From a virus, in IMG/VR virus record IMGVR_UViG_3300030060_004796, positions 1 to 64,000 of that record: a stretch of 64,000 nt of DNA; one strand, given 5' to 3'. The notes under the pieces are model-generated. The model was given only the letters and a program-made list of their open reading frames with translations, made no database searches and was not told the origin of the DNA. The position numbers and the translations under genes are program-made. This document shows positions 1 to 64,000 of this stretch, piece by piece. Numbering within the stretch: position 1 is the first letter of the stretch; each line of letters starts with the position of its first letter.

Positions 1-633
1 AGAAAAATTACTTTAAGAGTTGGAAATGATCCAATTTATTTAGATCCTACAGCTGATCCTTATGATCTTATTAAAATATATGCAATTGAAGCTGGTGGAT
101 TTTCTATTGTTGCTCCAAATTTAAGAGATGCAAAAAATACACCTGGCTGTAAATTTTATTTAGATAAACTAGAAGATACAGTAAGTACTAGAACAGAATT
201 ATCTAAACTAAGAAATAGAGCACTTGCTGCATTAACTAATATGTATGATTCAGAAAATACTAAATTATTCTATGTAGCTAAAATATGTGACATGAATAGT
301 ACTCAATATAATAAATCTACAGCTAATGATGTTATCTATGAAGTTATGGATGATTTTATTCATGCTAAAGGTCATGATAGTAATCAAAGAAGATGTGCTG
401 AAAAATTCCTAGAAGTATCAAGATTGAGTATGGAAGATTTGAAACTAAAAGCAATTATTAAAGATGCAAGTGGATATAGTATTATATCTAATAAAGCAGA
501 TGGATGGATTTATTTTGGTTCAGTGAAAATGGGTAAAACTCCAGAAGGATGTTTAGAATGGTTAAAAAATCCATTAAATGAAGAACATCAAATGGGAATG
601 TTAAGTCAAGTAGAATACTACTGGAACATGTAA
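1..633 (+). CDS. Unknown phage virion-module protein, 5' end outside the window
   Basis: The reading frame is open from base 1 to a TAA at 631-633, so about 210 C-terminal residues are visible and the true start lies upstream. The first in-frame Met (base 241) is not taken as the start because the 80 codons before it read as ordinary protein of the same composition. The visible part is mixed alpha/beta and soluble, with no signal peptide, membrane segment or recognisable catalytic motif. It ends 2 bases before the next gene, which codes for a head-tail adaptor-like protein, so it is probably co-transcribed and part of the head or connector module. I do not recognise a family. A portal or terminase would be expected further upstream, but nothing here shows that this is one. 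Confidence 0.75.
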   Translation, partial: RKITLRVGNDPIYLDPTADPYDLIKIYAIEAGGFSIVAPNLRDAKNTPGCKFYLDKLEDTVSTRTELSKLRNRALAALTNMYDSENTKLFYVAKICDMNSTQYNKSTANDVIYEVMDDFIHAKGHDSNQRRCAEKFLEVSRLSMEDLKLKAIIKDASGYSIISNKADGWIYFGSVKMGKTPEGCLEWLKNPLNEEHQMGMLSQVEYYWNM

Positions 634-635
634 TT

Positions 636-1376
636 ATGAATAATACTACACTACAAATAAAATTTAGACAAAGACTTAATAAGCTTGCTAGTAATGACTA
701 TGATAATATAGAATGTTGGCAAATAGTTGAGGCTTTTAATAAAGCACAAATTGAGTGGTGTAGAAGACAATTACATGGAAACAATATGTATAAAGAAGGT
801 GATGAAATGTCTAAAAGACGTATTGATGATCTTCAGCTTTTAGTAACGGATGTTGGTTTGACTTTTAATACTGAGGATACTTATATTGAGTCAACCAATT
901 TTCCAACTAATTATTTAGAATATAAAAGAGTTTCTACTGAAGCATTTACTAAATGTTGTCCTGTAACAGAAACCCCTAATGATCTAAACGGTCCTTTAAC
1001 AAGAGGAAGATCAATGACAGTTTACTTATCTGAAGAAGCTAATGTAGATCTTATAATGAGAGATCCTCTTAAAAGACCTGATTTTGAATGGGGTGAAACA
1101 TACTGTACATTACAAGGTAATAGAATTAGAATATATAGAAGAGATTTTGAAATTGTAAATCCTTTACTTACATATTATAGAAAACCAAGAGACATAGAAA
1201 TAGAAGACTGTGTAGATCCTTATACATTAGTTGCATCTGCAGCAGATGTAGAATGTGAATTCAAAGATGATATAGTTGAATTATTAATTGATGAAGCATG
1301 TTCTATAATTGCAGGAGATATAAATGATGCAAATCAGTATATTAGAGGATCTGGATCAGCAGAAAAAAATAATTAA
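636..1376 (+). CDS. Head-tail adaptor / connector-like protein
   Basis: A 246-aa protein with an N-terminal helical segment (residues 1-70, containing IECWQIVEAFNKAQIEWCRR), a central beta-rich part and a C-terminal helix (KDDIVELLIDEACSIIAGD, about 209-227). An N-terminal helix bundle, a beta sheet with a YYRKP strand, and a closing helix that runs into an acidic tail are typical of the ring or adaptor proteins below the portal in podoviruses. I recognise the general family as a conserved protein of Bacteroidota-infecting phages, normally encoded next to the abundant structural protein, as here. The role in the virion neck is inferred. The gene starts 2 bases after the previous stop and is followed by a 96-base gap with a promoter-like element, so it ends a transcription unit. 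Confidence 0.65.
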   Translation: MNNTTLQIKFRQRLNKLASNDYDNIECWQIVEAFNKAQIEWCRRQLHGNNMYKEGDEMSKRRIDDLQLLVTDVGLTFNTEDTYIESTNFPTNYLEYKRVSTEAFTKCCPVTETPNDLNGPLTRGRSMTVYLSEEANVDLIMRDPLKRPDFEWGETYCTLQGNRIRIYRRDFEIVNPLLTYYRKPRDIEIEDCVDPYTLVASAADVECEFKDDIVELLIDEACSIIAGDINDANQYIRGSGSAEKNN

Positions 1377-1380
1377 TATA

Positions 1381-1410
1381 TTAGTTTAAACAAATAAAAA
1401 GTAGTATATT
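1381..1410 (+). promoter_or_regulatory. Promoter-like element upstream of the abundant structural gene
   Basis: TTAGTT (1381-1386), an 18-base spacer and TATATT (1405-1410) lie about 63 bases before the start at 1473. The same TATATTAT core recurs in the gaps at 2996, 6030 and 28365. It resembles a sigma70-type promoter more than the Bacteroidota TTTG/TAnnTTTG type. There is no experimental support; the shared motif and its position in true gaps are the evidence. Confidence 0.4.
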
Positions 1411-1472
1411 ATTTATGTATATCAATATCAATATTAATCAGTTGGGGTAAAACCTAACACAAAACAAAAATT

Positions 1473-2912
1473 ATGGCTTATTTTAATCATGCGTTTGCTA
1501 AAGCTTTTTATGCTGCAACGCACAATCAAACAACTACAGAGACTACTGCTGACTTAGGTGGAGCAGCTGGAACTGACTTAGGAGAATTTGCAATTGCTGA
1601 TTCTGGTTATAAGATTATGAATGCTGTAGGAGTAGCTGCACATGCAGGTGGATTCTATTTAGCGCAATCATCTTTCCAGACTTCTGATACAATTGGAAAC
1701 AATCCAGGACACGGAGGATACTCTGAGTCTCACAAATCAAAAATGATCCTTAAGAAATATATCTCTGATATGTGGATTACGGATTGTGTAAATGAGGCTG
1801 CTACAGTTTATGAATTAACAGTTAAACCAACAGTAGCAACAGGTTCAGATTCACAATCATGTTTCCCATGTGGATCAGATCCTATTTTAAGAGTGGATAT
1901 TAAAGGTACTGCGGCATTAAGATTATTAAATCACAATGCTTATCAATCTTTATCAGGTTCTTTACCAATGTTTGGATCTGACTCTGTAACAGCTGCTGCT
2001 ACAGAACCAACTAATGGTGTAGATATGTGTTGCGTACCACAAGATGCAACTCACGTTGGTATTGCTCCATCTATTGTTGCTCTTAACTGGGTAGATCAAT
2101 TTAACAACGATCCTATTTTAAGTAAATTAGGAGTTGCTAAATTACAGAATAATAGAACTGGTGCAGCAACTACTTGGGATAATACAACTGCTGCAAACTT
2201 AACTGCAATTTATGCAGGTGGTGCAAGAGGTGTAACATCTGCTGGTGGTGCTGGTGCACAAACATTTACAGCTATTGCTTCAGGTGCTACAGGTTACTTT
2301 AGTGCTAATCAGTTTAAAGTTGTTATTTCTCTTTACACTAGTTGTGAACTACAAACTCAATTTTCTTCTTGTTCATTTGATACAAGAGACTTCTACTTAA
2401 TGGGAGGTCTTAAAGTATCTGCTGATTTACAAGATGAGGTAGGTCAACCATGTGTTGCTTGCCAAGGATATGTAGTAGGAGAAGAAGCAACTACATTTAA
2501 GCAACGTAGAACATCTTCTGATACAGCAATCAATGATATTCTTTTAACTGAAAACTACAGACAATCTCCTTATAACCAAGGAAACAGAGACTCTAGTAGA
2601 TTTAGAGAGCAAGAAGGAATGTCAGGAATTATTGGTGAATTAGGTAGAGATGCTACTACAAGTTCTTGTAATGGTGCGTTTAGAGTTTATCACTTATTGC
2701 ACAATGTGCCTAGATTTAACAATCCTTCTGGAGTGTTTGATAATGATCAATATCACTACAAAGTATATGTTAAATGTGCTAGTTCATCAGTAATTGCATC
2801 TTTGGATACTGATTGGTTAGCAATTGCAATTGATGCAGGAATACACAAACTTGATGGTTCAGGTATTGTTACATCAGCTGCAGATCTAGTTGACAAAGGT
2901 GGTGACTACTAA
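1473..2912 (+). CDS. Abundant virion structural protein, probable major capsid protein
   Basis: A 479-aa, Cys-containing, beta-rich protein without signal peptide or membrane segment. It begins MAYFNHAF and carries a C-terminal stretch HNVPRFNNPSGVFDNDQYHY (about 410-429) that I associate with a major structural protein of uncultured Bacteroidota phages. Its length suits a HK97-fold major capsid protein of the crAss-like type. It is alone between a promoter-like element and a strong intrinsic terminator, as expected for a very highly expressed virion protein. It stands just downstream of an adaptor-like gene and upstream of the fibre genes. It could instead be a major tail tube protein, but no sheath, tape-measure or baseplate genes accompany it. 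The start follows an A-rich leader with no Shine-Dalgarno sequence. Assignment as capsid protein is inference; that it is an abundant structural protein is more secure. Confidence 0.6.
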   Translation: MAYFNHAFAKAFYAATHNQTTTETTADLGGAAGTDLGEFAIADSGYKIMNAVGVAAHAGGFYLAQSSFQTSDTIGNNPGHGGYSESHKSKMILKKYISDMWITDCVNEAATVYELTVKPTVATGSDSQSCFPCGSDPILRVDIKGTAALRLLNHNAYQSLSGSLPMFGSDSVTAAATEPTNGVDMCCVPQDATHVGIAPSIVALNWVDQFNNDPILSKLGVAKLQNNRTGAATTWDNTTAANLTAIYAGGARGVTSAGGAGAQTFTAIASGATGYFSANQFKVVISLYTSCELQTQFSSCSFDTRDFYLMGGLKVSADLQDEVGQPCVACQGYVVGEEATTFKQRRTSSDTAINDILLTENYRQSPYNQGNRDSSRFREQEGMSGIIGELGRDATTSSCNGAFRVYHLLHNVPRFNNPSGVFDNDQYHYKVYVKCASSSVIASLDTDWLAIAIDAGIHKLDGSGIVTSAADLVDKGGDY

Positions 2913-2943
2913 TAGTTAACACTCTATATACATAGATTAAGAA

Positions 2944-2970
2944 GGGGGCAGAAAAATCTGCTCCCTTTTT
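2944..2970 (+). terminator. Intrinsic terminator after the structural gene
   Basis: An 8-bp stem (GGGGGCAG at 2944-2951 with CTGCTCCC at 2958-2965, one G-T wobble) with a six-base AAAAAT loop is followed at once by TTTTT (2966-2970). This is the clearest rho-independent terminator in the window and isolates the preceding gene as a single-gene transcript. Confidence 0.85.
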
Positions 2971-2994
2971 ATTTCTTTTAATCAAGTAAATTTT

Positions 2995-3003
2995 GTATAT
3001 TAT
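2995..3003 (+). promoter_or_regulatory. Promoter-like GTATATTAT element
   Basis: The sequence GTATATTAT sits in the short gap after the terminator, 35 bases before the start at 3038. The same core occurs in other gaps of the window. No convincing -35 hexamer is visible (TTCTTT at 17-base spacing is weak). A promoter is expected here because the preceding terminator would otherwise silence the next gene. Confidence 0.4.
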
Positions 3004-3037
3004 TAGTGAATAGTATACTTATTTAAACATATAGCAT

Positions 3038-3586
3038 ATGGCTTCCAAACACATTTTAAGCTTAGATGTCATTGAAACTGCAAATTGCTCAGTATTAAAT
3101 GTTGTTGATACAAGCGTTTATTCTGATCAATTGCCAGTCACATGTCCAGAGCTGCTTATTACTCCTCCAGGTTTTAATGCTCCTGTATTAATAGAAGTAC
3201 AGGAAGGTTTTAATTTACCATTAAACACATGTTCATTAGGAATTCAAACTACTAGTTGTAATACCTCAATAAACACATTACCTGATGGAATATATATCAT
3301 AAAATATCAGGTGGCTCCTTCTGATAAAGTATACGTAGAATATAATCATCTAAGAACCACAGAACTACTAAGCACATACTATCAAAAACTATGTGACCTA
3401 GATGTACAACCATGTGAACCTTCTTCTACTAGAAAAGATCTATTAGCAGAAATGTATTATATAAGAACATTAATTGATGCAGCTAAAGCAAAAGTAGAGT
3501 ATTGTCAAAGTCCAAATGAAGGAATGGAACTTTATAATTTTGCAAAAAAGAAATTGAAGAAAATAACATGTGATATATGTTGTTAA
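3038..3586 (+). CDS. Conserved virion-associated protein of Bacteroidota phages, function unknown
   Basis: A 182-aa protein with an N-terminal beta-sandwich-like part (1-105) and a helical C-terminal part (105-180). It has 13 cysteines, some paired near the C-terminus (CDICC). The segment VEYNHLRTTELLSTYYQKLC (about 99-118) is characteristic of a family seen next to fibre genes in flavobacterial phages. A beta domain followed by helices suggests an attachment or joining protein between neck and fibres. It is followed 11 bases later by the fibre gene, so it is probably co-transcribed. No catalytic motif is visible. The role is inferred from context only. Confidence 0.65.
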   Translation: MASKHILSLDVIETANCSVLNVVDTSVYSDQLPVTCPELLITPPGFNAPVLIEVQEGFNLPLNTCSLGIQTTSCNTSINTLPDGIYIIKYQVAPSDKVYVEYNHLRTTELLSTYYQKLCDLDVQPCEPSSTRKDLLAEMYYIRTLIDAAKAKVEYCQSPNEGMELYNFAKKKLKKITCDICC

Positions 3587-3597
3587 GATCTTAAGTT

Positions 3598-5976
3598 ATG
3601 GCTAAGAAAAAAACACATGAAGAGCAGGTAAAGCAAATTAATGTAAAACAATTATTTGCTGATAAGGTGTATAAAAAAATGAGGGCTGATAGATATGGTC
3701 TTACATTTTGCTGCCCAAATGACTTAGAAAAAATAAACATTAAGAATTATACTTGTAATTGGCAAGATCTTAAAGTAATTCAATATGATGAATCATTTAC
3801 ACAAACAATGATTCAAGATCCAGGTATTCAATTATGTGCACCTCCTTCAGTTTTAAATCCACAAACAGGTTTATGTGAATCATCAGTAACTGCAACTACA
3901 GTTGGTACAAACACATATTCACAAGCAAATGCTGAACCAAACGGAACACCTACTCCAGTAACTGCTGAAAATGTATGGAGATTTGGTAAAGAATGTCCTA
4001 TTATATTTTCAATGCCAACAGCTACAGATGGTTCAGGTTCTAATCCAGAGTTTATTGGAAATAGTTCAGCTGAATTAGGAGGTGGAAGTTGGTGGATAAC
4101 ATATGATGCTAGAGACGGTAGTTCAACTGGTGGAGTTAATGGTCCTCAACATAATCCATTATATCATCAAGGTGTAACAGAAACTAGTTTAATAAATGCT
4201 TTAGCTAAAGCACCACCAACAGGGTGGCCAGGTAATACAACATTAGAATTTGCTGTTCCTATTACTGTACCTGTAACAAAAAATTATTATGTATTATTAG
4301 CTGCAGACAACCACTATGGTATGTCACTTGATGGTACACCTATAATTACATCATCTGATGCTGTTACAGCAAAAAATATGACATGTTTAGCTTCAGGGCT
4401 TGGTTCTAATTGTAATGTAGTTAATTTACCTTCTAATTGTAATAAACAATATACAGGAGGCGGATACCCAAATAATTATGGATATATAAGAGCTTGGTTA
4501 TATGAAATTAGAATAACAGCTGGCTGTCATAACCTTGTACTAAAAGGAATTAATGATGGTGCTAACGGTATGTTTGCTTTTATGGTGTTAGATAATACAA
4601 GAGCAGAAATTATAGCCTCTACTTCAAGAGATGATTTAACTGAAATTGCTTCATCTGATCAAGTTAATAATTTCTATAGTAATATAAGTGCAACTATTCC
4701 ATGGTCATGTACACCGCCTGCAGTATTATATACTGGTGCACCATATTCAGCAAGTTGTCCAGGATGTCAAACACAAACCTCTACTACAACATATGAATGT
4801 CCTCCAGGATTTACACTTAATACTAATACAAATTTATGTGAAGGTGTTGTTGAAGGTTGTGATACAGAAACATTAATGATACTTGTTGTAAATCAAAATG
4901 GAGATCCAATGCCAAATTATGACATTGTATTTGATGGAGGTAATTATACAACAAATGATTTAGGTGAATTAGTAATTGTAGTTGAAAACGCTTCTGTAAA
5001 TACTACACATACATTTAATATTTCATGTATATGTATAACTACAAGTGGAGGATGTGCTATTCAACAAATTGATATTGTTGTTACAGATCCTGATATTGAA
5101 ACATGTGAATATCCTGATTTACCTTGTGAGTGTGTTGCACCATCATTTTTATCAGAAATATTTAAATCTCCAAATATGACGGTATCATTTACAGATGCAA
5201 ATTTTGCAGCTGGAAATACTGTTACAGCAACATCATATACTTTAGCTTGGAGACTTAAAGGAACAACTACTTGGGGTCCATGGAATGAAATTACAGGATT
5301 AACAATGGATCCATTAACAGGAGTAATATCATATAACTTCTTAGCTTTAGATCCAGGATTTTATGAATATAAAATAAAAAGTATTTGTGATGATTCAGAA
5401 TCAGCTTGGTCAGCACTAAATCCATTTATAATACCAGAAAGACCTGTAGATGTAACAGGATGTATAGATGAAAAAGCTGATAATTATAATCCTTTAGCAA
5501 CTACAGCTTGTGATAATTGTTGTACTTATACTGTTTATGGTTGTACAGATCCAACAGCTATAAATTATTATGGAACTGTTCCATCAAATACTACCTTAAT
5601 TGATAATGGTTCTTGTTATTATAATTGTTTAGCGTGTACTGCAATGGGTGCTATTACTACAGTTCCTGGATGTTGTGATTCAGCAGCTTCTAATTATAAT
5701 CCTGCTGCAACATGTGACGATGGTTCTTGTATCCCTATTTTCTATGGATGTATAGATCCAAGTGCGGCTAATTATACTTCAAACCCTAATGTTATACATG
5801 ATGGAAGTTGTGTATGGATTGGATGTACAGATCCTAATTATCAATGGTGTTCTGAGTATATAGGACCTGCAGGACCAGCACCATCACCAACAGGGTTTAT
5901 AGATCCAATAACAGGACAGGTATTAATGGGTACTAATATAGATAATGGAGCATGTAGTAATTGTTATCAATCCTAA
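3598..5976 (+). CDS. Multidomain Cys-rich tail or head fibre with five GCxDxxAxNY...DGSC repeats
   Basis: A 792-aa mosaic. Residues 1-60 are a short conserved N-terminal segment (RYGLTFCCPNDLE) that is probably the virion anchor. Cys loops of CPPGF type lie near C80 and C401. About 218-340 form a beta sandwich resembling PA14 or carbohydrate-binding domains (AADNHYGMSLDGTPI). About 424-500 resemble a carboxypeptidase-regulatory/Ig-like domain (NGDPMPNYDIVF, TTNDLGELVI). About 520-620 form an FN3 domain. From 621 to the end are five Cys repeats on the pattern GCxDxxAxNYxPxA...DGSC, known from secreted and surface adhesins of Bacteroidota. These features support a receptor-binding or decoration fibre. 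The repeat type suggests exchange with hosts. There is no signal peptide, as expected for a virion protein. A short + ORF at 4688-4876 is an out-of-frame shadow. Confidence 0.75.
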   Translation: MAKKKTHEEQVKQINVKQLFADKVYKKMRADRYGLTFCCPNDLEKINIKNYTCNWQDLKVIQYDESFTQTMIQDPGIQLCAPPSVLNPQTGLCESSVTATTVGTNTYSQANAEPNGTPTPVTAENVWRFGKECPIIFSMPTATDGSGSNPEFIGNSSAELGGGSWWITYDARDGSSTGGVNGPQHNPLYHQGVTETSLINALAKAPPTGWPGNTTLEFAVPITVPVTKNYYVLLAADNHYGMSLDGTPIITSSDAVTAKNMTCLASGLGSNCNVVNLPSNCNKQYTGGGYPNNYGYIRAWLYEIRITAGCHNLVLKGINDGANGMFAFMVLDNTRAEIIASTSRDDLTEIASSDQVNNFYSNISATIPWSCTPPAVLYTGAPYSASCPGCQTQTSTTTYECPPGFTLNTNTNLCEGVVEGCDTETLMILVVNQNGDPMPNYDIVFDGGNYTTNDLGELVIVVENASVNTTHTFNISCICITTSGGCAIQQIDIVVTDPDIETCEYPDLPCECVAPSFLSEIFKSPNMTVSFTDANFAAGNTVTATSYTLAWRLKGTTTWGPWNEITGLTMDPLTGVISYNFLALDPGFYEYKIKSICDDSESAWSALNPFIIPERPVDVTGCIDEKADNYNPLATTACDNCCTYTVYGCTDPTAINYYGTVPSNTTLIDNGSCYYNCLACTAMGAITTVPGCCDSAASNYNPAATCDDGSCIPIFYGCIDPSAANYTSNPNVIHDGSCVWIGCTDPNYQWCSEYIGPAGPAPSPTGFIDPITGQVLMGTNIDNGACSNCYQS

Positions 5977-6006
5977 TAATATTAAATGAGAAACAAAATG
6001 AATAAC

Positions 6007-6040
6007 TTGGTTGTATCATAAAAAATCTGTATATTATAAT
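6007..6040 (+). promoter_or_regulatory. Promoter-like element before the 1201-aa fibre gene
   Basis: TTGGTT (6007-6012), a 17-base spacer and TATATT (6030-6035) are visible. An overlapping alternative is TTGTAT (6011-6016), 18 bases and a perfect TATAAT (6035-6040). The start at 6081 lies about 40 bases downstream. It is the best sigma70-like match in the window and shares the GTATATTAT core with the other gaps. Confidence 0.5.
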
Positions 6041-6080
6041 GTATACATGTATTTAATACAACTACAAAGAAAAAATATTT

Positions 6081-9000
6081 ATGATTCCTAATAAATCAAA
6101 TACAACAAACGGATGTGATAATACATCTTCAAATTGTGTAATTTGGCAAGGTCCAGATCTTCCGTGTGTTAATGTCTGTAATGGTGATACCATTAGTGAC
6201 ATACTTGCAAAAATGTGTGAAGTATTAATTAATACTACAAGCACAAGTACAGGTGTAGATATTTCAACTATTAATCAATTATGTTTAGAAGAAACATACG
6301 GTGTTGCAAATAATGTACAAGGATTAATTCAAAACATAATTACTGAAGTATGTACAATAAATAACCATCCGGGTACTGATCCTTGTTCTTGTGTTATACC
6401 TTTACCTCCTTGTTTGCAGTATAGAGATGAACAAGGTAATTTTATATCAACTCTTCCATTACATGATCCTAATACAGGAACTGGATATGCAGTAATGTTA
6501 GCAAATAATATTTGTGCTAATATAGCTGCAATTGACCAACTTCAAAATGCTTCAACAGGTCATGAGGGTAGAATTGTTGCATTAGAAAAGCGTCCAGCAG
6601 GAGAAAGATATATAGCACCAAAAGTAGTTCCAAGTTTTGTTGGAAAAGTTGGTGTACCATCATCATTAGAAAATGTATTAAGATTAACAGAAGAATCAGT
6701 TGGAGAATTACAAAGAGCAACAGGATCACCAACAGCAATAAGTAATGCATTAAATGTTGCACCAAACCTTAACGGTAGAGATAGATTAAGCGGTAAAGGT
6801 ACAATGTCAGCAATAGCTCAATGGAATAATAATGCTATAAACATGGCACAATCATTCCAAAACTTGTGGATCACAATGAATGACACAAGAAATGCTGTTC
6901 AAAGTATAAAAGAAACTGTGGCAAATCCATTATGTGGAGATGTAACTTTTGATGTAAAAGGACATATAAATAGAAATGCAGAAGGTGCTTTTGTAGCTAT
7001 CAGTTTAGATTTTACAGATACATCTATTCCAACTGATTATACAAGTTGTGATAGCAGAGGAACTAAAGTAACAATTACTGATTCATCTTTAAACTCAATA
7101 GTAAAATATGTAGATGTAGTACAATTTTATCAAAACAATGGTGTATTTGGATTAGCTACTGGTGAAATGGGTAATTTAGATTTAGGAAGTAATTATTCAG
7201 TTAAAGTAGAATTCTGTGTATCAAATGGAGAAAATCAATGTTCTGAAATTTATCCTTTTACAATAGATAATGAATTACAATGTCCTAACTTAGATATAGG
7301 AACTGTAACAGCAGATACAATACCTTTTTCTATTAGTGGTGTAAGAATACCATCAGGTAAAGGTCATACATTATCTGTTGTTTTAAAAAGTAGTGCTGGT
7401 TCTGTAATAGATTCAAGATCATTTTCTACTTTTAGTTCAGGAGTAAGTGGAAACTTTACTAATCTTGTAGGATCTACATCATATCAAATAACAGTGGAAA
7501 TACAAAGAAGTGGTAGTTCAACCCCAATTGTATGTGCAACATCTACTGTTTCAACAACAGCTCCAGCATGTGCACATGAACATAAAATACCAGCAACAAC
7601 TGGTTGGTTTACATCAACAACGGCTGAAACAAATTTACAACAAGGTGCAAATACAATTGAAATTGCATCATATAATGATGGTGTAACTCAGACTAAATGG
7701 AAAGTAGGTTTTGATACAACTAATACCCCAATTGTTACACAACAAAGTGGATATACGGATGTATCAGGATGGAATCATGCAGGAAGTTTTTTAGCTAATG
7801 AATACTCTACTGCAGCATTAGTAATAGGAGGTCTTGCAACATCTCCTTTAGTGCCAAGCGGAATTACTAGAGCTGATAAAGAAAGTGGATGGAAATATAT
7901 GGGAAGTTTAATGTCTCCAAATAGTACACTATTATATATTTATGCAAGTATTGACACATCAAGTCATACAGTTAATGATGTAATATTTGCATGTAATTGT
8001 ACGGGACTATATATAGATACTCCACAACCAGTATTTTATACTAAAATTGGAGGAAGTGTTGTAACAGAAATTGATGCTATAGGATATACTGAAGGTGATG
8101 AAGGTTACACATGGTCAATAACTTCACAACCTTCTCATGGTACAGTAAGTAGTGTGGGTGGGTATCCAACAAAAAGTAAAACAAAATACTTGTATGGTCA
8201 AAATGGAGACAATATGATTTCTGATTCATTTACTGTTTCATTAACTAATCAGTGTGGACAAGTTGTATCAAATAAAATTGTATCAATATTACCAGCAAAA
8301 CCAATTAGATATACAACTTCAGAAATTGTAGTATTCTTTGATACTACAACAATGACGACAACTAGAGCTAATACTATTAAAGCATCATTTCTTGATACTA
8401 TAAATCAAATGAGTTCTAGCTCACCAACACCTAATATATATTTTATTGCTGTTCAAGGAACAAATGCTGGAGATTATTTAAAACATCCAAAAGGATTAGT
8501 TGAAAGAATTAATGGAAATACAGAATATAGTGCAGGTAATAAATCAATAGATATACCAACCGTTGGAGCTTGGTATACAGATGTTATGGCAAGTGGTGCT
8601 ACATTACCAGCTTGGTTCACAGGATCAACTAATGTGTTCCCACCAGATATTAAAATAATATCTTTTGTTAATAAAATGAGTTCTACATCAGGAGCATATA
8701 CAAGTGCTACAACGGTTCCAGTTGTACCGTCTTGGGCTGGATTTGGACCTACAACTTCTAACTGGGCTAATCCACATTTATATTCAGAAGATTATGCTTG
8801 TATTTCTGACATGTTACCTTCAAGTATTCCAACAACAGGTAATAGACAACCTTGGACTGTACTTGTACAAGCTATATCAGCTATCCCTTGGACTACTGGT
8901 AGTATTCCATTTACGTTTGACCAGGTTGTTATACCTATAATTCAAGATTCAGCAGGAACATCAGCTGTAGCGGCATTACAACAAGCAACGGCTATTAATG

Positions 9001-9686
9001 GAGAAGATTTATTAACTCCACAAGAACTTGGAGGTCAAAAATTTGGATTAAGAGAATATGGATTTGATGGAGCTTCAGGTATAAATATTAATGAGTATTT
9101 AAATTCTGCAGCAACAGGTACACCATTACCATATAGTGGAACTACATCATCTTCAGGAGGAGGTATTGCATTAACAATTCAAGGATTAAAAGATCTTACT
9201 AGTAGTAGTATAATATCTCATAATTACTTTGAAAATAATGATGACTTTAATACTACAACTAATACTAAAATATTAGGATTTATAAGAGGAATGTTTGGAA
9301 TGGATCAAGATGGAAGTGGTCAACCTACAAATAAAGGATTTGGATATATAGGAGGAAAGGGAACTTTATTTGGAATTAGTGATGTAGCAGGTGCACCAGG
9401 TCGTGCTGCTGCATGTGTTAATGCCAACCCTGGAGTGGTTAGCATATATACATCTGCTGGAGTTGATACTTCAGGTGGTTCTGCAGATTGTTTTAGTTCT
9501 ATTGCAGAAAGTAGAGCATATCTTTCTCCAACAGCAGCAGCAAATAATATAGCAGGTATTGAGGAACTTACTAATGATAGATGGTACGCTATTAATCCTG
9601 GAACAGGAAGTGTAAGTTATATTGCTCAATATAAAACAACAGCAGTAGTAGGTAAACATTGGACAGGTATAACGCAATGTACATAA
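6081..9686 (+). CDS. Large tail fibre / adhesin with Ig-like domains and a degenerate VWA-like domain
   Basis: A 1201-aa protein. The N-terminus has a conserved anchor-like motif (NCVIWQGPDLPCVNVCNGDT, about 18-37) that I associate with fibre proteins of Bacteroidota phages. Residues about 401-490 form an FN3/Ig-like sandwich. Further beta-rich segments follow to about 745. Residues about 747-1000 look like a VWA fold (EIVVFFDTTTM, then IKIISFVNK), but the metal-site motif DxSxS is replaced by D754-T-T-T-M758, so metal binding is doubtful. A Gly/Ala-rich C-terminal part ends in a small Cys module (DRWYAINPGTG). It is followed 19 bases later by a small FN3 protein and shares a transcript with it. 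The likely role is host attachment; the VWA call is inference from pattern. Confidence 0.7.
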   Translation: MIPNKSNTTNGCDNTSSNCVIWQGPDLPCVNVCNGDTISDILAKMCEVLINTTSTSTGVDISTINQLCLEETYGVANNVQGLIQNIITEVCTINNHPGTDPCSCVIPLPPCLQYRDEQGNFISTLPLHDPNTGTGYAVMLANNICANIAAIDQLQNASTGHEGRIVALEKRPAGERYIAPKVVPSFVGKVGVPSSLENVLRLTEESVGELQRATGSPTAISNALNVAPNLNGRDRLSGKGTMSAIAQWNNNAINMAQSFQNLWITMNDTRNAVQSIKETVANPLCGDVTFDVKGHINRNAEGAFVAISLDFTDTSIPTDYTSCDSRGTKVTITDSSLNSIVKYVDVVQFYQNNGVFGLATGEMGNLDLGSNYSVKVEFCVSNGENQCSEIYPFTIDNELQCPNLDIGTVTADTIPFSISGVRIPSGKGHTLSVVLKSSAGSVIDSRSFSTFSSGVSGNFTNLVGSTSYQITVEIQRSGSSTPIVCATSTVSTTAPACAHEHKIPATTGWFTSTTAETNLQQGANTIEIASYNDGVTQTKWKVGFDTTNTPIVTQQSGYTDVSGWNHAGSFLANEYSTAALVIGGLATSPLVPSGITRADKESGWKYMGSLMSPNSTLLYIYASIDTSSHTVNDVIFACNCTGLYIDTPQPVFYTKIGGSVVTEIDAIGYTEGDEGYTWSITSQPSHGTVSSVGGYPTKSKTKYLYGQNGDNMISDSFTVSLTNQCGQVVSNKIVSILPAKPIRYTTSEIVVFFDTTTMTTTRANTIKASFLDTINQMSSSSPTPNIYFIAVQGTNAGDYLKHPKGLVERINGNTEYSAGNKSIDIPTVGAWYTDVMASGATLPAWFTGSTNVFPPDIKIISFVNKMSSTSGAYTSATTVPVVPSWAGFGPTTSNWANPHLYSEDYACISDMLPSSIPTTGNRQPWTVLVQAISAIPWTTGSIPFTFDQVVIPIIQDSAGTSAVAALQQATAINGEDLLTPQELGGQKFGLREYGFDGASGININEYLNSAATGTPLPYSGTTSSSGGGIALTIQGLKDLTSSSIISHNYFENNDDFNTTTNTKILGFIRGMFGMDQDGSGQPTNKGFGYIGGKGTLFGISDVAGAPGRAAACVNANPGVVSIYTSAGVDTSGGSADCFSSIAESRAYLSPTAAANNIAGIEELTNDRWYAINPGTGSVSYIAQYKTTAVVGKHWTGITQCT

Positions 9687-9705
9687 TAATTAAAAAATAA
9701 AAAAA

Positions 9706-10311
9706 ATGGCTTGTAATAGATGTGGACATACAAAATCATCACCATGTGCCTGTCAAGATCATGGTTTAACTACACCTTGTTCTTATACAAATTGTGAGAC
9801 ACCAGCATGTGAAGAAGTAATATGTTCTGAATGTATTATAGAATGTAATACTATACAAAATAGATCTACAGGTTCTGTAACATGGGAAGCTGAAAGATCA
9901 GCAGGTATAACATCAACACCTGGAATAGCTGTAAGACAAGCAGCAAGTAGTGTTGAATTATTACAAAGATTAGCTTTAGCAACAACTGATCCAGCAGGAG
10001 GAGATGCAATGGCTGTTGCAATTGCACCATTTTCTGTAAATAGTGTTTTAACAACATCTGTTGATATTGCATGGTCTAATGTTCCAACAGCAGTAACTTC
10101 TGTTAGTATATATAAAGCACCAGCTGCTTCATCTACATGGTCTTTAGTTAAGACTATAAATACTAATGTAAAAACAACTTTAAAGGACACAATTACAGGA
10201 TTAACAACAGGGACAGCATATAAATTTAAATTAGTATCAACAGCACCAGGTGGTGAGGGAAGAGCTAATATAAATGCTAATTCAGTTGCATTATATGTAA
10301 CAACTAAATAA
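9706..10311 (+). CDS. Small Cys-cluster plus FN3 virion decoration protein
   Basis: A 201-aa protein with two parts. Residues 1-55 hold about a dozen cysteines, including CNRC, CACQ and CSECIIEC arrangements, which suggests a metal-binding or disulfide-locked cap. Residues about 106-201 form one FN3 domain (SVDIAWSNVP, GLTTGTAYKFKLVS). FN3/Ig domains are common decorations on phage heads and tails and often bind surface glycans weakly. It follows the 1201-aa fibre by 19 bases, its start lies in an A-rich leader, and a terminator follows, so it ends the fibre transcript. A 205-codon open frame on the opposite strand (9783-10400) is a shadow caused by the repetitive codon use. Confidence 0.75.
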   Translation: MACNRCGHTKSSPCACQDHGLTTPCSYTNCETPACEEVICSECIIECNTIQNRSTGSVTWEAERSAGITSTPGIAVRQAASSVELLQRLALATTDPAGGDAMAVAIAPFSVNSVLTTSVDIAWSNVPTAVTSVSIYKAPAASSTWSLVKTINTNVKTTLKDTITGLTTGTAYKFKLVSTAPGGEGRANINANSVALYVTTK

Positions 10312-10360
10312 TATAACAAAAGTGGAGACAGTTTGTTGGTTTTAACTCTGCAATTGTTGG

Positions 10361-10391
10361 AAGCCCCAGAGAAATCTGGGGTTTCTGTTTT
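10361..10391 (+). terminator. Intrinsic terminator after the fibre operon
   Basis: A 10-bp stem (AAGCCCCAGA at 10361-10370 with TCTGGGGTTT at 10375-10384, one G-T wobble) closes a GAAA tetraloop and is followed by a T-rich tail (CTGTTTT). It lies 50 bases after the FN3 gene and 58 bases before the phosphoesterase gene. A T-run followed by GTATCTTG (10401-10415) may be the next promoter, but the match to the other gaps is loose. Confidence 0.8.
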
Positions 10392-10441
10392 ATATAGCAA
10401 TTTTTTTGTATCTTGCCAGCAATTTTAATTAAAAATAACTT

Positions 10442-11623
10442 ATGGAATCATTACTAGAAAAAATCAAAGCTTCCTTCAAGTGGAAGAAAACTTCTGATTA
10501 TTGTGCAGAAAAATTAAATATCACAATAGATGACTATGATAAACTAAAAGACTATGTGAAATCTCAAGAATTAATGGAAAATTCTTCAACTTCATATGAG
10601 TATAATTTAGAAAAAGGTGAAGCAAAAATGGAAACAATGAGTTCATCAGAACCAAAATCACCTGAAGAAATAATTGATGTTTTAAATATTGATACCACAA
10701 AGTGGAAATTATCTAGTTATTGGAATAAACAAATGGGTGATCACTGGAGAGTTTCAGCAATGGTAACAAGAATAAAAGATAATGAAATAGATAATGTTGC
10801 TGAGTTATTAAAAGGATTTAAGCCAAAAAAATATAAAGAAGTAAAAAGAATTAAAACTCCAGGTAGAACAAAAACAGCTGGAGTTTTGTCATTACAGGAT
10901 ATACATTTTGGTAAAGAAGGGAATGAAACTATTGATAAATGTTTTGAAGAAACAATTATTGATCTAGTTGAAAGAGCTACAAGTGCTCACCACCTAGAGA
11001 AAATATACTACGTGGTAGGAGGTGATTTAATCAACATGGATACATGGAGTGGTACTACCACTAGTGGAACACCTTTAGATAACTGTATGACTGCTACAGA
11101 GGCTTATATGCAAGCCTTTAATGCCATTCAATGGAGTATTAATTATATTAAACAGTTTTGTGATACTTTACAAGTAGTATATATACCAGGTAATCATGAT
11201 AGACTTTCTTCATTTCATTTAGCTCATGGGTTATCTAAATGCTTTGATAATCCAAGTATACTCTGGGATGTAGTTTATCTTGAGAGAAAAGTATTTACAT
11301 ATGGAGATAACTTCTTTGCATTTGAACATGGTGATGTAAATACTAAAAATTCACTTATGTTATACTCTATGGAATATCCGAGAGAATGGGGTAAGACATT
11401 ATTTAGAACATTATATACAGGACATTATCATCATAAGAAAAAAATAGAATATATAACTGCACATGAAAATACTGGGTTTATGCTTAAAATATTACCAAGT
11501 CTTTCAAGAACAGATTATTATCATTATCATAATAAATTTGTAGGATCAAGAAGATCTGGTGTCTTATCATTACATACTCCAGATAAAGGTGAGATTTGTG
11601 AACTGACATATTCACCTGAATAA
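10442..11623 (+). CDS. Calcineurin-like metallophosphoesterase (Mre11/SbcD-type motifs)
   Basis: A 393-aa protein. All signature blocks of the two-metal calcineurin-like phosphoesterase fold are present in order: D153-x-H155 (QDIHFGK), GGD at 193-195, GNHD at 250-253, the His in FEHGD, and GHYHH at 327-331. The family hydrolyses phosphomono- or diesters, including nucleic acids and nucleotides. Residues 1-45 resemble a helix-turn-helix (SDYCAEKLNITIDDYDKL) and may bind DNA, with a poorly conserved linker to about 145. It sits inside the structural gene block between two promoter-like gaps, which is odd for a replication enzyme. It may be made late and act in DNA processing, or be packaged. 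The substrate cannot be told from sequence. The enzyme class is secure. Confidence 0.88.
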   Translation: MESLLEKIKASFKWKKTSDYCAEKLNITIDDYDKLKDYVKSQELMENSSTSYEYNLEKGEAKMETMSSSEPKSPEEIIDVLNIDTTKWKLSSYWNKQMGDHWRVSAMVTRIKDNEIDNVAELLKGFKPKKYKEVKRIKTPGRTKTAGVLSLQDIHFGKEGNETIDKCFEETIIDLVERATSAHHLEKIYYVVGGDLINMDTWSGTTTSGTPLDNCMTATEAYMQAFNAIQWSINYIKQFCDTLQVVYIPGNHDRLSSFHLAHGLSKCFDNPSILWDVVYLERKVFTYGDNFFAFEHGDVNTKNSLMLYSMEYPREWGKTLFRTLYTGHYHHKKKIEYITAHENTGFMLKILPSLSRTDYYHYHNKFVGSRRSGVLSLHTPDKGEICELTYSPE

Positions 11624-11647
11624 ACTTGAATAAATCACCTTTTTTTT

Positions 11648-11659
11648 GTAAATTATAAT
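11648..11659 (+). promoter_or_regulatory. TATAAT promoter-like box overlapping an apparent start codon
   Basis: After a run of eight T, the sequence GTAAATTATAAT carries a perfect TATAAT at 11654-11659. The box overlaps the first possible ATG (11658) of the next gene. If transcription starts about 7 bases downstream, that ATG is not in the mRNA and the second in-frame ATG at 11673 is the start. No good -35 hexamer is visible at normal spacing (TTGAAT at 11626 is 22 bases away). Confidence 0.4.
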
Positions 11660-11672
11660 GTATGGTAATATT

Positions 11673-12194
11673 ATGATAAGTAATTTTAAAAAACCTAATT
11701 TAAATGCTCCAAGATATAGAGAAAAAGTCTTGGGGTTATTAAATGCGGATTTAATTAATGAATTTAAAGAAAAAAACCCAATATACTCTCAGATAGATAA
11801 CACTAAATTTAAAAAAATAATAAACTTATTTAATGAGAGAATATGGAAAGAAGTTATAGAAAATAGAGATGGTGTAGAACTCCCTGATTCTTTAGGATAT
11901 ATATTTATAGGTACATGTCCTGCAGCAAAGAGTGTCAATACAGATTATGCATTATCTAGAAAATATGGAAAGGTCTTACAGAATAAAAACTGGGAGACTG
12001 ATGGTAAAGTAGCAAAAATATTTTATACAAATTATTCTACTAAATACCGTTTTAAAAATAGAGAGCTCTGGCAGTTTACTGCTGTAAGACAATTTAAAAG
12101 AGCTGTTGCTAAGTCATATCCTAAAAAGTGGACTAAGTATATTAGAATGGAAAATAAGAAAAGAGTAGCTGATATGTATAAGAAAAATAAATAG
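11673..12194 (+). CDS. Small basic conserved phage protein, function unknown
   Basis: From the ATG at 11673 this gives 173 aa (178 aa if the ATG at 11658 were used, which overlaps a TATAAT box). It is strongly basic and ends in a Lys-rich tail. A central block IFIGTCPAAKSVNTDYALS (about 85-103) and KIFYTNYSTKYRFKNRELW (about 122-140) look well conserved. I associate this type with crAss-like and flavobacterial phages, where it sits among the ring and tail-hub genes, as here. The charge suggests nucleic-acid contact, perhaps in the neck or with packaged DNA. No enzyme motif is recognised. It is followed by the ring-like protein after 5 bases. This is one of the few genes here ending in TAG. 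Confidence 0.7.
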   Translation: MISNFKKPNLNAPRYREKVLGLLNADLINEFKEKNPIYSQIDNTKFKKIINLFNERIWKEVIENRDGVELPDSLGYIFIGTCPAAKSVNTDYALSRKYGKVLQNKNWETDGKVAKIFYTNYSTKYRFKNRELWQFTAVRQFKRAVAKSYPKKWTKYIRMENKKRVADMYKKNK

Positions 12195-12199
12195 AAAAT

Positions 12200-12871
12200 A
12201 TGACAACAATAGGAGAAGCAGTCTCAAGAGTGAGACAATCTATAAAAGCTGAGGTACAAGATTCCTTTGTTACAGACAGATATATCTATAGCCTTATACT
12301 AAAAAATGCTCAGTTATTAATGAGAAGACAAGACAATGCTAATAAGCTAATGAAGTTTAATGGTGTTTGGCAAGCTTTACCTTTTGTTGAATTAATTGAA
12401 GTAGATAAAGTAGAAGCTAAGTGTGCTGGTATACAAAGTGGTTGTACAATTAAAAGAACTAAAGAAAAACTTCCAGTTTTTATGGAAGGTTATTGGGGGC
12501 CACTTATCCGTACAGTAAGCTCTATAGATACTTCTATTGAAGTACAACCAACAAATCCTGGTACATATACTTCAATGACTAAAACCACATCTCATAAATA
12601 TAATAAAACAAAATATTACTGGTGGTTAAATGATTATATCTACATTCCAAATGTAGAATGGGATGCAATTAAAATAGAAGGTGTTTTTGAAGGAGATATT
12701 TCTAAATGGAATTGTGATGTAGATGATGATTGTACACCTAGATATTTACAGCAAATGTATATTCCAGAATTCTTATTTGCTGAAATTGAAACTCAAGTAA
12801 TGAATCAACTTATGAATACTATGAAAGTTCCTACAGAAGATTCTGATAATAAATTAAATATTAATAGATAA
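12200..12871 (+). CDS. Ring / head-tail connector protein of crAss-like type
   Basis: A 223-aa protein. Its layout is an N-terminal helical region (GEAVSRVRQSIKAEVQDSFV, 4-23; then YIYSLILKNAQLLMRRQ), a central segment with KRTKEKLPVF (about 93-102), a beta part with YYWWLNDYIYIPN, and a C-terminal helix. This order matches a conserved connector or ring protein of crAss-like podoviruses, which stacks below the portal and carries the tail. Its stop overlaps the start of the next gene by one base (TAATG), pointing to translational coupling. Together with the following 306-aa protein it lies just before the tail hub, the expected order. The exact ring number cannot be assigned from sequence alone. 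Confidence 0.72.
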   Translation: MTTIGEAVSRVRQSIKAEVQDSFVTDRYIYSLILKNAQLLMRRQDNANKLMKFNGVWQALPFVELIEVDKVEAKCAGIQSGCTIKRTKEKLPVFMEGYWGPLIRTVSSIDTSIEVQPTNPGTYTSMTKTTSHKYNKTKYYWWLNDYIYIPNVEWDAIKIEGVFEGDISKWNCDVDDDCTPRYLQQMYIPEFLFAEIETQVMNQLMNTMKVPTEDSDNKLNINR

Positions 12872-13791
12872 TGGCTGTCTCACATAAATATAGAACGTTT
12901 GATCAATTACTTGAAGATGTATCAGTTGATTTTTCAACTCAAGCATTAGAAGGTATGATTGAACCTCAGCAATTAATTAAAGTTGCTACAAGGGTAAATT
13001 ATGATTTAGGTCTTAGAATCAATAGAACAAAAGAAGCTGTTATAGATATTGAACATAGTAAGGGTCAATTACCAGAAGATTTTTATACATTGAATTATGC
13101 ATTTTGTTGTGGGTCATATACGGTTAGTAATACACCTCCAGCAGGGACAACAGTAGATACAACATATACAAAGTATGTTCCAGATCCAGGAGATCCAAAG
13201 CAATGTTTAGATCCTGAAGATTGTAAAGATGTATGTGTAGTTAAAACATGTCCAACTACAACTACAGATGGAAGAACTACAACTACAACTTATGATGAAT
13301 ATATGGTTGTACAATTTGTAGGTGCAGAACAATATAGAACTTATTCAAACTATATGCCTTTAAGAATAAGTACATCTAACAAAGTATTATGTGATTGTCC
13401 AAATGTTAATGTTCAAGCAATGAATATTGCAGAGATAAGAGATAATTATTTAATTACAAATTTTAAAACAGGCAATGTATATATAAGCTATCAAGGATCA
13501 ATGGAAGATAATGAAGGAAATCTTTTAGTCTTAGATCATCCATATTGTAATGAATATTATGAATATGCTTTAAAAGAGAGAATTTTAGAAAATATGATAT
13601 TTGCTGGAGAAAATGTATCTCAACAATTATCTTTTATTCAAGGTAAATTAAGAGCTGCAAGAAATAACGCTCTAGGATTTGTTAATACTCCAGACTTTGA
13701 AGAAATGAGAAAAATATGGGAAGTAAATAGAAGAGCACAATATCATAATTACTATAATATGTTTAAAAGTCATCCAACATTAGGTGGATAA
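12871..13791 (+). CDS. Second ring / connector-like virion protein
   Basis: A 306-aa protein whose start overlaps the preceding stop by one base. The N-terminal helices (QLLEDVSVDFSTQALEGMIE, LIKVATRVNYDLGLRIN) lead to a beta domain (LPEDFYTLNYAFCCG) and a C-terminal helical segment (YCNEYYEYALKERILENMIF, RRAQYHNYYNMFKSH). A Cys-, Thr- and Pro-rich insertion lies at about 85-150 (CVVKTCPTTTTDGRTTTTTY), resembling the linkers in the fibre proteins and probably exposed on the virion. The fold layout and position before the tail hub are as in crAss-like phages, where several homologous ring proteins form the neck. A structural role is well supported; the specific ring is not. Confidence 0.7.
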   Translation: MAVSHKYRTFDQLLEDVSVDFSTQALEGMIEPQQLIKVATRVNYDLGLRINRTKEAVIDIEHSKGQLPEDFYTLNYAFCCGSYTVSNTPPAGTTVDTTYTKYVPDPGDPKQCLDPEDCKDVCVVKTCPTTTTDGRTTTTTYDEYMVVQFVGAEQYRTYSNYMPLRISTSNKVLCDCPNVNVQAMNIAEIRDNYLITNFKTGNVYISYQGSMEDNEGNLLVLDHPYCNEYYEYALKERILENMIFAGENVSQQLSFIQGKLRAARNNALGFVNTPDFEEMRKIWEVNRRAQYHNYYNMFKSHPTLGG

Positions 13792-13804
13792 AAAATAGTT
13801 TAAA

Positions 13805-16800
13805 ATGGCTGAGAAGCAAAACACACCAAAATTACAGAATACTTCTGATATAGATACTGACGTATTTGTAAAAGGAATGACTAAAGATCCTGATTCTAGT
13901 ATGATTACTAAGGAGCAATGGACTCATGCACGTAATGCTATTAATAATTCTGTAGATGGTGATCTTGGAACGCTAGGTAATGAACCTGCAAATAAACAAT
14001 GTTCATCAGCTCCTTTTACTATTATTGGAGCTATTCATTTATATGGAGACAAATGGGTTTTATTCTCAACAAATAATCAACAAAGTGAAATAGGAACATG
14101 GGATGACAGTGAATGTAAGTATGAAAGAATAGTAAATGATTTTAGTTGCTATCAATGTTTAGAGCAACTTGGAGGAATAGAAGAAACTCCATGTTTAAAT
14201 TTTAATACTCAACATTTAATTACAGGAGCATCAAAAGAAAACTTTGATTGTTCATGGCAAGTTTATTGGGATGACGGTGTAAATCCATCAAGAACTTTAA
14301 ATTTAGATAATATACCATGGAAGCAAAATGTAATATCTGATGAAGGTGCTGATTGTGTAATATATGAAGATGCTATTCCTTTATGTCTTGATTGTGAAAA
14401 AATAAGACTTGCACCACTAATTGATATTCCATGTATTGAATTATCTAAATCTGTAGATGGAGGTCAATTAAGAAATGGATCATATCAAGTATATATAGCA
14501 TATGTAATTAATGATCAGAAAATAGGTGATTATTATGGTATTTCAAATATACAACCTTTATTTGCACATGAAGATATGTTATCTGGTTTAGAAATAAAAA
14601 TTTCTAATTTGGATAAAGAATTTGAGTATTATGAATTAGTTATAGCTAGAAATACTCAAGGTGAACAAACAGCAAAGCAAATAGGTTTTTATAGTACTGA
14701 ACAAACTAATATAAGTATTGACTATATAAATGAAAAACTTCCTTCTAAACCATTAGGTACATTACCACTAACAACACCAGCTTATGAAAGATCTGATAAG
14801 ATGTATGTTGTAAATGATTATCTTATAAGACAAGGACCTACAGAACAATTTGATTTTAACTATCAACCTTTAGCAAATAATATTCACGTACATTATACAG
14901 TTACTGAATTTCCAGATGACTATTATGCCAAAGGTGGTAATAAACCTACATTCATGCGTGATGAGGTTTATTCATTTTTTATAAGATTTGTCTATAATAC
15001 TGGTGAAAAATCTGCATCTTATCACATACCTGGAAGAGCTCCTTATAATTGGCCTGGTATTACTGATCCTGCAGGTAACAATCCTAATGTATTAGATCCA
15101 TGGCCGGGAAATAATGATTTAGGAACAGCATTATGGAATCAAAATGGTGGTCTTGGTACAGCTGATGTAGACAGATTATTTGAAGTACACAATACTGCAG
15201 ATGATGGATGGAATCCAGCTGGTATAGCTTCAAATACTTTAGAATTACAAACAGATGATGGAGGAAGAGTTATACGTGAAGGACATATGGCATACTGGGA
15301 ATCTACAGAAAGATACCCTCAAGATCCTGTAAGATGGGGTGATTTATGTGGTCAACCTATTAGACATCATAAAATGCCTGATGAAACAACAGCATATGTA
15401 GGAATGTTTGAAGATCCAACAGGAGCAACTGTTGTAAATCCAAATAACTTTTTAGATAGAACTGGACAAAACAATGCAACAATAAATGTATTAGGAGTTA
15501 GATTTACAAATATTGCATGGCCAAGATTTAATGCATCATCAGATGAATTATGTGGCCCAGATAACGGAGCACCAACAGGACCAAGAATCCCAAATATAGT
15601 TGGATACGAAATATTAGTGGGATCAAGAGAAGGTAATAAATCTATTATAGCAAAAGGTATTACAAGAAATATGAGAAGATATAATCTTCCTAATACTTCA
15701 ACAGGTCATGAAATAGGCACAGGAAATCTAACAGGATATATGGCAAACTATCCATTTAATGATTGTAATGCAGATCCTTATCTATCCGCTGGTAATGATT
15801 GGACATATACAAGAAATGGTGGTATAGTTAATCCAGGAGGAAATTACACTGCAGGTGATACTGCAACAAATATTTTTACATTTCATTCACCAGATACATC
15901 ATTTAATAAACCTTTTTTATCTCCGTATGAATTAAAATCATATGGTATATGTACAGGTACACAAGTTGGTAATTTTGTAAAATCCGAAAAACATCCTCAA
16001 CATAAATTACTTAGAAATATTTCTATGTGGATTGCTATAATTGTAGGTGCAGGTTATGCAATTGGAGAGATGCGTGGTAAGAAAAATAAAAAAATGATAC
16101 CACCAAAAGCATTAAATGTAGGTTTGGTTGGTTTTGGAGAACAGCACGGTGGTAATAGAACTACAATTGTTAATACACCAAGTACATCATTTGCTAATGG
16201 ATGGACAGCTATTGCCACTACAACTAGCGCATCATTTAATGAAAATACAACAGCAAGAAGTGGAGGTAGACAAGGATCAGCTGCTCCGTATGATGATGGT
16301 AGTAATGTTGTAGGTGGAGTAGTAACTGGAGCAGGAACTTCAACAGCTCCAACGTGGGCTCCTATTGGTTCTTTAGGTAGACTTGATACAGATGGTGATC
16401 AATTTATGATGGCTAACTATAATACTAATTTAGCTAATCCTCTTACTGGTATAAACTCTGGAGCTGGTGGACAAGGTGTTTTATTAAGTACAGCAACTGT
16501 TGCCGGAGCACCAAAACTATTTCATTCAGGTTCAAGGGCTCTTGGTATGAATATTGGATATGAACCAAATGTAAGAAATAACATGAGAAACTGGGGTCCT
16601 AATAGAGGTTATATTGGGGCAGGTGAAGAATGGACTTATGAAGGAACTAGATTTGAAAGCATGCCTTCATTAACTCAAATTTTATTTGGTGCATATCAAT
16701 TTATGATGTTCACTGCAGAAGGTGGTCAAGTTATAATAGACCTTATATATAATTTAGTATCATATCAAGATTATGCTTGGAAATATAATAGTCAAGGTTT

Positions 16801-19800
16801 GTATTGGTCTACACAACAAAGAAGTGCGGGAGGTGTATTTAGACAACTAGTTAATAAAGGAAGATATGTTGGTTCGTCCATGCAAAATCTTACAGCTAAT
16901 ATTAGAATTAATAATGTTCAAAGACCAAAAACAGTTGTTATAAATACAGTAACAAATGGAGCAGATTTTGATCCTATAGGAACTTTTGATCAATCTAGAT
17001 TTTGTATTGGTCCTACTTCTACAGGAGGTATTTTAGGTGCATGGTTTAATCCAGGTGCAGAAGTAAACTCTACTATTGGTGCACACTATTGCGCTTTAAA
17101 AACTAATTTTACAAATCAATATGGACAAATAGATCAAATTAAACAAATTCCTGTTGGATGTATAACATACTTTGCTGATCAAATTAAACCTGAAGATGAT
17201 CACAGTCCAAGAGATCTTGATGACATGCTATTTACCACAGACATTGTCTATGGAGGTGATTGTTATATAAATAGATATTCAGAAAAAGTTATAATGCCTT
17301 TCTTCTGGGATTTTCAAAAAGACATGCCAGATGGAATGCCTTATGATTATAAACTAAGAGCTAATGTACCACGTCCTGTATTTTGGATGGACACTAAGAA
17401 ATTTGAATTATCTCAATTAGTTAGAGACATTGTAAATTTTGGATGGTTAATTAGTCAAATTACTGGTGGTGGTGGTGGTGGTTTAAGTAACTCATTACCT
17501 TCAGGATTATTTGTATTAGATAGACCTACTGGTGATCTTGGTGGTGATGATGGTACTAACCAAACAACTGGTGCTGGTGGAATTGGTGCGCCTTCTGGTG
17601 GTGGACCAGGTGCTTTGGCTAATGCACCAAATATGGCTGTATCAGCAACACAAGATAATAATAGAAGATCAATTTTCCATGTTGTAAATGGATACATGTA
17701 TACTCATTGTAATGGAGTTAATGAATTTTATTGTGAATCTCCTATTAATACAGCATTTAGAGATTGGGAAGATGTAGATGAAAAAAGACATTATGATAGA
17801 TTAGAGTATACAGATGTAGATGCATTATTTCATGCAGATATTATTAAAAAAGATAACTACTATAAATATGATACTTCATTAAGTAAATCAAGATTTAATA
17901 CTCAACTTATATCATATGGATTTATACAAGCAAGAGATTATGATCCTTTAGTAGCTGAAGATTGTTACACACATTATCCTAAAAGATTGATGTACTCTCT
18001 TCAAGCTCAGTTAGAAGCTAAGAAAGATTTCTGGAGGGTATTCCTACCATACAACTATAAAGACTTTAAGAATAAGGTTAATGTCATCAAACCAGTTAGT
18101 AAGAGTGGTGCAATGATTTTATTCCCACACTTATCTCCAGTACTTTGGCAAGGTGTAGATCAACTAGAAACAGACTTAGGAACTAAGCTTACTATTGGTG
18201 ACGGAGGACTATTTAGTCAGCCTCCACAAGCTATTGTAAATGCAGATTTACCACATGAATATGGATCATGTGAAAGCGCAAGAAGTGTTGTTAATACACC
18301 GTCAGGTTTATTCTTTATTTCTCAAGCACAAGGTAAAATATTCCAGTACACTCAAGGTCTTACCAATATTGCAGATCAGGGAATGAAACAATGGTTTAAT
18401 AAATATTTACCATCAATTCTTTTAAAACAATTTCCAGAAATGGAACATTGTGATAGTTGGATAGACAATCCAGTTGCTGGAGTAGGATGTCAATCAGTAT
18501 ATGATCCTAATTATGATTTAGTATATTTTTCTAAAAAAGATTTTGAATGTACATTACCTGAATGTATAGATTATGTTCCTTGTGAAGGATTTGTATATAA
18601 TCATTCAAAATGTGAAAATGTAGAACCACAAGCATGTTGTCCTGAAGGAGATGATCCTTATAATCCTTATGTATTTGTTCCAGGCGGACCTACATGTCCA
18701 CCAGGATTTGCTGTTGTTAGTTGTTTAAATGGTAGTCCTTGCTGTACAGATTATAGTGGTAATCCTCCATTTCCTGCTACCATAACAGAACCAACATGTG
18801 AAAGAATAATAACATTACCTGCAGAAGAAGATCAATCAAGTGGTCAAGTTGATATTGTATTTGCGGTAGATAGTTCAAATTCAGTGGACGGTGCTATACC
18901 ACAAAATGTTGGTAATATGCAAAACTTTGTAAGAACAATGATTACGGAGTTAAACATAAATAATGGAATAACTAATGGAGATATAAGAGTTGGTTTAATT
19001 CATTTTGGTGGAGGTAGAGCTGTACGTTTTCCTTTATTTAACGGTCAGCAATCTTCTCTTCCAAATTCTGATGAAATGTTTGAATTTGCAAATCAAATTA
19101 CACTAACTAATAGTGTACCAACATTATTGAATTGGATTGGAAATCCAGGTGCCTGGAATGGTACTTTTCATCCAGCAGATTATAGATCTACATACGGTGC
19201 TGCAAGTAACTCTATTGCTAATGGTGGACCTAGTTATGACCTACCATATGGTACTGATATACTTGCTGGTATTTGGGGTGGACAAAATTTACTATATGGT
19301 CTTGGAGCTAGAGCATGCCCTAAAGTATTAATTACAATTTTTGATGGGCCAATGGGATATAAATGTGATGGAGGAGGTGTTGCTGGTGCAAACAATCCAT
19401 TAGCAGGATCAGCTGGAGCAGGTTTCTTCTACACCAATACACCGTACAGTGTTGGTGGTATTACAGGACCTGATACATTTAATGGAATGACAGTTCCAGA
19501 TCCAGCTCTTGTAGCAGCAGGTACACCAGCTATATCAACACCAGATATTAGATGGGATGATGCATCTTTAGGTGGAGGCTATGATCCTTGTTTTAATACT
19601 AATCAAGGTTTTGCTCAAACTGCAAATGCATATGATGCACAATGGTTTGAAACTAATGTTAGAGCAGCAGGTAACTATACTCAACAAGTTCCATTTATTC
19701 AAAAAAATTATTCTATTGTTGTTGATCCACAAGGTAGTGCTCCTACAGCTACTCATATAGCTTATTCAGAAAGATATGCTGGTGGTGGTGGATTATTACC

Positions 19801-22204
19801 AGCAGATTGTACATTTGGAGGAAGTTTTTCTAACATTGCACAAATTCAAGCTATTGCGCAAGATATAATTACTGCTATTACACCGCCTCCTGTTTATTCA
19901 TGTCCACCTGGATGTGACTTAGTAACAACATCTGCAGGTCAATTTTATTGTGAATGTATTGATTATTTAGATCCTGAATATATTGATATTACATCACCGG
20001 TTAATATAGAGGATGATTTATATTTTAAAGATGTTTCATGGACAGTAAGTTACGATCCTAAATATAAAGCATGGATGTCTTTCCATGATTGGCATCCACA
20101 ACTAATGATTCCTAGTTTAAATCATTTCTTTACAACAAATACTTATGAAGATCTAGAATCACAGCCAAGTTGTCCTCCAGGATTTACTTGGAATCCTACA
20201 ACACAAACATGTTGTCAAACATACCAAGGAGAATTTGAGGCAGATATTATTGTTGATGAAGTTCCTGTTGAAATAGATATTGATTCTATTCCTTGTAAAA
20301 TAGATATTGTATTAGCTTTAGATGCATCAGGATCTATGGGTCTTGGAGCTGACGGAGCTAATGATAATTGGAATGCTGCTGAAATTTTTATAAATGAGTT
20401 TGTATTTAACCTAGCAGATGAAATGATTATAGGTAATATACAAATAGGATTAAATCATTGGTCTAATCCAACTTTTGCAGGTATTAATGCAGCTAGCGGA
20501 CTTAATCCAATTACAAATGATACATACCCATCAATAGGAAATGGAAATACAGATGTTATTGGTGGTGTTACATATACTTATGCACAAGCAGTAGTACCTG
20601 ATGGAACAGGTGGTTTATCTATGACTAATAATCCAAGATTAGTATATGATGCAAGTGGAAGTGCAGTAACAACACAGTTTTGTTTTGCAACTAATCCTCA
20701 ACAGGGTACTGCAACTGAAATGGCAGAAGCTTATCAGTATTCTCAAAATCAATTATGGGAGGTAAAAGCTTCTGCTCTAGGAGATAGAACATTAGATCCT
20801 GGATATAGAAGAATATTAGTTTTTATATCTGATGGTGGAGATTTTGTAACTCACCCACTTAATCCTGTAGCTAATCCACCAAACATGGATGGAACTGCAT
20901 TTGGTAATACAGGCGGAGGTGCTTTACATAGTCCTCCTAGTAGTGGTGGTGGAATGATAACACCACAAAATAATACTGTAGATTGGAGTAATAACAATGT
21001 AGGGGGTGCTGGAACAGATGCTCTAATTAATGGTCAACAAGTACATTCTCAAAATATAACTATTTTTGCAAGCAATGGAGGAGGTGCACCAGCTGCAGGA
21101 AGTCAAACTGGGTATGAAGCTGTTGCAAATTGTGCTACTTATGGAACTTGTAATAATATGTGGGATGTAGATACAGGTCCAGGATGTAATCCTTTACAAG
21201 ATTGCCCATCAACAGTTGCAAGTGCAATAAGTAGTAATTTATGTACACTTCCTCCTGTTTGTATTTGTCCTCCAGGATATGAAAGAATAACTAGCAATTT
21301 AGATGGTACTGCACCACCTCACCAAGTTTATAGTGATCTAGATGATTGTGAACCAGAAAGAGCTGGTATATGTAGAAAATTAGAATGTGAATGTGATGTT
21401 GCTAATTTACCAATACCAACTATTCCTACTACAACAACAGGAAACTGCCCAACAGATATTTTAAATGGAATAGCTTTATACTACAATGAAGACACTTTTG
21501 TAGGAGATCCATCTTGGACAGGATACTCTAGTAATCCTGTAATGTGTCATTATGATTATGAATGTTGTGTTGAAGGTACAACAATTAGAGGTGGAATATG
21601 GAAACATAATGATAGATGTGATTTATTTGCAAACTACTATGGTAAAAATTATCCATGGGAAGTTGAATGGGTAGAAACTGTTGGTCAATCCGTAAATACT
21701 ATTAGAAGTATTGAATATCAATTAGAGTCATATATTTATAAAGGTAACTTAGCAGATGATTGTGGTGACAGGTTCCATGATTTAGATTGGAATTTTGATG
21801 AAGCTATTATTCATAACACAGAACAAGTTTCTGGATTACTAAGATTTAATTTAGATCCAAAAAATAATGTACCTTTGATAACTGAATACCCAATAATTAC
21901 AGGTAATGATATTCAAATACTATATAGTAAGGTAGAACAAAAATATAGATTTAATCAGTTCTGGGATATTACAAGAGACAGAGGAGAGTTTGATCCTAAC
22001 TGGAATTCATCAATATTTATAACACAGTTAAACGGTTACATAAGAGATCTAAATCAAGCAAACTTAGATTACTTTAAACCTTCCTTACAACGTAAGAAGT
22101 TTAGACATTACTGGAATAAAGTAGTTCTTAGAAAAAATATTTCAGGTAATAGAAAAATGATATTTAAATTAGCTAATACAAAAATTAATGCATCCTTTAG
22201 ATAA
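13805..22204 (+). CDS. Giant tail hub / stabilisation protein with two inserted VWA domains
   Basis: A 2799-aa protein. The first 1600 residues contain segments typical of crAss-like tail-hub proteins: FVKGMTKDPDSSMITKEQW near the N-terminus, a beta-rich region, and a YDPNYDLVYFSKKDF block. The C-terminus has KYRFNQFWDITRDRGEF and a basic tail. Two VWA domains interrupt this scaffold. VWA1 (about 1679-2030) has an intact MIDAS motif D1689-x-S1691-x-S1693 and a later IFDG. VWA2 (about 2160-2480) has D2173-x-S2175-x-S2177 and ILVFISDGGD. Each is bracketed by CPPG Cys loops: C1631 and C2033, C2123 and C2488. The scaffold strand SWTVSYDPKYKAWMSFHDWH (from 2078) lies between them. VWA domains bind ligands through a divalent metal, so host adhesion at the tail tip is likely. 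The last base overlaps the next start. Confidence 0.82.
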   Translation: MAEKQNTPKLQNTSDIDTDVFVKGMTKDPDSSMITKEQWTHARNAINNSVDGDLGTLGNEPANKQCSSAPFTIIGAIHLYGDKWVLFSTNNQQSEIGTWDDSECKYERIVNDFSCYQCLEQLGGIEETPCLNFNTQHLITGASKENFDCSWQVYWDDGVNPSRTLNLDNIPWKQNVISDEGADCVIYEDAIPLCLDCEKIRLAPLIDIPCIELSKSVDGGQLRNGSYQVYIAYVINDQKIGDYYGISNIQPLFAHEDMLSGLEIKISNLDKEFEYYELVIARNTQGEQTAKQIGFYSTEQTNISIDYINEKLPSKPLGTLPLTTPAYERSDKMYVVNDYLIRQGPTEQFDFNYQPLANNIHVHYTVTEFPDDYYAKGGNKPTFMRDEVYSFFIRFVYNTGEKSASYHIPGRAPYNWPGITDPAGNNPNVLDPWPGNNDLGTALWNQNGGLGTADVDRLFEVHNTADDGWNPAGIASNTLELQTDDGGRVIREGHMAYWESTERYPQDPVRWGDLCGQPIRHHKMPDETTAYVGMFEDPTGATVVNPNNFLDRTGQNNATINVLGVRFTNIAWPRFNASSDELCGPDNGAPTGPRIPNIVGYEILVGSREGNKSIIAKGITRNMRRYNLPNTSTGHEIGTGNLTGYMANYPFNDCNADPYLSAGNDWTYTRNGGIVNPGGNYTAGDTATNIFTFHSPDTSFNKPFLSPYELKSYGICTGTQVGNFVKSEKHPQHKLLRNISMWIAIIVGAGYAIGEMRGKKNKKMIPPKALNVGLVGFGEQHGGNRTTIVNTPSTSFANGWTAIATTTSASFNENTTARSGGRQGSAAPYDDGSNVVGGVVTGAGTSTAPTWAPIGSLGRLDTDGDQFMMANYNTNLANPLTGINSGAGGQGVLLSTATVAGAPKLFHSGSRALGMNIGYEPNVRNNMRNWGPNRGYIGAGEEWTYEGTRFESMPSLTQILFGAYQFMMFTAEGGQVIIDLIYNLVSYQDYAWKYNSQGLYWSTQQRSAGGVFRQLVNKGRYVGSSMQNLTANIRINNVQRPKTVVINTVTNGADFDPIGTFDQSRFCIGPTSTGGILGAWFNPGAEVNSTIGAHYCALKTNFTNQYGQIDQIKQIPVGCITYFADQIKPEDDHSPRDLDDMLFTTDIVYGGDCYINRYSEKVIMPFFWDFQKDMPDGMPYDYKLRANVPRPVFWMDTKKFELSQLVRDIVNFGWLISQITGGGGGGLSNSLPSGLFVLDRPTGDLGGDDGTNQTTGAGGIGAPSGGGPGALANAPNMAVSATQDNNRRSIFHVVNGYMYTHCNGVNEFYCESPINTAFRDWEDVDEKRHYDRLEYTDVDALFHADIIKKDNYYKYDTSLSKSRFNTQLISYGFIQARDYDPLVAEDCYTHYPKRLMYSLQAQLEAKKDFWRVFLPYNYKDFKNKVNVIKPVSKSGAMILFPHLSPVLWQGVDQLETDLGTKLTIGDGGLFSQPPQAIVNADLPHEYGSCESARSVVNTPSGLFFISQAQGKIFQYTQGLTNIADQGMKQWFNKYLPSILLKQFPEMEHCDSWIDNPVAGVGCQSVYDPNYDLVYFSKKDFECTLPECIDYVPCEGFVYNHSKCENVEPQACCPEGDDPYNPYVFVPGGPTCPPGFAVVSCLNGSPCCTDYSGNPPFPATITEPTCERIITLPAEEDQSSGQVDIVFAVDSSNSVDGAIPQNVGNMQNFVRTMITELNINNGITNGDIRVGLIHFGGGRAVRFPLFNGQQSSLPNSDEMFEFANQITLTNSVPTLLNWIGNPGAWNGTFHPADYRSTYGAASNSIANGGPSYDLPYGTDILAGIWGGQNLLYGLGARACPKVLITIFDGPMGYKCDGGGVAGANNPLAGSAGAGFFYTNTPYSVGGITGPDTFNGMTVPDPALVAAGTPAISTPDIRWDDASLGGGYDPCFNTNQGFAQTANAYDAQWFETNVRAAGNYTQQVPFIQKNYSIVVDPQGSAPTATHIAYSERYAGGGGLLPADCTFGGSFSNIAQIQAIAQDIITAITPPPVYSCPPGCDLVTTSAGQFYCECIDYLDPEYIDITSPVNIEDDLYFKDVSWTVSYDPKYKAWMSFHDWHPQLMIPSLNHFFTTNTYEDLESQPSCPPGFTWNPTTQTCCQTYQGEFEADIIVDEVPVEIDIDSIPCKIDIVLALDASGSMGLGADGANDNWNAAEIFINEFVFNLADEMIIGNIQIGLNHWSNPTFAGINAASGLNPITNDTYPSIGNGNTDVIGGVTYTYAQAVVPDGTGGLSMTNNPRLVYDASGSAVTTQFCFATNPQQGTATEMAEAYQYSQNQLWEVKASALGDRTLDPGYRRILVFISDGGDFVTHPLNPVANPPNMDGTAFGNTGGGALHSPPSSGGGMITPQNNTVDWSNNNVGGAGTDALINGQQVHSQNITIFASNGGGAPAAGSQTGYEAVANCATYGTCNNMWDVDTGPGCNPLQDCPSTVASAISSNLCTLPPVCICPPGYERITSNLDGTAPPHQVYSDLDDCEPERAGICRKLECECDVANLPIPTIPTTTTGNCPTDILNGIALYYNEDTFVGDPSWTGYSSNPVMCHYDYECCVEGTTIRGGIWKHNDRCDLFANYYGKNYPWEVEWVETVGQSVNTIRSIEYQLESYIYKGNLADDCGDRFHDLDWNFDEAIIHNTEQVSGLLRFNLDPKNNVPLITEYPIITGNDIQILYSKVEQKYRFNQFWDITRDRGEFDPNWNSSIFITQLNGYIRDLNQANLDYFKPSLQRKKFRHYWNKVVLRKNISGNRKMIFKLANTKINASFR

Positions 22205-25200
22205 TGAAGAAACCAAACCTTAAATATAATTTACCTAGTTATTCTGAAAAGTTTTTAGAATCTCTTAATCCTAGGATGCAGGCGTTAAGATCCTCATTAG
22301 GTTATAGTGATTATTCTCCTTTTAGAAATGAACCTTTCATAGATATTAAAACTCCAACGGGTATGATAGATATGTCAAATACAGGTATTCCATTATATGC
22401 TAATGGTAGGCTTTTAGCTCCATATTCTGGATTACATAATATGGGAACAACAAACGTTAGAGAAATACCTGCACGTAACATAGAAAATTTTACAGTCAAA
22501 TTTCCATTAAAAAAACATTTAGATAACAAGTTTAGACTTAGTGGAAATGTAAATCCATCAATTAATCTTAATAGTCCGTATTTATTAGATCTATATGGTA
22601 GATTAAGAGGAGAATATAATTTAAATAAAAATGTAAATATTTTTGGAGAAGCAACTACATCAACAACAGATGGTGTTAGTATTAATCCAGCAACAATAAA
22701 AGGTGGTTTAAATATTAATTTCCAAGATGGTGGTCAGTTAATGAGAGCTCAATATGGAATAGAACCTTATTTAGCAGTTCAAGATAATACATATGTTGAT
22801 ATACCACCACCACCTCCAGCACCAACAAAAGTTATAGATCCATGGCCTCAAGGTTCATATAGACCAGCTGATCCAGAACCTGCATGGTATAAAAAATTAC
22901 TTAATGTTGTAGCTCATCCAATGGAGGCTTTTGGTAGAAGTATTGCTAATCAAGATTGGTGGACAGGTGACTTGGGACAAGGAATACCAATGAGTCCACA
23001 ACATAGTGCAAGTACTTTGGGTGGTTTTGATTTGCTCAATACATTTGTTAATCCTGCTAGTTGGATAGAAGATGTAACTGATTCTGAATCTTTAGGTGAA
23101 GGTGCCCTTAATACAGCAATGATATTACCTATTTTTAAAGGTGGTAAAGTAATTAAACATGCAGATGAAGTTGTTGATGCTTCAAAACAAATAACTAAAG
23201 GTTCAGGTAAAGTAAAAATAGAAGATCCAAATGCATTATATAGAGTAGTAGATGTTCCTGTGGGAACAAGTGCAGATGAAATAGTTAAAGCTGCAGAGTA
23301 TGGCACAACAATACCAAAAGTAACAACTACAGGAAGACGTACAGGATATTCACAATTACAAAGAGAAACTCCTTTTGATGTATTAAATACTACTAGTAAT
23401 CAAGGATGGATTTTAGGTAGAGGAACAAATGATCCAGGTAATTTACTAAATTTATATGGAGGAAAAAATCCTTATGTAATAAAGATGGGTAGAGGAAATC
23501 CTTATGTAGGAGCAGAAAGTCTTAGTGCTATTAATCAAAGAACAGATATTTTAAGAAATTTTACTTTTCCATACACTCAAAATGTAGGAAAATGGAATCC
23601 ACTTAAAGGTCAATATGATTTACCTTTAGAACTGGGTGCAGGTGTATATACAACAGTTGGAAAAAGTGTAGATGATCTTGCCAAGATAATGCCAGGATCT
23701 ATTGTTAATCCTAATATGGTAAGTAGAGGTAGCAATAATATTACTACAATATTTGGTCCAAAAGGTTTTCAAGTTAGACAACCACAAGAAGTTTTACCAA
23801 TGAGTGAATATATAAAACGTGTAGGAAATAATCCTAATTTTAAATTTAATCTAGGAGGATCATTACCAAAAGCACAAGAAGGACCAGGCACTGATAATGA
23901 AAGATTAGATGCACATTCACTACATCCTGTTGCATCTCAGTCAAACTGGAAAGATTTACTAAGTTATAATATTAATCCATTAAATTGGCCTAATATTTTT
24001 AAACATAGTATAACAAGACCAGCTGAAATAGCTTTTCAAGGAGGGATAAATGAATGGTTAGCTGCAAATGTAAGACCTGGTGAGTATCCAAATATACCAC
24101 AATTAATAGGTGAACTTGAAGGTGGAAACCATTATATGAGAAGTATTAAAAATCCTGGTGGATATATTATGAATCAGGTAGATTCAGAGCCTTGGACAGA
24201 TAAGCAGGGAGATTTAACAATTGATGAAGAAGCTTGGAGAATGTCTTTGGGATTACCTGGACAACCTGGAGACATACCTAATAAATATATATTTAAATCA
24301 GATAATGTACCTTCTATAGGTGCAAATGAAGGAGATGTTTTTTATACTACAGATTTATTTGATTGGGATAAAGCAATTAATAAATTTAATAATCTAAGAA
24401 ACGAGTATGGTACAGAAGACTTTGATTTTTCTGATGTAGAAAATTTTAACCCAGCACAACGTTCTAGGGATCTAGACACTGAATATTGGAAGAAAAAAGA
24501 AGAGTATGAAGAAAGCATGAAGGATTCAGATGAAGAAATAGATTTTCATAGTACAGAAGAAGCTAAAATATTAAGGGAACAAATTAAAAACTTTGAGATG
24601 ATAAAAGGATATCACAAAGTACTAGATAAAAGTGGACAACCAATTCCTAATACTTATAGTTTTGTAGGAGGAGGATCTGATTATATAACGGATAGGGGGT
24701 TTGAAGAAGGCCACACCTTAGATCCTTTTGCAAATCTTACAATGAGTATGGGGGAAGATGATAAAGGTAGATTTATATCTTATTATGATAAATATGATTT
24801 TGATAGTCCAATAACTAGGAATTTTATAACTCCTATAAATTTCTATGATAAAAGATATATAAAACAAAATGATGATGGACAATGGATAATAGATCCAGAT
24901 CTAGATCCAGATCAACCAAGGAAACAAGATGGTGGTGGTGTAGACTTTAGCTCACTTCAAAAAGGAATTAAATGGGTTGAAAGTTTAAATGGTGAGTTAA
25001 TGAAAAATACACAATCATCTGCATCAGGTTACTATGGACAACTTTTTGATGAAATAGAATATGATGGAACAAGAGATGAATTTATTGCTGATACAACTTT
25101 TCAAGATGAGCTATTTAGAAAAAGAGCACATGGTGAAATTGAAGGTGTCCCAGGATTAATATCTAATGGAATAGAACTAGCAGAAGAATATAAAGATGTA

Positions 25201-28200
25201 GATCATGGACTAACTACTTTAGAAATAGCTGGTTTATCTAATATGCTAGGAAGACAAGGAACAAGAGAATATCTTGGAAATGTTATAAGAGATGGTAGAA
25301 CACTTGCAAATGTATTTCCACATTTATATGGAGATGATGTAAATCAAGCAAATAAAACACCTGATGAATATATTCAAAAGTTTAATGAAGGCCTAACAAA
25401 AAGAGAAGGTGGTGAATTTTTAAATAAAATAAGAAGACTAAATCAACAATTAAAAATATATAACTCTGGTGGTAGAATATCTCCACTAGCAAAAAAAGAA
25501 TTGATTGATCTAGAAATGATTAAACCTAAAATGCAAGGTGGAGGGTCAGTTCAACAAAGTTCTTATGTAACTAAAAGAGGAGATAATCTAAGTAGGATAG
25601 CTAGAAATAATAATATGACATTATCTGAGTTATTAGAATTTAATCCAAGATATTTAAATAACCCAAGTGCAATAGGAGTTGGAGATGTTATACAATTGTC
25701 TGATGCACCAGTTCAAAATAACTCTACACCTAATATGGTGTATGAAGTAAAGGGTGGAGATAGCTTATCAAAAATAGCAAGTCAATATGGTATAAGATAC
25801 CAAGATATTGCAGCATTAAATAATATAAATGATCCTACTAAAATAATGCCTGGACAGGTTATAAGACTTCCAGATAATGCTGTTGTTAGAGGATCTAATG
25901 TAACACAACAACAACATAGAGCACATTCAGTATATATACCTAGTCAAAGTAATGTTATTGTAAATTCAAATACTGGTACAAATGAAGTGTGGGCTAAAAG
26001 AGAACTAGATTCTGATGGAAATTGGAAAACTACAGGTAAACGTGCTTTAATCAATGAAATAAATAAAGATACTCAAGCAAATAGAATTGTTAGAGGTATG
26101 AATGATGTTGCTGAATCTGAAACAATAAATTATACAATTCAGAGTGGAGATATGCTAGGTAAAATAGCACGACAAAATGGTGTATCTGTACAAAAATTAA
26201 TGGAGGATAACAATATCACTGACCCTAGAAGAATACAACCGGGTCAAGAACTTACAATAAATAAGTCAACAGGAAATCCATATATTATTGTGGATGAAAA
26301 AGCTGGAAGAATGCATGTATATTATCCAGGAAATTCTGATCCAGTAAAGAGTTATCCTATTGTATCAGGATTAAATGAAGGAGATGCACAAACTAAAACA
26401 GTGATTAAATTCTTTAAGGATAATGAAGAAATACCACAAGAAGAACTTCAACCACTTATGGATAAACATGGTTTTGATGAGGTTGGACAAATTACATCTC
26501 TTCCAGGATATACTAGTGAAACAATGTGGGATCTTGGAAACAAATCAACGGGTGCTGGTGTTTACACTATTGATGCAGTAAATGAAAAAACTAAATATAT
26601 GGGAAATTCTTCTTCATTTGTATTAGCAAATCAAGCAGGTGATAGACCTGGTACAGTAATACACTCTACACCCAGTGCAAGTATGACAGGAAGATTAAGA
26701 GCATTAGATGAGGGTATGTCAGGTGATGAAGCTAGAGCATTAGGTATTGGTACAAATGGATGTATAAATGGAACTTGTAGTGCAATGACAGAATTATTTG
26801 AAAATCCTGATATAGGTAATGGAACACAAGTGTTTGTATTACCTGAATGGGAGGGAGATAACTTTGTATATGAAAATGGTCAAATAAACTTTTATACAAG
26901 ACAGTCAAATGATGAAAGATCAATGACATATGAAACAGAAAGCGGTCAAGTAATGGTGAATCCTCAAGGGTTAAATGAAACTCCAGGAAATAAGCAAGGT
27001 AATTATAAACCTATTAATATTACATTTGACAAAGAATACTATCAAAATAATTCTGAAAGATATGATGGAAGTGCTGACAATGAGAATGCAGAATTTAAAA
27101 AACATACACAACCATTTTTACAAGCATTGACAGGTAATAAAAAAACCATGATGGATAAATTTGGAATGGATGGAGATACATATAATGATCTGTCTATGAT
27201 TGCTTTTGGAATTTATGCTTATGAAAGTGGAATGGGAGATATTAATAGTAGTCTTGAAAATGCAACAAAATTTGCAGCAAAAGCTGGAGGTATGGGTCAA
27301 ACTAATCCAGACGTAGTTTCTAAATACAATACATATGGTTTAAGAGATCAAGATAATAGTATAGGTTTTACACAAATACAATGGCAATGGTTAGATGAAG
27401 AAGAAAAAGAAATGTTAGGGAAATTAGATATTGATGAATCTAACTATGCGGAACATTTAATGGATCCTGCAAAATCTGCAGATGTAACAATGGCTATATT
27501 ATACAACCGTCATAAAAATAATCAATCTGCAGTAAATATAAGAAATGATAAAGCTAGAGAAGAAGCAATAGCTAATGGTGAAGAATTTAAAGACAGTGAT
27601 AAAGAAGTTTATGATCCTTTTCTATATCTTCCAAAAACCTGGAATAAAGCGGATGGATATACAGATATGGTAAATAAATATACTGACTACATTACTGTAA
27701 CAGAAACAGATATTGATGATGTTGATAATAGTGTGATTGTCAAAGGAGAATACTCTGATGATAATGAAGCATATAACATAAGAGAAGAACTGAAAAGACA
27801 AGAAAATTTACATGGCCCTAATGCAGATTGGAAAAGTAAATCTACACAAATTATTGAAGATGTAGGTGATTTCCTTGGTGTAGATGGTTACACAGCTGAT
27901 GAAGGTGTAGTAGGAGATGTTCTTGACAAAGCTATGGACTATGTTGGAAAGGACGCAAAAGATGTAACATTTGGTAATATAGCATCAGATGTTTATGATG
28001 TAGGTGCGCAAGCAGTAGATAGAACTATAGATTCTGTTGTTGATGGTTATCAAGCTGTAACAAATGCTGCATCAGATGCTGCTGATGCTGTTGGTGAATG
28101 GTGGGATAATGTAGATTTGAATCCTCTTTGGAAACTAGGAGGAGAGTTTGGAGTAAAAAATCAAGTACAATTTTATGATGACTATATCAGTGGTGTATAC

Positions 28201-28332
28201 AAAGGAACAAGACAAGAAAATAGTGCAAATAAATTATATGATAAACTAAATAGAATGTATTACAATGATTCTAAGAAATCAGGTAAGAGTCAAATTGATG
28301 TTATGAGATCTATCCTGCATGGCAATAGGTAG
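22204..28332 (+). CDS. Giant multidomain virion protein: three LysM, two muramidase-like domains, L,D-transpeptidase-like domain
   Basis: A 2042-aa protein. Residues 109-175 form a small outer-membrane-barrel-like beta module that ends at a GG linker (176). About 230-400 resemble linker and toxin-like segments (ALYRVVDVP, R347). A second linker, GGSLPKAQ, lies at 551-558. About 918-1060 resemble a lysozyme-type domain with E926 in WVESLNG and SGYYGQ. LysM repeats, which bind peptidoglycan, lie at about 1121-1168, 1179-1225 and 1308-1356. About 1359-1570 match a YkuD-type L,D-transpeptidase with H1487 and C1520 (GTNGCIN), but the usual Arg after the Cys is Asn. About 1660-1790 resemble a lytic transglycosylase (E1674 in YESGMG; GFTQIQ). 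Probably carried in the virion to open the cell wall during entry. Its ATG overlaps the previous stop. Confidence 0.8.
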   Translation: MKKPNLKYNLPSYSEKFLESLNPRMQALRSSLGYSDYSPFRNEPFIDIKTPTGMIDMSNTGIPLYANGRLLAPYSGLHNMGTTNVREIPARNIENFTVKFPLKKHLDNKFRLSGNVNPSINLNSPYLLDLYGRLRGEYNLNKNVNIFGEATTSTTDGVSINPATIKGGLNINFQDGGQLMRAQYGIEPYLAVQDNTYVDIPPPPPAPTKVIDPWPQGSYRPADPEPAWYKKLLNVVAHPMEAFGRSIANQDWWTGDLGQGIPMSPQHSASTLGGFDLLNTFVNPASWIEDVTDSESLGEGALNTAMILPIFKGGKVIKHADEVVDASKQITKGSGKVKIEDPNALYRVVDVPVGTSADEIVKAAEYGTTIPKVTTTGRRTGYSQLQRETPFDVLNTTSNQGWILGRGTNDPGNLLNLYGGKNPYVIKMGRGNPYVGAESLSAINQRTDILRNFTFPYTQNVGKWNPLKGQYDLPLELGAGVYTTVGKSVDDLAKIMPGSIVNPNMVSRGSNNITTIFGPKGFQVRQPQEVLPMSEYIKRVGNNPNFKFNLGGSLPKAQEGPGTDNERLDAHSLHPVASQSNWKDLLSYNINPLNWPNIFKHSITRPAEIAFQGGINEWLAANVRPGEYPNIPQLIGELEGGNHYMRSIKNPGGYIMNQVDSEPWTDKQGDLTIDEEAWRMSLGLPGQPGDIPNKYIFKSDNVPSIGANEGDVFYTTDLFDWDKAINKFNNLRNEYGTEDFDFSDVENFNPAQRSRDLDTEYWKKKEEYEESMKDSDEEIDFHSTEEAKILREQIKNFEMIKGYHKVLDKSGQPIPNTYSFVGGGSDYITDRGFEEGHTLDPFANLTMSMGEDDKGRFISYYDKYDFDSPITRNFITPINFYDKRYIKQNDDGQWIIDPDLDPDQPRKQDGGGVDFSSLQKGIKWVESLNGELMKNTQSSASGYYGQLFDEIEYDGTRDEFIADTTFQDELFRKRAHGEIEGVPGLISNGIELAEEYKDVDHGLTTLEIAGLSNMLGRQGTREYLGNVIRDGRTLANVFPHLYGDDVNQANKTPDEYIQKFNEGLTKREGGEFLNKIRRLNQQLKIYNSGGRISPLAKKELIDLEMIKPKMQGGGSVQQSSYVTKRGDNLSRIARNNNMTLSELLEFNPRYLNNPSAIGVGDVIQLSDAPVQNNSTPNMVYEVKGGDSLSKIASQYGIRYQDIAALNNINDPTKIMPGQVIRLPDNAVVRGSNVTQQQHRAHSVYIPSQSNVIVNSNTGTNEVWAKRELDSDGNWKTTGKRALINEINKDTQANRIVRGMNDVAESETINYTIQSGDMLGKIARQNGVSVQKLMEDNNITDPRRIQPGQELTINKSTGNPYIIVDEKAGRMHVYYPGNSDPVKSYPIVSGLNEGDAQTKTVIKFFKDNEEIPQEELQPLMDKHGFDEVGQITSLPGYTSETMWDLGNKSTGAGVYTIDAVNEKTKYMGNSSSFVLANQAGDRPGTVIHSTPSASMTGRLRALDEGMSGDEARALGIGTNGCINGTCSAMTELFENPDIGNGTQVFVLPEWEGDNFVYENGQINFYTRQSNDERSMTYETESGQVMVNPQGLNETPGNKQGNYKPINITFDKEYYQNNSERYDGSADNENAEFKKHTQPFLQALTGNKKTMMDKFGMDGDTYNDLSMIAFGIYAYESGMGDINSSLENATKFAAKAGGMGQTNPDVVSKYNTYGLRDQDNSIGFTQIQWQWLDEEEKEMLGKLDIDESNYAEHLMDPAKSADVTMAILYNRHKNNQSAVNIRNDKAREEAIANGEEFKDSDKEVYDPFLYLPKTWNKADGYTDMVNKYTDYITVTETDIDDVDNSVIVKGEYSDDNEAYNIREELKRQENLHGPNADWKSKSTQIIEDVGDFLGVDGYTADEGVVGDVLDKAMDYVGKDAKDVTFGNIASDVYDVGAQAVDRTIDSVVDGYQAVTNAASDAADAVGEWWDNVDLNPLWKLGGEFGVKNQVQFYDDYISGVYKGTRQENSANKLYDKLNRMYYNDSKKSGKSQIDVMRSILHGNR

Positions 28333-28340
28333 CTCAAATA

Positions 28341-28370
28341 TTAGCAAATCTCATGATTATTTAGTATATT
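28341..28370 (+). promoter_or_regulatory. Promoter-like element between two giant genes
   Basis: TTAGCA (28341-28346), an 18-base spacer and TATATT (28365-28370) lie in the 59-base gap. The arrangement is nearly the same as at 1381-1410 (TTAGTT, 18 bases, TATATT). The start at 28392 is 22 bases downstream. Confidence 0.4.
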
Positions 28371-28391
28371 AATAAAGTAAACTGTAACTTA

Positions 28392-31300
28392 ATGTTTTAT
28401 TATAACAATCCATATATTAAAGGTTTTGAACACGGTGGTGAGCACTGGATGAATGTACTTGGTGAAGAAGTTGATCCATCTGACATAACTACTGATGGAA
28501 TTTACTTTAAAACTGATGCTGATGGTATGCAATCTAAACATGTATATTCAAGAGGTGCATGGCAACAAGGAACAGGTCCTAGTAGTAGTAATAATAACAA
28601 TAATAATACTCAAAACAATCCTCCCAATAATACACAAAGTAATACACAAAGTAATACACAAAGTAATACACCAACTGAAACAGAAGAAGGAGTTTATGCT
28701 GATCATGATGATGCTTATGATTATAAAGTAATTGATGGTGTTTGGTACACAAGAAAAAAAGGATCAACAGAAGAATGGATTAGTTTAGCTGAAAATGAAG
28801 AAGCTACAAATAAATTAAATTCAGCATATCCAGAAGCAATAAGTACAGACAATGCTACAAATGATGACGAAAAAACAGATGATGATATTGTAGAAGAAGC
28901 AAATAAAAATATTGAAGGAGATAATAATGCTGTATATTATGATGGAGAATTTAGATCTCCTGAAGAAGCTAATTTATTATCTGGTGTAGGTGACACAGGT
29001 TTATTTGATTTAGTAAAGGCTATAGATACAACTTACGATAGCTTTAAGGATGAAAACTATTATGATCCAGGAACAAGAATGGATTATATGAAAATAGATT
29101 TTAAAAATACATCAGGTGAAGGGTTGTATTTTGATGAAGAAAGATTTTCTAAAAATCCTAATAAACCAGGTAGTTTTTTAATAGATGAAGAGCAGGCACA
29201 AGAACAGGACATGCAGCAGTTTCTTGATGATAGACACAAAAGAAATCCAAAATTATATTCTAAAGTAAAAGATTTTGACATAGATCTATATAACAAGACA
29301 GGACACCTAGACTATAGAAAAGGATTATTTAACAGAAAGCATGAAGGATTCTTAGGAGATCAATTAGAAAATAAATATGGAGACGCTTCACATATAGGTT
29401 GGACAATGGATAAAATGGGTAACTATGAAGATGCATTTGATTACTTAACACAAAATCCTGATGACCCAACTAAATTTAATCAACAAGATTTTGATGATGG
29501 ATTTGGAGGTATACCATTTGATCCTAACAACCCTTTAAATTATGACTTAAGTGATGAGTATAGAAATAGTCCAAAACATAATCCATATATAGAATATGGT
29601 GATCATGATAATCCTAATATAATTCAAAACAAAATGGGAGATGGAAGGTATAGTAAAGTGCCACAGTTTCCACTTACACCAGAATCTCCTGACTTTATTC
29701 AACCAGATCCTAAATCAGATCCAGATCCAGATATTGAATCAGATTTAAATATTAAAAGTGCAGAAGATATTGCTGCAGAAGAAGAAGCAAAAAAACTAAA
29801 AGAACAACAGTTAGACTATATAGAAGAACAATTAAGAAAGTCACAGAAAAAACAATATGGTGGTATGTTTCAAAATGGAAGTGGTAGTTGGTTAGATAAC
29901 TTTAGTACAGAAAACATAATTAAACGTTTTTCTCCAAACACTCATAAAAAAATAAAAAATGTAGAAAGTCAGTATGAAGGATATAGTAATCCAGATGCAA
30001 ACCGTATTTTAAATATGTTTCTAGGAAATGATGCAAACTATGAATTGCAAAATGTAGATGCATATAATTTAGATGCTGATATAGTAAATACTAATACAGG
30101 TAAAGTAGATGAAAAATTAACAAACTTTGCAATGAGAAATATTGGTAATGCAAAAGATTTAAATAATATTTATCAAGATTATAATTTAGATAATGCTAAT
30201 TCAGTATGGGATTGGGCTAACCCTTTCTTTTTCAATGATGATGCATCAGACAATAGAGAAACACTTTATGATGTAGCAACTGATATTTATAAAACATATC
30301 CTAATGAAGTAAACAGACATTGGGTAAATTTGAGAGACAAAACATTACAACAAGTAGATGATGCATGGGTAGAAGGAAGAGATAATGTTGTTAATACAGT
30401 AGATGATGCTTGGGTAAATACAAGAGATACTGTATCAAATACAGCAAAAGATGTTTGGAATTGGGCCACTGATTGGCAAGATGGTGGTGAACCAACATAT
30501 CAAGTAGAGGTTATTAAATACCCTCTTGGTTATAAAAATATGCCACCAGGTCACATTGAATCAAGAATATTAAATCCAGATAGTTTACCAGAAAAATACA
30601 AAAAATTAGATAAAGATGGTGATCCAATTTATAAACCATATTTAAATGCTTGGATTAGTGGAAATAAAAAAGTAAGATATAATGCAGATGATGATTATAC
30701 ATCTGGTATACAAACACTTATCTTAAATCTAAATGAATCAGATTTAAAAAAATATATGAATACAGCTCAACAAAGTTCAAGGGGTGAAAGTATAGATACA
30801 TGGTTTGGAAGTATACCAACAGCATGGGGTGGAGGTCCAGGTGACTATGATTTTATAACTAATAATTGTGCAGATCAAACGTGTACAGCATTTGGATTAA
30901 ATGAGTCTGCATATACAATGGGAGGAATAACAACACCACAACAAGTATTTGATGCACTTCAGGAGGATCCAAGATTATTGGCAGGATCAATAAAAGGAAA
31001 TCAAACAAATCTAGAAAGAGTGGGAAAAGGTATTCATGGTATTACAAATCTATATAAAGTACCATGGAATATGGGTAAACATTTAGTTAATAAAACTGGA
31101 GAAGGGATAGATTATATAGAAGATAATACAGATCTTCAATTTGACTGGGAAGGTGTTAAGAATATTCCTGACTATCATTATGATAATTGGATTCAACCAA
31201 CTGGTGAGTTTATAGAAGATACTTATGAAGATACTAAATCAGGTCTTAGAGATGTAGGAAATGCAATCAATAGTTTCTTTGGAGGTAGCAGTAGTTACTG

Positions 31301-32429
31301 GAAGCAGGGTGGAGAATTACCTAAGTATCAGTTTGCAGGTTCTCCCTTTAGTGTGCAAAATCAACAAGGTATTTTACAAGGAGCAAATACAGGATATGAT
31401 CTATATGGTAATCAAATAGAACCATTTAAGTTTGGTAATCTTTCAGTATCAAATCCTAACTTATCATTGACAAATTCAAACTTAACAACACCTCCTGAAA
31501 AGACTGAACCATTCTTTAACTCTGAGGATAGAATGTTTGCATATAATCAATCTGTAAATAGATCAATGGATGAATGGGATGCATTTACTGCAGATATGAA
31601 TGATAGAATACAAAACCCATCTTTAATCCAAACAGAAACAGATATACTACAAACTCCTTCATTAGAGATTGACCCTAATCTACAAAAAGATATGGAACTT
31701 AGATCAGATATGTTTGACCATAGGTTACAAAGAACTGATCCAGATGCATGGATGAGAAAAAAGAAAAAAGAAATGAGGGATAGTGAAAGAGAGTTTAAAA
31801 AGAATATGGAAGATCTAAGAGATGATATGCCTAAATATGAAGGTACAAGAAAGAATCTAAGAGATTATGAAAAAGCTAAAGAATTAGGTTTTGAAGATGA
31901 TTTCTCTGATCCGGATGATCCTAAGTTTATGATGGCAGAATATAAAGACTATCTTAAAAGTGAAGAAGAAGAAGATCTTAGAAGAGAGTTAAGAGAAGAT
32001 CAATTAAATGAAGATAACAAAGATAGAGGTATGTCATTTGGAGATAAAGCATGGGCAGGGTTTAATAGATTTATGGATAGTAAAGGTGTTCAAACATTTA
32101 GTAAAATTGGACAAGGTGCAGTAAGAATAGCTAAACCTTTAAATAGTATTATAGAAAATTACAGATCAGAACAGCAAAAAGATAGTATGATGAAAAATGC
32201 ATATCTATCAGACAATATGTTTGCAGCTAAAGATGCAGATATAACAGGAAGTAAAGGAGATTATGATGCTAACACAGGTATATTTAGACCAGATGATAAA
32301 GTAGTAGTTGGTCAAACTTATGCAATGCATGGTGGTGAGCATATATATAACAGAGGAGGAGAGATGGAAATAGATATGAATACATATAAACAATTAGTGG
32401 CCGCAGGGGCAGAAATAGAAATTATATAA
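28392..32429 (+). CDS. Large modular virion protein with permuted papain-like peptidase domain
   Basis: A 1345-aa acidic protein. The N-terminus (1-60) contains a GG motif (15-16), followed by a low-complexity Asn/Thr/Gln region (about 65-100) with a 12-base tandem repeat. The middle is highly charged and probably flexible. GG linkers at 490, 698 and 973 (GGELPKYQ) divide it into modules. Just before 698 are 15-residue amphipathic repeats with W and RD. About 705-850 resemble a circularly permuted papain/NlpC-P60 or LRAT-type domain, with H721 in PPGHIE first and C826 in NNCADQTC later. The C-terminus (HGGEHIYNRGGEMEID) is of a type seen in other Bacteroidota phage virion proteins. Likely packaged with the genome. 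The catalytic call is inference from motif order; substrate unknown. Confidence 0.65.
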   Translation: MFYYNNPYIKGFEHGGEHWMNVLGEEVDPSDITTDGIYFKTDADGMQSKHVYSRGAWQQGTGPSSSNNNNNNTQNNPPNNTQSNTQSNTQSNTPTETEEGVYADHDDAYDYKVIDGVWYTRKKGSTEEWISLAENEEATNKLNSAYPEAISTDNATNDDEKTDDDIVEEANKNIEGDNNAVYYDGEFRSPEEANLLSGVGDTGLFDLVKAIDTTYDSFKDENYYDPGTRMDYMKIDFKNTSGEGLYFDEERFSKNPNKPGSFLIDEEQAQEQDMQQFLDDRHKRNPKLYSKVKDFDIDLYNKTGHLDYRKGLFNRKHEGFLGDQLENKYGDASHIGWTMDKMGNYEDAFDYLTQNPDDPTKFNQQDFDDGFGGIPFDPNNPLNYDLSDEYRNSPKHNPYIEYGDHDNPNIIQNKMGDGRYSKVPQFPLTPESPDFIQPDPKSDPDPDIESDLNIKSAEDIAAEEEAKKLKEQQLDYIEEQLRKSQKKQYGGMFQNGSGSWLDNFSTENIIKRFSPNTHKKIKNVESQYEGYSNPDANRILNMFLGNDANYELQNVDAYNLDADIVNTNTGKVDEKLTNFAMRNIGNAKDLNNIYQDYNLDNANSVWDWANPFFFNDDASDNRETLYDVATDIYKTYPNEVNRHWVNLRDKTLQQVDDAWVEGRDNVVNTVDDAWVNTRDTVSNTAKDVWNWATDWQDGGEPTYQVEVIKYPLGYKNMPPGHIESRILNPDSLPEKYKKLDKDGDPIYKPYLNAWISGNKKVRYNADDDYTSGIQTLILNLNESDLKKYMNTAQQSSRGESIDTWFGSIPTAWGGGPGDYDFITNNCADQTCTAFGLNESAYTMGGITTPQQVFDALQEDPRLLAGSIKGNQTNLERVGKGIHGITNLYKVPWNMGKHLVNKTGEGIDYIEDNTDLQFDWEGVKNIPDYHYDNWIQPTGEFIEDTYEDTKSGLRDVGNAINSFFGGSSSYWKQGGELPKYQFAGSPFSVQNQQGILQGANTGYDLYGNQIEPFKFGNLSVSNPNLSLTNSNLTTPPEKTEPFFNSEDRMFAYNQSVNRSMDEWDAFTADMNDRIQNPSLIQTETDILQTPSLEIDPNLQKDMELRSDMFDHRLQRTDPDAWMRKKKKEMRDSEREFKKNMEDLRDDMPKYEGTRKNLRDYEKAKELGFEDDFSDPDDPKFMMAEYKDYLKSEEEEDLRRELREDQLNEDNKDRGMSFGDKAWAGFNRFMDSKGVQTFSKIGQGAVRIAKPLNSIIENYRSEQQKDSMMKNAYLSDNMFAAKDADITGSKGDYDANTGIFRPDDKVVVGQTYAMHGGEHIYNRGGEMEIDMNTYKQLVAAGAEIEII
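28629..28672 (+). repeat. 12-base tandem repeat (TQSN codons)
   Basis: AATACACAAAGT occurs three times in a row (28629-28640, 28641-28652, 28653-28664), followed by a partial AATACACC. In protein it gives a Thr-Gln-Ser-Asn run within the disordered N-terminal region of the 1345-aa protein. It is in frame and its copy number could vary without breaking the gene. Confidence 0.9.
30309..30443 (+). repeat. 15-residue amphipathic repeats (VxxxWVxxRD)
   Basis: Three consecutive 45-base units encode VNRHWVNLRDKTLQQ (640-654), VDDAWVEGRDNVVNT (655-669) and VDDAWVNTRDTVSNT (670-684). A degenerate fourth unit (AKDVWNWATDW) runs to the GG linker at 698. Trp recurs at position 5 and Arg-Asp at 9-10. The pattern predicts an amphipathic helix that could lie on a membrane or pack as a coiled coil. 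Confidence 0.8.
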
Positions 32430-32432
32430 ATT

Positions 32433-35400
32433 ATGAAAGTAAAAATAAAAAAATTACCAAAAGGTTTTTCCATGCATGATGGAAAAGTGTACAAAGACGG
32501 GGGTACAACAGGTGATCAATTTAACTATGGTTTAGTGGGAGTTCCTTCAACAGGTTCTTCAAATGCTTCTAATCCATTTAGTTCAGTTAATTATTCTCTA
32601 AACCCTGTGCCTAGAGAAGAAGCAAACCTTGAAGCAGAAAAAGGTGAGACAGTATTAACAGATATGAACAATGATGGAAATTTTGAATTATACAACATCA
32701 CTGGTAATAGACATAGTAGTGGAGGTACCCCGTTAAACCTACCACCACAATCTTTTATTTATTCTGATACAACTTCAATGAAGTTAGATAAATTTGAGTT
32801 AGCAGAAATGGGATTAACTTCTCCAAAAAAAATTACCCCTGCTAAAGTTTCTCAAAACTTTCAATTAAATAATTTTATTGCATTACTAGATGATGATCAC
32901 ACTGATAATATAACAAGAGATACTGCAGAGTATATGTTATCAAAAAATAAAAAATCATTATCTCAATTAGCATTTTTACAAGAAGCAAAGAAAAAATTTG
33001 AAGATGGTGTTCCATTAGCTGCATATCCATATCTACAAGAGAAGGGATTAAATCCTTTAGAATTTTCTCAAAAAATTCAAAATATATCACAAAAGGAAGC
33101 AGAGCAACAGATGATGATGCAACTTCCTATTGAGCAACAAATAGAAATTTTAATGGCTAAAAGACAAGCTGCACAACAACAACAAGCTATGCAACAACAA
33201 CAAGCTATGCAGCAGCAAGGTATGGTACCACCAAGTCAAGGTGGTCAAATAGGAATGCAGGGTGAAAACATTCAAGCTGAAGCTATGATGCCTCAACAAG
33301 GAGGTATGCCACCAATGGCACCACCTCAAGGAATGATGCCTCCAATGCCACCTAATATGCAACCTAACATGCAGTCTAATATGCAACCAGCTATGGCTAG
33401 ACGTGGAGGTCAGCTATCTCACCTACTACCAAAAGCTCAAAACGGACTAACAGAATTTACAGCACAAGCTCCAATATATAATGCAGTTGGTGAGTGTGTT
33501 ATGAACTGTAGACAAATAAACGTTCAACCTGTAGCTGATTTTGAAATAGGTGCTGGTATGTCTGCAGGTAAAATAGGTGATGAGTTCACAGGCTCTGGAA
33601 AACTTACATCAGGTTTTTCATTTAATCCTAATATGGGACAAGGTGGTCTTGATGCTTATATTGGTGGTAACATAGGAGGAAGAGCAACATCTGTTAATCA
33701 AGATGATGTTACTTTAAGTCCATTTGCTAATCTAGTAGCACGTGGAGGATATTCTGGTCATTTACCTCCAGTTAATTTTAGAAATAGACAAGGCTTACCT
33801 TTTGGTCTGGGAGCTTTTTATAATAAAAGCTTAATGGGTAATGAAGGTAATGTTTTTGGAGGATACGGTCAGTTAGGTAACTTCAATATTACTGGAGGAT
33901 ATAATTTTGACACTAATAGCCCACAGTTTACTGCTGGTATTGGAATACCTATTAGACAAAAAGGTGGTGAAGATTTTGAACCACATATGATGTATGATCC
34001 AAAATCAGGAAAAGGTTTTATGGCAAACACTTATGAAGATCATTTACGTATGAAAGAAATGGGCTATCTTCATCAAGAAGAAATGAGAAATGGTGGGTCA
34101 TTACCTTCTTATCAAGATACAGGAGAAACTGGTAACTGGGAAGGTGATCTTTCTTTAAACTTTGGTGATACAAATAGACCAACAGTGTTTATGTCAGGAA
34201 GAAATATAACATCAAGTGGAACAGATGGTCAAACTGGATTTGGTGATATGAATGTTGATAAATACCGTGGTTGGAATTTTGGACTTAATCCTAATGCAGA
34301 AGGAAAAATGCCATGGGGTTGGTACGATCATGATACTGATACAAGGTTTACATCAGATATGGATTTAAGTCAGTATACATTTGACAGATCAAATACTAAG
34401 ATGAATTTTGATAGAAGTATGGGTATAAATAAATATTCTACAGATCCAGGAAATAGAAGTAGAATGTATGCAGAAGGTAGACTTGGTGCTGGATGGGGTG
34501 TAGGTAATGTTTGGGATAGAGTATTTCCTAATTCTCCAGATAATAATTTAATGGAGTCAAAACATGTTCATTATTTAAATCCTTATCTAAGTGGTGAGGC
34601 TGGTATAGATATTGGTCTTAATAAGGACAATGAATCATTAGGATTAAAAGGAACATATAATACAGGATGGAGTCCATATGGAAAAGGATTTGGTATAGGT
34701 GCTAATTTTAAATCAGACAACTTTGGAGTTAATATAGGAGTTGATGATCTATTTAGAGGTAATCAACCTCAGTTTGGTATGTCATATAATTTTAGAAAAG
34801 GTGGTCAACCATTGCGTAAAGCACAAGGAGGTATGGATATTAAGTATGATATATATAATAGAAATATGCTTAATAACGTAATACCAGCTGATAAAACAAG
34901 GGTTGCAGTAAAACCTCCTATATTACCTTTAATAAATAATGATCAACCTGTAATAGAACCTGGTACTCAAGGAAGTATTAATAGTCCTATTGTTCAGAAT
35001 ACTGAACAAATTTTGGACAATATGCAATCATCATATGAAAATCAGTTAGCTACTTATCAGGCAAATTATCAGAGTCTTATGAATCAATACCAGACTCAGA
35101 TGAATAGTATGATTCCTCCAGCAAGTCAACAAGCTAGTTTACTTGGAGCAACAAACTACCCTGATGAAAGTAAGATTGCAGTTTGGGAAACTCATATTGA
35201 GAATGGTGGACCACCACCAGAGAATCCAGATATTAATTATACAACAGCGTATAAGAATGTGTATAATAAAGATTTTGAACCTGAAGAAAAAAATGATAGA
35301 TCAAATAGACCTATTAATAATATAACAAATGTATATGATCAACAAGATCCAGATGCAGGAAATCAAAGTCAAGGCCCTCCAGGAATGGGATACCCAGGAA

Positions 35401-37961
35401 CAAACCTTCCTGCAGGAAATAATAATGATGACGGAACTATAGCTGGAAGAGCAAAAGGTTTACCACTTGATTACACAAATACAGATAACCCTTATTATGT
35501 AGGTGCTAATTGGATGTTCCAAAAAGGTGGAGATATAGATTTAGCTATCCAAGTAAAAAAAGACAAAGAACTTTTAGAAAACAGTTCATGGTGGAATGAT
35601 AATATTTGGGGTCCTACAAAAAATTACTGGAATAGAAGTAGTTGGGGTGATATGATAGGTGATGCAGGTGTTGGTATGATGGCAAAAATGATGCCTGCGA
35701 CATTAATTTCAAATTTTCTTCCTAATTATGCATTTAGTCCAACATATAGAGATTATGTAAATCCTATGATTGATGGTATTAAAGATGAGTTTGTAAAAGA
35801 TAAAGGTATAAGTAATTGGGAACTAATTGAAAAGCAAAAAGATTTTCCTGAACAAAAAAGAAGAGGTGGAGGACTACCTAAAGCTCAGTATAACTTTAAT
35901 ATGGATAATGTAGCTGCGTCAGATAGTACATATGTTAATATGCCAACTGTTGGTGCATATAATATACAAACTAAGCCTACATATGAAATAGGACAGAATT
36001 ATGAAGAGTTAGTAAGTGAATATAATCCTCTTGGTACCTATATGGGTGATATGAGTAGTTACAATGCAGGAACAATTGACAGAACTGATAAAGACAAACA
36101 AATGGATAAAATGGCAATGATGAATCCTGTATCAAGTATTGGTGTAGGATTAAATGCTATTTATGATGGATTGTTTGGTAGTCAATATGGAGGATCATTT
36201 GCAGGTGGTGGTGAGCTACCAATAGCTAAAAAAGGTATTGAATACAATGGTAAAACATACAGTAAAAGAGATCTAAAGAAATTAAAAAATAGTAAAGATC
36301 CTGTAAAGATAGATTTGTATAATAAAATCATGGGTATTGATACAAGAAATCAACAAGAAATAGCTAATGACCAAACACAGAACATCAACCAGATGCGTGA
36401 AAATATTGAAGGCTCAACTACTGTAACAGACTTAACAGGTGGTACAGGAGACTGGGGTGCTTGGTATATGCAAGATGGTCAATCTGAATATAGAGATCAA
36501 AGATATGAAGCATATAAAGCTAGACGTGAAAGTAAAGGTCTAGATGTATTAGATCCAGAAGAATTCCATAATGTATATGTAGAGTTCCAAAAACAAAATG
36601 CATGGCTTGAAGCAAATTTAACTCAAGAAGAAAGAAATGAGAAGAATTGGGATCAAAGTAGAACCTATGGTAAAAATAAAAGATACCAAGAATCTTTAGA
36701 CGGTTCAGGATTTACACCTTTATCTGATGACATGATTAGTCATGTTCAATCAGGATATATTGGAGGTGTTGCATTAAATAAAATGAACGAAGATAATCCA
36801 GATGGTAACATCACTAATTATATGCAAAGTGGTGTGGATGATCAAACTGTATTTGGAATGTCTATATCTCCAGAAGATGGTGTATTTGGTAATACAACTA
36901 ATGATCAAAGAGAAAGTATTTATACAGAAGAAGTTGTAGATCCACAACAGTGTGTTAATGCAGAAGCAATGCAAGCTGCTTGTACAGAAATTGGAGGTAC
37001 ATGGACACCATTTAATGAAGAAGATGGAACAGGTTGTAATTGTGATAAGCAAATTCCACCAGACAAGATTCCACCTCCTCCAGAAAAGAAGCAAACACCT
37101 TTCTGGTTACAAGATGAGCTAGGTTTAGCTAATGCAATGGATACTAAGATGAGTCTAAAGAAACGTTATCCTTGGGCTCCAACTTATGATCAACCTCAAA
37201 TTGATGGTGTATTTAAAGATCCAACAAGAGAAATTGCTGCAATTGGTGAACAGGCTGCTATAGCATCTGAAGCTGCAACAGCATTTGGTGGACCAAGGAG
37301 AGCTATGACTGCTGCTCTTGCTGCACAAGGTAAAGCTAGTACAGCAATTGCGGATGCTATAAATAGAGTTCAAAGTGACAATGTTACTATTGCTAATGAT
37401 ATTAATACTAAGAATGCTGAATTTGAATATAAAACTCAAATGTTAAATAACAATGAGTTAAAGCAATTATATGATAATACAGTATTAACTGAAGAGAACT
37501 ATGATAATGCACTTAGAAAAGCTAATGCAAATATTACAGCGCAATTACAGAATGCTTATACTAATAGAGCAAATACAGCTAATCTAAATAGTATTTATCC
37601 TCAGTTTAGAGTAACACCAGAAACAGGTGGTTTTGTTGAAATTACAGATCCTAAAGCATTTTATGCTAATCCTAATGATGCAATAGATCCTGCAACTTAT
37701 GATGAACAATATGTAAAAACTATTGAGATGCTTAGAAAGAATAACGTTCCTGAAGATCAATGGCCAAAGTATAACAACCCTGGTTTAAATAAAACAGGGA
37801 ATACTACTTGGGCTCAACAGAATGCAGGTGCTATCACTAATTCAGGGTATCAAGGAGGAGCTCCAACAGCATCTTACGGTAGAGAAACAAGAAAAAGAAA
37901 CAGAATACTTAAAAAAGGGGGACAATTAAGAAATTGGTTTTCTCCATTAAGGGGTGATTAA
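32433..37961 (+). CDS. Large modular virion protein with barrel-like beta modules and GG linkers
   Basis: An 1842-aa protein. The N-terminus (about 60-115) carries the conserved segment VPREEANLEAEKGETVL...SSGGTPLNLPPQSFIYSD, known from virion proteins of Bacteroidota phages. A Gln/Met/Pro-rich region spans about 230-320. Two Gly- and aromatic-rich stretches of alternating beta strands (about 365-508 and 678-789) look like outer-membrane barrel segments. Each ends in an apolar or aromatic strand directly before a GG linker (511; 790). Further linkers lie at 23, 325, 554, 1032, 1145, 1258 and 1829. The C-terminal third (about 1560-1800) is helical (REIAAIGEQAAIASEAATAF) and ends in a basic tail. 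The start is 3 bases after the previous stop. Probably an ejected internal or neck protein; the membrane role is inference. Confidence 0.65.
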   Translation: MKVKIKKLPKGFSMHDGKVYKDGGTTGDQFNYGLVGVPSTGSSNASNPFSSVNYSLNPVPREEANLEAEKGETVLTDMNNDGNFELYNITGNRHSSGGTPLNLPPQSFIYSDTTSMKLDKFELAEMGLTSPKKITPAKVSQNFQLNNFIALLDDDHTDNITRDTAEYMLSKNKKSLSQLAFLQEAKKKFEDGVPLAAYPYLQEKGLNPLEFSQKIQNISQKEAEQQMMMQLPIEQQIEILMAKRQAAQQQQAMQQQQAMQQQGMVPPSQGGQIGMQGENIQAEAMMPQQGGMPPMAPPQGMMPPMPPNMQPNMQSNMQPAMARRGGQLSHLLPKAQNGLTEFTAQAPIYNAVGECVMNCRQINVQPVADFEIGAGMSAGKIGDEFTGSGKLTSGFSFNPNMGQGGLDAYIGGNIGGRATSVNQDDVTLSPFANLVARGGYSGHLPPVNFRNRQGLPFGLGAFYNKSLMGNEGNVFGGYGQLGNFNITGGYNFDTNSPQFTAGIGIPIRQKGGEDFEPHMMYDPKSGKGFMANTYEDHLRMKEMGYLHQEEMRNGGSLPSYQDTGETGNWEGDLSLNFGDTNRPTVFMSGRNITSSGTDGQTGFGDMNVDKYRGWNFGLNPNAEGKMPWGWYDHDTDTRFTSDMDLSQYTFDRSNTKMNFDRSMGINKYSTDPGNRSRMYAEGRLGAGWGVGNVWDRVFPNSPDNNLMESKHVHYLNPYLSGEAGIDIGLNKDNESLGLKGTYNTGWSPYGKGFGIGANFKSDNFGVNIGVDDLFRGNQPQFGMSYNFRKGGQPLRKAQGGMDIKYDIYNRNMLNNVIPADKTRVAVKPPILPLINNDQPVIEPGTQGSINSPIVQNTEQILDNMQSSYENQLATYQANYQSLMNQYQTQMNSMIPPASQQASLLGATNYPDESKIAVWETHIENGGPPPENPDINYTTAYKNVYNKDFEPEEKNDRSNRPINNITNVYDQQDPDAGNQSQGPPGMGYPGTNLPAGNNNDDGTIAGRAKGLPLDYTNTDNPYYVGANWMFQKGGDIDLAIQVKKDKELLENSSWWNDNIWGPTKNYWNRSSWGDMIGDAGVGMMAKMMPATLISNFLPNYAFSPTYRDYVNPMIDGIKDEFVKDKGISNWELIEKQKDFPEQKRRGGGLPKAQYNFNMDNVAASDSTYVNMPTVGAYNIQTKPTYEIGQNYEELVSEYNPLGTYMGDMSSYNAGTIDRTDKDKQMDKMAMMNPVSSIGVGLNAIYDGLFGSQYGGSFAGGGELPIAKKGIEYNGKTYSKRDLKKLKNSKDPVKIDLYNKIMGIDTRNQQEIANDQTQNINQMRENIEGSTTVTDLTGGTGDWGAWYMQDGQSEYRDQRYEAYKARRESKGLDVLDPEEFHNVYVEFQKQNAWLEANLTQEERNEKNWDQSRTYGKNKRYQESLDGSGFTPLSDDMISHVQSGYIGGVALNKMNEDNPDGNITNYMQSGVDDQTVFGMSISPEDGVFGNTTNDQRESIYTEEVVDPQQCVNAEAMQAACTEIGGTWTPFNEEDGTGCNCDKQIPPDKIPPPPEKKQTPFWLQDELGLANAMDTKMSLKKRYPWAPTYDQPQIDGVFKDPTREIAAIGEQAAIASEAATAFGGPRRAMTAALAAQGKASTAIADAINRVQSDNVTIANDINTKNAEFEYKTQMLNNNELKQLYDNTVLTEENYDNALRKANANITAQLQNAYTNRANTANLNSIYPQFRVTPETGGFVEITDPKAFYANPNDAIDPATYDEQYVKTIEMLRKNNVPEDQWPKYNNPGLNKTGNTTWAQQNAGAITNSGYQGGAPTASYGRETRKRNRILKKGGQLRNWFSPLRGD
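33174..33224 (+). repeat. 18-base tandem repeat encoding poly-Gln
   Basis: CAACAACAACAAGCTATG occurs at 33174-33191 and 33192-33209, then a shortened copy CAGCAGCAAGGTATG (33210-33224). It encodes QQQQAM units in the low-complexity region of the 1842-aa protein. The synonymous CAG changes in the last copy suggest that it is not simply a recent slippage product. Confidence 0.85.
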
Positions 37962-38008
37962 ACTTTAAAAGTGTACTGATATGATATTAACAAACTATAA
38001 AAATTTAT

Positions 38009-38016
38009 TATCTTTG
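38009..38016 (+). promoter_or_regulatory. TATCTTTG box, possible Bacteroidota-type promoter
   Basis: TATCTTTG matches the Bacteroidota -7 element TAnnTTTG. It lies 5 bases before the start at 38021 in a 59-base gap, so the mRNA would be nearly leaderless. No TTTG element is seen at the usual upstream distance, and the match could be chance in AT-rich sequence. Confidence 0.25.
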
Positions 38017-38020
38017 TAAT

Positions 38021-41000
38021 ATGGCAACTTATATAAAAGGAGTAACGGATTATATACCTGTCTTGGAAGCATTCAAGCCAGACTATAAGTTCTTATCTGA
38101 TGTTTTAACAGTTAGGCAGGACAGGTATGATACAAACTATAAACAATTAAATAACTTATATAGTAAAGTTGTTCATGCACCATTATCTAGAGAGGATAAT
38201 CAAGAACAAAGAGAACAATATGCTAATACATTAAGTAACGGTTTAAAACAAGTATCAGGATTAGATCTATCATTACAACAAAATGTAGATGTTGCTAAAG
38301 GATTATTTAAACCATTCTTTGAAGATAAAGCAGTGGTGAAAGATATGGCTTTTACAAAATCATATCAAAAACAAATGCAACAAGCTAATACATTTATGAC
38401 ATCATCAAGTGAAAAGATGAGAGATAAGTATTGGCAAATAGGTGTACAAGACCTTAAGTATCAAATGGATGACTTTAAAAACAAAGATGCTAATTGGGCA
38501 TTGTCAGCTCCTATGCCTGCTTATGTTGAGAATCCTAATATATATGAAAGATCATTTGAATCATTAAAAGATAGTGGTCTTAAAATTAAACAAACTACAC
38601 TTGAGGGTGATTGGATTATAACTACACAAAATGGTACAGCTTTAACTAGACAAATTGTAGGGTATGAAAAAGGTGAAGATGGAAAGTTAGATCCAAATAA
38701 ACCTATAATTAGAAATCCTGCTGGTGAACACTTAAAGAATACTGTAATGAAAGACCCTATTGTTACTAGAGGTCTTTTAACAGAAGCTAAAGTAAAAGGA
38801 AGACAGTTCTCAGAAGATCCTGCAAACATACAAAAGTATGGAAGTTCTGAAAAAGCATTAGAATTTTGGGCTCAAGATATATTATCAACACAAACAAAAA
38901 AGGATCAAGAAGATCTTGTTGTTGCAGAACAAGAGGTGAAGTCTGAAAGTATAGCTGCAAGAAACTGGGAAAACTATAAGAAAAAGCATGGTATTATACC
39001 AGGTACACCTGAAGATGAGATGTACTTAAAAGCAATGTTTAATAAACAATTAGTTGTACAAAATAGAGATGCTTTAAAAAGTAGAGTTACAAATCAAAAG
39101 GGTCCAGCATCTGATATGGATCAACTTTTAAATAAAGCATATGCAGCTTATATGGGTAGTGTTATGGGACCTAAAATGACACAAGCTGCAATAGCTTATA
39201 GTCAAATAGATGCAGAACAAACGTTTGAAGCTAATCCATTTAAGAAAATGGAGTATCAACATAGATTTGATCTTAATAAAATGGCTATTCAGTATCAATA
39301 TGATATAGGTAAAATACAAGCTAGACATATTGCTGATATGGAGTTACAACAATTAAAAAATCAAGGAGCAGGATTAGGTGGTAATGATTTAGCAGGTATG
39401 TTAGGTATTACTGGAGGCATGCAAACAAAAGATGGTGATGCAAATATAAGTGGTAGTTTAGCAGGTGTTGATATAGATGGAGATGGTGAGATAGATGATG
39501 ATGAAAGATCATGGGTAGACGTGTTTGCTCAAAATCAAAATGATTTAACACAACTATTAAATTCAGCTGATCAAGCTGATATTTCATTTGTAGAAAAACT
39601 AATAGCTTCAAATTCAGATGACATGGTAGGTGTTGGAGGTTATTTAGGAGGTGGTCAAATTAAATACACCTACTACAAAGATGCAACTAGTGAAGGTGTA
39701 GAAAAAACAGCTGATATTGCTACAGCATTTTCAGATTTAACTGATCAAAGTAATGCAGGGTATCAAAGAAATTCTCTAGAGTTTGGAAGAATAGTTAAGA
39801 ATGTTAGAGGTAAATATGAAAACATTATACAATTAGAAGATGGTTCTGCATTAAATTATGATTTAGCAAACTTAAATATGGATTATGGTAATGCTGCACA
39901 AATTCATGAATTATATAATTCAACTAAAAATACAAGAACAAGAATAAATGAAAAGGTTGAAGAAATGAATAATGTTTATAAAACTGTTCAGGATTATCAA
40001 CTTACAAAAGATAAAAAAATATTTGCAGGTGGTAGTTATGGATATGTTGAAAATACACACCCACCAGTTCTTCTCACACAAGGTCAAATAGATATGCTAA
40101 ATAAAGGTGTAATGTGGCATGATGTAAAATATGCTTCAGACAATGGAAATATTAAAGAACCAGTTCTTGATGGTAGTGGACAACCTGTATACAGAAGAGT
40201 TTCAGAAGATGAGTATGCTACAATATTTGCTAATATGATGAATTTACAGACACATCAAAGAAACCAACTTATAGGTGGTTCACAAGATAGAGATGATCAT
40301 GAATTTTTAGTTTATGAAAATAGAGGTTTACTTGATGACTATGAAACAGAAGCTGAAAAATATTGGAATGTAGACTATGTATCATTAGCAGGTTCAGGTC
40401 AACAAGTAATGGATATGGAAGATCTAGATACTGAATGGCAATTTGACCGTGAAAAAGCATTAAAAGATGGTAGAAAAAAATACGAAACATTAAATAATGG
40501 TTTAAATGCTATTATGAGTGATAAAGGTGCTGCTGGAAGAGGGCAGACATATGATTTAAGAGCTGAGATTATTGGTCAAGAAATTACAGGTGCACCAGGA
40601 GAAACTGCATACAATCAATATACATCAGTATTTGATCCTGCTTCACCAAGTCAAGTTTCAATTGGACAACTAAGGTCATTGATTTTTGGAATGAATAACA
40701 CACCAAATCAGAATGTACTTAAAACTATTAGTATTGGTGATAATAGAACTCTCACTACAGCTGAGATAGGACACGGTAAAGATGCTGAATATGGTAATGT
40801 ATTAGCTCAAAAAATATATGATAAGTATATTGAAAGCTTAGTTACTAATAAGACAGATAAAACACAAGGAAGACCTTTTGTTGGCATATCATACGTAGAA
40901 AAAGTTAGTGGACCAGAACAACCAGATGATGAAAGAGTAGCTGGTTATCATTTAAATTTTGGAGCAGATTATGCTAATACTTTTAAAGGAATGTTTGTTA

Positions 41001-41437
41001 CATCTGATGGTAAACATGATGCAAAAGGTTTTGCTAACTTCTTACAAAATGGTATAACTATAACTCTTCCACAAGATAAAGATATTAATCCTTATAAATC
41101 TACTAATCAATTATTATCATTTACTGACTTAGCAATTAAAGATGAAGGTAATTACACAAGTACTCCTATTCTTAATGGTGGTCATTATACTATCTATAAA
41201 AACTCACAAGGTCAGTATGTACAAGAAACAACTACTTACTTATTTGATGATAATACAGGAGGTATACCAGCACAAACAACAGTTAGTCAGGTACTGCCTG
41301 TAGATCCTAGTCAATTAGACATGTTAGTTATTAATATGGATGAACGTTTATTTCAACTTCAAAAGCAAAATCTTAATAAGAAAGCTGCGTGGGAGAAAAA
41401 AAATAAAGGTAAGACAGAACCTAATAATGCTCAATAA
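38021..41437 (+). CDS. Virion cargo / internal structural protein with an EF-hand loop
   Basis: A 1138-aa protein, largely soluble and helical in its first half (YIKGVTDYIPVLEAFKPDYK near the start; then long charged helices). Residues 484-495 (DIDGDGEIDDDE) form a textbook calcium-binding EF-hand loop with acidic ligands at positions 1, 3, 5, 7, 9 and 12. It lies after a Gly-rich linker (LGGNDLAGMLGITGG). The N-terminal segment is of a type seen in virion proteins of Bacteroidota podoviruses, encoded right before the RNA-polymerase gene. The C-terminus is Lys-rich. No enzyme motif is seen. It is followed 11 bases later by the giant RNA-polymerase gene and probably shares its transcript. Likely packaged cargo or a neck (muzzle-type) protein; the role is inferred from position. 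Confidence 0.65.
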   Translation: MATYIKGVTDYIPVLEAFKPDYKFLSDVLTVRQDRYDTNYKQLNNLYSKVVHAPLSREDNQEQREQYANTLSNGLKQVSGLDLSLQQNVDVAKGLFKPFFEDKAVVKDMAFTKSYQKQMQQANTFMTSSSEKMRDKYWQIGVQDLKYQMDDFKNKDANWALSAPMPAYVENPNIYERSFESLKDSGLKIKQTTLEGDWIITTQNGTALTRQIVGYEKGEDGKLDPNKPIIRNPAGEHLKNTVMKDPIVTRGLLTEAKVKGRQFSEDPANIQKYGSSEKALEFWAQDILSTQTKKDQEDLVVAEQEVKSESIAARNWENYKKKHGIIPGTPEDEMYLKAMFNKQLVVQNRDALKSRVTNQKGPASDMDQLLNKAYAAYMGSVMGPKMTQAAIAYSQIDAEQTFEANPFKKMEYQHRFDLNKMAIQYQYDIGKIQARHIADMELQQLKNQGAGLGGNDLAGMLGITGGMQTKDGDANISGSLAGVDIDGDGEIDDDERSWVDVFAQNQNDLTQLLNSADQADISFVEKLIASNSDDMVGVGGYLGGGQIKYTYYKDATSEGVEKTADIATAFSDLTDQSNAGYQRNSLEFGRIVKNVRGKYENIIQLEDGSALNYDLANLNMDYGNAAQIHELYNSTKNTRTRINEKVEEMNNVYKTVQDYQLTKDKKIFAGGSYGYVENTHPPVLLTQGQIDMLNKGVMWHDVKYASDNGNIKEPVLDGSGQPVYRRVSEDEYATIFANMMNLQTHQRNQLIGGSQDRDDHEFLVYENRGLLDDYETEAEKYWNVDYVSLAGSGQQVMDMEDLDTEWQFDREKALKDGRKKYETLNNGLNAIMSDKGAAGRGQTYDLRAEIIGQEITGAPGETAYNQYTSVFDPASPSQVSIGQLRSLIFGMNNTPNQNVLKTISIGDNRTLTTAEIGHGKDAEYGNVLAQKIYDKYIESLVTNKTDKTQGRPFVGISYVEKVSGPEQPDDERVAGYHLNFGADYANTFKGMFVTSDGKHDAKGFANFLQNGITITLPQDKDINPYKSTNQLLSFTDLAIKDEGNYTSTPILNGGHYTIYKNSQGQYVQETTTYLFDDNTGGIPAQTTVSQVLPVDPSQLDMLVINMDERLFQLQKQNLNKKAAWEKKNKGKTEPNNAQ

Positions 41438-41448
41438 AAACCAACAGT

Positions 41449-44400
41449 ATGGCAGATCAAGAAAATTTTGATGCAAATGTAAATTCAACTGAGAATGCTT
41501 TGGATATGAATTCTATAGTTAATACTGATGATATGCAAGTACCATCATTTAACTCTGATATTGTAGACCAAGTACTTCCAGGAACTGATCATGTTATTCC
41601 AGAAGTTAAACCTTCTGTAGACATGGGCAATCCTGTGTATCCAGATATAGAAGGACCTGGTACAGGTATTGTAAACTTTGAAGAACCATATCCTGGAAAT
41701 TTTAATTATGATACAGAATTATTTGAAGATGTTGTAGATCAGGCTATTGAAATACAAGGAATGCCTAATCTAGAAATGAATCAGCCTTTCTTTGATATGA
41801 TTGACAGAGCAGCTATTGATATAGATAAATATCCAATCATGTTTTCAAATAATGACATGAATGCTGCTTATCCAGGAAGAGCTGGTACAGATTTTGATCC
41901 ATTTAGAACAAGTACAGGTATTCCAGATTTGAGTACACAAAACGGTATTAAAGCATTTTTATCTAGTGCAGTTGATGTAACAAAACAAATAAAAGGTCCA
42001 GATAAAACTCCAGGATATAGAGATCCTTTTCACTACAGTGCAAGAGACTATGACTTAGATAGATATTATAGACATCCTAGATTTTCTGATTTAGGATTCC
42101 ACCCTATGGCTGATAATGAAGCTTATTATCAAGCTAACTCTAGCAAGTGGGATAATTTTACAAGAACACGTAGTGCTTACATGGATATGTTTGGTCCAGC
42201 ATTTACTTCAGGATGGAGATCTATAGGTCAGATGTTTACAGGTGAAACTTTACAATCTGATATGATTGGAGCCATGGCTATGGATGATGCAATGAGAGTT
42301 GGTAGATCTACAAGTGGAGGAACACGTGGATTCTTTAATGATCTATTTCTTAATAGTGCATATACTATGGGTATTATATCAAGTATTGCTGTAGAAGAAT
42401 TAGCATTATTTGGAGCTGCGGCTTTACAAGGGGGTCTGAATCCTGCTGCTGATGCCGCACTTATTGGTAGAACTGGTATGAATATCGGTAGAGTTTTACA
42501 AGCAATAAAAAGAATGTTTACCGTAGGTGAACGGGGTGCTGCTGGTACTAGGATGCTTGCCAAAATGAGAAATCTTAATAATGTTAAAGCCTTTATGACA
42601 GCAGCAAAAGCTGGCGGAAAATCTACAGGTAGATTTTTTGCTCATGTATTTGGTCCAGAAACATTATATCAATATAAGAAATTTAAAACTGCTGCTAAAG
42701 CTGGTGATAATTTCACGCAAATGGCAAAAGCTGCAGGATATGCAGGTGGTTTATATAGGGACTTTAGAGCTATTAATTTAGCTTGGGCAGAATCTAAGAT
42801 GGAAGCCGGTCTTGTTGAAATGGAATTACAAAAATCACTCTATGAAGAAGTGATGGCTCTAAAGGATGGAGAAGATCCATCTGTAAAAGAAATGGAAATG
42901 ATTGTTAGTGATGCTAGAGCAGCAGCATTAACAACTTCACTTATTAATATGCCTATTATATATGCAAGTAATAAACTTGTATTAGATGGTGCATTAAGAG
43001 GATTTAAACCTTTAGGTAGGATAATGGATGAATCTTTATCTGGGCCATTTGGTAGAATACTGTTTAGAAAGGGTCTAAAGGAAAATCCATTTGTTGATAT
43101 GGGTAAGAAGTGGATTATTGGTGAGAATATGAGAAGAATGTGGAAGGCTGGTTTTAAAGCTAGTTGGAAACACATGGGTGCTACAGCATTAAGATATTCT
43201 ACAGCAAACTTTGCAGAAGGTATTCAGGAACTTGCACAAGAAGCTACATCACATGGTGTAAAATCTTACTTTACAAGTTTATATGATAGCCCAATGGGTA
43301 TAGCAAATGATGTTCATTTAGCACAAATGACACAAGCTCATCAAGCAGGTACAGAATCTATGTATGGTAATTATACACATACAGATAGAATATCAGGTAT
43401 GACAGCTGCAGAAGCTATTAGTAAAGGTGCAGCTTCACAATGGAGCGGTCAAGGTCTTCATACATTTATGTCAGGATTCTTAATGGGTGGAATTGTACAA
43501 GGTCCTCAAAGATTAATGTTTGATGTTACTCCAAATGTATTAAGATGGGGTAAGGACAAAGTGATGAAAACTACAGATTATGCTGACTATAGAGCTAAAA
43601 GAGATAAAGAAATAGGTAATGCGGTAGATACATTAAATAAAGTTTATGCAGATCCTAAGAAGTATTTTGACATAACTAAGTTAAATGCTATGACTCAGAA
43701 AGAGTTAAATAGTGCAATGTTTAAAGCAGCAGGAGCTGATGACATAACTAGCTTTATGGACTATAAAGATCATGGTGTCTTTAGTGCCTTATATACTGTA
43801 ATGGCTACAGGAAACTTAAATAACTTTACTGAACAACTTAAAGATTTTAAGAACTTAGATGACACAGCATTAAAAGAAGCTTTTAGTTCTGTTTCTTCTA
43901 CTCCAGAAAAAATTAGAGCACGTATTGATAAAATGCTTACTAGAGCAGAAGAAATCAAAAAAGGTTATAACAAAATGAAAGATGAATTTGTTAATCCTTT
44001 TAATCCTGATAGATATAAAAAAGATAGCAGATCATACCATGAAGAACAATTAAGACAAATAGCATTTGAGCATGCCAAGATGATGGCTATGTTTACGCAA
44101 ACAACTTTTGAACAATCATTAGAAAGAGCTAATGATATTTATAATACACTATCTTCTGATCCTGTACTAGGAAGTATTTCAGAGAGTGATATTAGAGCTT
44201 TGACAAGTAGAGAAGGTTTAGCAAAAGAAATAGCTCTATTAGAAAAAGAAGTAGAATTAGGTGCTAAAACAAAAGAAGAAAAAGAAATATTAGCTAGAAA
44301 GAAAAAGAAGTTAGAACTCCTTAAAAATTATTCTGAAATATTTAATGATTCAAGCAATCAAGCTTCAACCAACGGTCAAATGTATTCTGAATTATTTGAG

Positions 44401-47400
44401 ATGGATGGAAAAACATATAAAACAAAATCTATGAATATAGGTAGGTATGACAAAAGAAAGATGGGTAAATTAAAACCTGCATTTGTTGCATACCTACAAT
44501 TCTTAGCTGAAACAAATGATGATCTTGTTATTAATGATAAAATAATACCTACTTTAAAAAAGATTATAGACTTTGGATATTTAAAAGGTAGAGCTTCTGA
44601 TTATGCACAAGCTGCTAATGTTCTAATGAATCCTGGAAATCTGTATGAAATGACAGATAGATTAGCAGCCATAATGGGAGAAGCTTGGGAACAACATAAG
44701 AATAAAAATAATCTTACATTAAAACTTAAAAAATATCACGATCAAACAATACGTAGACAATTTCTAAAAGATCTTGCAGATGATATGATTCAACCTGATC
44801 CTGATCAAACAGTAGCATTCCTAGAAGAAGGTATAATGCCTACAGACTTTTATGATGGAACACCAGGCAGTGAGGGTTTAATAACTAAAAGTAGTGATCC
44901 ATTAAAGTGGGCAACTATAGAAGGACTTAAAGAAAACTATTATGAAGCAACTAAAGTAGATAAGGGTGAAACAACTGACGCTACTAAAGAAGAAAGAAGG
45001 CAGGCTGAGTCAGAAACTTCAGAAGGAACTCAAGCAGAACCTGACTTTGAAAGTGTTACAGGAAGAAGTAAATACCAACAGTTTCTACAAAAAGATAAAG
45101 ATACACGTGAGATTATAGAAAGAAAGTATAAAGAATATAAATCTACTTGGAATTCTGAGCAAGGTCCGCTTATGAGTAAGAATGAATGGGCTGCTTCACC
45201 ACAAGGTGGAAAAAATATTATAAAGTCTAGATATGAGTTAGATCAAATGTATCAAGCAGAACCTGCTGAAGTAAAAGATAAATATCCTACTCTAGAAGAT
45301 TGGATAATTGCAAATAAAAAGAATCCTTTAATTGCAGGAACAAACGGAATACTCACTAAAAATAATGTTGGTATTTCAGATGTATCTGTAAACTTATCTA
45401 AAGAAACAGGAGTACAAAGAGATAAACTTGATGGTAACCAAAAAGTAATTGCTACAGATAAGGCTACTGGATTAAGTGTTATTGAGGTAACTAACTATGA
45501 TGATAATAATAATAAAGATGTACAATATTATATATCAGATAAAGACCCACAAAATAGAGTTTGGAAAACCTATGAAAATCTAAACCCTAAAGGTAAACAA
45601 GTAATTAGATCTGGATATGTAAAAAAGACAGATGCAGTAAAAGCATATAATTATATATTAAGAAATATGCCTTCAGACACTGTGTTTGAATTTGGTAAGG
45701 ATGATCAAGGAATGCCTATTAAGTGGACAACTTCAGATATTGTACTTGACTCTGCAGATAATGAATATATTGTTAGATCTAATCCTAAGATGGTTAGAAG
45801 AAATAATAATCTTTATGTAGTACCAATTGGTAAAGCTAAAGCTAAAAAAGGAGAGGATGAAAGAGTTTATATAACAGAAGATGAATGGAGAACTCAAGGA
45901 TGGAAAAAGAAAGAAGAATCAAAACTTGATATAGGTACAACAATACAGAAACTTAGTTCATTTGAACCAGTTAAAATATATCCTTTTGACGGAAGTAAAG
46001 TATTATTTGGAAAGTTTAAAAATCATCCAGTACCAGAGGAAGGAGCAGAGTTGTCATTTGATGATGTTTTAAGGAGTTTATCAGAAGAGGATAGAAAAAA
46101 TATTACATTCCTAGTTGAAAAGAATCCAGCGTATGATCAATATTTGCAAGACTTAGAAAGTGGAAGTCTTCAGCCATATCAAGGTGATCCTAGATTTGAT
46201 CCAAATCCAGCTATACGTAAAGGACAAAATAAATATGAAGTTACTATAATGTTGGGTAATAGACCTATTGGTAAGATGATGGGTGTTGGGATAGCAACAT
46301 TAGTAGATCCTAAAACTGGACAAAAAATTGATGGACACAAAATAACTACAGAACAAACAGAAAGAATTTTCAGACTTAATGGTAGAGATGCAGCAGATGT
46401 AGCAGCAATGGTTAGAAGAAATTATGCAAAGGCTAATTTAATAACTAGAGAAATTGAAAATAGAATTGGAACTAAAAGTTCAACTGTAATTAAAATCAGT
46501 AGTTTACAAGATATTGAGTTAAATGTGTTACCTGGTTACACAGGATGGTATGTTGATAATGACAACAATCCTATTAATCCTAGATCTCCTGGTGCAAAAA
46601 AGAATGCTAAACGTGCTTCAACACCGTGGGCAGATATACCTCAATCATATAATAATTATGATGGTGAATTAATTATATATGACACAAAAAGATCAAGAGA
46701 TTCAGGAAGAAGATCTTCTACAAAAGTGTGGTCAATTGATCCAAGTAGTGCAAGAGGTAAAACAATATCTAATGAGATTACAAATTACATTCAGAAAAAA
46801 GGCTTATTATCTGTAGGTCAATTGGGATCAGGTAGATACTTACAGTTTGTGAAACTACCAAATGGTACAATTCATCATTTTGAATTAAAGTTAGATCCGC
46901 TATCAGAAGAAAGCTTAAATGATATTGCTGTTGATATTAAAAATAAACAACAGGAACTTATTGGTAAGGCATATAATGAAAAAGGAAAATTAAACAAAAA
47001 GCAAGCGGTACTTACAAGAGATAAAATTAACCAAGAACTAGCAGAATCTTTCTACATACTTTCAAATATTGTTGGGGATGATATAGAAATCTACTTTAAG
47101 GAAACAGGTGAGATGATGTTTAAAGTAGAAAGAGAAGATTCAAAAGTAACTATAGCTCTTGAAGAAAAATTCTTTGAACTTATCACAGATGGAAAAAGTT
47201 TAATAGAAACAATTAATAATGAGTTTAAAAGAGTGGAGGCAGATAAAGCAAAGAGAGATAAAAAGTTTAAGAAAACTAACTTTAATCTTACAATGGAAAG
47301 CTTTTCTCCATCTATACCAGCTAACTTAACTGATCCAACTCAACTTGTAGATTCTGGTGTTTCAGCAAGAGTTATAGCAACTGTGTCATGGGGACAATTA

Positions 47401-50400
47401 GCTGATATTAATTATACAAATGAAGTTAAGATTAAGGAAGAAATAAATGGTCCTAGTACAACAGGAGGTACAATGACACAAACAACTCCTTATGGAACAG
47501 AGCAAGGCCCAGAAGTACAGCTACCAAATACTACAAAAGAAAATGCTTATGAGATTCCAAAATCAAAGTTTACTATACCAGAAGTAACTAGTAATGAAGA
47601 TAGATTAGCATTAATAGAAGAAACTTTAACTGAAGACCATAAGCGTACAGTAGCTTTAATGCGTGAAAAAAATATTGCTCCAGAAAAAATAGAGAGTTTT
47701 ATATTTAGTAAAGCTAAAGAAACAGGTCAAGGAAATAATCTATTAGTGGATTTTGAAATGGAAGACATTTTAAATAATCCAAAAGAGTATAGTGAAGCAT
47801 TAGTAGTTAATGCTATGAGAAGAAGAATAGATGGAAGTAGTCCTATTAGTAGTGGTAGTGCTGAATCTAGAACAGCAGAAAATCTAGCAGAAATTAAACA
47901 AGATATACAACAAGGAGAACAGTTTAATAAAACTTTTAGTAATGAGAATGCTGCTGGTAGATATAGAGCTGGTGAAGGTTATGTAGCATTTCAAGGAAAA
48001 TATAGAACTGGTCAAATAGGATTGCGAAGATTGGCATATGAATCACTTATTGATTTAGGAATTCTTGAAGGTATTGACAATCTAACAGAAACTGAAATAA
48101 CAGATGAACTATGGGCAGAGTTAATGGAGCAAGAGTTTAAGAATCTTCCTGAAGGTATCTTAATGCCTATAAGAAGAAAGATTGCAAACTCTACACCACT
48201 TACACCAAGAGAAAGATTAATTATTGACGCATTAGAAAGTCAAGGTAAAAATATACTTGATGGAATAACTTCTGAAGAAGCTGCCACTCAAAAGAATGAA
48301 GATAATTTACAAGCAGAGTCAGGTAATCAAAATATATTAGATCAAATATCTAAAAAAAGAAATGAAATAGCTCAAGCTAAAGATAAAGTAGAAAGAGAAC
48401 TTACAGCTCAAATACAAAAAGCAAATCCAGAAATGTCTAAACCAGAAGTAGAAATTCAGGTTAATGAGATGATGGAGCAAGATGATGAGATTAAAAAGTT
48501 AAATACTGAATTAGCAAAATTACAATCTAAATTAGGGTATAAAATATTACCAGAATTTGATGGGAATGATGTTGAAAATATTGACAATTTTATAGACTGG
48601 GTTAAAAATAATTTACCAGAAGCTATTATGGTTGGTGATATTGATGATTTAGGTAGAAGATTAAAAGCTAATGGTGTAACTATTGGTGCGTTTGTTATGG
48701 AACTATCTAAGGTTTCTGGAGGAATAAAAGATCTTGTAGGTAAAGTATATGTAGGAAAACAATCTCCATTTAGATACCATGAGGCATTTCACGGTGTATT
48801 TAGAATGTTACTTACTGATGCTGAAATTAAAAAATATCTTGGTGTAGCTAAGAATGATGTACGTAAAAAAATGCAAAGCTCTAAAGGTTATGAAATACTA
48901 CCTGGAGTGTTTGTTAAAAATATGAATCAAGCTAGAATAACTCTAAGAGGTCTAGCAAAGTCATATGCTTTAATGGACAATGCAACATTAGATGAAAGAA
49001 TTTATGAAGAATATCTAGCTGATGAGTTTGAAAAATTCAAAACAAATCCAAGATCTTCTAAGGTAGGATCTGAAGTTAAAAGTTGGTTTACACGTTTATT
49101 AGAATGGATCAAAAATATTTTCTTAGGATATAACTCTTCAGAATTAAATGACTTATTTACAAGTATAGATTCTGGAAAATATAGAGAAGCAGGTATTCAA
49201 GAAAATGTATTTACAAGAGAAGCTATGCAAGAAATTGCTGAAGGAGGTGTAGTTACTTCAACAGCTTTGAAAGCAATTAGAAAAGGAGATCCTATTGAGT
49301 CAGTAAGGCCTACTGTTAGAAACGGGGTAGTAATTCCTGATGGAAGAACAATCTATATAAATAATTATTTTACAGCTAAAGAGACAAATGGAATAGTTGC
49401 AGAAATAGGAGCTATGTATCTCAATAGATTAGATACTCTTGCTGATGATCCTAATTTTACAGGAGAATACAATCCTTCAGCAATACTTGACCAAACAATA
49501 GATGAGTATATAGAAAGGTATAATTTTGCTAGAGCAACGGAAACTTCTGACGGAACTAAAAATTATTACTATGCTGGCAAAATAAATAGACAGACTAGAG
49601 AAAAATTAAATGAAAGATATAAGTCATTAAAGCAATATAAATCTGATGTTAAAGATTCTGTTACAGAATATCTAGAATTGTTTGATGAAGATGTTACATC
49701 TGAATTAGAAGTTTTAGAAAAAATTGATATGGATTCTGGAGGTCAAGTTAAGACAACAGAACAATATGAAAAAGATGCAAATGAAATAGGAGGATGGAAA
49801 TCATTAAGTAAAGGTGTACGTAAATTTCTTGCAACTACAACTAAAGAAGTGAAAGATGAGTTTACTGGAGAAATAGTTTCTGTTCCAGTTGATTATATTA
49901 CAGCATACAATGCGTTAATGAAATCTTTATCAGGTATGACTAATATACATAGTATGCTTGTTAAGTTAAAATTATTCTCAGAATCAAGTGAAGATGCAAG
50001 AGCAGTTATAGATGCAATCTTTACTAAAGCTAATCTTTCTAATATTACACTAGAGGATTTTATAAATGGAAATTATAAGCTTGATCAAGTAACTAATGAA
50101 GTTTTCTTCCAAGGTATTATAAAAGCATTTTCACAATTTAGAACGGATTATTATTATTTAGAAACAGATGTAGAAAAAGGACTTGTAAATATATTTAAAG
50201 CAAATCATAGAGATGATGCTCATACTCAAACTGATAAATGGCAAGGAAATTATACAAGTAAATTAGAGAATTTAAATACAAATCCTAATGCTCTTAGTGC
50301 TGCACAAGATCCTTGGGGTAGTATTGTATTTAATTCTAATAAAGAATCAATTAAAGAAGAAGAGTTAAATACAACATCAAAAAGAATTCAAAGACAAATA

Positions 50401-53400
50401 GAAAATAGTATAGGTTTTAATCTTAGTTGGATGACTGTTAAATATATGATTCTATCAAACGGTATTCAAAATAAAACAGATGCTCAAGCAAAATTCTTAA
50501 ATACATTTAAAAGTGAGATAGAATTTAATTTAGATGATGTTTCTCAAATTCAAACAGCTATTTCAAATCATGGACTTACAAAAGATAACCGTCAAACTGG
50601 AAACTTATTTTATGATATGAATGAAGTTTCTGTTGAGGAAGAAGAAAATGAAGTTAATGCAGAAGGAACAGATGTAAAATCTAGAATTAAAAAGCTAGCA
50701 AAATTAAATGCAATTTTTGATGACACAGTAGGTGCTACAGTATTTAGGAATCCAGAAGGAAAACTTATATATGCTCATCAAATGCCAACTTATGATCTAG
50801 AGAAAATAGCAGAATTAAATAGTGAAGATGCTATAGATGAGTTAATGAACAGTAACAGATTCTTAAATTCTAACTATTTATTAAATGATCCTAGATTTAG
50901 AAAACTAGCTGCGGATGGTAAGCTAAGAATATCTAGAGTAGCTGGACAAAAAATAGTAGACTTAAATACTGATAGTGAAGGTAACTTTAAAGCATCTAAT
51001 GGTATTGATCTAAGTAGAAGAGCTGTAACATTTGGAGATTCTACACCTAAAGATTTTTTATCTCAAATGATAAATCTTTATATAGCTGACTATAATAATT
51101 TAAACGGTAAAGTTCCAGAAAATACGTATAAAGCTGAAGATGATTTTGGAACAATGATAGACAAACCATTTACTACTTCATTAGTTAATGTTACAGTAAT
51201 TGCAGAATCTAACACAGCTGACTTTGTACCTATACCTATTATAACCGCAGTACAACTAAAGAATGGAAAATCTACAATAACTGATGAATATGTAGATGAT
51301 GTTATGACTGAAGTTGAAAATGAATATAATAGAATTCAACGTGAGGTACAACAAACAGAAGGATATACAGAAGACAACCTTAAAGGATATAATGAATTTA
51401 CTTCTGTTGAAGATATAAATGATGAAGATGCTAAAACAGATAGAGCAGCTAAATTTGGAACTACTGCTGAACTATTAAAAAGCAAGAAGAGAACTTCAGA
51501 AACAATTAGAGAAGTTGGAGATGGTATTGAGTTTGCTTTAGGTCCTGCTGAAGTAAAGTCAGCAAAATCCGGAACAAGTATAATACTAAGAGAAGTTGGA
51601 CATAATAATAAGAAGCTGGGTCTTAATCAAGATGAGTCAGTAAGAACTCCTATTTATACTTTAAAAAGTAAAAAAGAAACTGAAGAAACTTATTCAGTAA
51701 CATATAAAGGTGTAGTTTCTGTAGAGTCATATTCTGTAGATACTATAAAAGAAATGTTAAATGAGGATTGGTCAGAAGCAAAAGATGGTACTCATACTCA
51801 TAAAGTAAAGCTTGGTGATGAATCAATATGGGTTAGAAGTGCTAGACAAAGAGATTGGATTAATGGCAAAAAAGATCTTGAAGTATTTGAGGTTATACCT
51901 TCTTCAAAAGTAGAAACGGAGATAACAGAACTAGGTGAGGAAATAATAACAACTGAAGATAACGTATTAAAAGAACTACAAAGAATTGCAAGAACTGAAG
52001 TTGATGATAAGGGTAATCCTTTATCATTTGATGAAGCACTTAAGATGACTAAAGAAAAGACAGGAATTGATCCTAGAGCATTAGTTATTCAAAGATTAAA
52101 TCAAGAGTTTGAAGAGTTTATGGAAGTTATAGGTCCGGGACAAACAGGAGCTATCAATCAAATAGATAAAAGATTAACTAGCAAACTAACAACAGCAGAG
52201 GGAAAAACAAACAAGAATACAGAAAGATCAATGGTTCTTCTTAATCTTGAAAATAACAATACAGATAATCACAACTTAAAACAAATATTTTTTAATGATT
52301 ATCTAAATAGAATATCTATTAAACAAATTCTTATGGGTGATAGAGCTTTAGGTCTTAAGGATGTTGTGGATGAGATCAAAAGAATGAAAGCCTTAAATGC
52401 TGCTGGACCAAGTGCTGAAAGTGTTATTTATGCTCCTGAAAAAGGAGTGATGCATCCTACTAAACATATTAGTCTTATAACTATGACTGATGTTGAGACT
52501 CCTTCTAAATATAATACAAAAGGCAAAGAAGGTAAAGTTACTGAGACTGATGCTCAAATGTGGGGAACTACTAAAGGGTTTAGACATACAATGTTTGGAT
52601 TTGGAATGCTTAATTCTGCACAAGCTAAAATATTAGACAAGATAGAAGCAGGAGAAGATATTAGTATAGATGAATTTTATGGTGCTGGAGTTTCTAAAAA
52701 TGGATATAAACAATTAGGTGCTATTTTAAATTCTCAAAAACTTGTTTATTTTGATGGAGAAGTATTTCTAAAGATGTCTAATATTGTATTAACTAAGGCA
52801 TTGACTTCTGATCCACAAACTAATTTCCAAACTGCTCTTCCAGGAAGAGAAGATATGCATAATCTAAGATTAAAGCTAGAAAAGATAGAACAAGAAGGTG
52901 ATCAAACTATTGCTTTTGCTGTGCCTGAGTCTGCTTCTAAAATGGTTAAAAGAAATGTTATAGATTATACAAGAGCTTTTGATGCTAATTTAGAATTAAG
53001 TCCTGAAAATATTTCTAGCCTTGATGCACGTTGGATGAGATTACAACAAGTTAATCCATCTAATAAAGAAATCATTATTGATCCAACACAAATAAAACAA
53101 ATCATCACAAGTGAGCAAGATGATAGTGTTCAAGTAATGTTTGCTGGAGAAATGATCCCAATAGGAAAAATAAGAGAAATCTACAATGATGCTGTAAGTA
53201 ATAGAGTTGAAATTAAATATCTAGATAGAAGAAACTTAATATTTGATTTCCAAATAGGACAAGATGAATTACAAGCAAGTATTAAGAAAGGACAAGTAAC
53301 TCCTGATCTATCTGCATTCTTAGAATACGCAAAAAATAGTTTAGCAGCATCAGGTGCAAGAGCACAATTTATGGAATTATTTGAAGTGGATAAAGCTGGT

Positions 53401-56400
53401 CAGCCAAAATATGATCTAAACAATCCTATTACAATCAATAAATTCCAAGAACTATTTATGTCATTCTTCACTAAAGGTGTAATGAGTGAAAAGGTAAGTG
53501 GTGAATCAGTTGCATTAGTATCTGGGCAAGGTATGAAAGTAATTAAGAAGGTTAAACAATTAGATCCTGTAACAGGTCAACCTATTGAATGGGAAGTTAT
53601 TAGAATGCAAGACTACGCTAATCTTAAAAATAGACCAGAAATAAAGTATCTTAATTATACAGATGTTGCTAATAAGACATTTGCAGATATGAGAGTAGGT
53701 GATTTATATGTAGATGAATTAAAAGCTAATGTAAAAGAGTATGATGAAAATGGAAAGGAGACAGGACTAGTATATTCTGAAATGATGTTGCCTGCACATC
53801 ATTCATCATTAAAAAATATTAAATCAGGACAAAAGATTCCTGATGTTGTATCAAAAGCATTTGCTACACGTATTCCATCACAAGATAAACACTCTGCAAT
53901 TAATCTTAGACTTGTAGACTTTATGCCTGTATTTTATGGATCTTCAGGAGTATTCCCACCAGATCTTATTGAAATATCTGGGGCTGACTTTGATATTGAT
54001 AAACTATATGTACAATTTAAAGAGTTTTATAGACAAGATGGTGAGTTTGTTGAGTATGGAAAAACAAAAGATACTGATAAACAATATGAAGAGTACCTTA
54101 GATATAAGCAAGCAGAGTCTAAGCAAAAAGGTACATCTATGCATATGGCTGTACAGAAGTGGAATAATAGAGGAAGAATTATTGATATAGATTTAGATGC
54201 TGATGTTTCTCTTCCTTCTGAAGAAATTATTGGAGGATTAAGATTGCTAGATCTGCCAGTAACAAGAGAAGAGTTTGCAGAATACCTAAAGAAAAATAAT
54301 AATAGACTTCCATATTCTGGAGCACATAGTAATAAAGCATTGGATGCTAAGTATGCTTTATTAGGAAACGAAGGAATGACAGAAGGTAGAAATGGTAGAG
54401 ATGTTGGAATTGCTTATGAGCCAGCTGTATTAGATCCTTTAGAAGATGTATGGAGCTTTATACAAAAAGAACTTCCGGAATTAGCAGAACAGGTTCAAGA
54501 AGAAGGTGTTATAGTAGATAATATGCTTGGTATGTATAGAGCATGGAAAAACAACAAAGAAGGTGCTAATTCTATTGGAGCTATTGTATTACCTAATATA
54601 GTATTAAATTTACTTAAAGAATACAAGGTTGATTTAAGATCAAAAACTTCAAACGGCAAAAGAATTTTAGGTGGTAACTTAGAACTTAATGGTATTCAGT
54701 ATAAAAGTTTTAAAGGAGATTATGCTATAAATCCTGAAACTAAAAAACCAGATGTAAATGGTTTAAGAAAACAATTTGTAATATCTGCTTTAGTTACAGC
54801 TGCAACAGATAACGCAAAAGAAAGATTGCTTGCAAAACTTGGTTTAAATAAAGATGCATTAGCTACTGTTGGTACATTACTAAGTGTTGGTGTAGATATT
54901 AATACAGCAATATTACTTATTAATCAACCAGATATAAAGCGTATGTATGCTTTAGTTGCTAATAAAGAAAAGCCTACTGATCCAGGAATGGACTCAATGG
55001 TCAAAAGAGAACTAGAAGCAATTTTAGCAGAAGATGCATTAGCAGAAAAAAATTCTAAAAAAGTTAATGTTGATAGTGAATTATTAATAAGACACATAAA
55101 AGGTGGAGAAGTTGCTACATATGAAAGATTTGCTATATTAAAACAATTCCAAGAAGCTAGAACTTTAAAAGAAAATGTAGGCCATCTTCAAGCATTAGTA
55201 ACTAAAGTAGCAGGTTTAGGTAGAGGCATGAAAGAAATGTATGATTCTTTTGAAAGCTTTGAAAAGTTAGGATCTGAACTTAACAATGTACAATTTGGAA
55301 AAGAAGAAATTCCTTTTGACTCAAGAGAACTATTTAAAGGAAAAACATTCCAAGCAACATACTATAAAATATTCCAAAATATACAACAATTAACACCTAC
55401 TGTATTCTTAACAGAAACAGATGAGTTTAGAAAAATTACAAGTGCTATTATAGCAAACATGAAAGATCAGAGTCCAGAAAGGGTTCAGAAAGTAAAACGA
55501 GATGTTCTTTCTTATATGATTGGAAAAGGATACACAACTTATCTTGGTAAAGTAGGAAAAGCAACTCTAGCAGCATCTTTACAAAACGGAATGATATATG
55601 ATGAGTTTGCTGATGGTCTTACAATAGTAGATGTAATAAATGAAATTAAAACTCTACTAAAAGGTAAATCAAATTACTTTATAGATCAATTTGTATATGC
55701 AAAGGATACAAGAAATCCAAATAATAAGTCAGGTATTAATCAAGCTGTATCTAATACATGGGGTAGAATTGGTGCTGATCAAATGACAGTTATTCAAAAT
55801 AGTCTTAGAGAATTATATGCTGATGAAAATATTAGACACAACGTATATCACTTACTACATTATGAATTAGTTAAGAATGGATTACAATATAGTGAAGGTA
55901 CATTATTAAGTGCATTCCCAGCAGCTATGTTAGATGAATTATTATTAGTATCAGAAACTATTAAGGATACATTTAATAATGAGATTGTTACTAATGAAAT
56001 GTATAACAAATTATTTGGAATGTCTTTTGATGAATTAATTTCAGAAGTAACAGAAGGTTATTTACAGAGTAGAAGTAATGTATACTATACTCCTGAAATA
56101 AAAAAGACAAAATCTGAAGCTCTTACATATAATAAAGAAGAAGGTATATTAGATGTTAGTAGATACAGCAGACGTAAACCTAGAAGTAAGAAGAAAGGAA
56201 AACACAAAAGAAAAGGTACAGGTAAAGTATTTGATGGAGTACTTAGAAGAGCTGGTTTTGAACAACAAGAAAATGAATTTGAATTCCCTCTAGTTATTAC
56301 AATGAATGTAGGAACTAAAAGGAAGCCAGACTATAGGACTTTCAAGCTTGAAGAAGTATATTCAACTAACAAGATTGAAAAAACAGAATTATCTGATCCG

Positions 56401-57030
56401 AGTTTCACACCACAAATGATAAATGTTGATACAGACTTTGGAAAAGCTACGGGATATAGAGCAGTATATAAAGAGTTTGATACATTTGGATCTATGCAGC
56501 AAAATGGAATGGGATTCATGTGGGGTGATAGATCAACATACCAATATTTACAAGATGAAATAAACAAAACAACAAGTGCTGTTGAAGATGGAAATCAACA
56601 ACAAGATGATATGATTAATAAACTTGCTAGTCAAAAACAAAAATCTCCAATAGGCCCTGGAACAAATGTAAATATTAATGCAACAAATGATTCAGTGAAA
56701 ACATCAGATAATAATAATAATCCTGTATCTTTGTCTAAGATTCAAAAACTAAGTGAAAAGGGAGAACCTGATTTTGATGCAATCATAAAGAAGGCTGCAC
56801 CAGCAACAGGTTTAAAGAAAGAAGCAATGAGTGAAAATGCTACTCAACCTGGAGAAAATAAAGTTTTAGAAGATTTTTATAATAACTTAACAAAACTTGA
56901 TAAAGCAATGCTTGCTAAAGCAGCAGATATATCTAACATAGAAGAGTTAATAGAAGATTTTAATGATCCTAATAATCAGTATAATGAAGAGGATTTTATA
57001 GAGAATCTTAAAAAATGTTATAGTAAATAG
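41449..57030 (+). CDS. Giant virion protein: cargo region, zincin protease and DFDID-type RNA polymerase
   Basis: A 5193-aa protein. Residues 1-100 are acidic and disordered; about 250-700 include hydrophobic helices (GIISSIAVEELALFGAAAL; SLINMPIIYASNKL). A zincin domain has H2444-E-A-F-H2448 and a likely third ligand in the DERIYEEYLADEF segment (2515-2527). From about 2550 a single-chain RNA polymerase related to the cellular beta/beta' double barrels follows. R4141-I-P leads to the catalytic D4180-F-D-I-D4184, equivalent to the DFDGD metal-binding loop of beta'. TAATDNAKE (4452-4460) lies downstream, probably in the bridge/trigger region. In crAss-like phages such a polymerase is packaged, enters with the DNA and transcribes early genes. 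The zincin could process giant virion proteins. The C-terminus is Gln/Asn-rich. It is an extreme fusion, with uninterrupted reading frame. Confidence 0.88.
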   Translation: MADQENFDANVNSTENALDMNSIVNTDDMQVPSFNSDIVDQVLPGTDHVIPEVKPSVDMGNPVYPDIEGPGTGIVNFEEPYPGNFNYDTELFEDVVDQAIEIQGMPNLEMNQPFFDMIDRAAIDIDKYPIMFSNNDMNAAYPGRAGTDFDPFRTSTGIPDLSTQNGIKAFLSSAVDVTKQIKGPDKTPGYRDPFHYSARDYDLDRYYRHPRFSDLGFHPMADNEAYYQANSSKWDNFTRTRSAYMDMFGPAFTSGWRSIGQMFTGETLQSDMIGAMAMDDAMRVGRSTSGGTRGFFNDLFLNSAYTMGIISSIAVEELALFGAAALQGGLNPAADAALIGRTGMNIGRVLQAIKRMFTVGERGAAGTRMLAKMRNLNNVKAFMTAAKAGGKSTGRFFAHVFGPETLYQYKKFKTAAKAGDNFTQMAKAAGYAGGLYRDFRAINLAWAESKMEAGLVEMELQKSLYEEVMALKDGEDPSVKEMEMIVSDARAAALTTSLINMPIIYASNKLVLDGALRGFKPLGRIMDESLSGPFGRILFRKGLKENPFVDMGKKWIIGENMRRMWKAGFKASWKHMGATALRYSTANFAEGIQELAQEATSHGVKSYFTSLYDSPMGIANDVHLAQMTQAHQAGTESMYGNYTHTDRISGMTAAEAISKGAASQWSGQGLHTFMSGFLMGGIVQGPQRLMFDVTPNVLRWGKDKVMKTTDYADYRAKRDKEIGNAVDTLNKVYADPKKYFDITKLNAMTQKELNSAMFKAAGADDITSFMDYKDHGVFSALYTVMATGNLNNFTEQLKDFKNLDDTALKEAFSSVSSTPEKIRARIDKMLTRAEEIKKGYNKMKDEFVNPFNPDRYKKDSRSYHEEQLRQIAFEHAKMMAMFTQTTFEQSLERANDIYNTLSSDPVLGSISESDIRALTSREGLAKEIALLEKEVELGAKTKEEKEILARKKKKLELLKNYSEIFNDSSNQASTNGQMYSELFEMDGKTYKTKSMNIGRYDKRKMGKLKPAFVAYLQFLAETNDDLVINDKIIPTLKKIIDFGYLKGRASDYAQAANVLMNPGNLYEMTDRLAAIMGEAWEQHKNKNNLTLKLKKYHDQTIRRQFLKDLADDMIQPDPDQTVAFLEEGIMPTDFYDGTPGSEGLITKSSDPLKWATIEGLKENYYEATKVDKGETTDATKEERRQAESETSEGTQAEPDFESVTGRSKYQQFLQKDKDTREIIERKYKEYKSTWNSEQGPLMSKNEWAASPQGGKNIIKSRYELDQMYQAEPAEVKDKYPTLEDWIIANKKNPLIAGTNGILTKNNVGISDVSVNLSKETGVQRDKLDGNQKVIATDKATGLSVIEVTNYDDNNNKDVQYYISDKDPQNRVWKTYENLNPKGKQVIRSGYVKKTDAVKAYNYILRNMPSDTVFEFGKDDQGMPIKWTTSDIVLDSADNEYIVRSNPKMVRRNNNLYVVPIGKAKAKKGEDERVYITEDEWRTQGWKKKEESKLDIGTTIQKLSSFEPVKIYPFDGSKVLFGKFKNHPVPEEGAELSFDDVLRSLSEEDRKNITFLVEKNPAYDQYLQDLESGSLQPYQGDPRFDPNPAIRKGQNKYEVTIMLGNRPIGKMMGVGIATLVDPKTGQKIDGHKITTEQTERIFRLNGRDAADVAAMVRRNYAKANLITREIENRIGTKSSTVIKISSLQDIELNVLPGYTGWYVDNDNNPINPRSPGAKKNAKRASTPWADIPQSYNNYDGELIIYDTKRSRDSGRRSSTKVWSIDPSSARGKTISNEITNYIQKKGLLSVGQLGSGRYLQFVKLPNGTIHHFELKLDPLSEESLNDIAVDIKNKQQELIGKAYNEKGKLNKKQAVLTRDKINQELAESFYILSNIVGDDIEIYFKETGEMMFKVEREDSKVTIALEEKFFELITDGKSLIETINNEFKRVEADKAKRDKKFKKTNFNLTMESFSPSIPANLTDPTQLVDSGVSARVIATVSWGQLADINYTNEVKIKEEINGPSTTGGTMTQTTPYGTEQGPEVQLPNTTKENAYEIPKSKFTIPEVTSNEDRLALIEETLTEDHKRTVALMREKNIAPEKIESFIFSKAKETGQGNNLLVDFEMEDILNNPKEYSEALVVNAMRRRIDGSSPISSGSAESRTAENLAEIKQDIQQGEQFNKTFSNENAAGRYRAGEGYVAFQGKYRTGQIGLRRLAYESLIDLGILEGIDNLTETEITDELWAELMEQEFKNLPEGILMPIRRKIANSTPLTPRERLIIDALESQGKNILDGITSEEAATQKNEDNLQAESGNQNILDQISKKRNEIAQAKDKVERELTAQIQKANPEMSKPEVEIQVNEMMEQDDEIKKLNTELAKLQSKLGYKILPEFDGNDVENIDNFIDWVKNNLPEAIMVGDIDDLGRRLKANGVTIGAFVMELSKVSGGIKDLVGKVYVGKQSPFRYHEAFHGVFRMLLTDAEIKKYLGVAKNDVRKKMQSSKGYEILPGVFVKNMNQARITLRGLAKSYALMDNATLDERIYEEYLADEFEKFKTNPRSSKVGSEVKSWFTRLLEWIKNIFLGYNSSELNDLFTSIDSGKYREAGIQENVFTREAMQEIAEGGVVTSTALKAIRKGDPIESVRPTVRNGVVIPDGRTIYINNYFTAKETNGIVAEIGAMYLNRLDTLADDPNFTGEYNPSAILDQTIDEYIERYNFARATETSDGTKNYYYAGKINRQTREKLNERYKSLKQYKSDVKDSVTEYLELFDEDVTSELEVLEKIDMDSGGQVKTTEQYEKDANEIGGWKSLSKGVRKFLATTTKEVKDEFTGEIVSVPVDYITAYNALMKSLSGMTNIHSMLVKLKLFSESSEDARAVIDAIFTKANLSNITLEDFINGNYKLDQVTNEVFFQGIIKAFSQFRTDYYYLETDVEKGLVNIFKANHRDDAHTQTDKWQGNYTSKLENLNTNPNALSAAQDPWGSIVFNSNKESIKEEELNTTSKRIQRQIENSIGFNLSWMTVKYMILSNGIQNKTDAQAKFLNTFKSEIEFNLDDVSQIQTAISNHGLTKDNRQTGNLFYDMNEVSVEEEENEVNAEGTDVKSRIKKLAKLNAIFDDTVGATVFRNPEGKLIYAHQMPTYDLEKIAELNSEDAIDELMNSNRFLNSNYLLNDPRFRKLAADGKLRISRVAGQKIVDLNTDSEGNFKASNGIDLSRRAVTFGDSTPKDFLSQMINLYIADYNNLNGKVPENTYKAEDDFGTMIDKPFTTSLVNVTVIAESNTADFVPIPIITAVQLKNGKSTITDEYVDDVMTEVENEYNRIQREVQQTEGYTEDNLKGYNEFTSVEDINDEDAKTDRAAKFGTTAELLKSKKRTSETIREVGDGIEFALGPAEVKSAKSGTSIILREVGHNNKKLGLNQDESVRTPIYTLKSKKETEETYSVTYKGVVSVESYSVDTIKEMLNEDWSEAKDGTHTHKVKLGDESIWVRSARQRDWINGKKDLEVFEVIPSSKVETEITELGEEIITTEDNVLKELQRIARTEVDDKGNPLSFDEALKMTKEKTGIDPRALVIQRLNQEFEEFMEVIGPGQTGAINQIDKRLTSKLTTAEGKTNKNTERSMVLLNLENNNTDNHNLKQIFFNDYLNRISIKQILMGDRALGLKDVVDEIKRMKALNAAGPSAESVIYAPEKGVMHPTKHISLITMTDVETPSKYNTKGKEGKVTETDAQMWGTTKGFRHTMFGFGMLNSAQAKILDKIEAGEDISIDEFYGAGVSKNGYKQLGAILNSQKLVYFDGEVFLKMSNIVLTKALTSDPQTNFQTALPGREDMHNLRLKLEKIEQEGDQTIAFAVPESASKMVKRNVIDYTRAFDANLELSPENISSLDARWMRLQQVNPSNKEIIIDPTQIKQIITSEQDDSVQVMFAGEMIPIGKIREIYNDAVSNRVEIKYLDRRNLIFDFQIGQDELQASIKKGQVTPDLSAFLEYAKNSLAASGARAQFMELFEVDKAGQPKYDLNNPITINKFQELFMSFFTKGVMSEKVSGESVALVSGQGMKVIKKVKQLDPVTGQPIEWEVIRMQDYANLKNRPEIKYLNYTDVANKTFADMRVGDLYVDELKANVKEYDENGKETGLVYSEMMLPAHHSSLKNIKSGQKIPDVVSKAFATRIPSQDKHSAINLRLVDFMPVFYGSSGVFPPDLIEISGADFDIDKLYVQFKEFYRQDGEFVEYGKTKDTDKQYEEYLRYKQAESKQKGTSMHMAVQKWNNRGRIIDIDLDADVSLPSEEIIGGLRLLDLPVTREEFAEYLKKNNNRLPYSGAHSNKALDAKYALLGNEGMTEGRNGRDVGIAYEPAVLDPLEDVWSFIQKELPELAEQVQEEGVIVDNMLGMYRAWKNNKEGANSIGAIVLPNIVLNLLKEYKVDLRSKTSNGKRILGGNLELNGIQYKSFKGDYAINPETKKPDVNGLRKQFVISALVTAATDNAKERLLAKLGLNKDALATVGTLLSVGVDINTAILLINQPDIKRMYALVANKEKPTDPGMDSMVKRELEAILAEDALAEKNSKKVNVDSELLIRHIKGGEVATYERFAILKQFQEARTLKENVGHLQALVTKVAGLGRGMKEMYDSFESFEKLGSELNNVQFGKEEIPFDSRELFKGKTFQATYYKIFQNIQQLTPTVFLTETDEFRKITSAIIANMKDQSPERVQKVKRDVLSYMIGKGYTTYLGKVGKATLAASLQNGMIYDEFADGLTIVDVINEIKTLLKGKSNYFIDQFVYAKDTRNPNNKSGINQAVSNTWGRIGADQMTVIQNSLRELYADENIRHNVYHLLHYELVKNGLQYSEGTLLSAFPAAMLDELLLVSETIKDTFNNEIVTNEMYNKLFGMSFDELISEVTEGYLQSRSNVYYTPEIKKTKSEALTYNKEEGILDVSRYSRRKPRSKKKGKHKRKGTGKVFDGVLRRAGFEQQENEFEFPLVITMNVGTKRKPDYRTFKLEEVYSTNKIEKTELSDPSFTPQMINVDTDFGKATGYRAVYKEFDTFGSMQQNGMGFMWGDRSTYQYLQDEINKTTSAVEDGNQQQDDMINKLASQKQKSPIGPGTNVNINATNDSVKTSDNNNNPVSLSKIQKLSEKGEPDFDAIIKKAAPATGLKKEAMSENATQPGENKVLEDFYNNLTKLDKAMLAKAADISNIEELIEDFNDPNNQYNEEDFIENLKKCYSK

Positions 57031-57036
57031 GAAAAT

Positions 57037-60000
57037 ATGGCAACAAAATGTTATAATAGAAATAGTGCAGAGTATCAAAGTCTACAAGGAAAACTTGGTA
57101 AAAATATTTTTGTAGATAGTGTTATTGACAAGTGGCAAAAAAGTAATAACTCTGATATGATACCTACTGTGGAACAGGTTGATAAATTTTTAAATCAACA
57201 AAAAACTATGCTTAATCTTAAGAAGAGAGAGTATAGTGAAGCTGTTCTTGCAAACTTATCAAACAAAGGACTTATAAGTAAGTGGAATGGTGAGTACTAT
57301 ATAAATGTAACTGAGCCAGGTCAAATAGAAAGAATAGATAGAAAGGTTGCTGAATTAAATAGAATAAAAGCACTTAGATTATTAAAACTATGGGGTGTTA
57401 ATCCAGAAGCAATAACTATGGAGAGAACAGATAAAACCTATAGAGTTGATATAAATCCAAACATATTTACAAAGGGAGATCTGATAGCTCAAGATAATAT
57501 TAAAAATCATACACATGTTTTAGATATTCTTGAACACATGAGTGATTTATTTCCTCAACTAAATATTCAAGTAGCAACAGTAAAAGAAGCAAGAGAATAT
57601 TACGACAACTTAAGTGAAGAACAAAAAAGAAAAGTATCATTTGATCAGATTACAAGTTACTATGTAAAGGGTACAGTAATGATTATTAAAGGTAGAGTAA
57701 CACCAGAAACTGCTATTGAAGAAGTGTTACACCCTTTTGTTGATGCTGTATATCTAGAAAAGAGAAGTTTATTTGATGGACTCCTAAAGGAAGCAAGAGA
57801 AATGTTTCCTCAATTAAGAATGGAGGTAGATGCAGAGTATAATCAAAGAAGAGGTTTTTCTCAACGTGATAGAGATCTTGAATTAGTTACTCAAGCATTA
57901 TCTAGACATTTCAAAAGAGAATATGAAAATGAACCAACATCAAGTTGGAGAAGTAAAATAGCTCAACTATTAAAATTCTTATTAGATGTTATACAGGATC
58001 TAAGTGCTTTTGTATCTGGGAAAAGATTAGGTATATCAGCATCTATGCTTAACTCTAATAATACATTAACTAGTATTGCCAAACTTCTTAATACTCAAGA
58101 TCTACAATTTAAGTTTACAACAGATTCAGTTTTAGATACAAAAGTTAGATACTCTTTAACTCCAAAGTTAGAAGCAGCATTAAATAAATATAAAGATTTT
58201 GCAACAGAGCCAATTCAAAAACAGATAATAGATAACCTATTTCATAAAGCTCTTAGTAATAAAGAAATATTTCCTGATTTTACTGCAGGAAGTCCATTGA
58301 CTGGAACTGAAACTCCTTTAGTAGTACTTGATAAAGATACTCATGTCTATAAAAATGTAGAAACTCTTGAGGTATATGATTCAACAACAACAAAAATAAA
58401 AGGTAAGTTAGATGATGATGCTGGTTTATATAAAATCAATAGAGATATAGGTAATGACTTTGATATGATAATGGAGTTTTTAGCACTGCAAGAAGCTAAT
58501 GAAGCTGAGGCACTTGAAATTCTATTACCTAAAATGAAAGTTCTTGATAGAGATGCAACAATAAGGGCTATTTCTAAAATGGAAGATAAGCTTGCAGAAT
58601 ATAGAGAAGCAGGTGCTGTTATAATTCCACAGGTAGTAGTAGCAGATGCAGCGTCTAAAACTGCTGGTACTATAGATCTAATGGCTATTCATAAAGATGG
58701 TACAATACAAATAATAGATTTAAAGGTTAGTAAGAATTCTATTAATACAGATATGTATGATAGACTATTTCCTGTAAATGAAGGCAGTATTTGGTATGAT
58801 CCTTCACTAAAGAAAAATGAGCAATTTGGATTAACTACAAGAATGCAGCAAGGTTTGCAGGTTAATACTTATAGAAGAATGCTTATTAATATGGGATATA
58901 CAGTAGATCCTATTAGTAAAACTTTACATTTTAATGTTGATGTAACAGGTAAAGGAAAGAAACAAGAGTTTAAGGGTACCTTTAAATTTGATGGTGAGGT
59001 TAATCATCCATCAAGTCAAGCATTAACACAGGTTGATGAACTTGTTCCTTTAAATCCAGATATAAAACATAAGGAAACTATGGAAGAGGATCCTTATATT
59101 ACTGAAGATGAGGCACTTCCACAAGATGATGTAATAGAAGAAAGGATTTATGCAGCTCAAGTAGAAACTGTTAAGCAGTACAAAGACAAGCTTGTAACAA
59201 GAAGAGAGGTAATTGAACAACTATTAGATAGAGAAAAACAAACAATCTTCACTAAAAATTTACTAAACAATATAGATAGGGCTATCACTGACATTAATGT
59301 TGCTATAACAGAAGGAAGAGCTGATATTGTTTATGAAGAATTATTACAACAAAATATAGAAGAGCTAAAACAATTTATAGAATATGTAGAAACTGGTGAT
59401 AAAACTAGTTCTGAATATATTGATATGGTTTTAAAAATGGAAGATATAGCAACTACATATGCAGGATTAGATGTAGTAAGTCTTCCAGAAGGTATATCTT
59501 TAGGTAATAAAAAAGAGGCACTTAGAAATACTCTAAAAGAACTTGTTGATAAAATTAGAGGTGATGGAGCTTATACTAATAAAGGACTTGTTGATGAAGG
59601 AATTTACCAACACGTAAGAGAAATATATAAAGCAAATACAAATAGAACAGATCTTACAGATGCAGAAATAGATAAGATAATGTCTGAGATGGAAGATATG
59701 AGTTCTATAAATTATGGTACAAGTGATTTAGCTACAAGTAGAGATCCTTTATCACAGATAATGGATAAGCTATATAAAAGACAAGTTCAAAAAACAATTG
59801 ATAAAGTTGAGGAAAGAAATAGAGAACTAAGAAGGTTAGGTACAAAGCTGGAAAAGTTATCATCAGGTAAAGTTGATTTTAGTTATATGTTAAACTTTGA
59901 TAAGGAGGGTAATTTTAAAGGAACTTATGTAGAACAAATAGGACCACAATATGATGCCTTATTCAATGAAGTTAGAGCAGAGTTAACTGATGACAGAGGA

Positions 60001-62589
60001 GAATGGAAAGATTATATTGTTAAGGCTAATTTAGAAGATTACACAAAAGAAGAACTTGAATGGAATAAAAAAATAAAAGCTGCAAGAAGAAAGTATGCTC
60101 AATTAATGGAAGCAGAATCTGTTGTAGATGAAAGAAGAGTGGATGGTAAATACCATAAATATAATGCTGAATTTAGAGCTGCTAGAGAAGAGGTTTTAGA
60201 ATTTCGTTATAATGCAGATAGTACATGGGGATGGTGGCAAGCTAAAAGAGGTGTTTCATCAGTAAAAGTTAATGAGTTTTACCGTAAATACTATGAAGAA
60301 AGTGTAGTTACTAAGGTTAATGAAGACGGCTCTGTTTCACAAGTGACTTCAAAAAGGTTTCCAAAAAGAGATTATGTAGAAAAAAGAACTACATCAAGAG
60401 GTGGAAAACTTAATGATATGGTCAACCCTAAGTATGAAAAAATTATGAATCCTGATCCTACTAATTCATTGGCATTAGCACAAAAGGAGTTTTTTATATT
60501 TTTCCAAAAAGAATTTTTAAGTTTATTAGATAAACTTCCTAGTAGTGTTAGAGATCAAATGATAGGTAGAATACCTGTTGTTAGAGATAATGCTCTCACT
60601 CAAATGAAAAGAGAAGGAGGTTTAATTGCAGGATTAGCTTCTAGAGCTTCTAGAGGTTGGAAAAATTTATGGAGAACAACATCAAGACAAGAAAAAGTAA
60701 TAGTTGATGCACAAGGACAATTCATAGATACACTACCTATATTCTATGTTGGTCAACCACAAAATGAAAAATTATTAGAATCTATTGATGATGAATTACA
60801 ATTATTAGAATCACAATACAAAGAAAAGAAAATAAAAATTGATGAGTATAAAGAAAAGAAAAATGGATTAATAACAAGAAGAAATGATCTTCAGTCTAAA
60901 CCTACATTGAATCAAATGAGTTTAGATATGGTAGATAATCTATTAAGATTTTCTGCAATGGCTGAGAACTATGAAGTAATGAATGAAATCAAAGGTACTC
61001 TTTTAGCATTTCAAAAAGTTATTGAAAATAGAAATTATTCTCCTTCTGGAACAAAACGTCTTTTCTCAAAGATTAGAGGTAGAGATACTACAGTAGGTAT
61101 GGGTCAAGAATCTAATATAACTGCTAGAGCAAGAAAGTGGATGCATATGGTGTATTATAATAATGATAGGCAAACAGAAGGTGCTCTAGATAAAATTTCT
61201 AAAAACTTAATTCAATTGTCATCATTAACATATGTAGGTTTAAACTGGTGGGGTAACATTAATAACTACGCAATGGGTAGAATGAATAATGCTATTGAAA
61301 CTATTGGTGGTAGATACTTTGAACCAGAAGCAATGTTAAGAGCTACAAAAGTATTTCAAGGAGCTGCAATGCAAGATGTTGTTAAAAAAATGGGTAGCAG
61401 TTCTACTTGGGCTGGTATAACTGGAGGTAAAGGTGCTTATGAAGATTATATACCTGAAAGTAAATATAACGGATTGGTTGGATATTTTAGAATGATGGAT
61501 GATATGGCAGATCTACGTGAGCAAGGTAGAGCTAAAGGTAAGGGTGGAGTTGTTAGAGAAGCAATGTCATGGGCATATTTATTCCAAGATGGAGCAGAGT
61601 ATAATGTTCAAACTAAAGTTGGTATGGCAATTCTTATGTCAACTAAAATGCAAAAACTAGATGATGCAGGAAAAGTATTAGATGAGATGTCTTTATATGA
61701 TGCCCTTCAATACAATAATAAGACTGGTGATGTAGCTTTAAAAGACGGTTATGATACTATGGTAAAGAAGAATGGTACTAAGGTTAAGTTTGATGATAAT
61801 GCTAGATATGATCTTAGAAATAATATCCGTGAAGTAAACAAACAAATTCATGGTAACTATGCTCATGCTGATAGAATGATTATTCAACAACACTTCCTTG
61901 GTCAGTTAGCAGCTCAGTTTAAAAAATGGGTAGCTCCAGCTATTAAAGCTAGATATAGAAGAGAATACTATGATGAGAATCTAGGTTGGATGGAAGGACG
62001 TTATAGAAGTGCTTGGTCATTTGTAGGATTTCTTTTTAAGGAAAAAGCTAGCATAAATAAGACTGTTAAAAGAATGAAATATGAGTTTGGTGATGAAAGA
62101 GCTTTAAATAAGATTCAAGGTATGAAGAGAACTCTAGCAGATTTTACATTTATGATGGCATCTTTTGCAATGGCTATGATCATGGATGCATTATTTGATG
62201 ATGATGATGAAGATAAAAATGTACACAGAAAAAGATTTGAGAATGCGTTAGTCTATCAATTTAATAGACAAGCAAGAGAGCTTATGTTCTTTACTCCATT
62301 TGGACTTAAAGAACAATTCTATATGACAGATTCTCCTATTGCTGTAACAAGAATGATGGGAGATATGGGTGACGCTGTAATTGCTACATTCAAAGTACCT
62401 CTTGCATATAGTTATCAGCTAGCAAGTCCGGACTATGATATAACAAAAGATAAAGCTATATATTATCAAAGAGGTCCTAGAAAAGGAACAATGAAAGTTT
62501 CCAAAGAATGGAGTGATGTTATACCATTACTTTATACGATCAATAGATATAGAGCCTATGACACTGTTAAAGATTTCTGGGTTAAGTAA
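57037..62589 (+). CDS. Giant virion protein with degenerate zincin and RecB/Cas4-like nuclease domains
   Basis: An 1850-aa protein 6 bases after the polymerase gene. Residues about 150-300 look like a zincin whose HExxH became E228-E-V-L-H232 (IEEVLHPFV), with E282 in ELVTQALSRHF where a third ligand would stand. It is probably catalytically dead. About 470-640 match a PD-(D/E)xK nuclease of the RecB/Cas4 group: GTID547, IID561-L-K563 and the trailing Q608-V-N-T-Y612 motif. Long charged helices follow to about 1300. The C-terminal part has conserved helical segments (GLNWWGNINNYAMG; RMIIQQHFLGQLAAQFKKW) and a hydrophobic helix at 1703-1719 followed by an acidic run. Probably ejected with the DNA; nuclease action on host or phage DNA during entry is inference. 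Confidence 0.78.
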   Translation: MATKCYNRNSAEYQSLQGKLGKNIFVDSVIDKWQKSNNSDMIPTVEQVDKFLNQQKTMLNLKKREYSEAVLANLSNKGLISKWNGEYYINVTEPGQIERIDRKVAELNRIKALRLLKLWGVNPEAITMERTDKTYRVDINPNIFTKGDLIAQDNIKNHTHVLDILEHMSDLFPQLNIQVATVKEAREYYDNLSEEQKRKVSFDQITSYYVKGTVMIIKGRVTPETAIEEVLHPFVDAVYLEKRSLFDGLLKEAREMFPQLRMEVDAEYNQRRGFSQRDRDLELVTQALSRHFKREYENEPTSSWRSKIAQLLKFLLDVIQDLSAFVSGKRLGISASMLNSNNTLTSIAKLLNTQDLQFKFTTDSVLDTKVRYSLTPKLEAALNKYKDFATEPIQKQIIDNLFHKALSNKEIFPDFTAGSPLTGTETPLVVLDKDTHVYKNVETLEVYDSTTTKIKGKLDDDAGLYKINRDIGNDFDMIMEFLALQEANEAEALEILLPKMKVLDRDATIRAISKMEDKLAEYREAGAVIIPQVVVADAASKTAGTIDLMAIHKDGTIQIIDLKVSKNSINTDMYDRLFPVNEGSIWYDPSLKKNEQFGLTTRMQQGLQVNTYRRMLINMGYTVDPISKTLHFNVDVTGKGKKQEFKGTFKFDGEVNHPSSQALTQVDELVPLNPDIKHKETMEEDPYITEDEALPQDDVIEERIYAAQVETVKQYKDKLVTRREVIEQLLDREKQTIFTKNLLNNIDRAITDINVAITEGRADIVYEELLQQNIEELKQFIEYVETGDKTSSEYIDMVLKMEDIATTYAGLDVVSLPEGISLGNKKEALRNTLKELVDKIRGDGAYTNKGLVDEGIYQHVREIYKANTNRTDLTDAEIDKIMSEMEDMSSINYGTSDLATSRDPLSQIMDKLYKRQVQKTIDKVEERNRELRRLGTKLEKLSSGKVDFSYMLNFDKEGNFKGTYVEQIGPQYDALFNEVRAELTDDRGEWKDYIVKANLEDYTKEELEWNKKIKAARRKYAQLMEAESVVDERRVDGKYHKYNAEFRAAREEVLEFRYNADSTWGWWQAKRGVSSVKVNEFYRKYYEESVVTKVNEDGSVSQVTSKRFPKRDYVEKRTTSRGGKLNDMVNPKYEKIMNPDPTNSLALAQKEFFIFFQKEFLSLLDKLPSSVRDQMIGRIPVVRDNALTQMKREGGLIAGLASRASRGWKNLWRTTSRQEKVIVDAQGQFIDTLPIFYVGQPQNEKLLESIDDELQLLESQYKEKKIKIDEYKEKKNGLITRRNDLQSKPTLNQMSLDMVDNLLRFSAMAENYEVMNEIKGTLLAFQKVIENRNYSPSGTKRLFSKIRGRDTTVGMGQESNITARARKWMHMVYYNNDRQTEGALDKISKNLIQLSSLTYVGLNWWGNINNYAMGRMNNAIETIGGRYFEPEAMLRATKVFQGAAMQDVVKKMGSSSTWAGITGGKGAYEDYIPESKYNGLVGYFRMMDDMADLREQGRAKGKGGVVREAMSWAYLFQDGAEYNVQTKVGMAILMSTKMQKLDDAGKVLDEMSLYDALQYNNKTGDVALKDGYDTMVKKNGTKVKFDDNARYDLRNNIREVNKQIHGNYAHADRMIIQQHFLGQLAAQFKKWVAPAIKARYRREYYDENLGWMEGRYRSAWSFVGFLFKEKASINKTVKRMKYEFGDERALNKIQGMKRTLADFTFMMASFAMAMIMDALFDDDDEDKNVHRKRFENALVYQFNRQARELMFFTPFGLKEQFYMTDSPIAVTRMMGDMGDAVIATFKVPLAYSYQLASPDYDITKDKAIYYQRGPRKGTMKVSKEWSDVIPLLYTINRYRAYDTVKDFWVK

Positions 62590-62590
62590 A

Positions 62591-62758
62591 ATGGAAAAAG
62601 ATAAAAAGTGGTATATTGATCAATATAATAGGAATAGACCCTATAAAAACCAAGTGACAAGTTGGAAAGAATTAAGAATTAAACAAAAACTTGAACTAAA
62701 TGGAAATAAAGAAGCCTTACAAACCACTACCAGATTACCTAGCAATAGGTCCATCTGA
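62591..62758 (+). CDS. Possible 55-aa basic protein of unknown function
   Basis: An ATG one base after the preceding stop opens a 55-codon frame (MEKDKKWYIDQYNRNRPYKN...). A longer frame from 62513 would overlap the end of the 1850-aa gene and is not preferred. The product is very polar and basic. Its last 59 bases overlap the SET-domain gene in another frame, and it ends in TGA, which no confident gene here uses. The tight junction with the previous gene favours translation; the overlap and stop argue against it. Confidence 0.4.
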   Translation: MEKDKKWYIDQYNRNRPYKNQVTSWKELRIKQKLELNGNKEALQTTTRLPSNRSI

Positions 62759-63020
62759 TATACACGGAGCAGGTATTATTGCCAAAGAAGATATACCTGC
62801 CGGAATAGATATGGGTATAACTCATGTGTATGATCCAGAATTTCAACATGACTATATTAGAACTCCATTAGGAGGATTTATTAATCATTCAGAAACTCCT
62901 AATTGTGAATTAGTGGAAGATGACAGTGATGTTAGTTATAAAAGAATAAAGACTCTACATAAAATAGAAGCTGGAAAAGAGCTAACCTTAAAGTATAGTT
63001 TATATAAACTTAATGATTAG
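62700..63020 (+). CDS. Stand-alone SET-domain protein (putative protein-lysine methyltransferase)
   Basis: A 106-aa protein that is almost exactly one SET domain. It has the entry motif SDIHGAGIIAKEDIPAG (19-35), the core GGFINHSETPNCE (58-70) matching the SAM-binding NHSxxPN signature, and the closing IEAGKELTLKYS with the conserved Tyr. No pre-SET, post-SET or targeting domain is attached. SET enzymes transfer methyl groups from S-adenosylmethionine to lysine in proteins. The target here is unknown; host ribosomal, chromatin-like or RNA-polymerase proteins, or phage virion proteins, are possible. It is the last gene of the rightward block, followed by a terminator hairpin. A small phage SET protein is unusual, but the motif match is strong. 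Confidence 0.85.
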   Translation: MEIKKPYKPLPDYLAIGPSDIHGAGIIAKEDIPAGIDMGITHVYDPEFQHDYIRTPLGGFINHSETPNCELVEDDSDVSYKRIKTLHKIEAGKELTLKYSLYKLND

Positions 63021-63032
63021 TTAACATAAACA

Positions 63033-63081
63033 GGGGTTACATTACGTATCTTATTTATATGAAACGTATAGATGTAACCCC
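63033..63081. terminator. Convergent (bidirectional) terminator hairpin
   Basis: A perfect 10-bp inverted repeat (GGGGTTACAT at 63033-63042, ATGTAACCCC at 63072-63081) is extended inward by TACGT/ACGTA with a 3-base bulge. It lies between the ends of the rightward structural block and the leftward reductase gene, where a two-way terminator is expected. T-tracts on both sides are weak. Confidence 0.65.
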
Positions 63082-63133
63082 AATAGTTTATATTGCAATA
63101 ATGATTATTGTTTTTGTTTTAGGCACTATCTAA
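63059..63133 (+). CDS. Possible 24-aa membrane peptide
   Basis: A short frame starts in the loop of the terminator hairpin and encodes a charged head (MKRID) followed by about 18 hydrophobic residues (VTPIVYIAIMIIVFVLGTI), ending in TAA. It overlaps the 3' end of the leftward reductase gene by 8 bases. The clean one-helix layout is like small phage membrane peptides, but AT-rich sequence readily gives Ile/Val runs and there is no ribosome-binding signal. No homology can be claimed. Confidence 0.25.
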   Translation: MKRIDVTPIVYIAIMIIVFVLGTI

Positions 63134-64000
63134 CTTCACAGGCACCACCGGCACAAGCCAGTTCACCTGATAAATTAGTATTGTCATCATCTTCAGTAAC
63201 ATTGAATAAGTCAATATTCATTAAGGACTTTTCAAGTTCTATGAATTTCTTTTTTGTAATATCCTCAAATGGAGCTTGAGTATAAGTACCACCATCATAA
63301 GGTAAAACAGATAAACCATTATAATGATCCCTATTCTTCCACATCCACTCACCTGCCATATCCCAATCTTCCTCTTTAAGACTTACAGTAGCAGAGACAT
63401 TGTGAGTATTACTTCCAGATCTATGACCTGGTTTAACCCATTCAGTGGCTACCTTTTTAATTCTTTCAAGAAGTGCAAAAGGAGACTCTGTTCTAAGTAT
63501 AGATCCTTCTGGAGCTGACTGAGGTATACTAATTACAGCAGTATCATGTCCACGGAATACACAGTCTTCTATTAATTCAGGATGGTTTTCTACTAAATAA
63601 CTATAAATAGATTCATTCTTACCAACACGTATTCTTCTTACATAATAATCATTATGCCAAGCATGAATACCAGAGCTTGTTCCTAATGTTAATGAGGTTG
63701 TACCAGCAGGTTTAACTGTAGTGCATCTAGCTGCTTTTTTCACTCCTATTAACTTTGCTACTCTTGCGTTCTCTTTTTTTACTATACTTGCAGCTTCCTT
63801 CATATCCATTTGGAGCACAGCGGCACTCCCTATTCCTGTCATTGACACACCTATAAGAGCGTCTTTTTCTGTTGTTTCTTTCCATATCTCTCTTAAATAA
63901 TGAAAGTTAGTATATCCAGCTTGTAGTGTTCCAATGAAAGCAGCACCTTTAACTCTTTCATTTAAATCATCTTGTGATTCAATTGTTGACACATTTACTT
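63126..64000 (-). CDS. nrdJ: Ribonucleoside-triphosphate reductase, adenosylcobalamin-dependent (class II), C-terminal part
   Basis: About 290 C-terminal residues are visible. The frame runs through the window edge, so the GTG at 63992 is not the start and the N-terminal half lies beyond base 64000. Recognisable blocks are LIGVSMTGIG, the TVKPAGTTSL loop followed by YYVRRIRVGKNES, and the C-terminal redox pair in CAGGACE. The spacing of that pair fits monomeric B12-dependent reductases of the RTPR type. The enzyme makes dNTPs from NTPs using a B12-generated thiyl radical and needs no oxygen or small subunit. The active-site cysteines of the barrel lie outside the window. It is transcribed against the virion genes and marks the start of the other arm. 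The stop is TAG. Class II rather than class I is inferred from the C-terminal part only. Confidence 0.87.
   Translation of the reverse strand, partial: VNVSTIESQDDLNERVKGAAFIGTLQAGYTNFHYLREIWKETTEKDALIGVSMTGIGSAAVLQMDMKEAASIVKKENARVAKLIGVKKAARCTTVKPAGTTSLTLGTSSGIHAWHNDYYVRRIRVGKNESIYSYLVENHPELIEDCVFRGHDTAVISIPQSAPEGSILRTESPFALLERIKKVATEWVKPGHRSGSNTHNVSATVSLKEEDWDMAGEWMWKNRDHYNGLSVLPYDGGTYTQAPFEDITKKKFIELEKSLMNIDLFNVTEDDDNTNLSGELACAGGACEVR

Follow-up and report, generated by a model that had tools for sequence, protein, structure and literature searches.

Genomic setting and layout of the carrier protein

The window, i.e. the whole stretch of DNA analysed here, comprises bases 1–64000 of a virus record of 120,198 bases. 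The muzzle, neighbour, carrier and polymerase genes and all features of the carrier given below lie on its plus strand. The gene at 13805–22204 matches the Crassvirus muzzle family (PF25731) with 93.5 bits, well above the cut-off of 27, and we therefore regard the source as a crAss-like phage and use this gene as context for the cargo position. Residues 1683–1748 of the 2799-residue muzzle protein additionally match the von Willebrand A family (PF00092; 40 bits against a cut-off of 23.8). The following gene (22204–28332) encodes a protein with LysM repeats (PF01476, 136.7 bits) and an L,D-transpeptidase (YkuD) domain (PF03734, 27.6 bits against a cut-off of 23.4); this neighbour in cargo position also contains a GGSLPKAQ linker. 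The second gene after the muzzle gene (28392–32429) encodes a protein of 1345 amino acids, termed the carrier, whose orthologue in L036 shows 44% identity along almost its entire length. As its gene follows that of the crAss muzzle, the carrier is probably packaged in the virion as an ejected cargo protein. Further downstream, 41449–57030 encodes a 5193-residue protein with the motif ADFDID, which we take to be a catalytic motif of crAss virion RNA polymerases, so that this protein is probably a virion RNA polymerase of giant size.

The muzzle of crAss001 is gp44, and its cargo proteins gp45 and gp46 as well as the polymerase-associated proteins gp47, gp49 and gp50 were found in virions by mass spectrometry (PMC10172136). 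Like the carrier, the crAss001 cargo proteins C1 and C2 are large, and by gene number they come directly after the muzzle and ahead of the RNA polymerase genes; the available passages of the same paper report no enzyme domain for them, whereas the carriers described here are modular and contain GG linkers. Likewise, crAss001 has three separate polymerase-associated proteins, whereas the window has the single 5193-residue protein with ADFDID. Among the 19 module-bearing records searched, the muzzle was detected in 13, and in 11 of these, the window included, the module lies 2–12 kb downstream of the muzzle match on the same strand. Contrary to this usual place, it lies ~25 kb upstream of the muzzle in the other two (G010 and G129). 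No muzzle was found in the remaining six of the 19 records, one of which (G126) has 90 kb with the module at the contig start.

Based on alignments, hhalign comparisons, structure models and fold searches, we delineated a permuted NlpC/P60-like domain, termed the module, at residues ~703–868 of the carrier (30498–30995). The sequence has a GG linker before it (residues 698–699; 30483–30488) and the linker GGELPKYQFAG after it (31308–31340), with related linkers in the relatives. The module comprises the motif PPGHIE (30543–30560) with the candidate catalytic H721 (30552–30554), the invariant N752 (30645–30647) as candidate third, polar residue of a triad, Y819 (30846–30848) as candidate active-site tyrosine of the superfamily, and the motif NNCADQTC (30861–30884) with the candidate nucleophile C826 (30867–30869) and an invariant second cysteine, C831. 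A first-pass annotation of this DNA had placed H721 and C826, 105 residues apart, in these two motifs after the GG at 698–699, and the sequence confirms these positions. The domain end that it had set at 30920 (residue 843) is too early, as the invariant T847 and P849 and a strand predicted in our model at residues 862–868 lie beyond it. The carrier closes with a conserved carboxy-terminal tail (residues 1185–1345; 31944–32426), common also to two orthologues without the module, L126 and L131 (31% and 26% identity by blastp, respectively).

Conservation and family of the permuted domain

Sequence searches against Pfam, PHROGs, NCBIfam, PDB sequences and named phages yielded nothing usable for the window protein or its domain, and the best BFVD match (E 7.5e-12, 43% identity) is to a homologue from Virus NIOZ-UU157 whose sole annotation is LysM protein. 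Relatives were obtained by scanning viral contigs with the domain and with growing alignments, giving 26 contigs in the last list. One further relative (L030, contig WLWP01000004.1) was binned in a Pseudomonadales MAG; this contig bears a crAss muzzle in addition to the carrier gene and, because of the muzzle, is probably a misbinned phage contig. The alignment used here (A6) contains 17 sequences, namely those of 15 of the 26 contigs, L030 and the window; the other 11 contigs hold close siblings and were left out, although both motifs, read by eye, are kept in all 11.

Across the alignment, identity to the window domain ranges from 66% down to 25%. Ten positions are nevertheless identical in all 17 sequences (P719, G720, H721, N752, N825, C826, A827, C831, T847 and P849), and W754, Y819 and F821 change once each. 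The spacing between the histidine and the cysteine varies from 75 to 126 residues, with 105 in the window, and constant residues amid loops of variable length are what an active site gives. The H721–C826 pair is more than a chance pairing, as shown by the ten positions identical in 17 of 17 sequences; the histidine precedes the cysteine throughout, and for both residues we infer a catalytic role. The NNCAD loop that had been put forward as a hallmark holds for N825, C826 and A827, but not for residue 828, which is an aspartate in ten sequences and a threonine in seven. Y819, kept in 16 of 17 sequences seven residues before the cysteine, may represent the conserved tyrosine of the superfamily, for which human PPPDE1 has the same −7 spacing (Tyr101/Cys108; PMC3142127).

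Sub-threshold Pfam matches to Lnb_N (PF13387), also known as DUF4105, were observed for 10 of the 12 members of alignment A5, the window's own copy giving none. The best relative scored 18.8 bits and none reached the cut-off of 22.2 bits, for which reason we do not file the domain as Lnb_N. Weak matches to the injection translocase family PF16928 (E 0.099) and the spectrin repeat family PF23289 (E 0.29) each occurred in a single one of the 12 members and were set aside.

The phage profile was compared by hhalign with families whose members were taken from bacterial genomes, all of the class of MAG G003, titled Pseudomonadales bacterium. We used 20 of 20 loci for Lnb_N, 10 of 15 for C92, 11 of 15 for NlpC, 4 of 7 for LRAT, 13 of 15 for C39 and 6 of 6 for CHAP; the loci dropped were weak or partial matches except for one strong NlpC locus (L093). 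As control, 100 column-shuffled profiles per family were run. The comparison gave 67.1% for Lnb_N/DUF4105, 18.7% for C92 and 5.5% for LRAT (from four LRAT sequences), each reached by 0 of 100 shuffles, whereas canonical NlpC/P60 (0.08%), CHAP (0.28%) and C39 (0.09%) did no better than chance, with 68, 14 and 67 of their 100 shuffles, respectively, reaching the real score. The matching families have the histidine before the cysteine and the failing ones the usual order; with this reversed residue order and these scores, canonical NlpC/P60 (PF00877) and the double-glycine peptidase C39 (PF03412) were rejected as families for the domain. An earlier run with three families and 12 phage sequences, of which 10 rows were kept, agrees.

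The confident part of the Lnb_N alignment comprises 51 columns, covering a strand–helix pair and the cysteine motif without the histidine, and the extended alignment places H721 on the histidine and C826 on the cysteine in both runs. For C92 the confident part comprises 37 columns without the cysteine motif; its extension places C826 on the cysteine in both runs and H721 on the histidine in the earlier run, ~3 residues off in the later one. The confident LRAT alignment is limited to 17 columns from the four sequences.

Lnb_N, a domain found in lipoprotein N-acyltransferases from Bacteroides and related bacteria, shares with the phage domain the order of a GH followed by a strand, a strand–helix pair and then Y-x-F-x-x-x-NC. 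In contrast to Lnb_N, the phage domain has an invariant second cysteine and a PGH and scores below the Pfam cut-off, and it forms a module within what is probably a cargo protein of a phage, not a host envelope enzyme. The likeness to C92/YiiX-YaeF (PF05708) and LRAT/PLAAT (PF04970; TIG3 structure 2lkt) is weak, albeit above all 100 shuffles in both cases. The second cysteine of LRAT lies seven residues after the catalytic one and the third residue of YiiX is a glutamate (PMC3142127), whereas the phage domain has its second cysteine at +5 from the candidate catalytic one, an asparagine as candidate third residue and no LRAT-type NCEHF phrase.

Structure comparison points in the same direction, more weakly. 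The model of the window domain, calculated from 9 sequences, reached a pLDDT of 67.4 and a pTM of 0.70, with inserts of low confidence, and that of a compact relative (L006; 154 residues, 20 sequences, ~60% identity to the window domain) a pLDDT of 79.6 and a pTM of 0.81. In the L006 model, C98 opens a helix (98–106) and H23 a strand (23–28), with block pLDDT values of 81 and 86, respectively. The top Foldseek match for both models was the type VI effector TseH (6v98), although weak (E 0.078 and 0.024, TM 0.35–0.40, rmsd ~11). In VIA-align, where by the tool's own caution a Z below 8, as for every row here, may mean only a common arrangement, TseH led for the window model with a Z of 6.7 (next row 2.2). 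The L006 model gave the RID domain of MARTX toxins (5xn7; Z 6.0, 118 residues aligned, rmsd 4.3) and TseH (Z 5.8, 116 residues, rmsd 4.2), followed by two entries of Aichivirus 2A (Z 3.5), an unrelated antibody complex (2.3) and TIG3 (2.2). Apart from the antibody complex, all these rows are proteins known to be permuted or LRAT-like, or, for RID and Aichivirus 2A, taken by us to be so. TseH, which has a permuted core, aligns with the phage domain over 116–129 residues at 10–15% identity and differs in being delivered by a secretion system rather than a phage. RID, a fatty-acyl transferase with a permuted Cys–His core, shows 12% identity to the phage domain, and its chain is much larger and its biology unrelated.

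Taken together, conservation, the controlled profile comparison and, more weakly, structure comparison make us highly confident that the fold is a circularly permuted NlpC/P60 domain with the histidine before the cysteine. The permuted NlpC/P60- or LRAT-like reading of the first-pass annotation is thereby supported; of the two observations that it had named as refuting, a large distance between H721 and C826 in a confident model or their lack of conservation, the second does not apply.

Carriers with and without the module

The carriers of the module differ in composition among the relatives. Among the seven carriers scanned, LysM in L010 and an SLT transglycosylase in L120 share the polypeptide with the module, each protein having in addition one YkuD match below the cut-off, and no cell-wall domain was found in the other five. 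The LysM and SLT domains are hints towards the envelope, and they keep a peptidoglycan function of the module alive as well.

Several carriers have further segments. A SET domain match lies near the start of the carrier L116 (4179–6959; L118 is nearly identical) with 23.6 bits against a cut-off of 22.4 for PF00856; SET is a protein methyltransferase fold and not expected in phage cargo. In the carboxy-terminal third of the carriers L037 and L039, we observed a second segment with a cysteine followed by histidines (CNTYSC ... GDLVRGHMY or GDLIRGHMY ... H), which by eye looks like a canonical NlpC/CHAP-type domain and has no Pfam entry at E 0.05. HELGH or HELSH motifs in the same linker-joined proteins of L010, L012 and L119 suggest zinc metallopeptidase modules, and the domain scan gave no peptidase family match in L010 and L119.

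The orthologues L126 and L131 match the L030 carrier over residues 1–263 and again from ~656–666 onward at 46–59% identity. The ~390 residues in between, the module included, are missing in both, and L131 also lacks ~residues 967–1179 of the L030 carrier. Both orthologues retain the KEGGE and GGSLPKAQ linkers and the conserved tail. These natural empty sites show the module to be an optional cassette, the linker motifs at its edges having been located by eye in the sequences. The GGSLPKAQ-type pattern occurs in seven contigs, two of which (L127 and L130) hold, by eye, another kind of protein; of the five relevant ones, L126 and L131 are those shown to be carrier orthologues. Scanning with the A6 profile revealed no copy of the module on L126 (68 kb), L131 (56 kb) or a third contig with similar linkers (G138, 117 kb), contigs that may be incomplete, and the same profile found exactly one copy in each of six records known to have the module.

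Proposed acyl chemistry and competing functions

As a whole, our best explanation, to which we assign an even chance, is that the module is a cysteine enzyme of the LRAT/YiiX/DUF4105/TseH-like permuted kind, borne as an exchangeable part of a probable cargo protein and acting on acyl esters. Acyl chemistry on lipids or lipoproteins is our first reading of the function, with the balance about even, because by analogy permuted members act on lipids and have a hydrophobic S1 pocket and the phage domain has a −7 tyrosine like that of PPPDE1. The permuted members are described as having a hydrophobic S1 pocket, a Cys/His triad and a conserved tyrosine (PMC3142127). The LRAT, YiiX and DUF4105 (Lnb) clades are lipid-linked, and phospholipase activity in vitro is described for Tox-Act1 and, in one assay, for TseH, which was inactive in a mass-spectrometry assay and active in the other only at pH 8.9 (PMC12994826). 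Permuted relatives include peptidases too, namely PPPDE and LupA (PMC10318531).

For this enzyme we infer packaging, catalysis, substrate, site and benefit, in the following sequence of steps. The virion would contain the 1345-residue carrier, which would leave before the DNA by threading through the muzzle. On reaching the periplasm or the inner membrane, the module would refold, beside cell-wall modules that belong to this or to neighbouring cargo proteins; crAss cargo has been proposed to refold in the cytoplasm (PMC10172136), which counts against this step. H721, oriented by a polar residue for which N752 is the candidate, would activate C826, and Y819 would be situated close to the active site. 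The activated cysteine would then attack an acyl ester of a phospholipid or of a lipoprotein, yielding an acyl-enzyme that could either be hydrolysed, as by a phospholipase, or pass its acyl group to an acceptor, as by an acyltransferase. The membrane would thereby be altered during entry of DNA and protein. A more specific version, in which a virion-borne acyltransferase at the inner membrane attaches fatty acids to tunnel proteins that the phage itself has ejected, or to host lipoproteins, is a long shot; if true, DNA entry would depend on phage-delivered protein lipidation.

Of the three functions that the first-pass annotation had offered, analogy favours an acyltransferase (or a lipid hydrolase), and a peptidase acting at GG linkers fits worst. 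Such a peptidase would free itself and its neighbours by cutting the GG linkers of the cargo proteins. The module is flanked by GG linkers, and papain-like enzymes that cut after GG exist, as in C39. For polyvalent proteins, a peptidase domain has been proposed to release its neighbour by autoproteolysis (PMC5512222). The two orthologues without the module, however, keep their GGSLPKAQ linkers, which lowers the idea rather than excluding it because the contigs without the module may be incomplete; moreover, the C39 profile gives no match and has the reversed residue order, and the crAss001 structure paper (PMC10172136) has 0 instances of the strings 'proteoly', 'cleav' and 'peptidase' in its main text. 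We thus consider a GG-linker peptidase very unlikely. A peptidoglycan amidase or endopeptidase, cutting cell-wall peptides so that the periplasmic layer opens for DNA entry, is possible yet rather unlikely. The name-giving members of the superfamily cut peptidoglycan, two of the seven carriers scanned combine the module with LysM or SLT, the neighbouring ORF has LysM and YkuD, and NlpC/P60 proteins are described as sometimes tail-associated in jumbo phages (PMC7824862). Against this reading, the canonical NlpC/P60 and CHAP profiles match no better than shuffles, and the closest profiles are those of the permuted, lipid-linked families (PMC12994826).

The module could also be an effector that, once injected, acts on a host protein by acylation, deamidation or cleavage, in the manner of RID. 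RID is the top VIA-align row for the L006 model, the presence or absence of the module among orthologues resembles effector turnover, and crAss cargo is proposed to reach the cytoplasm (PMC10172136). As RID and TseH are tied within 1 Z and none of the data obtained here suggests a host target, we regard an effector as clearly unlikely. That the module is a catalytically dead fold serving in binding or structure appears extremely unlikely: enzyme activity is a prediction, but despite divergence elsewhere in the domain H721, C826 and N752 are always retained, and Y819 almost always.

Acyl chemistry, our first reading, bears on a step of infection that is not settled, namely how crAss-like phages pass DNA and very large proteins through the host envelope (PMC10172136). 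The domain is most aptly regarded as a new family of permuted NlpC/P60-like modules occurring in what is probably cargo of crAss-like phages, linking a phage module to domains that serve as bacterial toxins and lipoprotein acyltransferases. Among the matches listed in the open-licence literature, none described a domain of this kind for crAss-like phages. A Crassvirales review (PMC10136315) has 0 instances of 'peptidase', 'papain' and 'LysM' in its main text, and the same count applies to 'papain', 'NlpC', 'permuted' and 'LRAT' in that of the paper on polyvalent proteins of phages and plasmids (PMC5512222). The module could help the phage to cross or alter the host membrane, and with an ejected enzyme acting on lipids, chemistry at the membrane would join that already known at the cell wall. 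A single cysteine, C826, provides a handle whose mutation tests the proposed membrane chemistry, for which the natural orthologues without the module form a ready comparison. Elsewhere in the window, the protein encoded at 38021–41437 matches weakly a PHROG annotated as head maturation protease (E 0.068, 13.7 bits), so that another peptidase in the genome is conceivable, which could be relevant to cleavage at the GG linkers.
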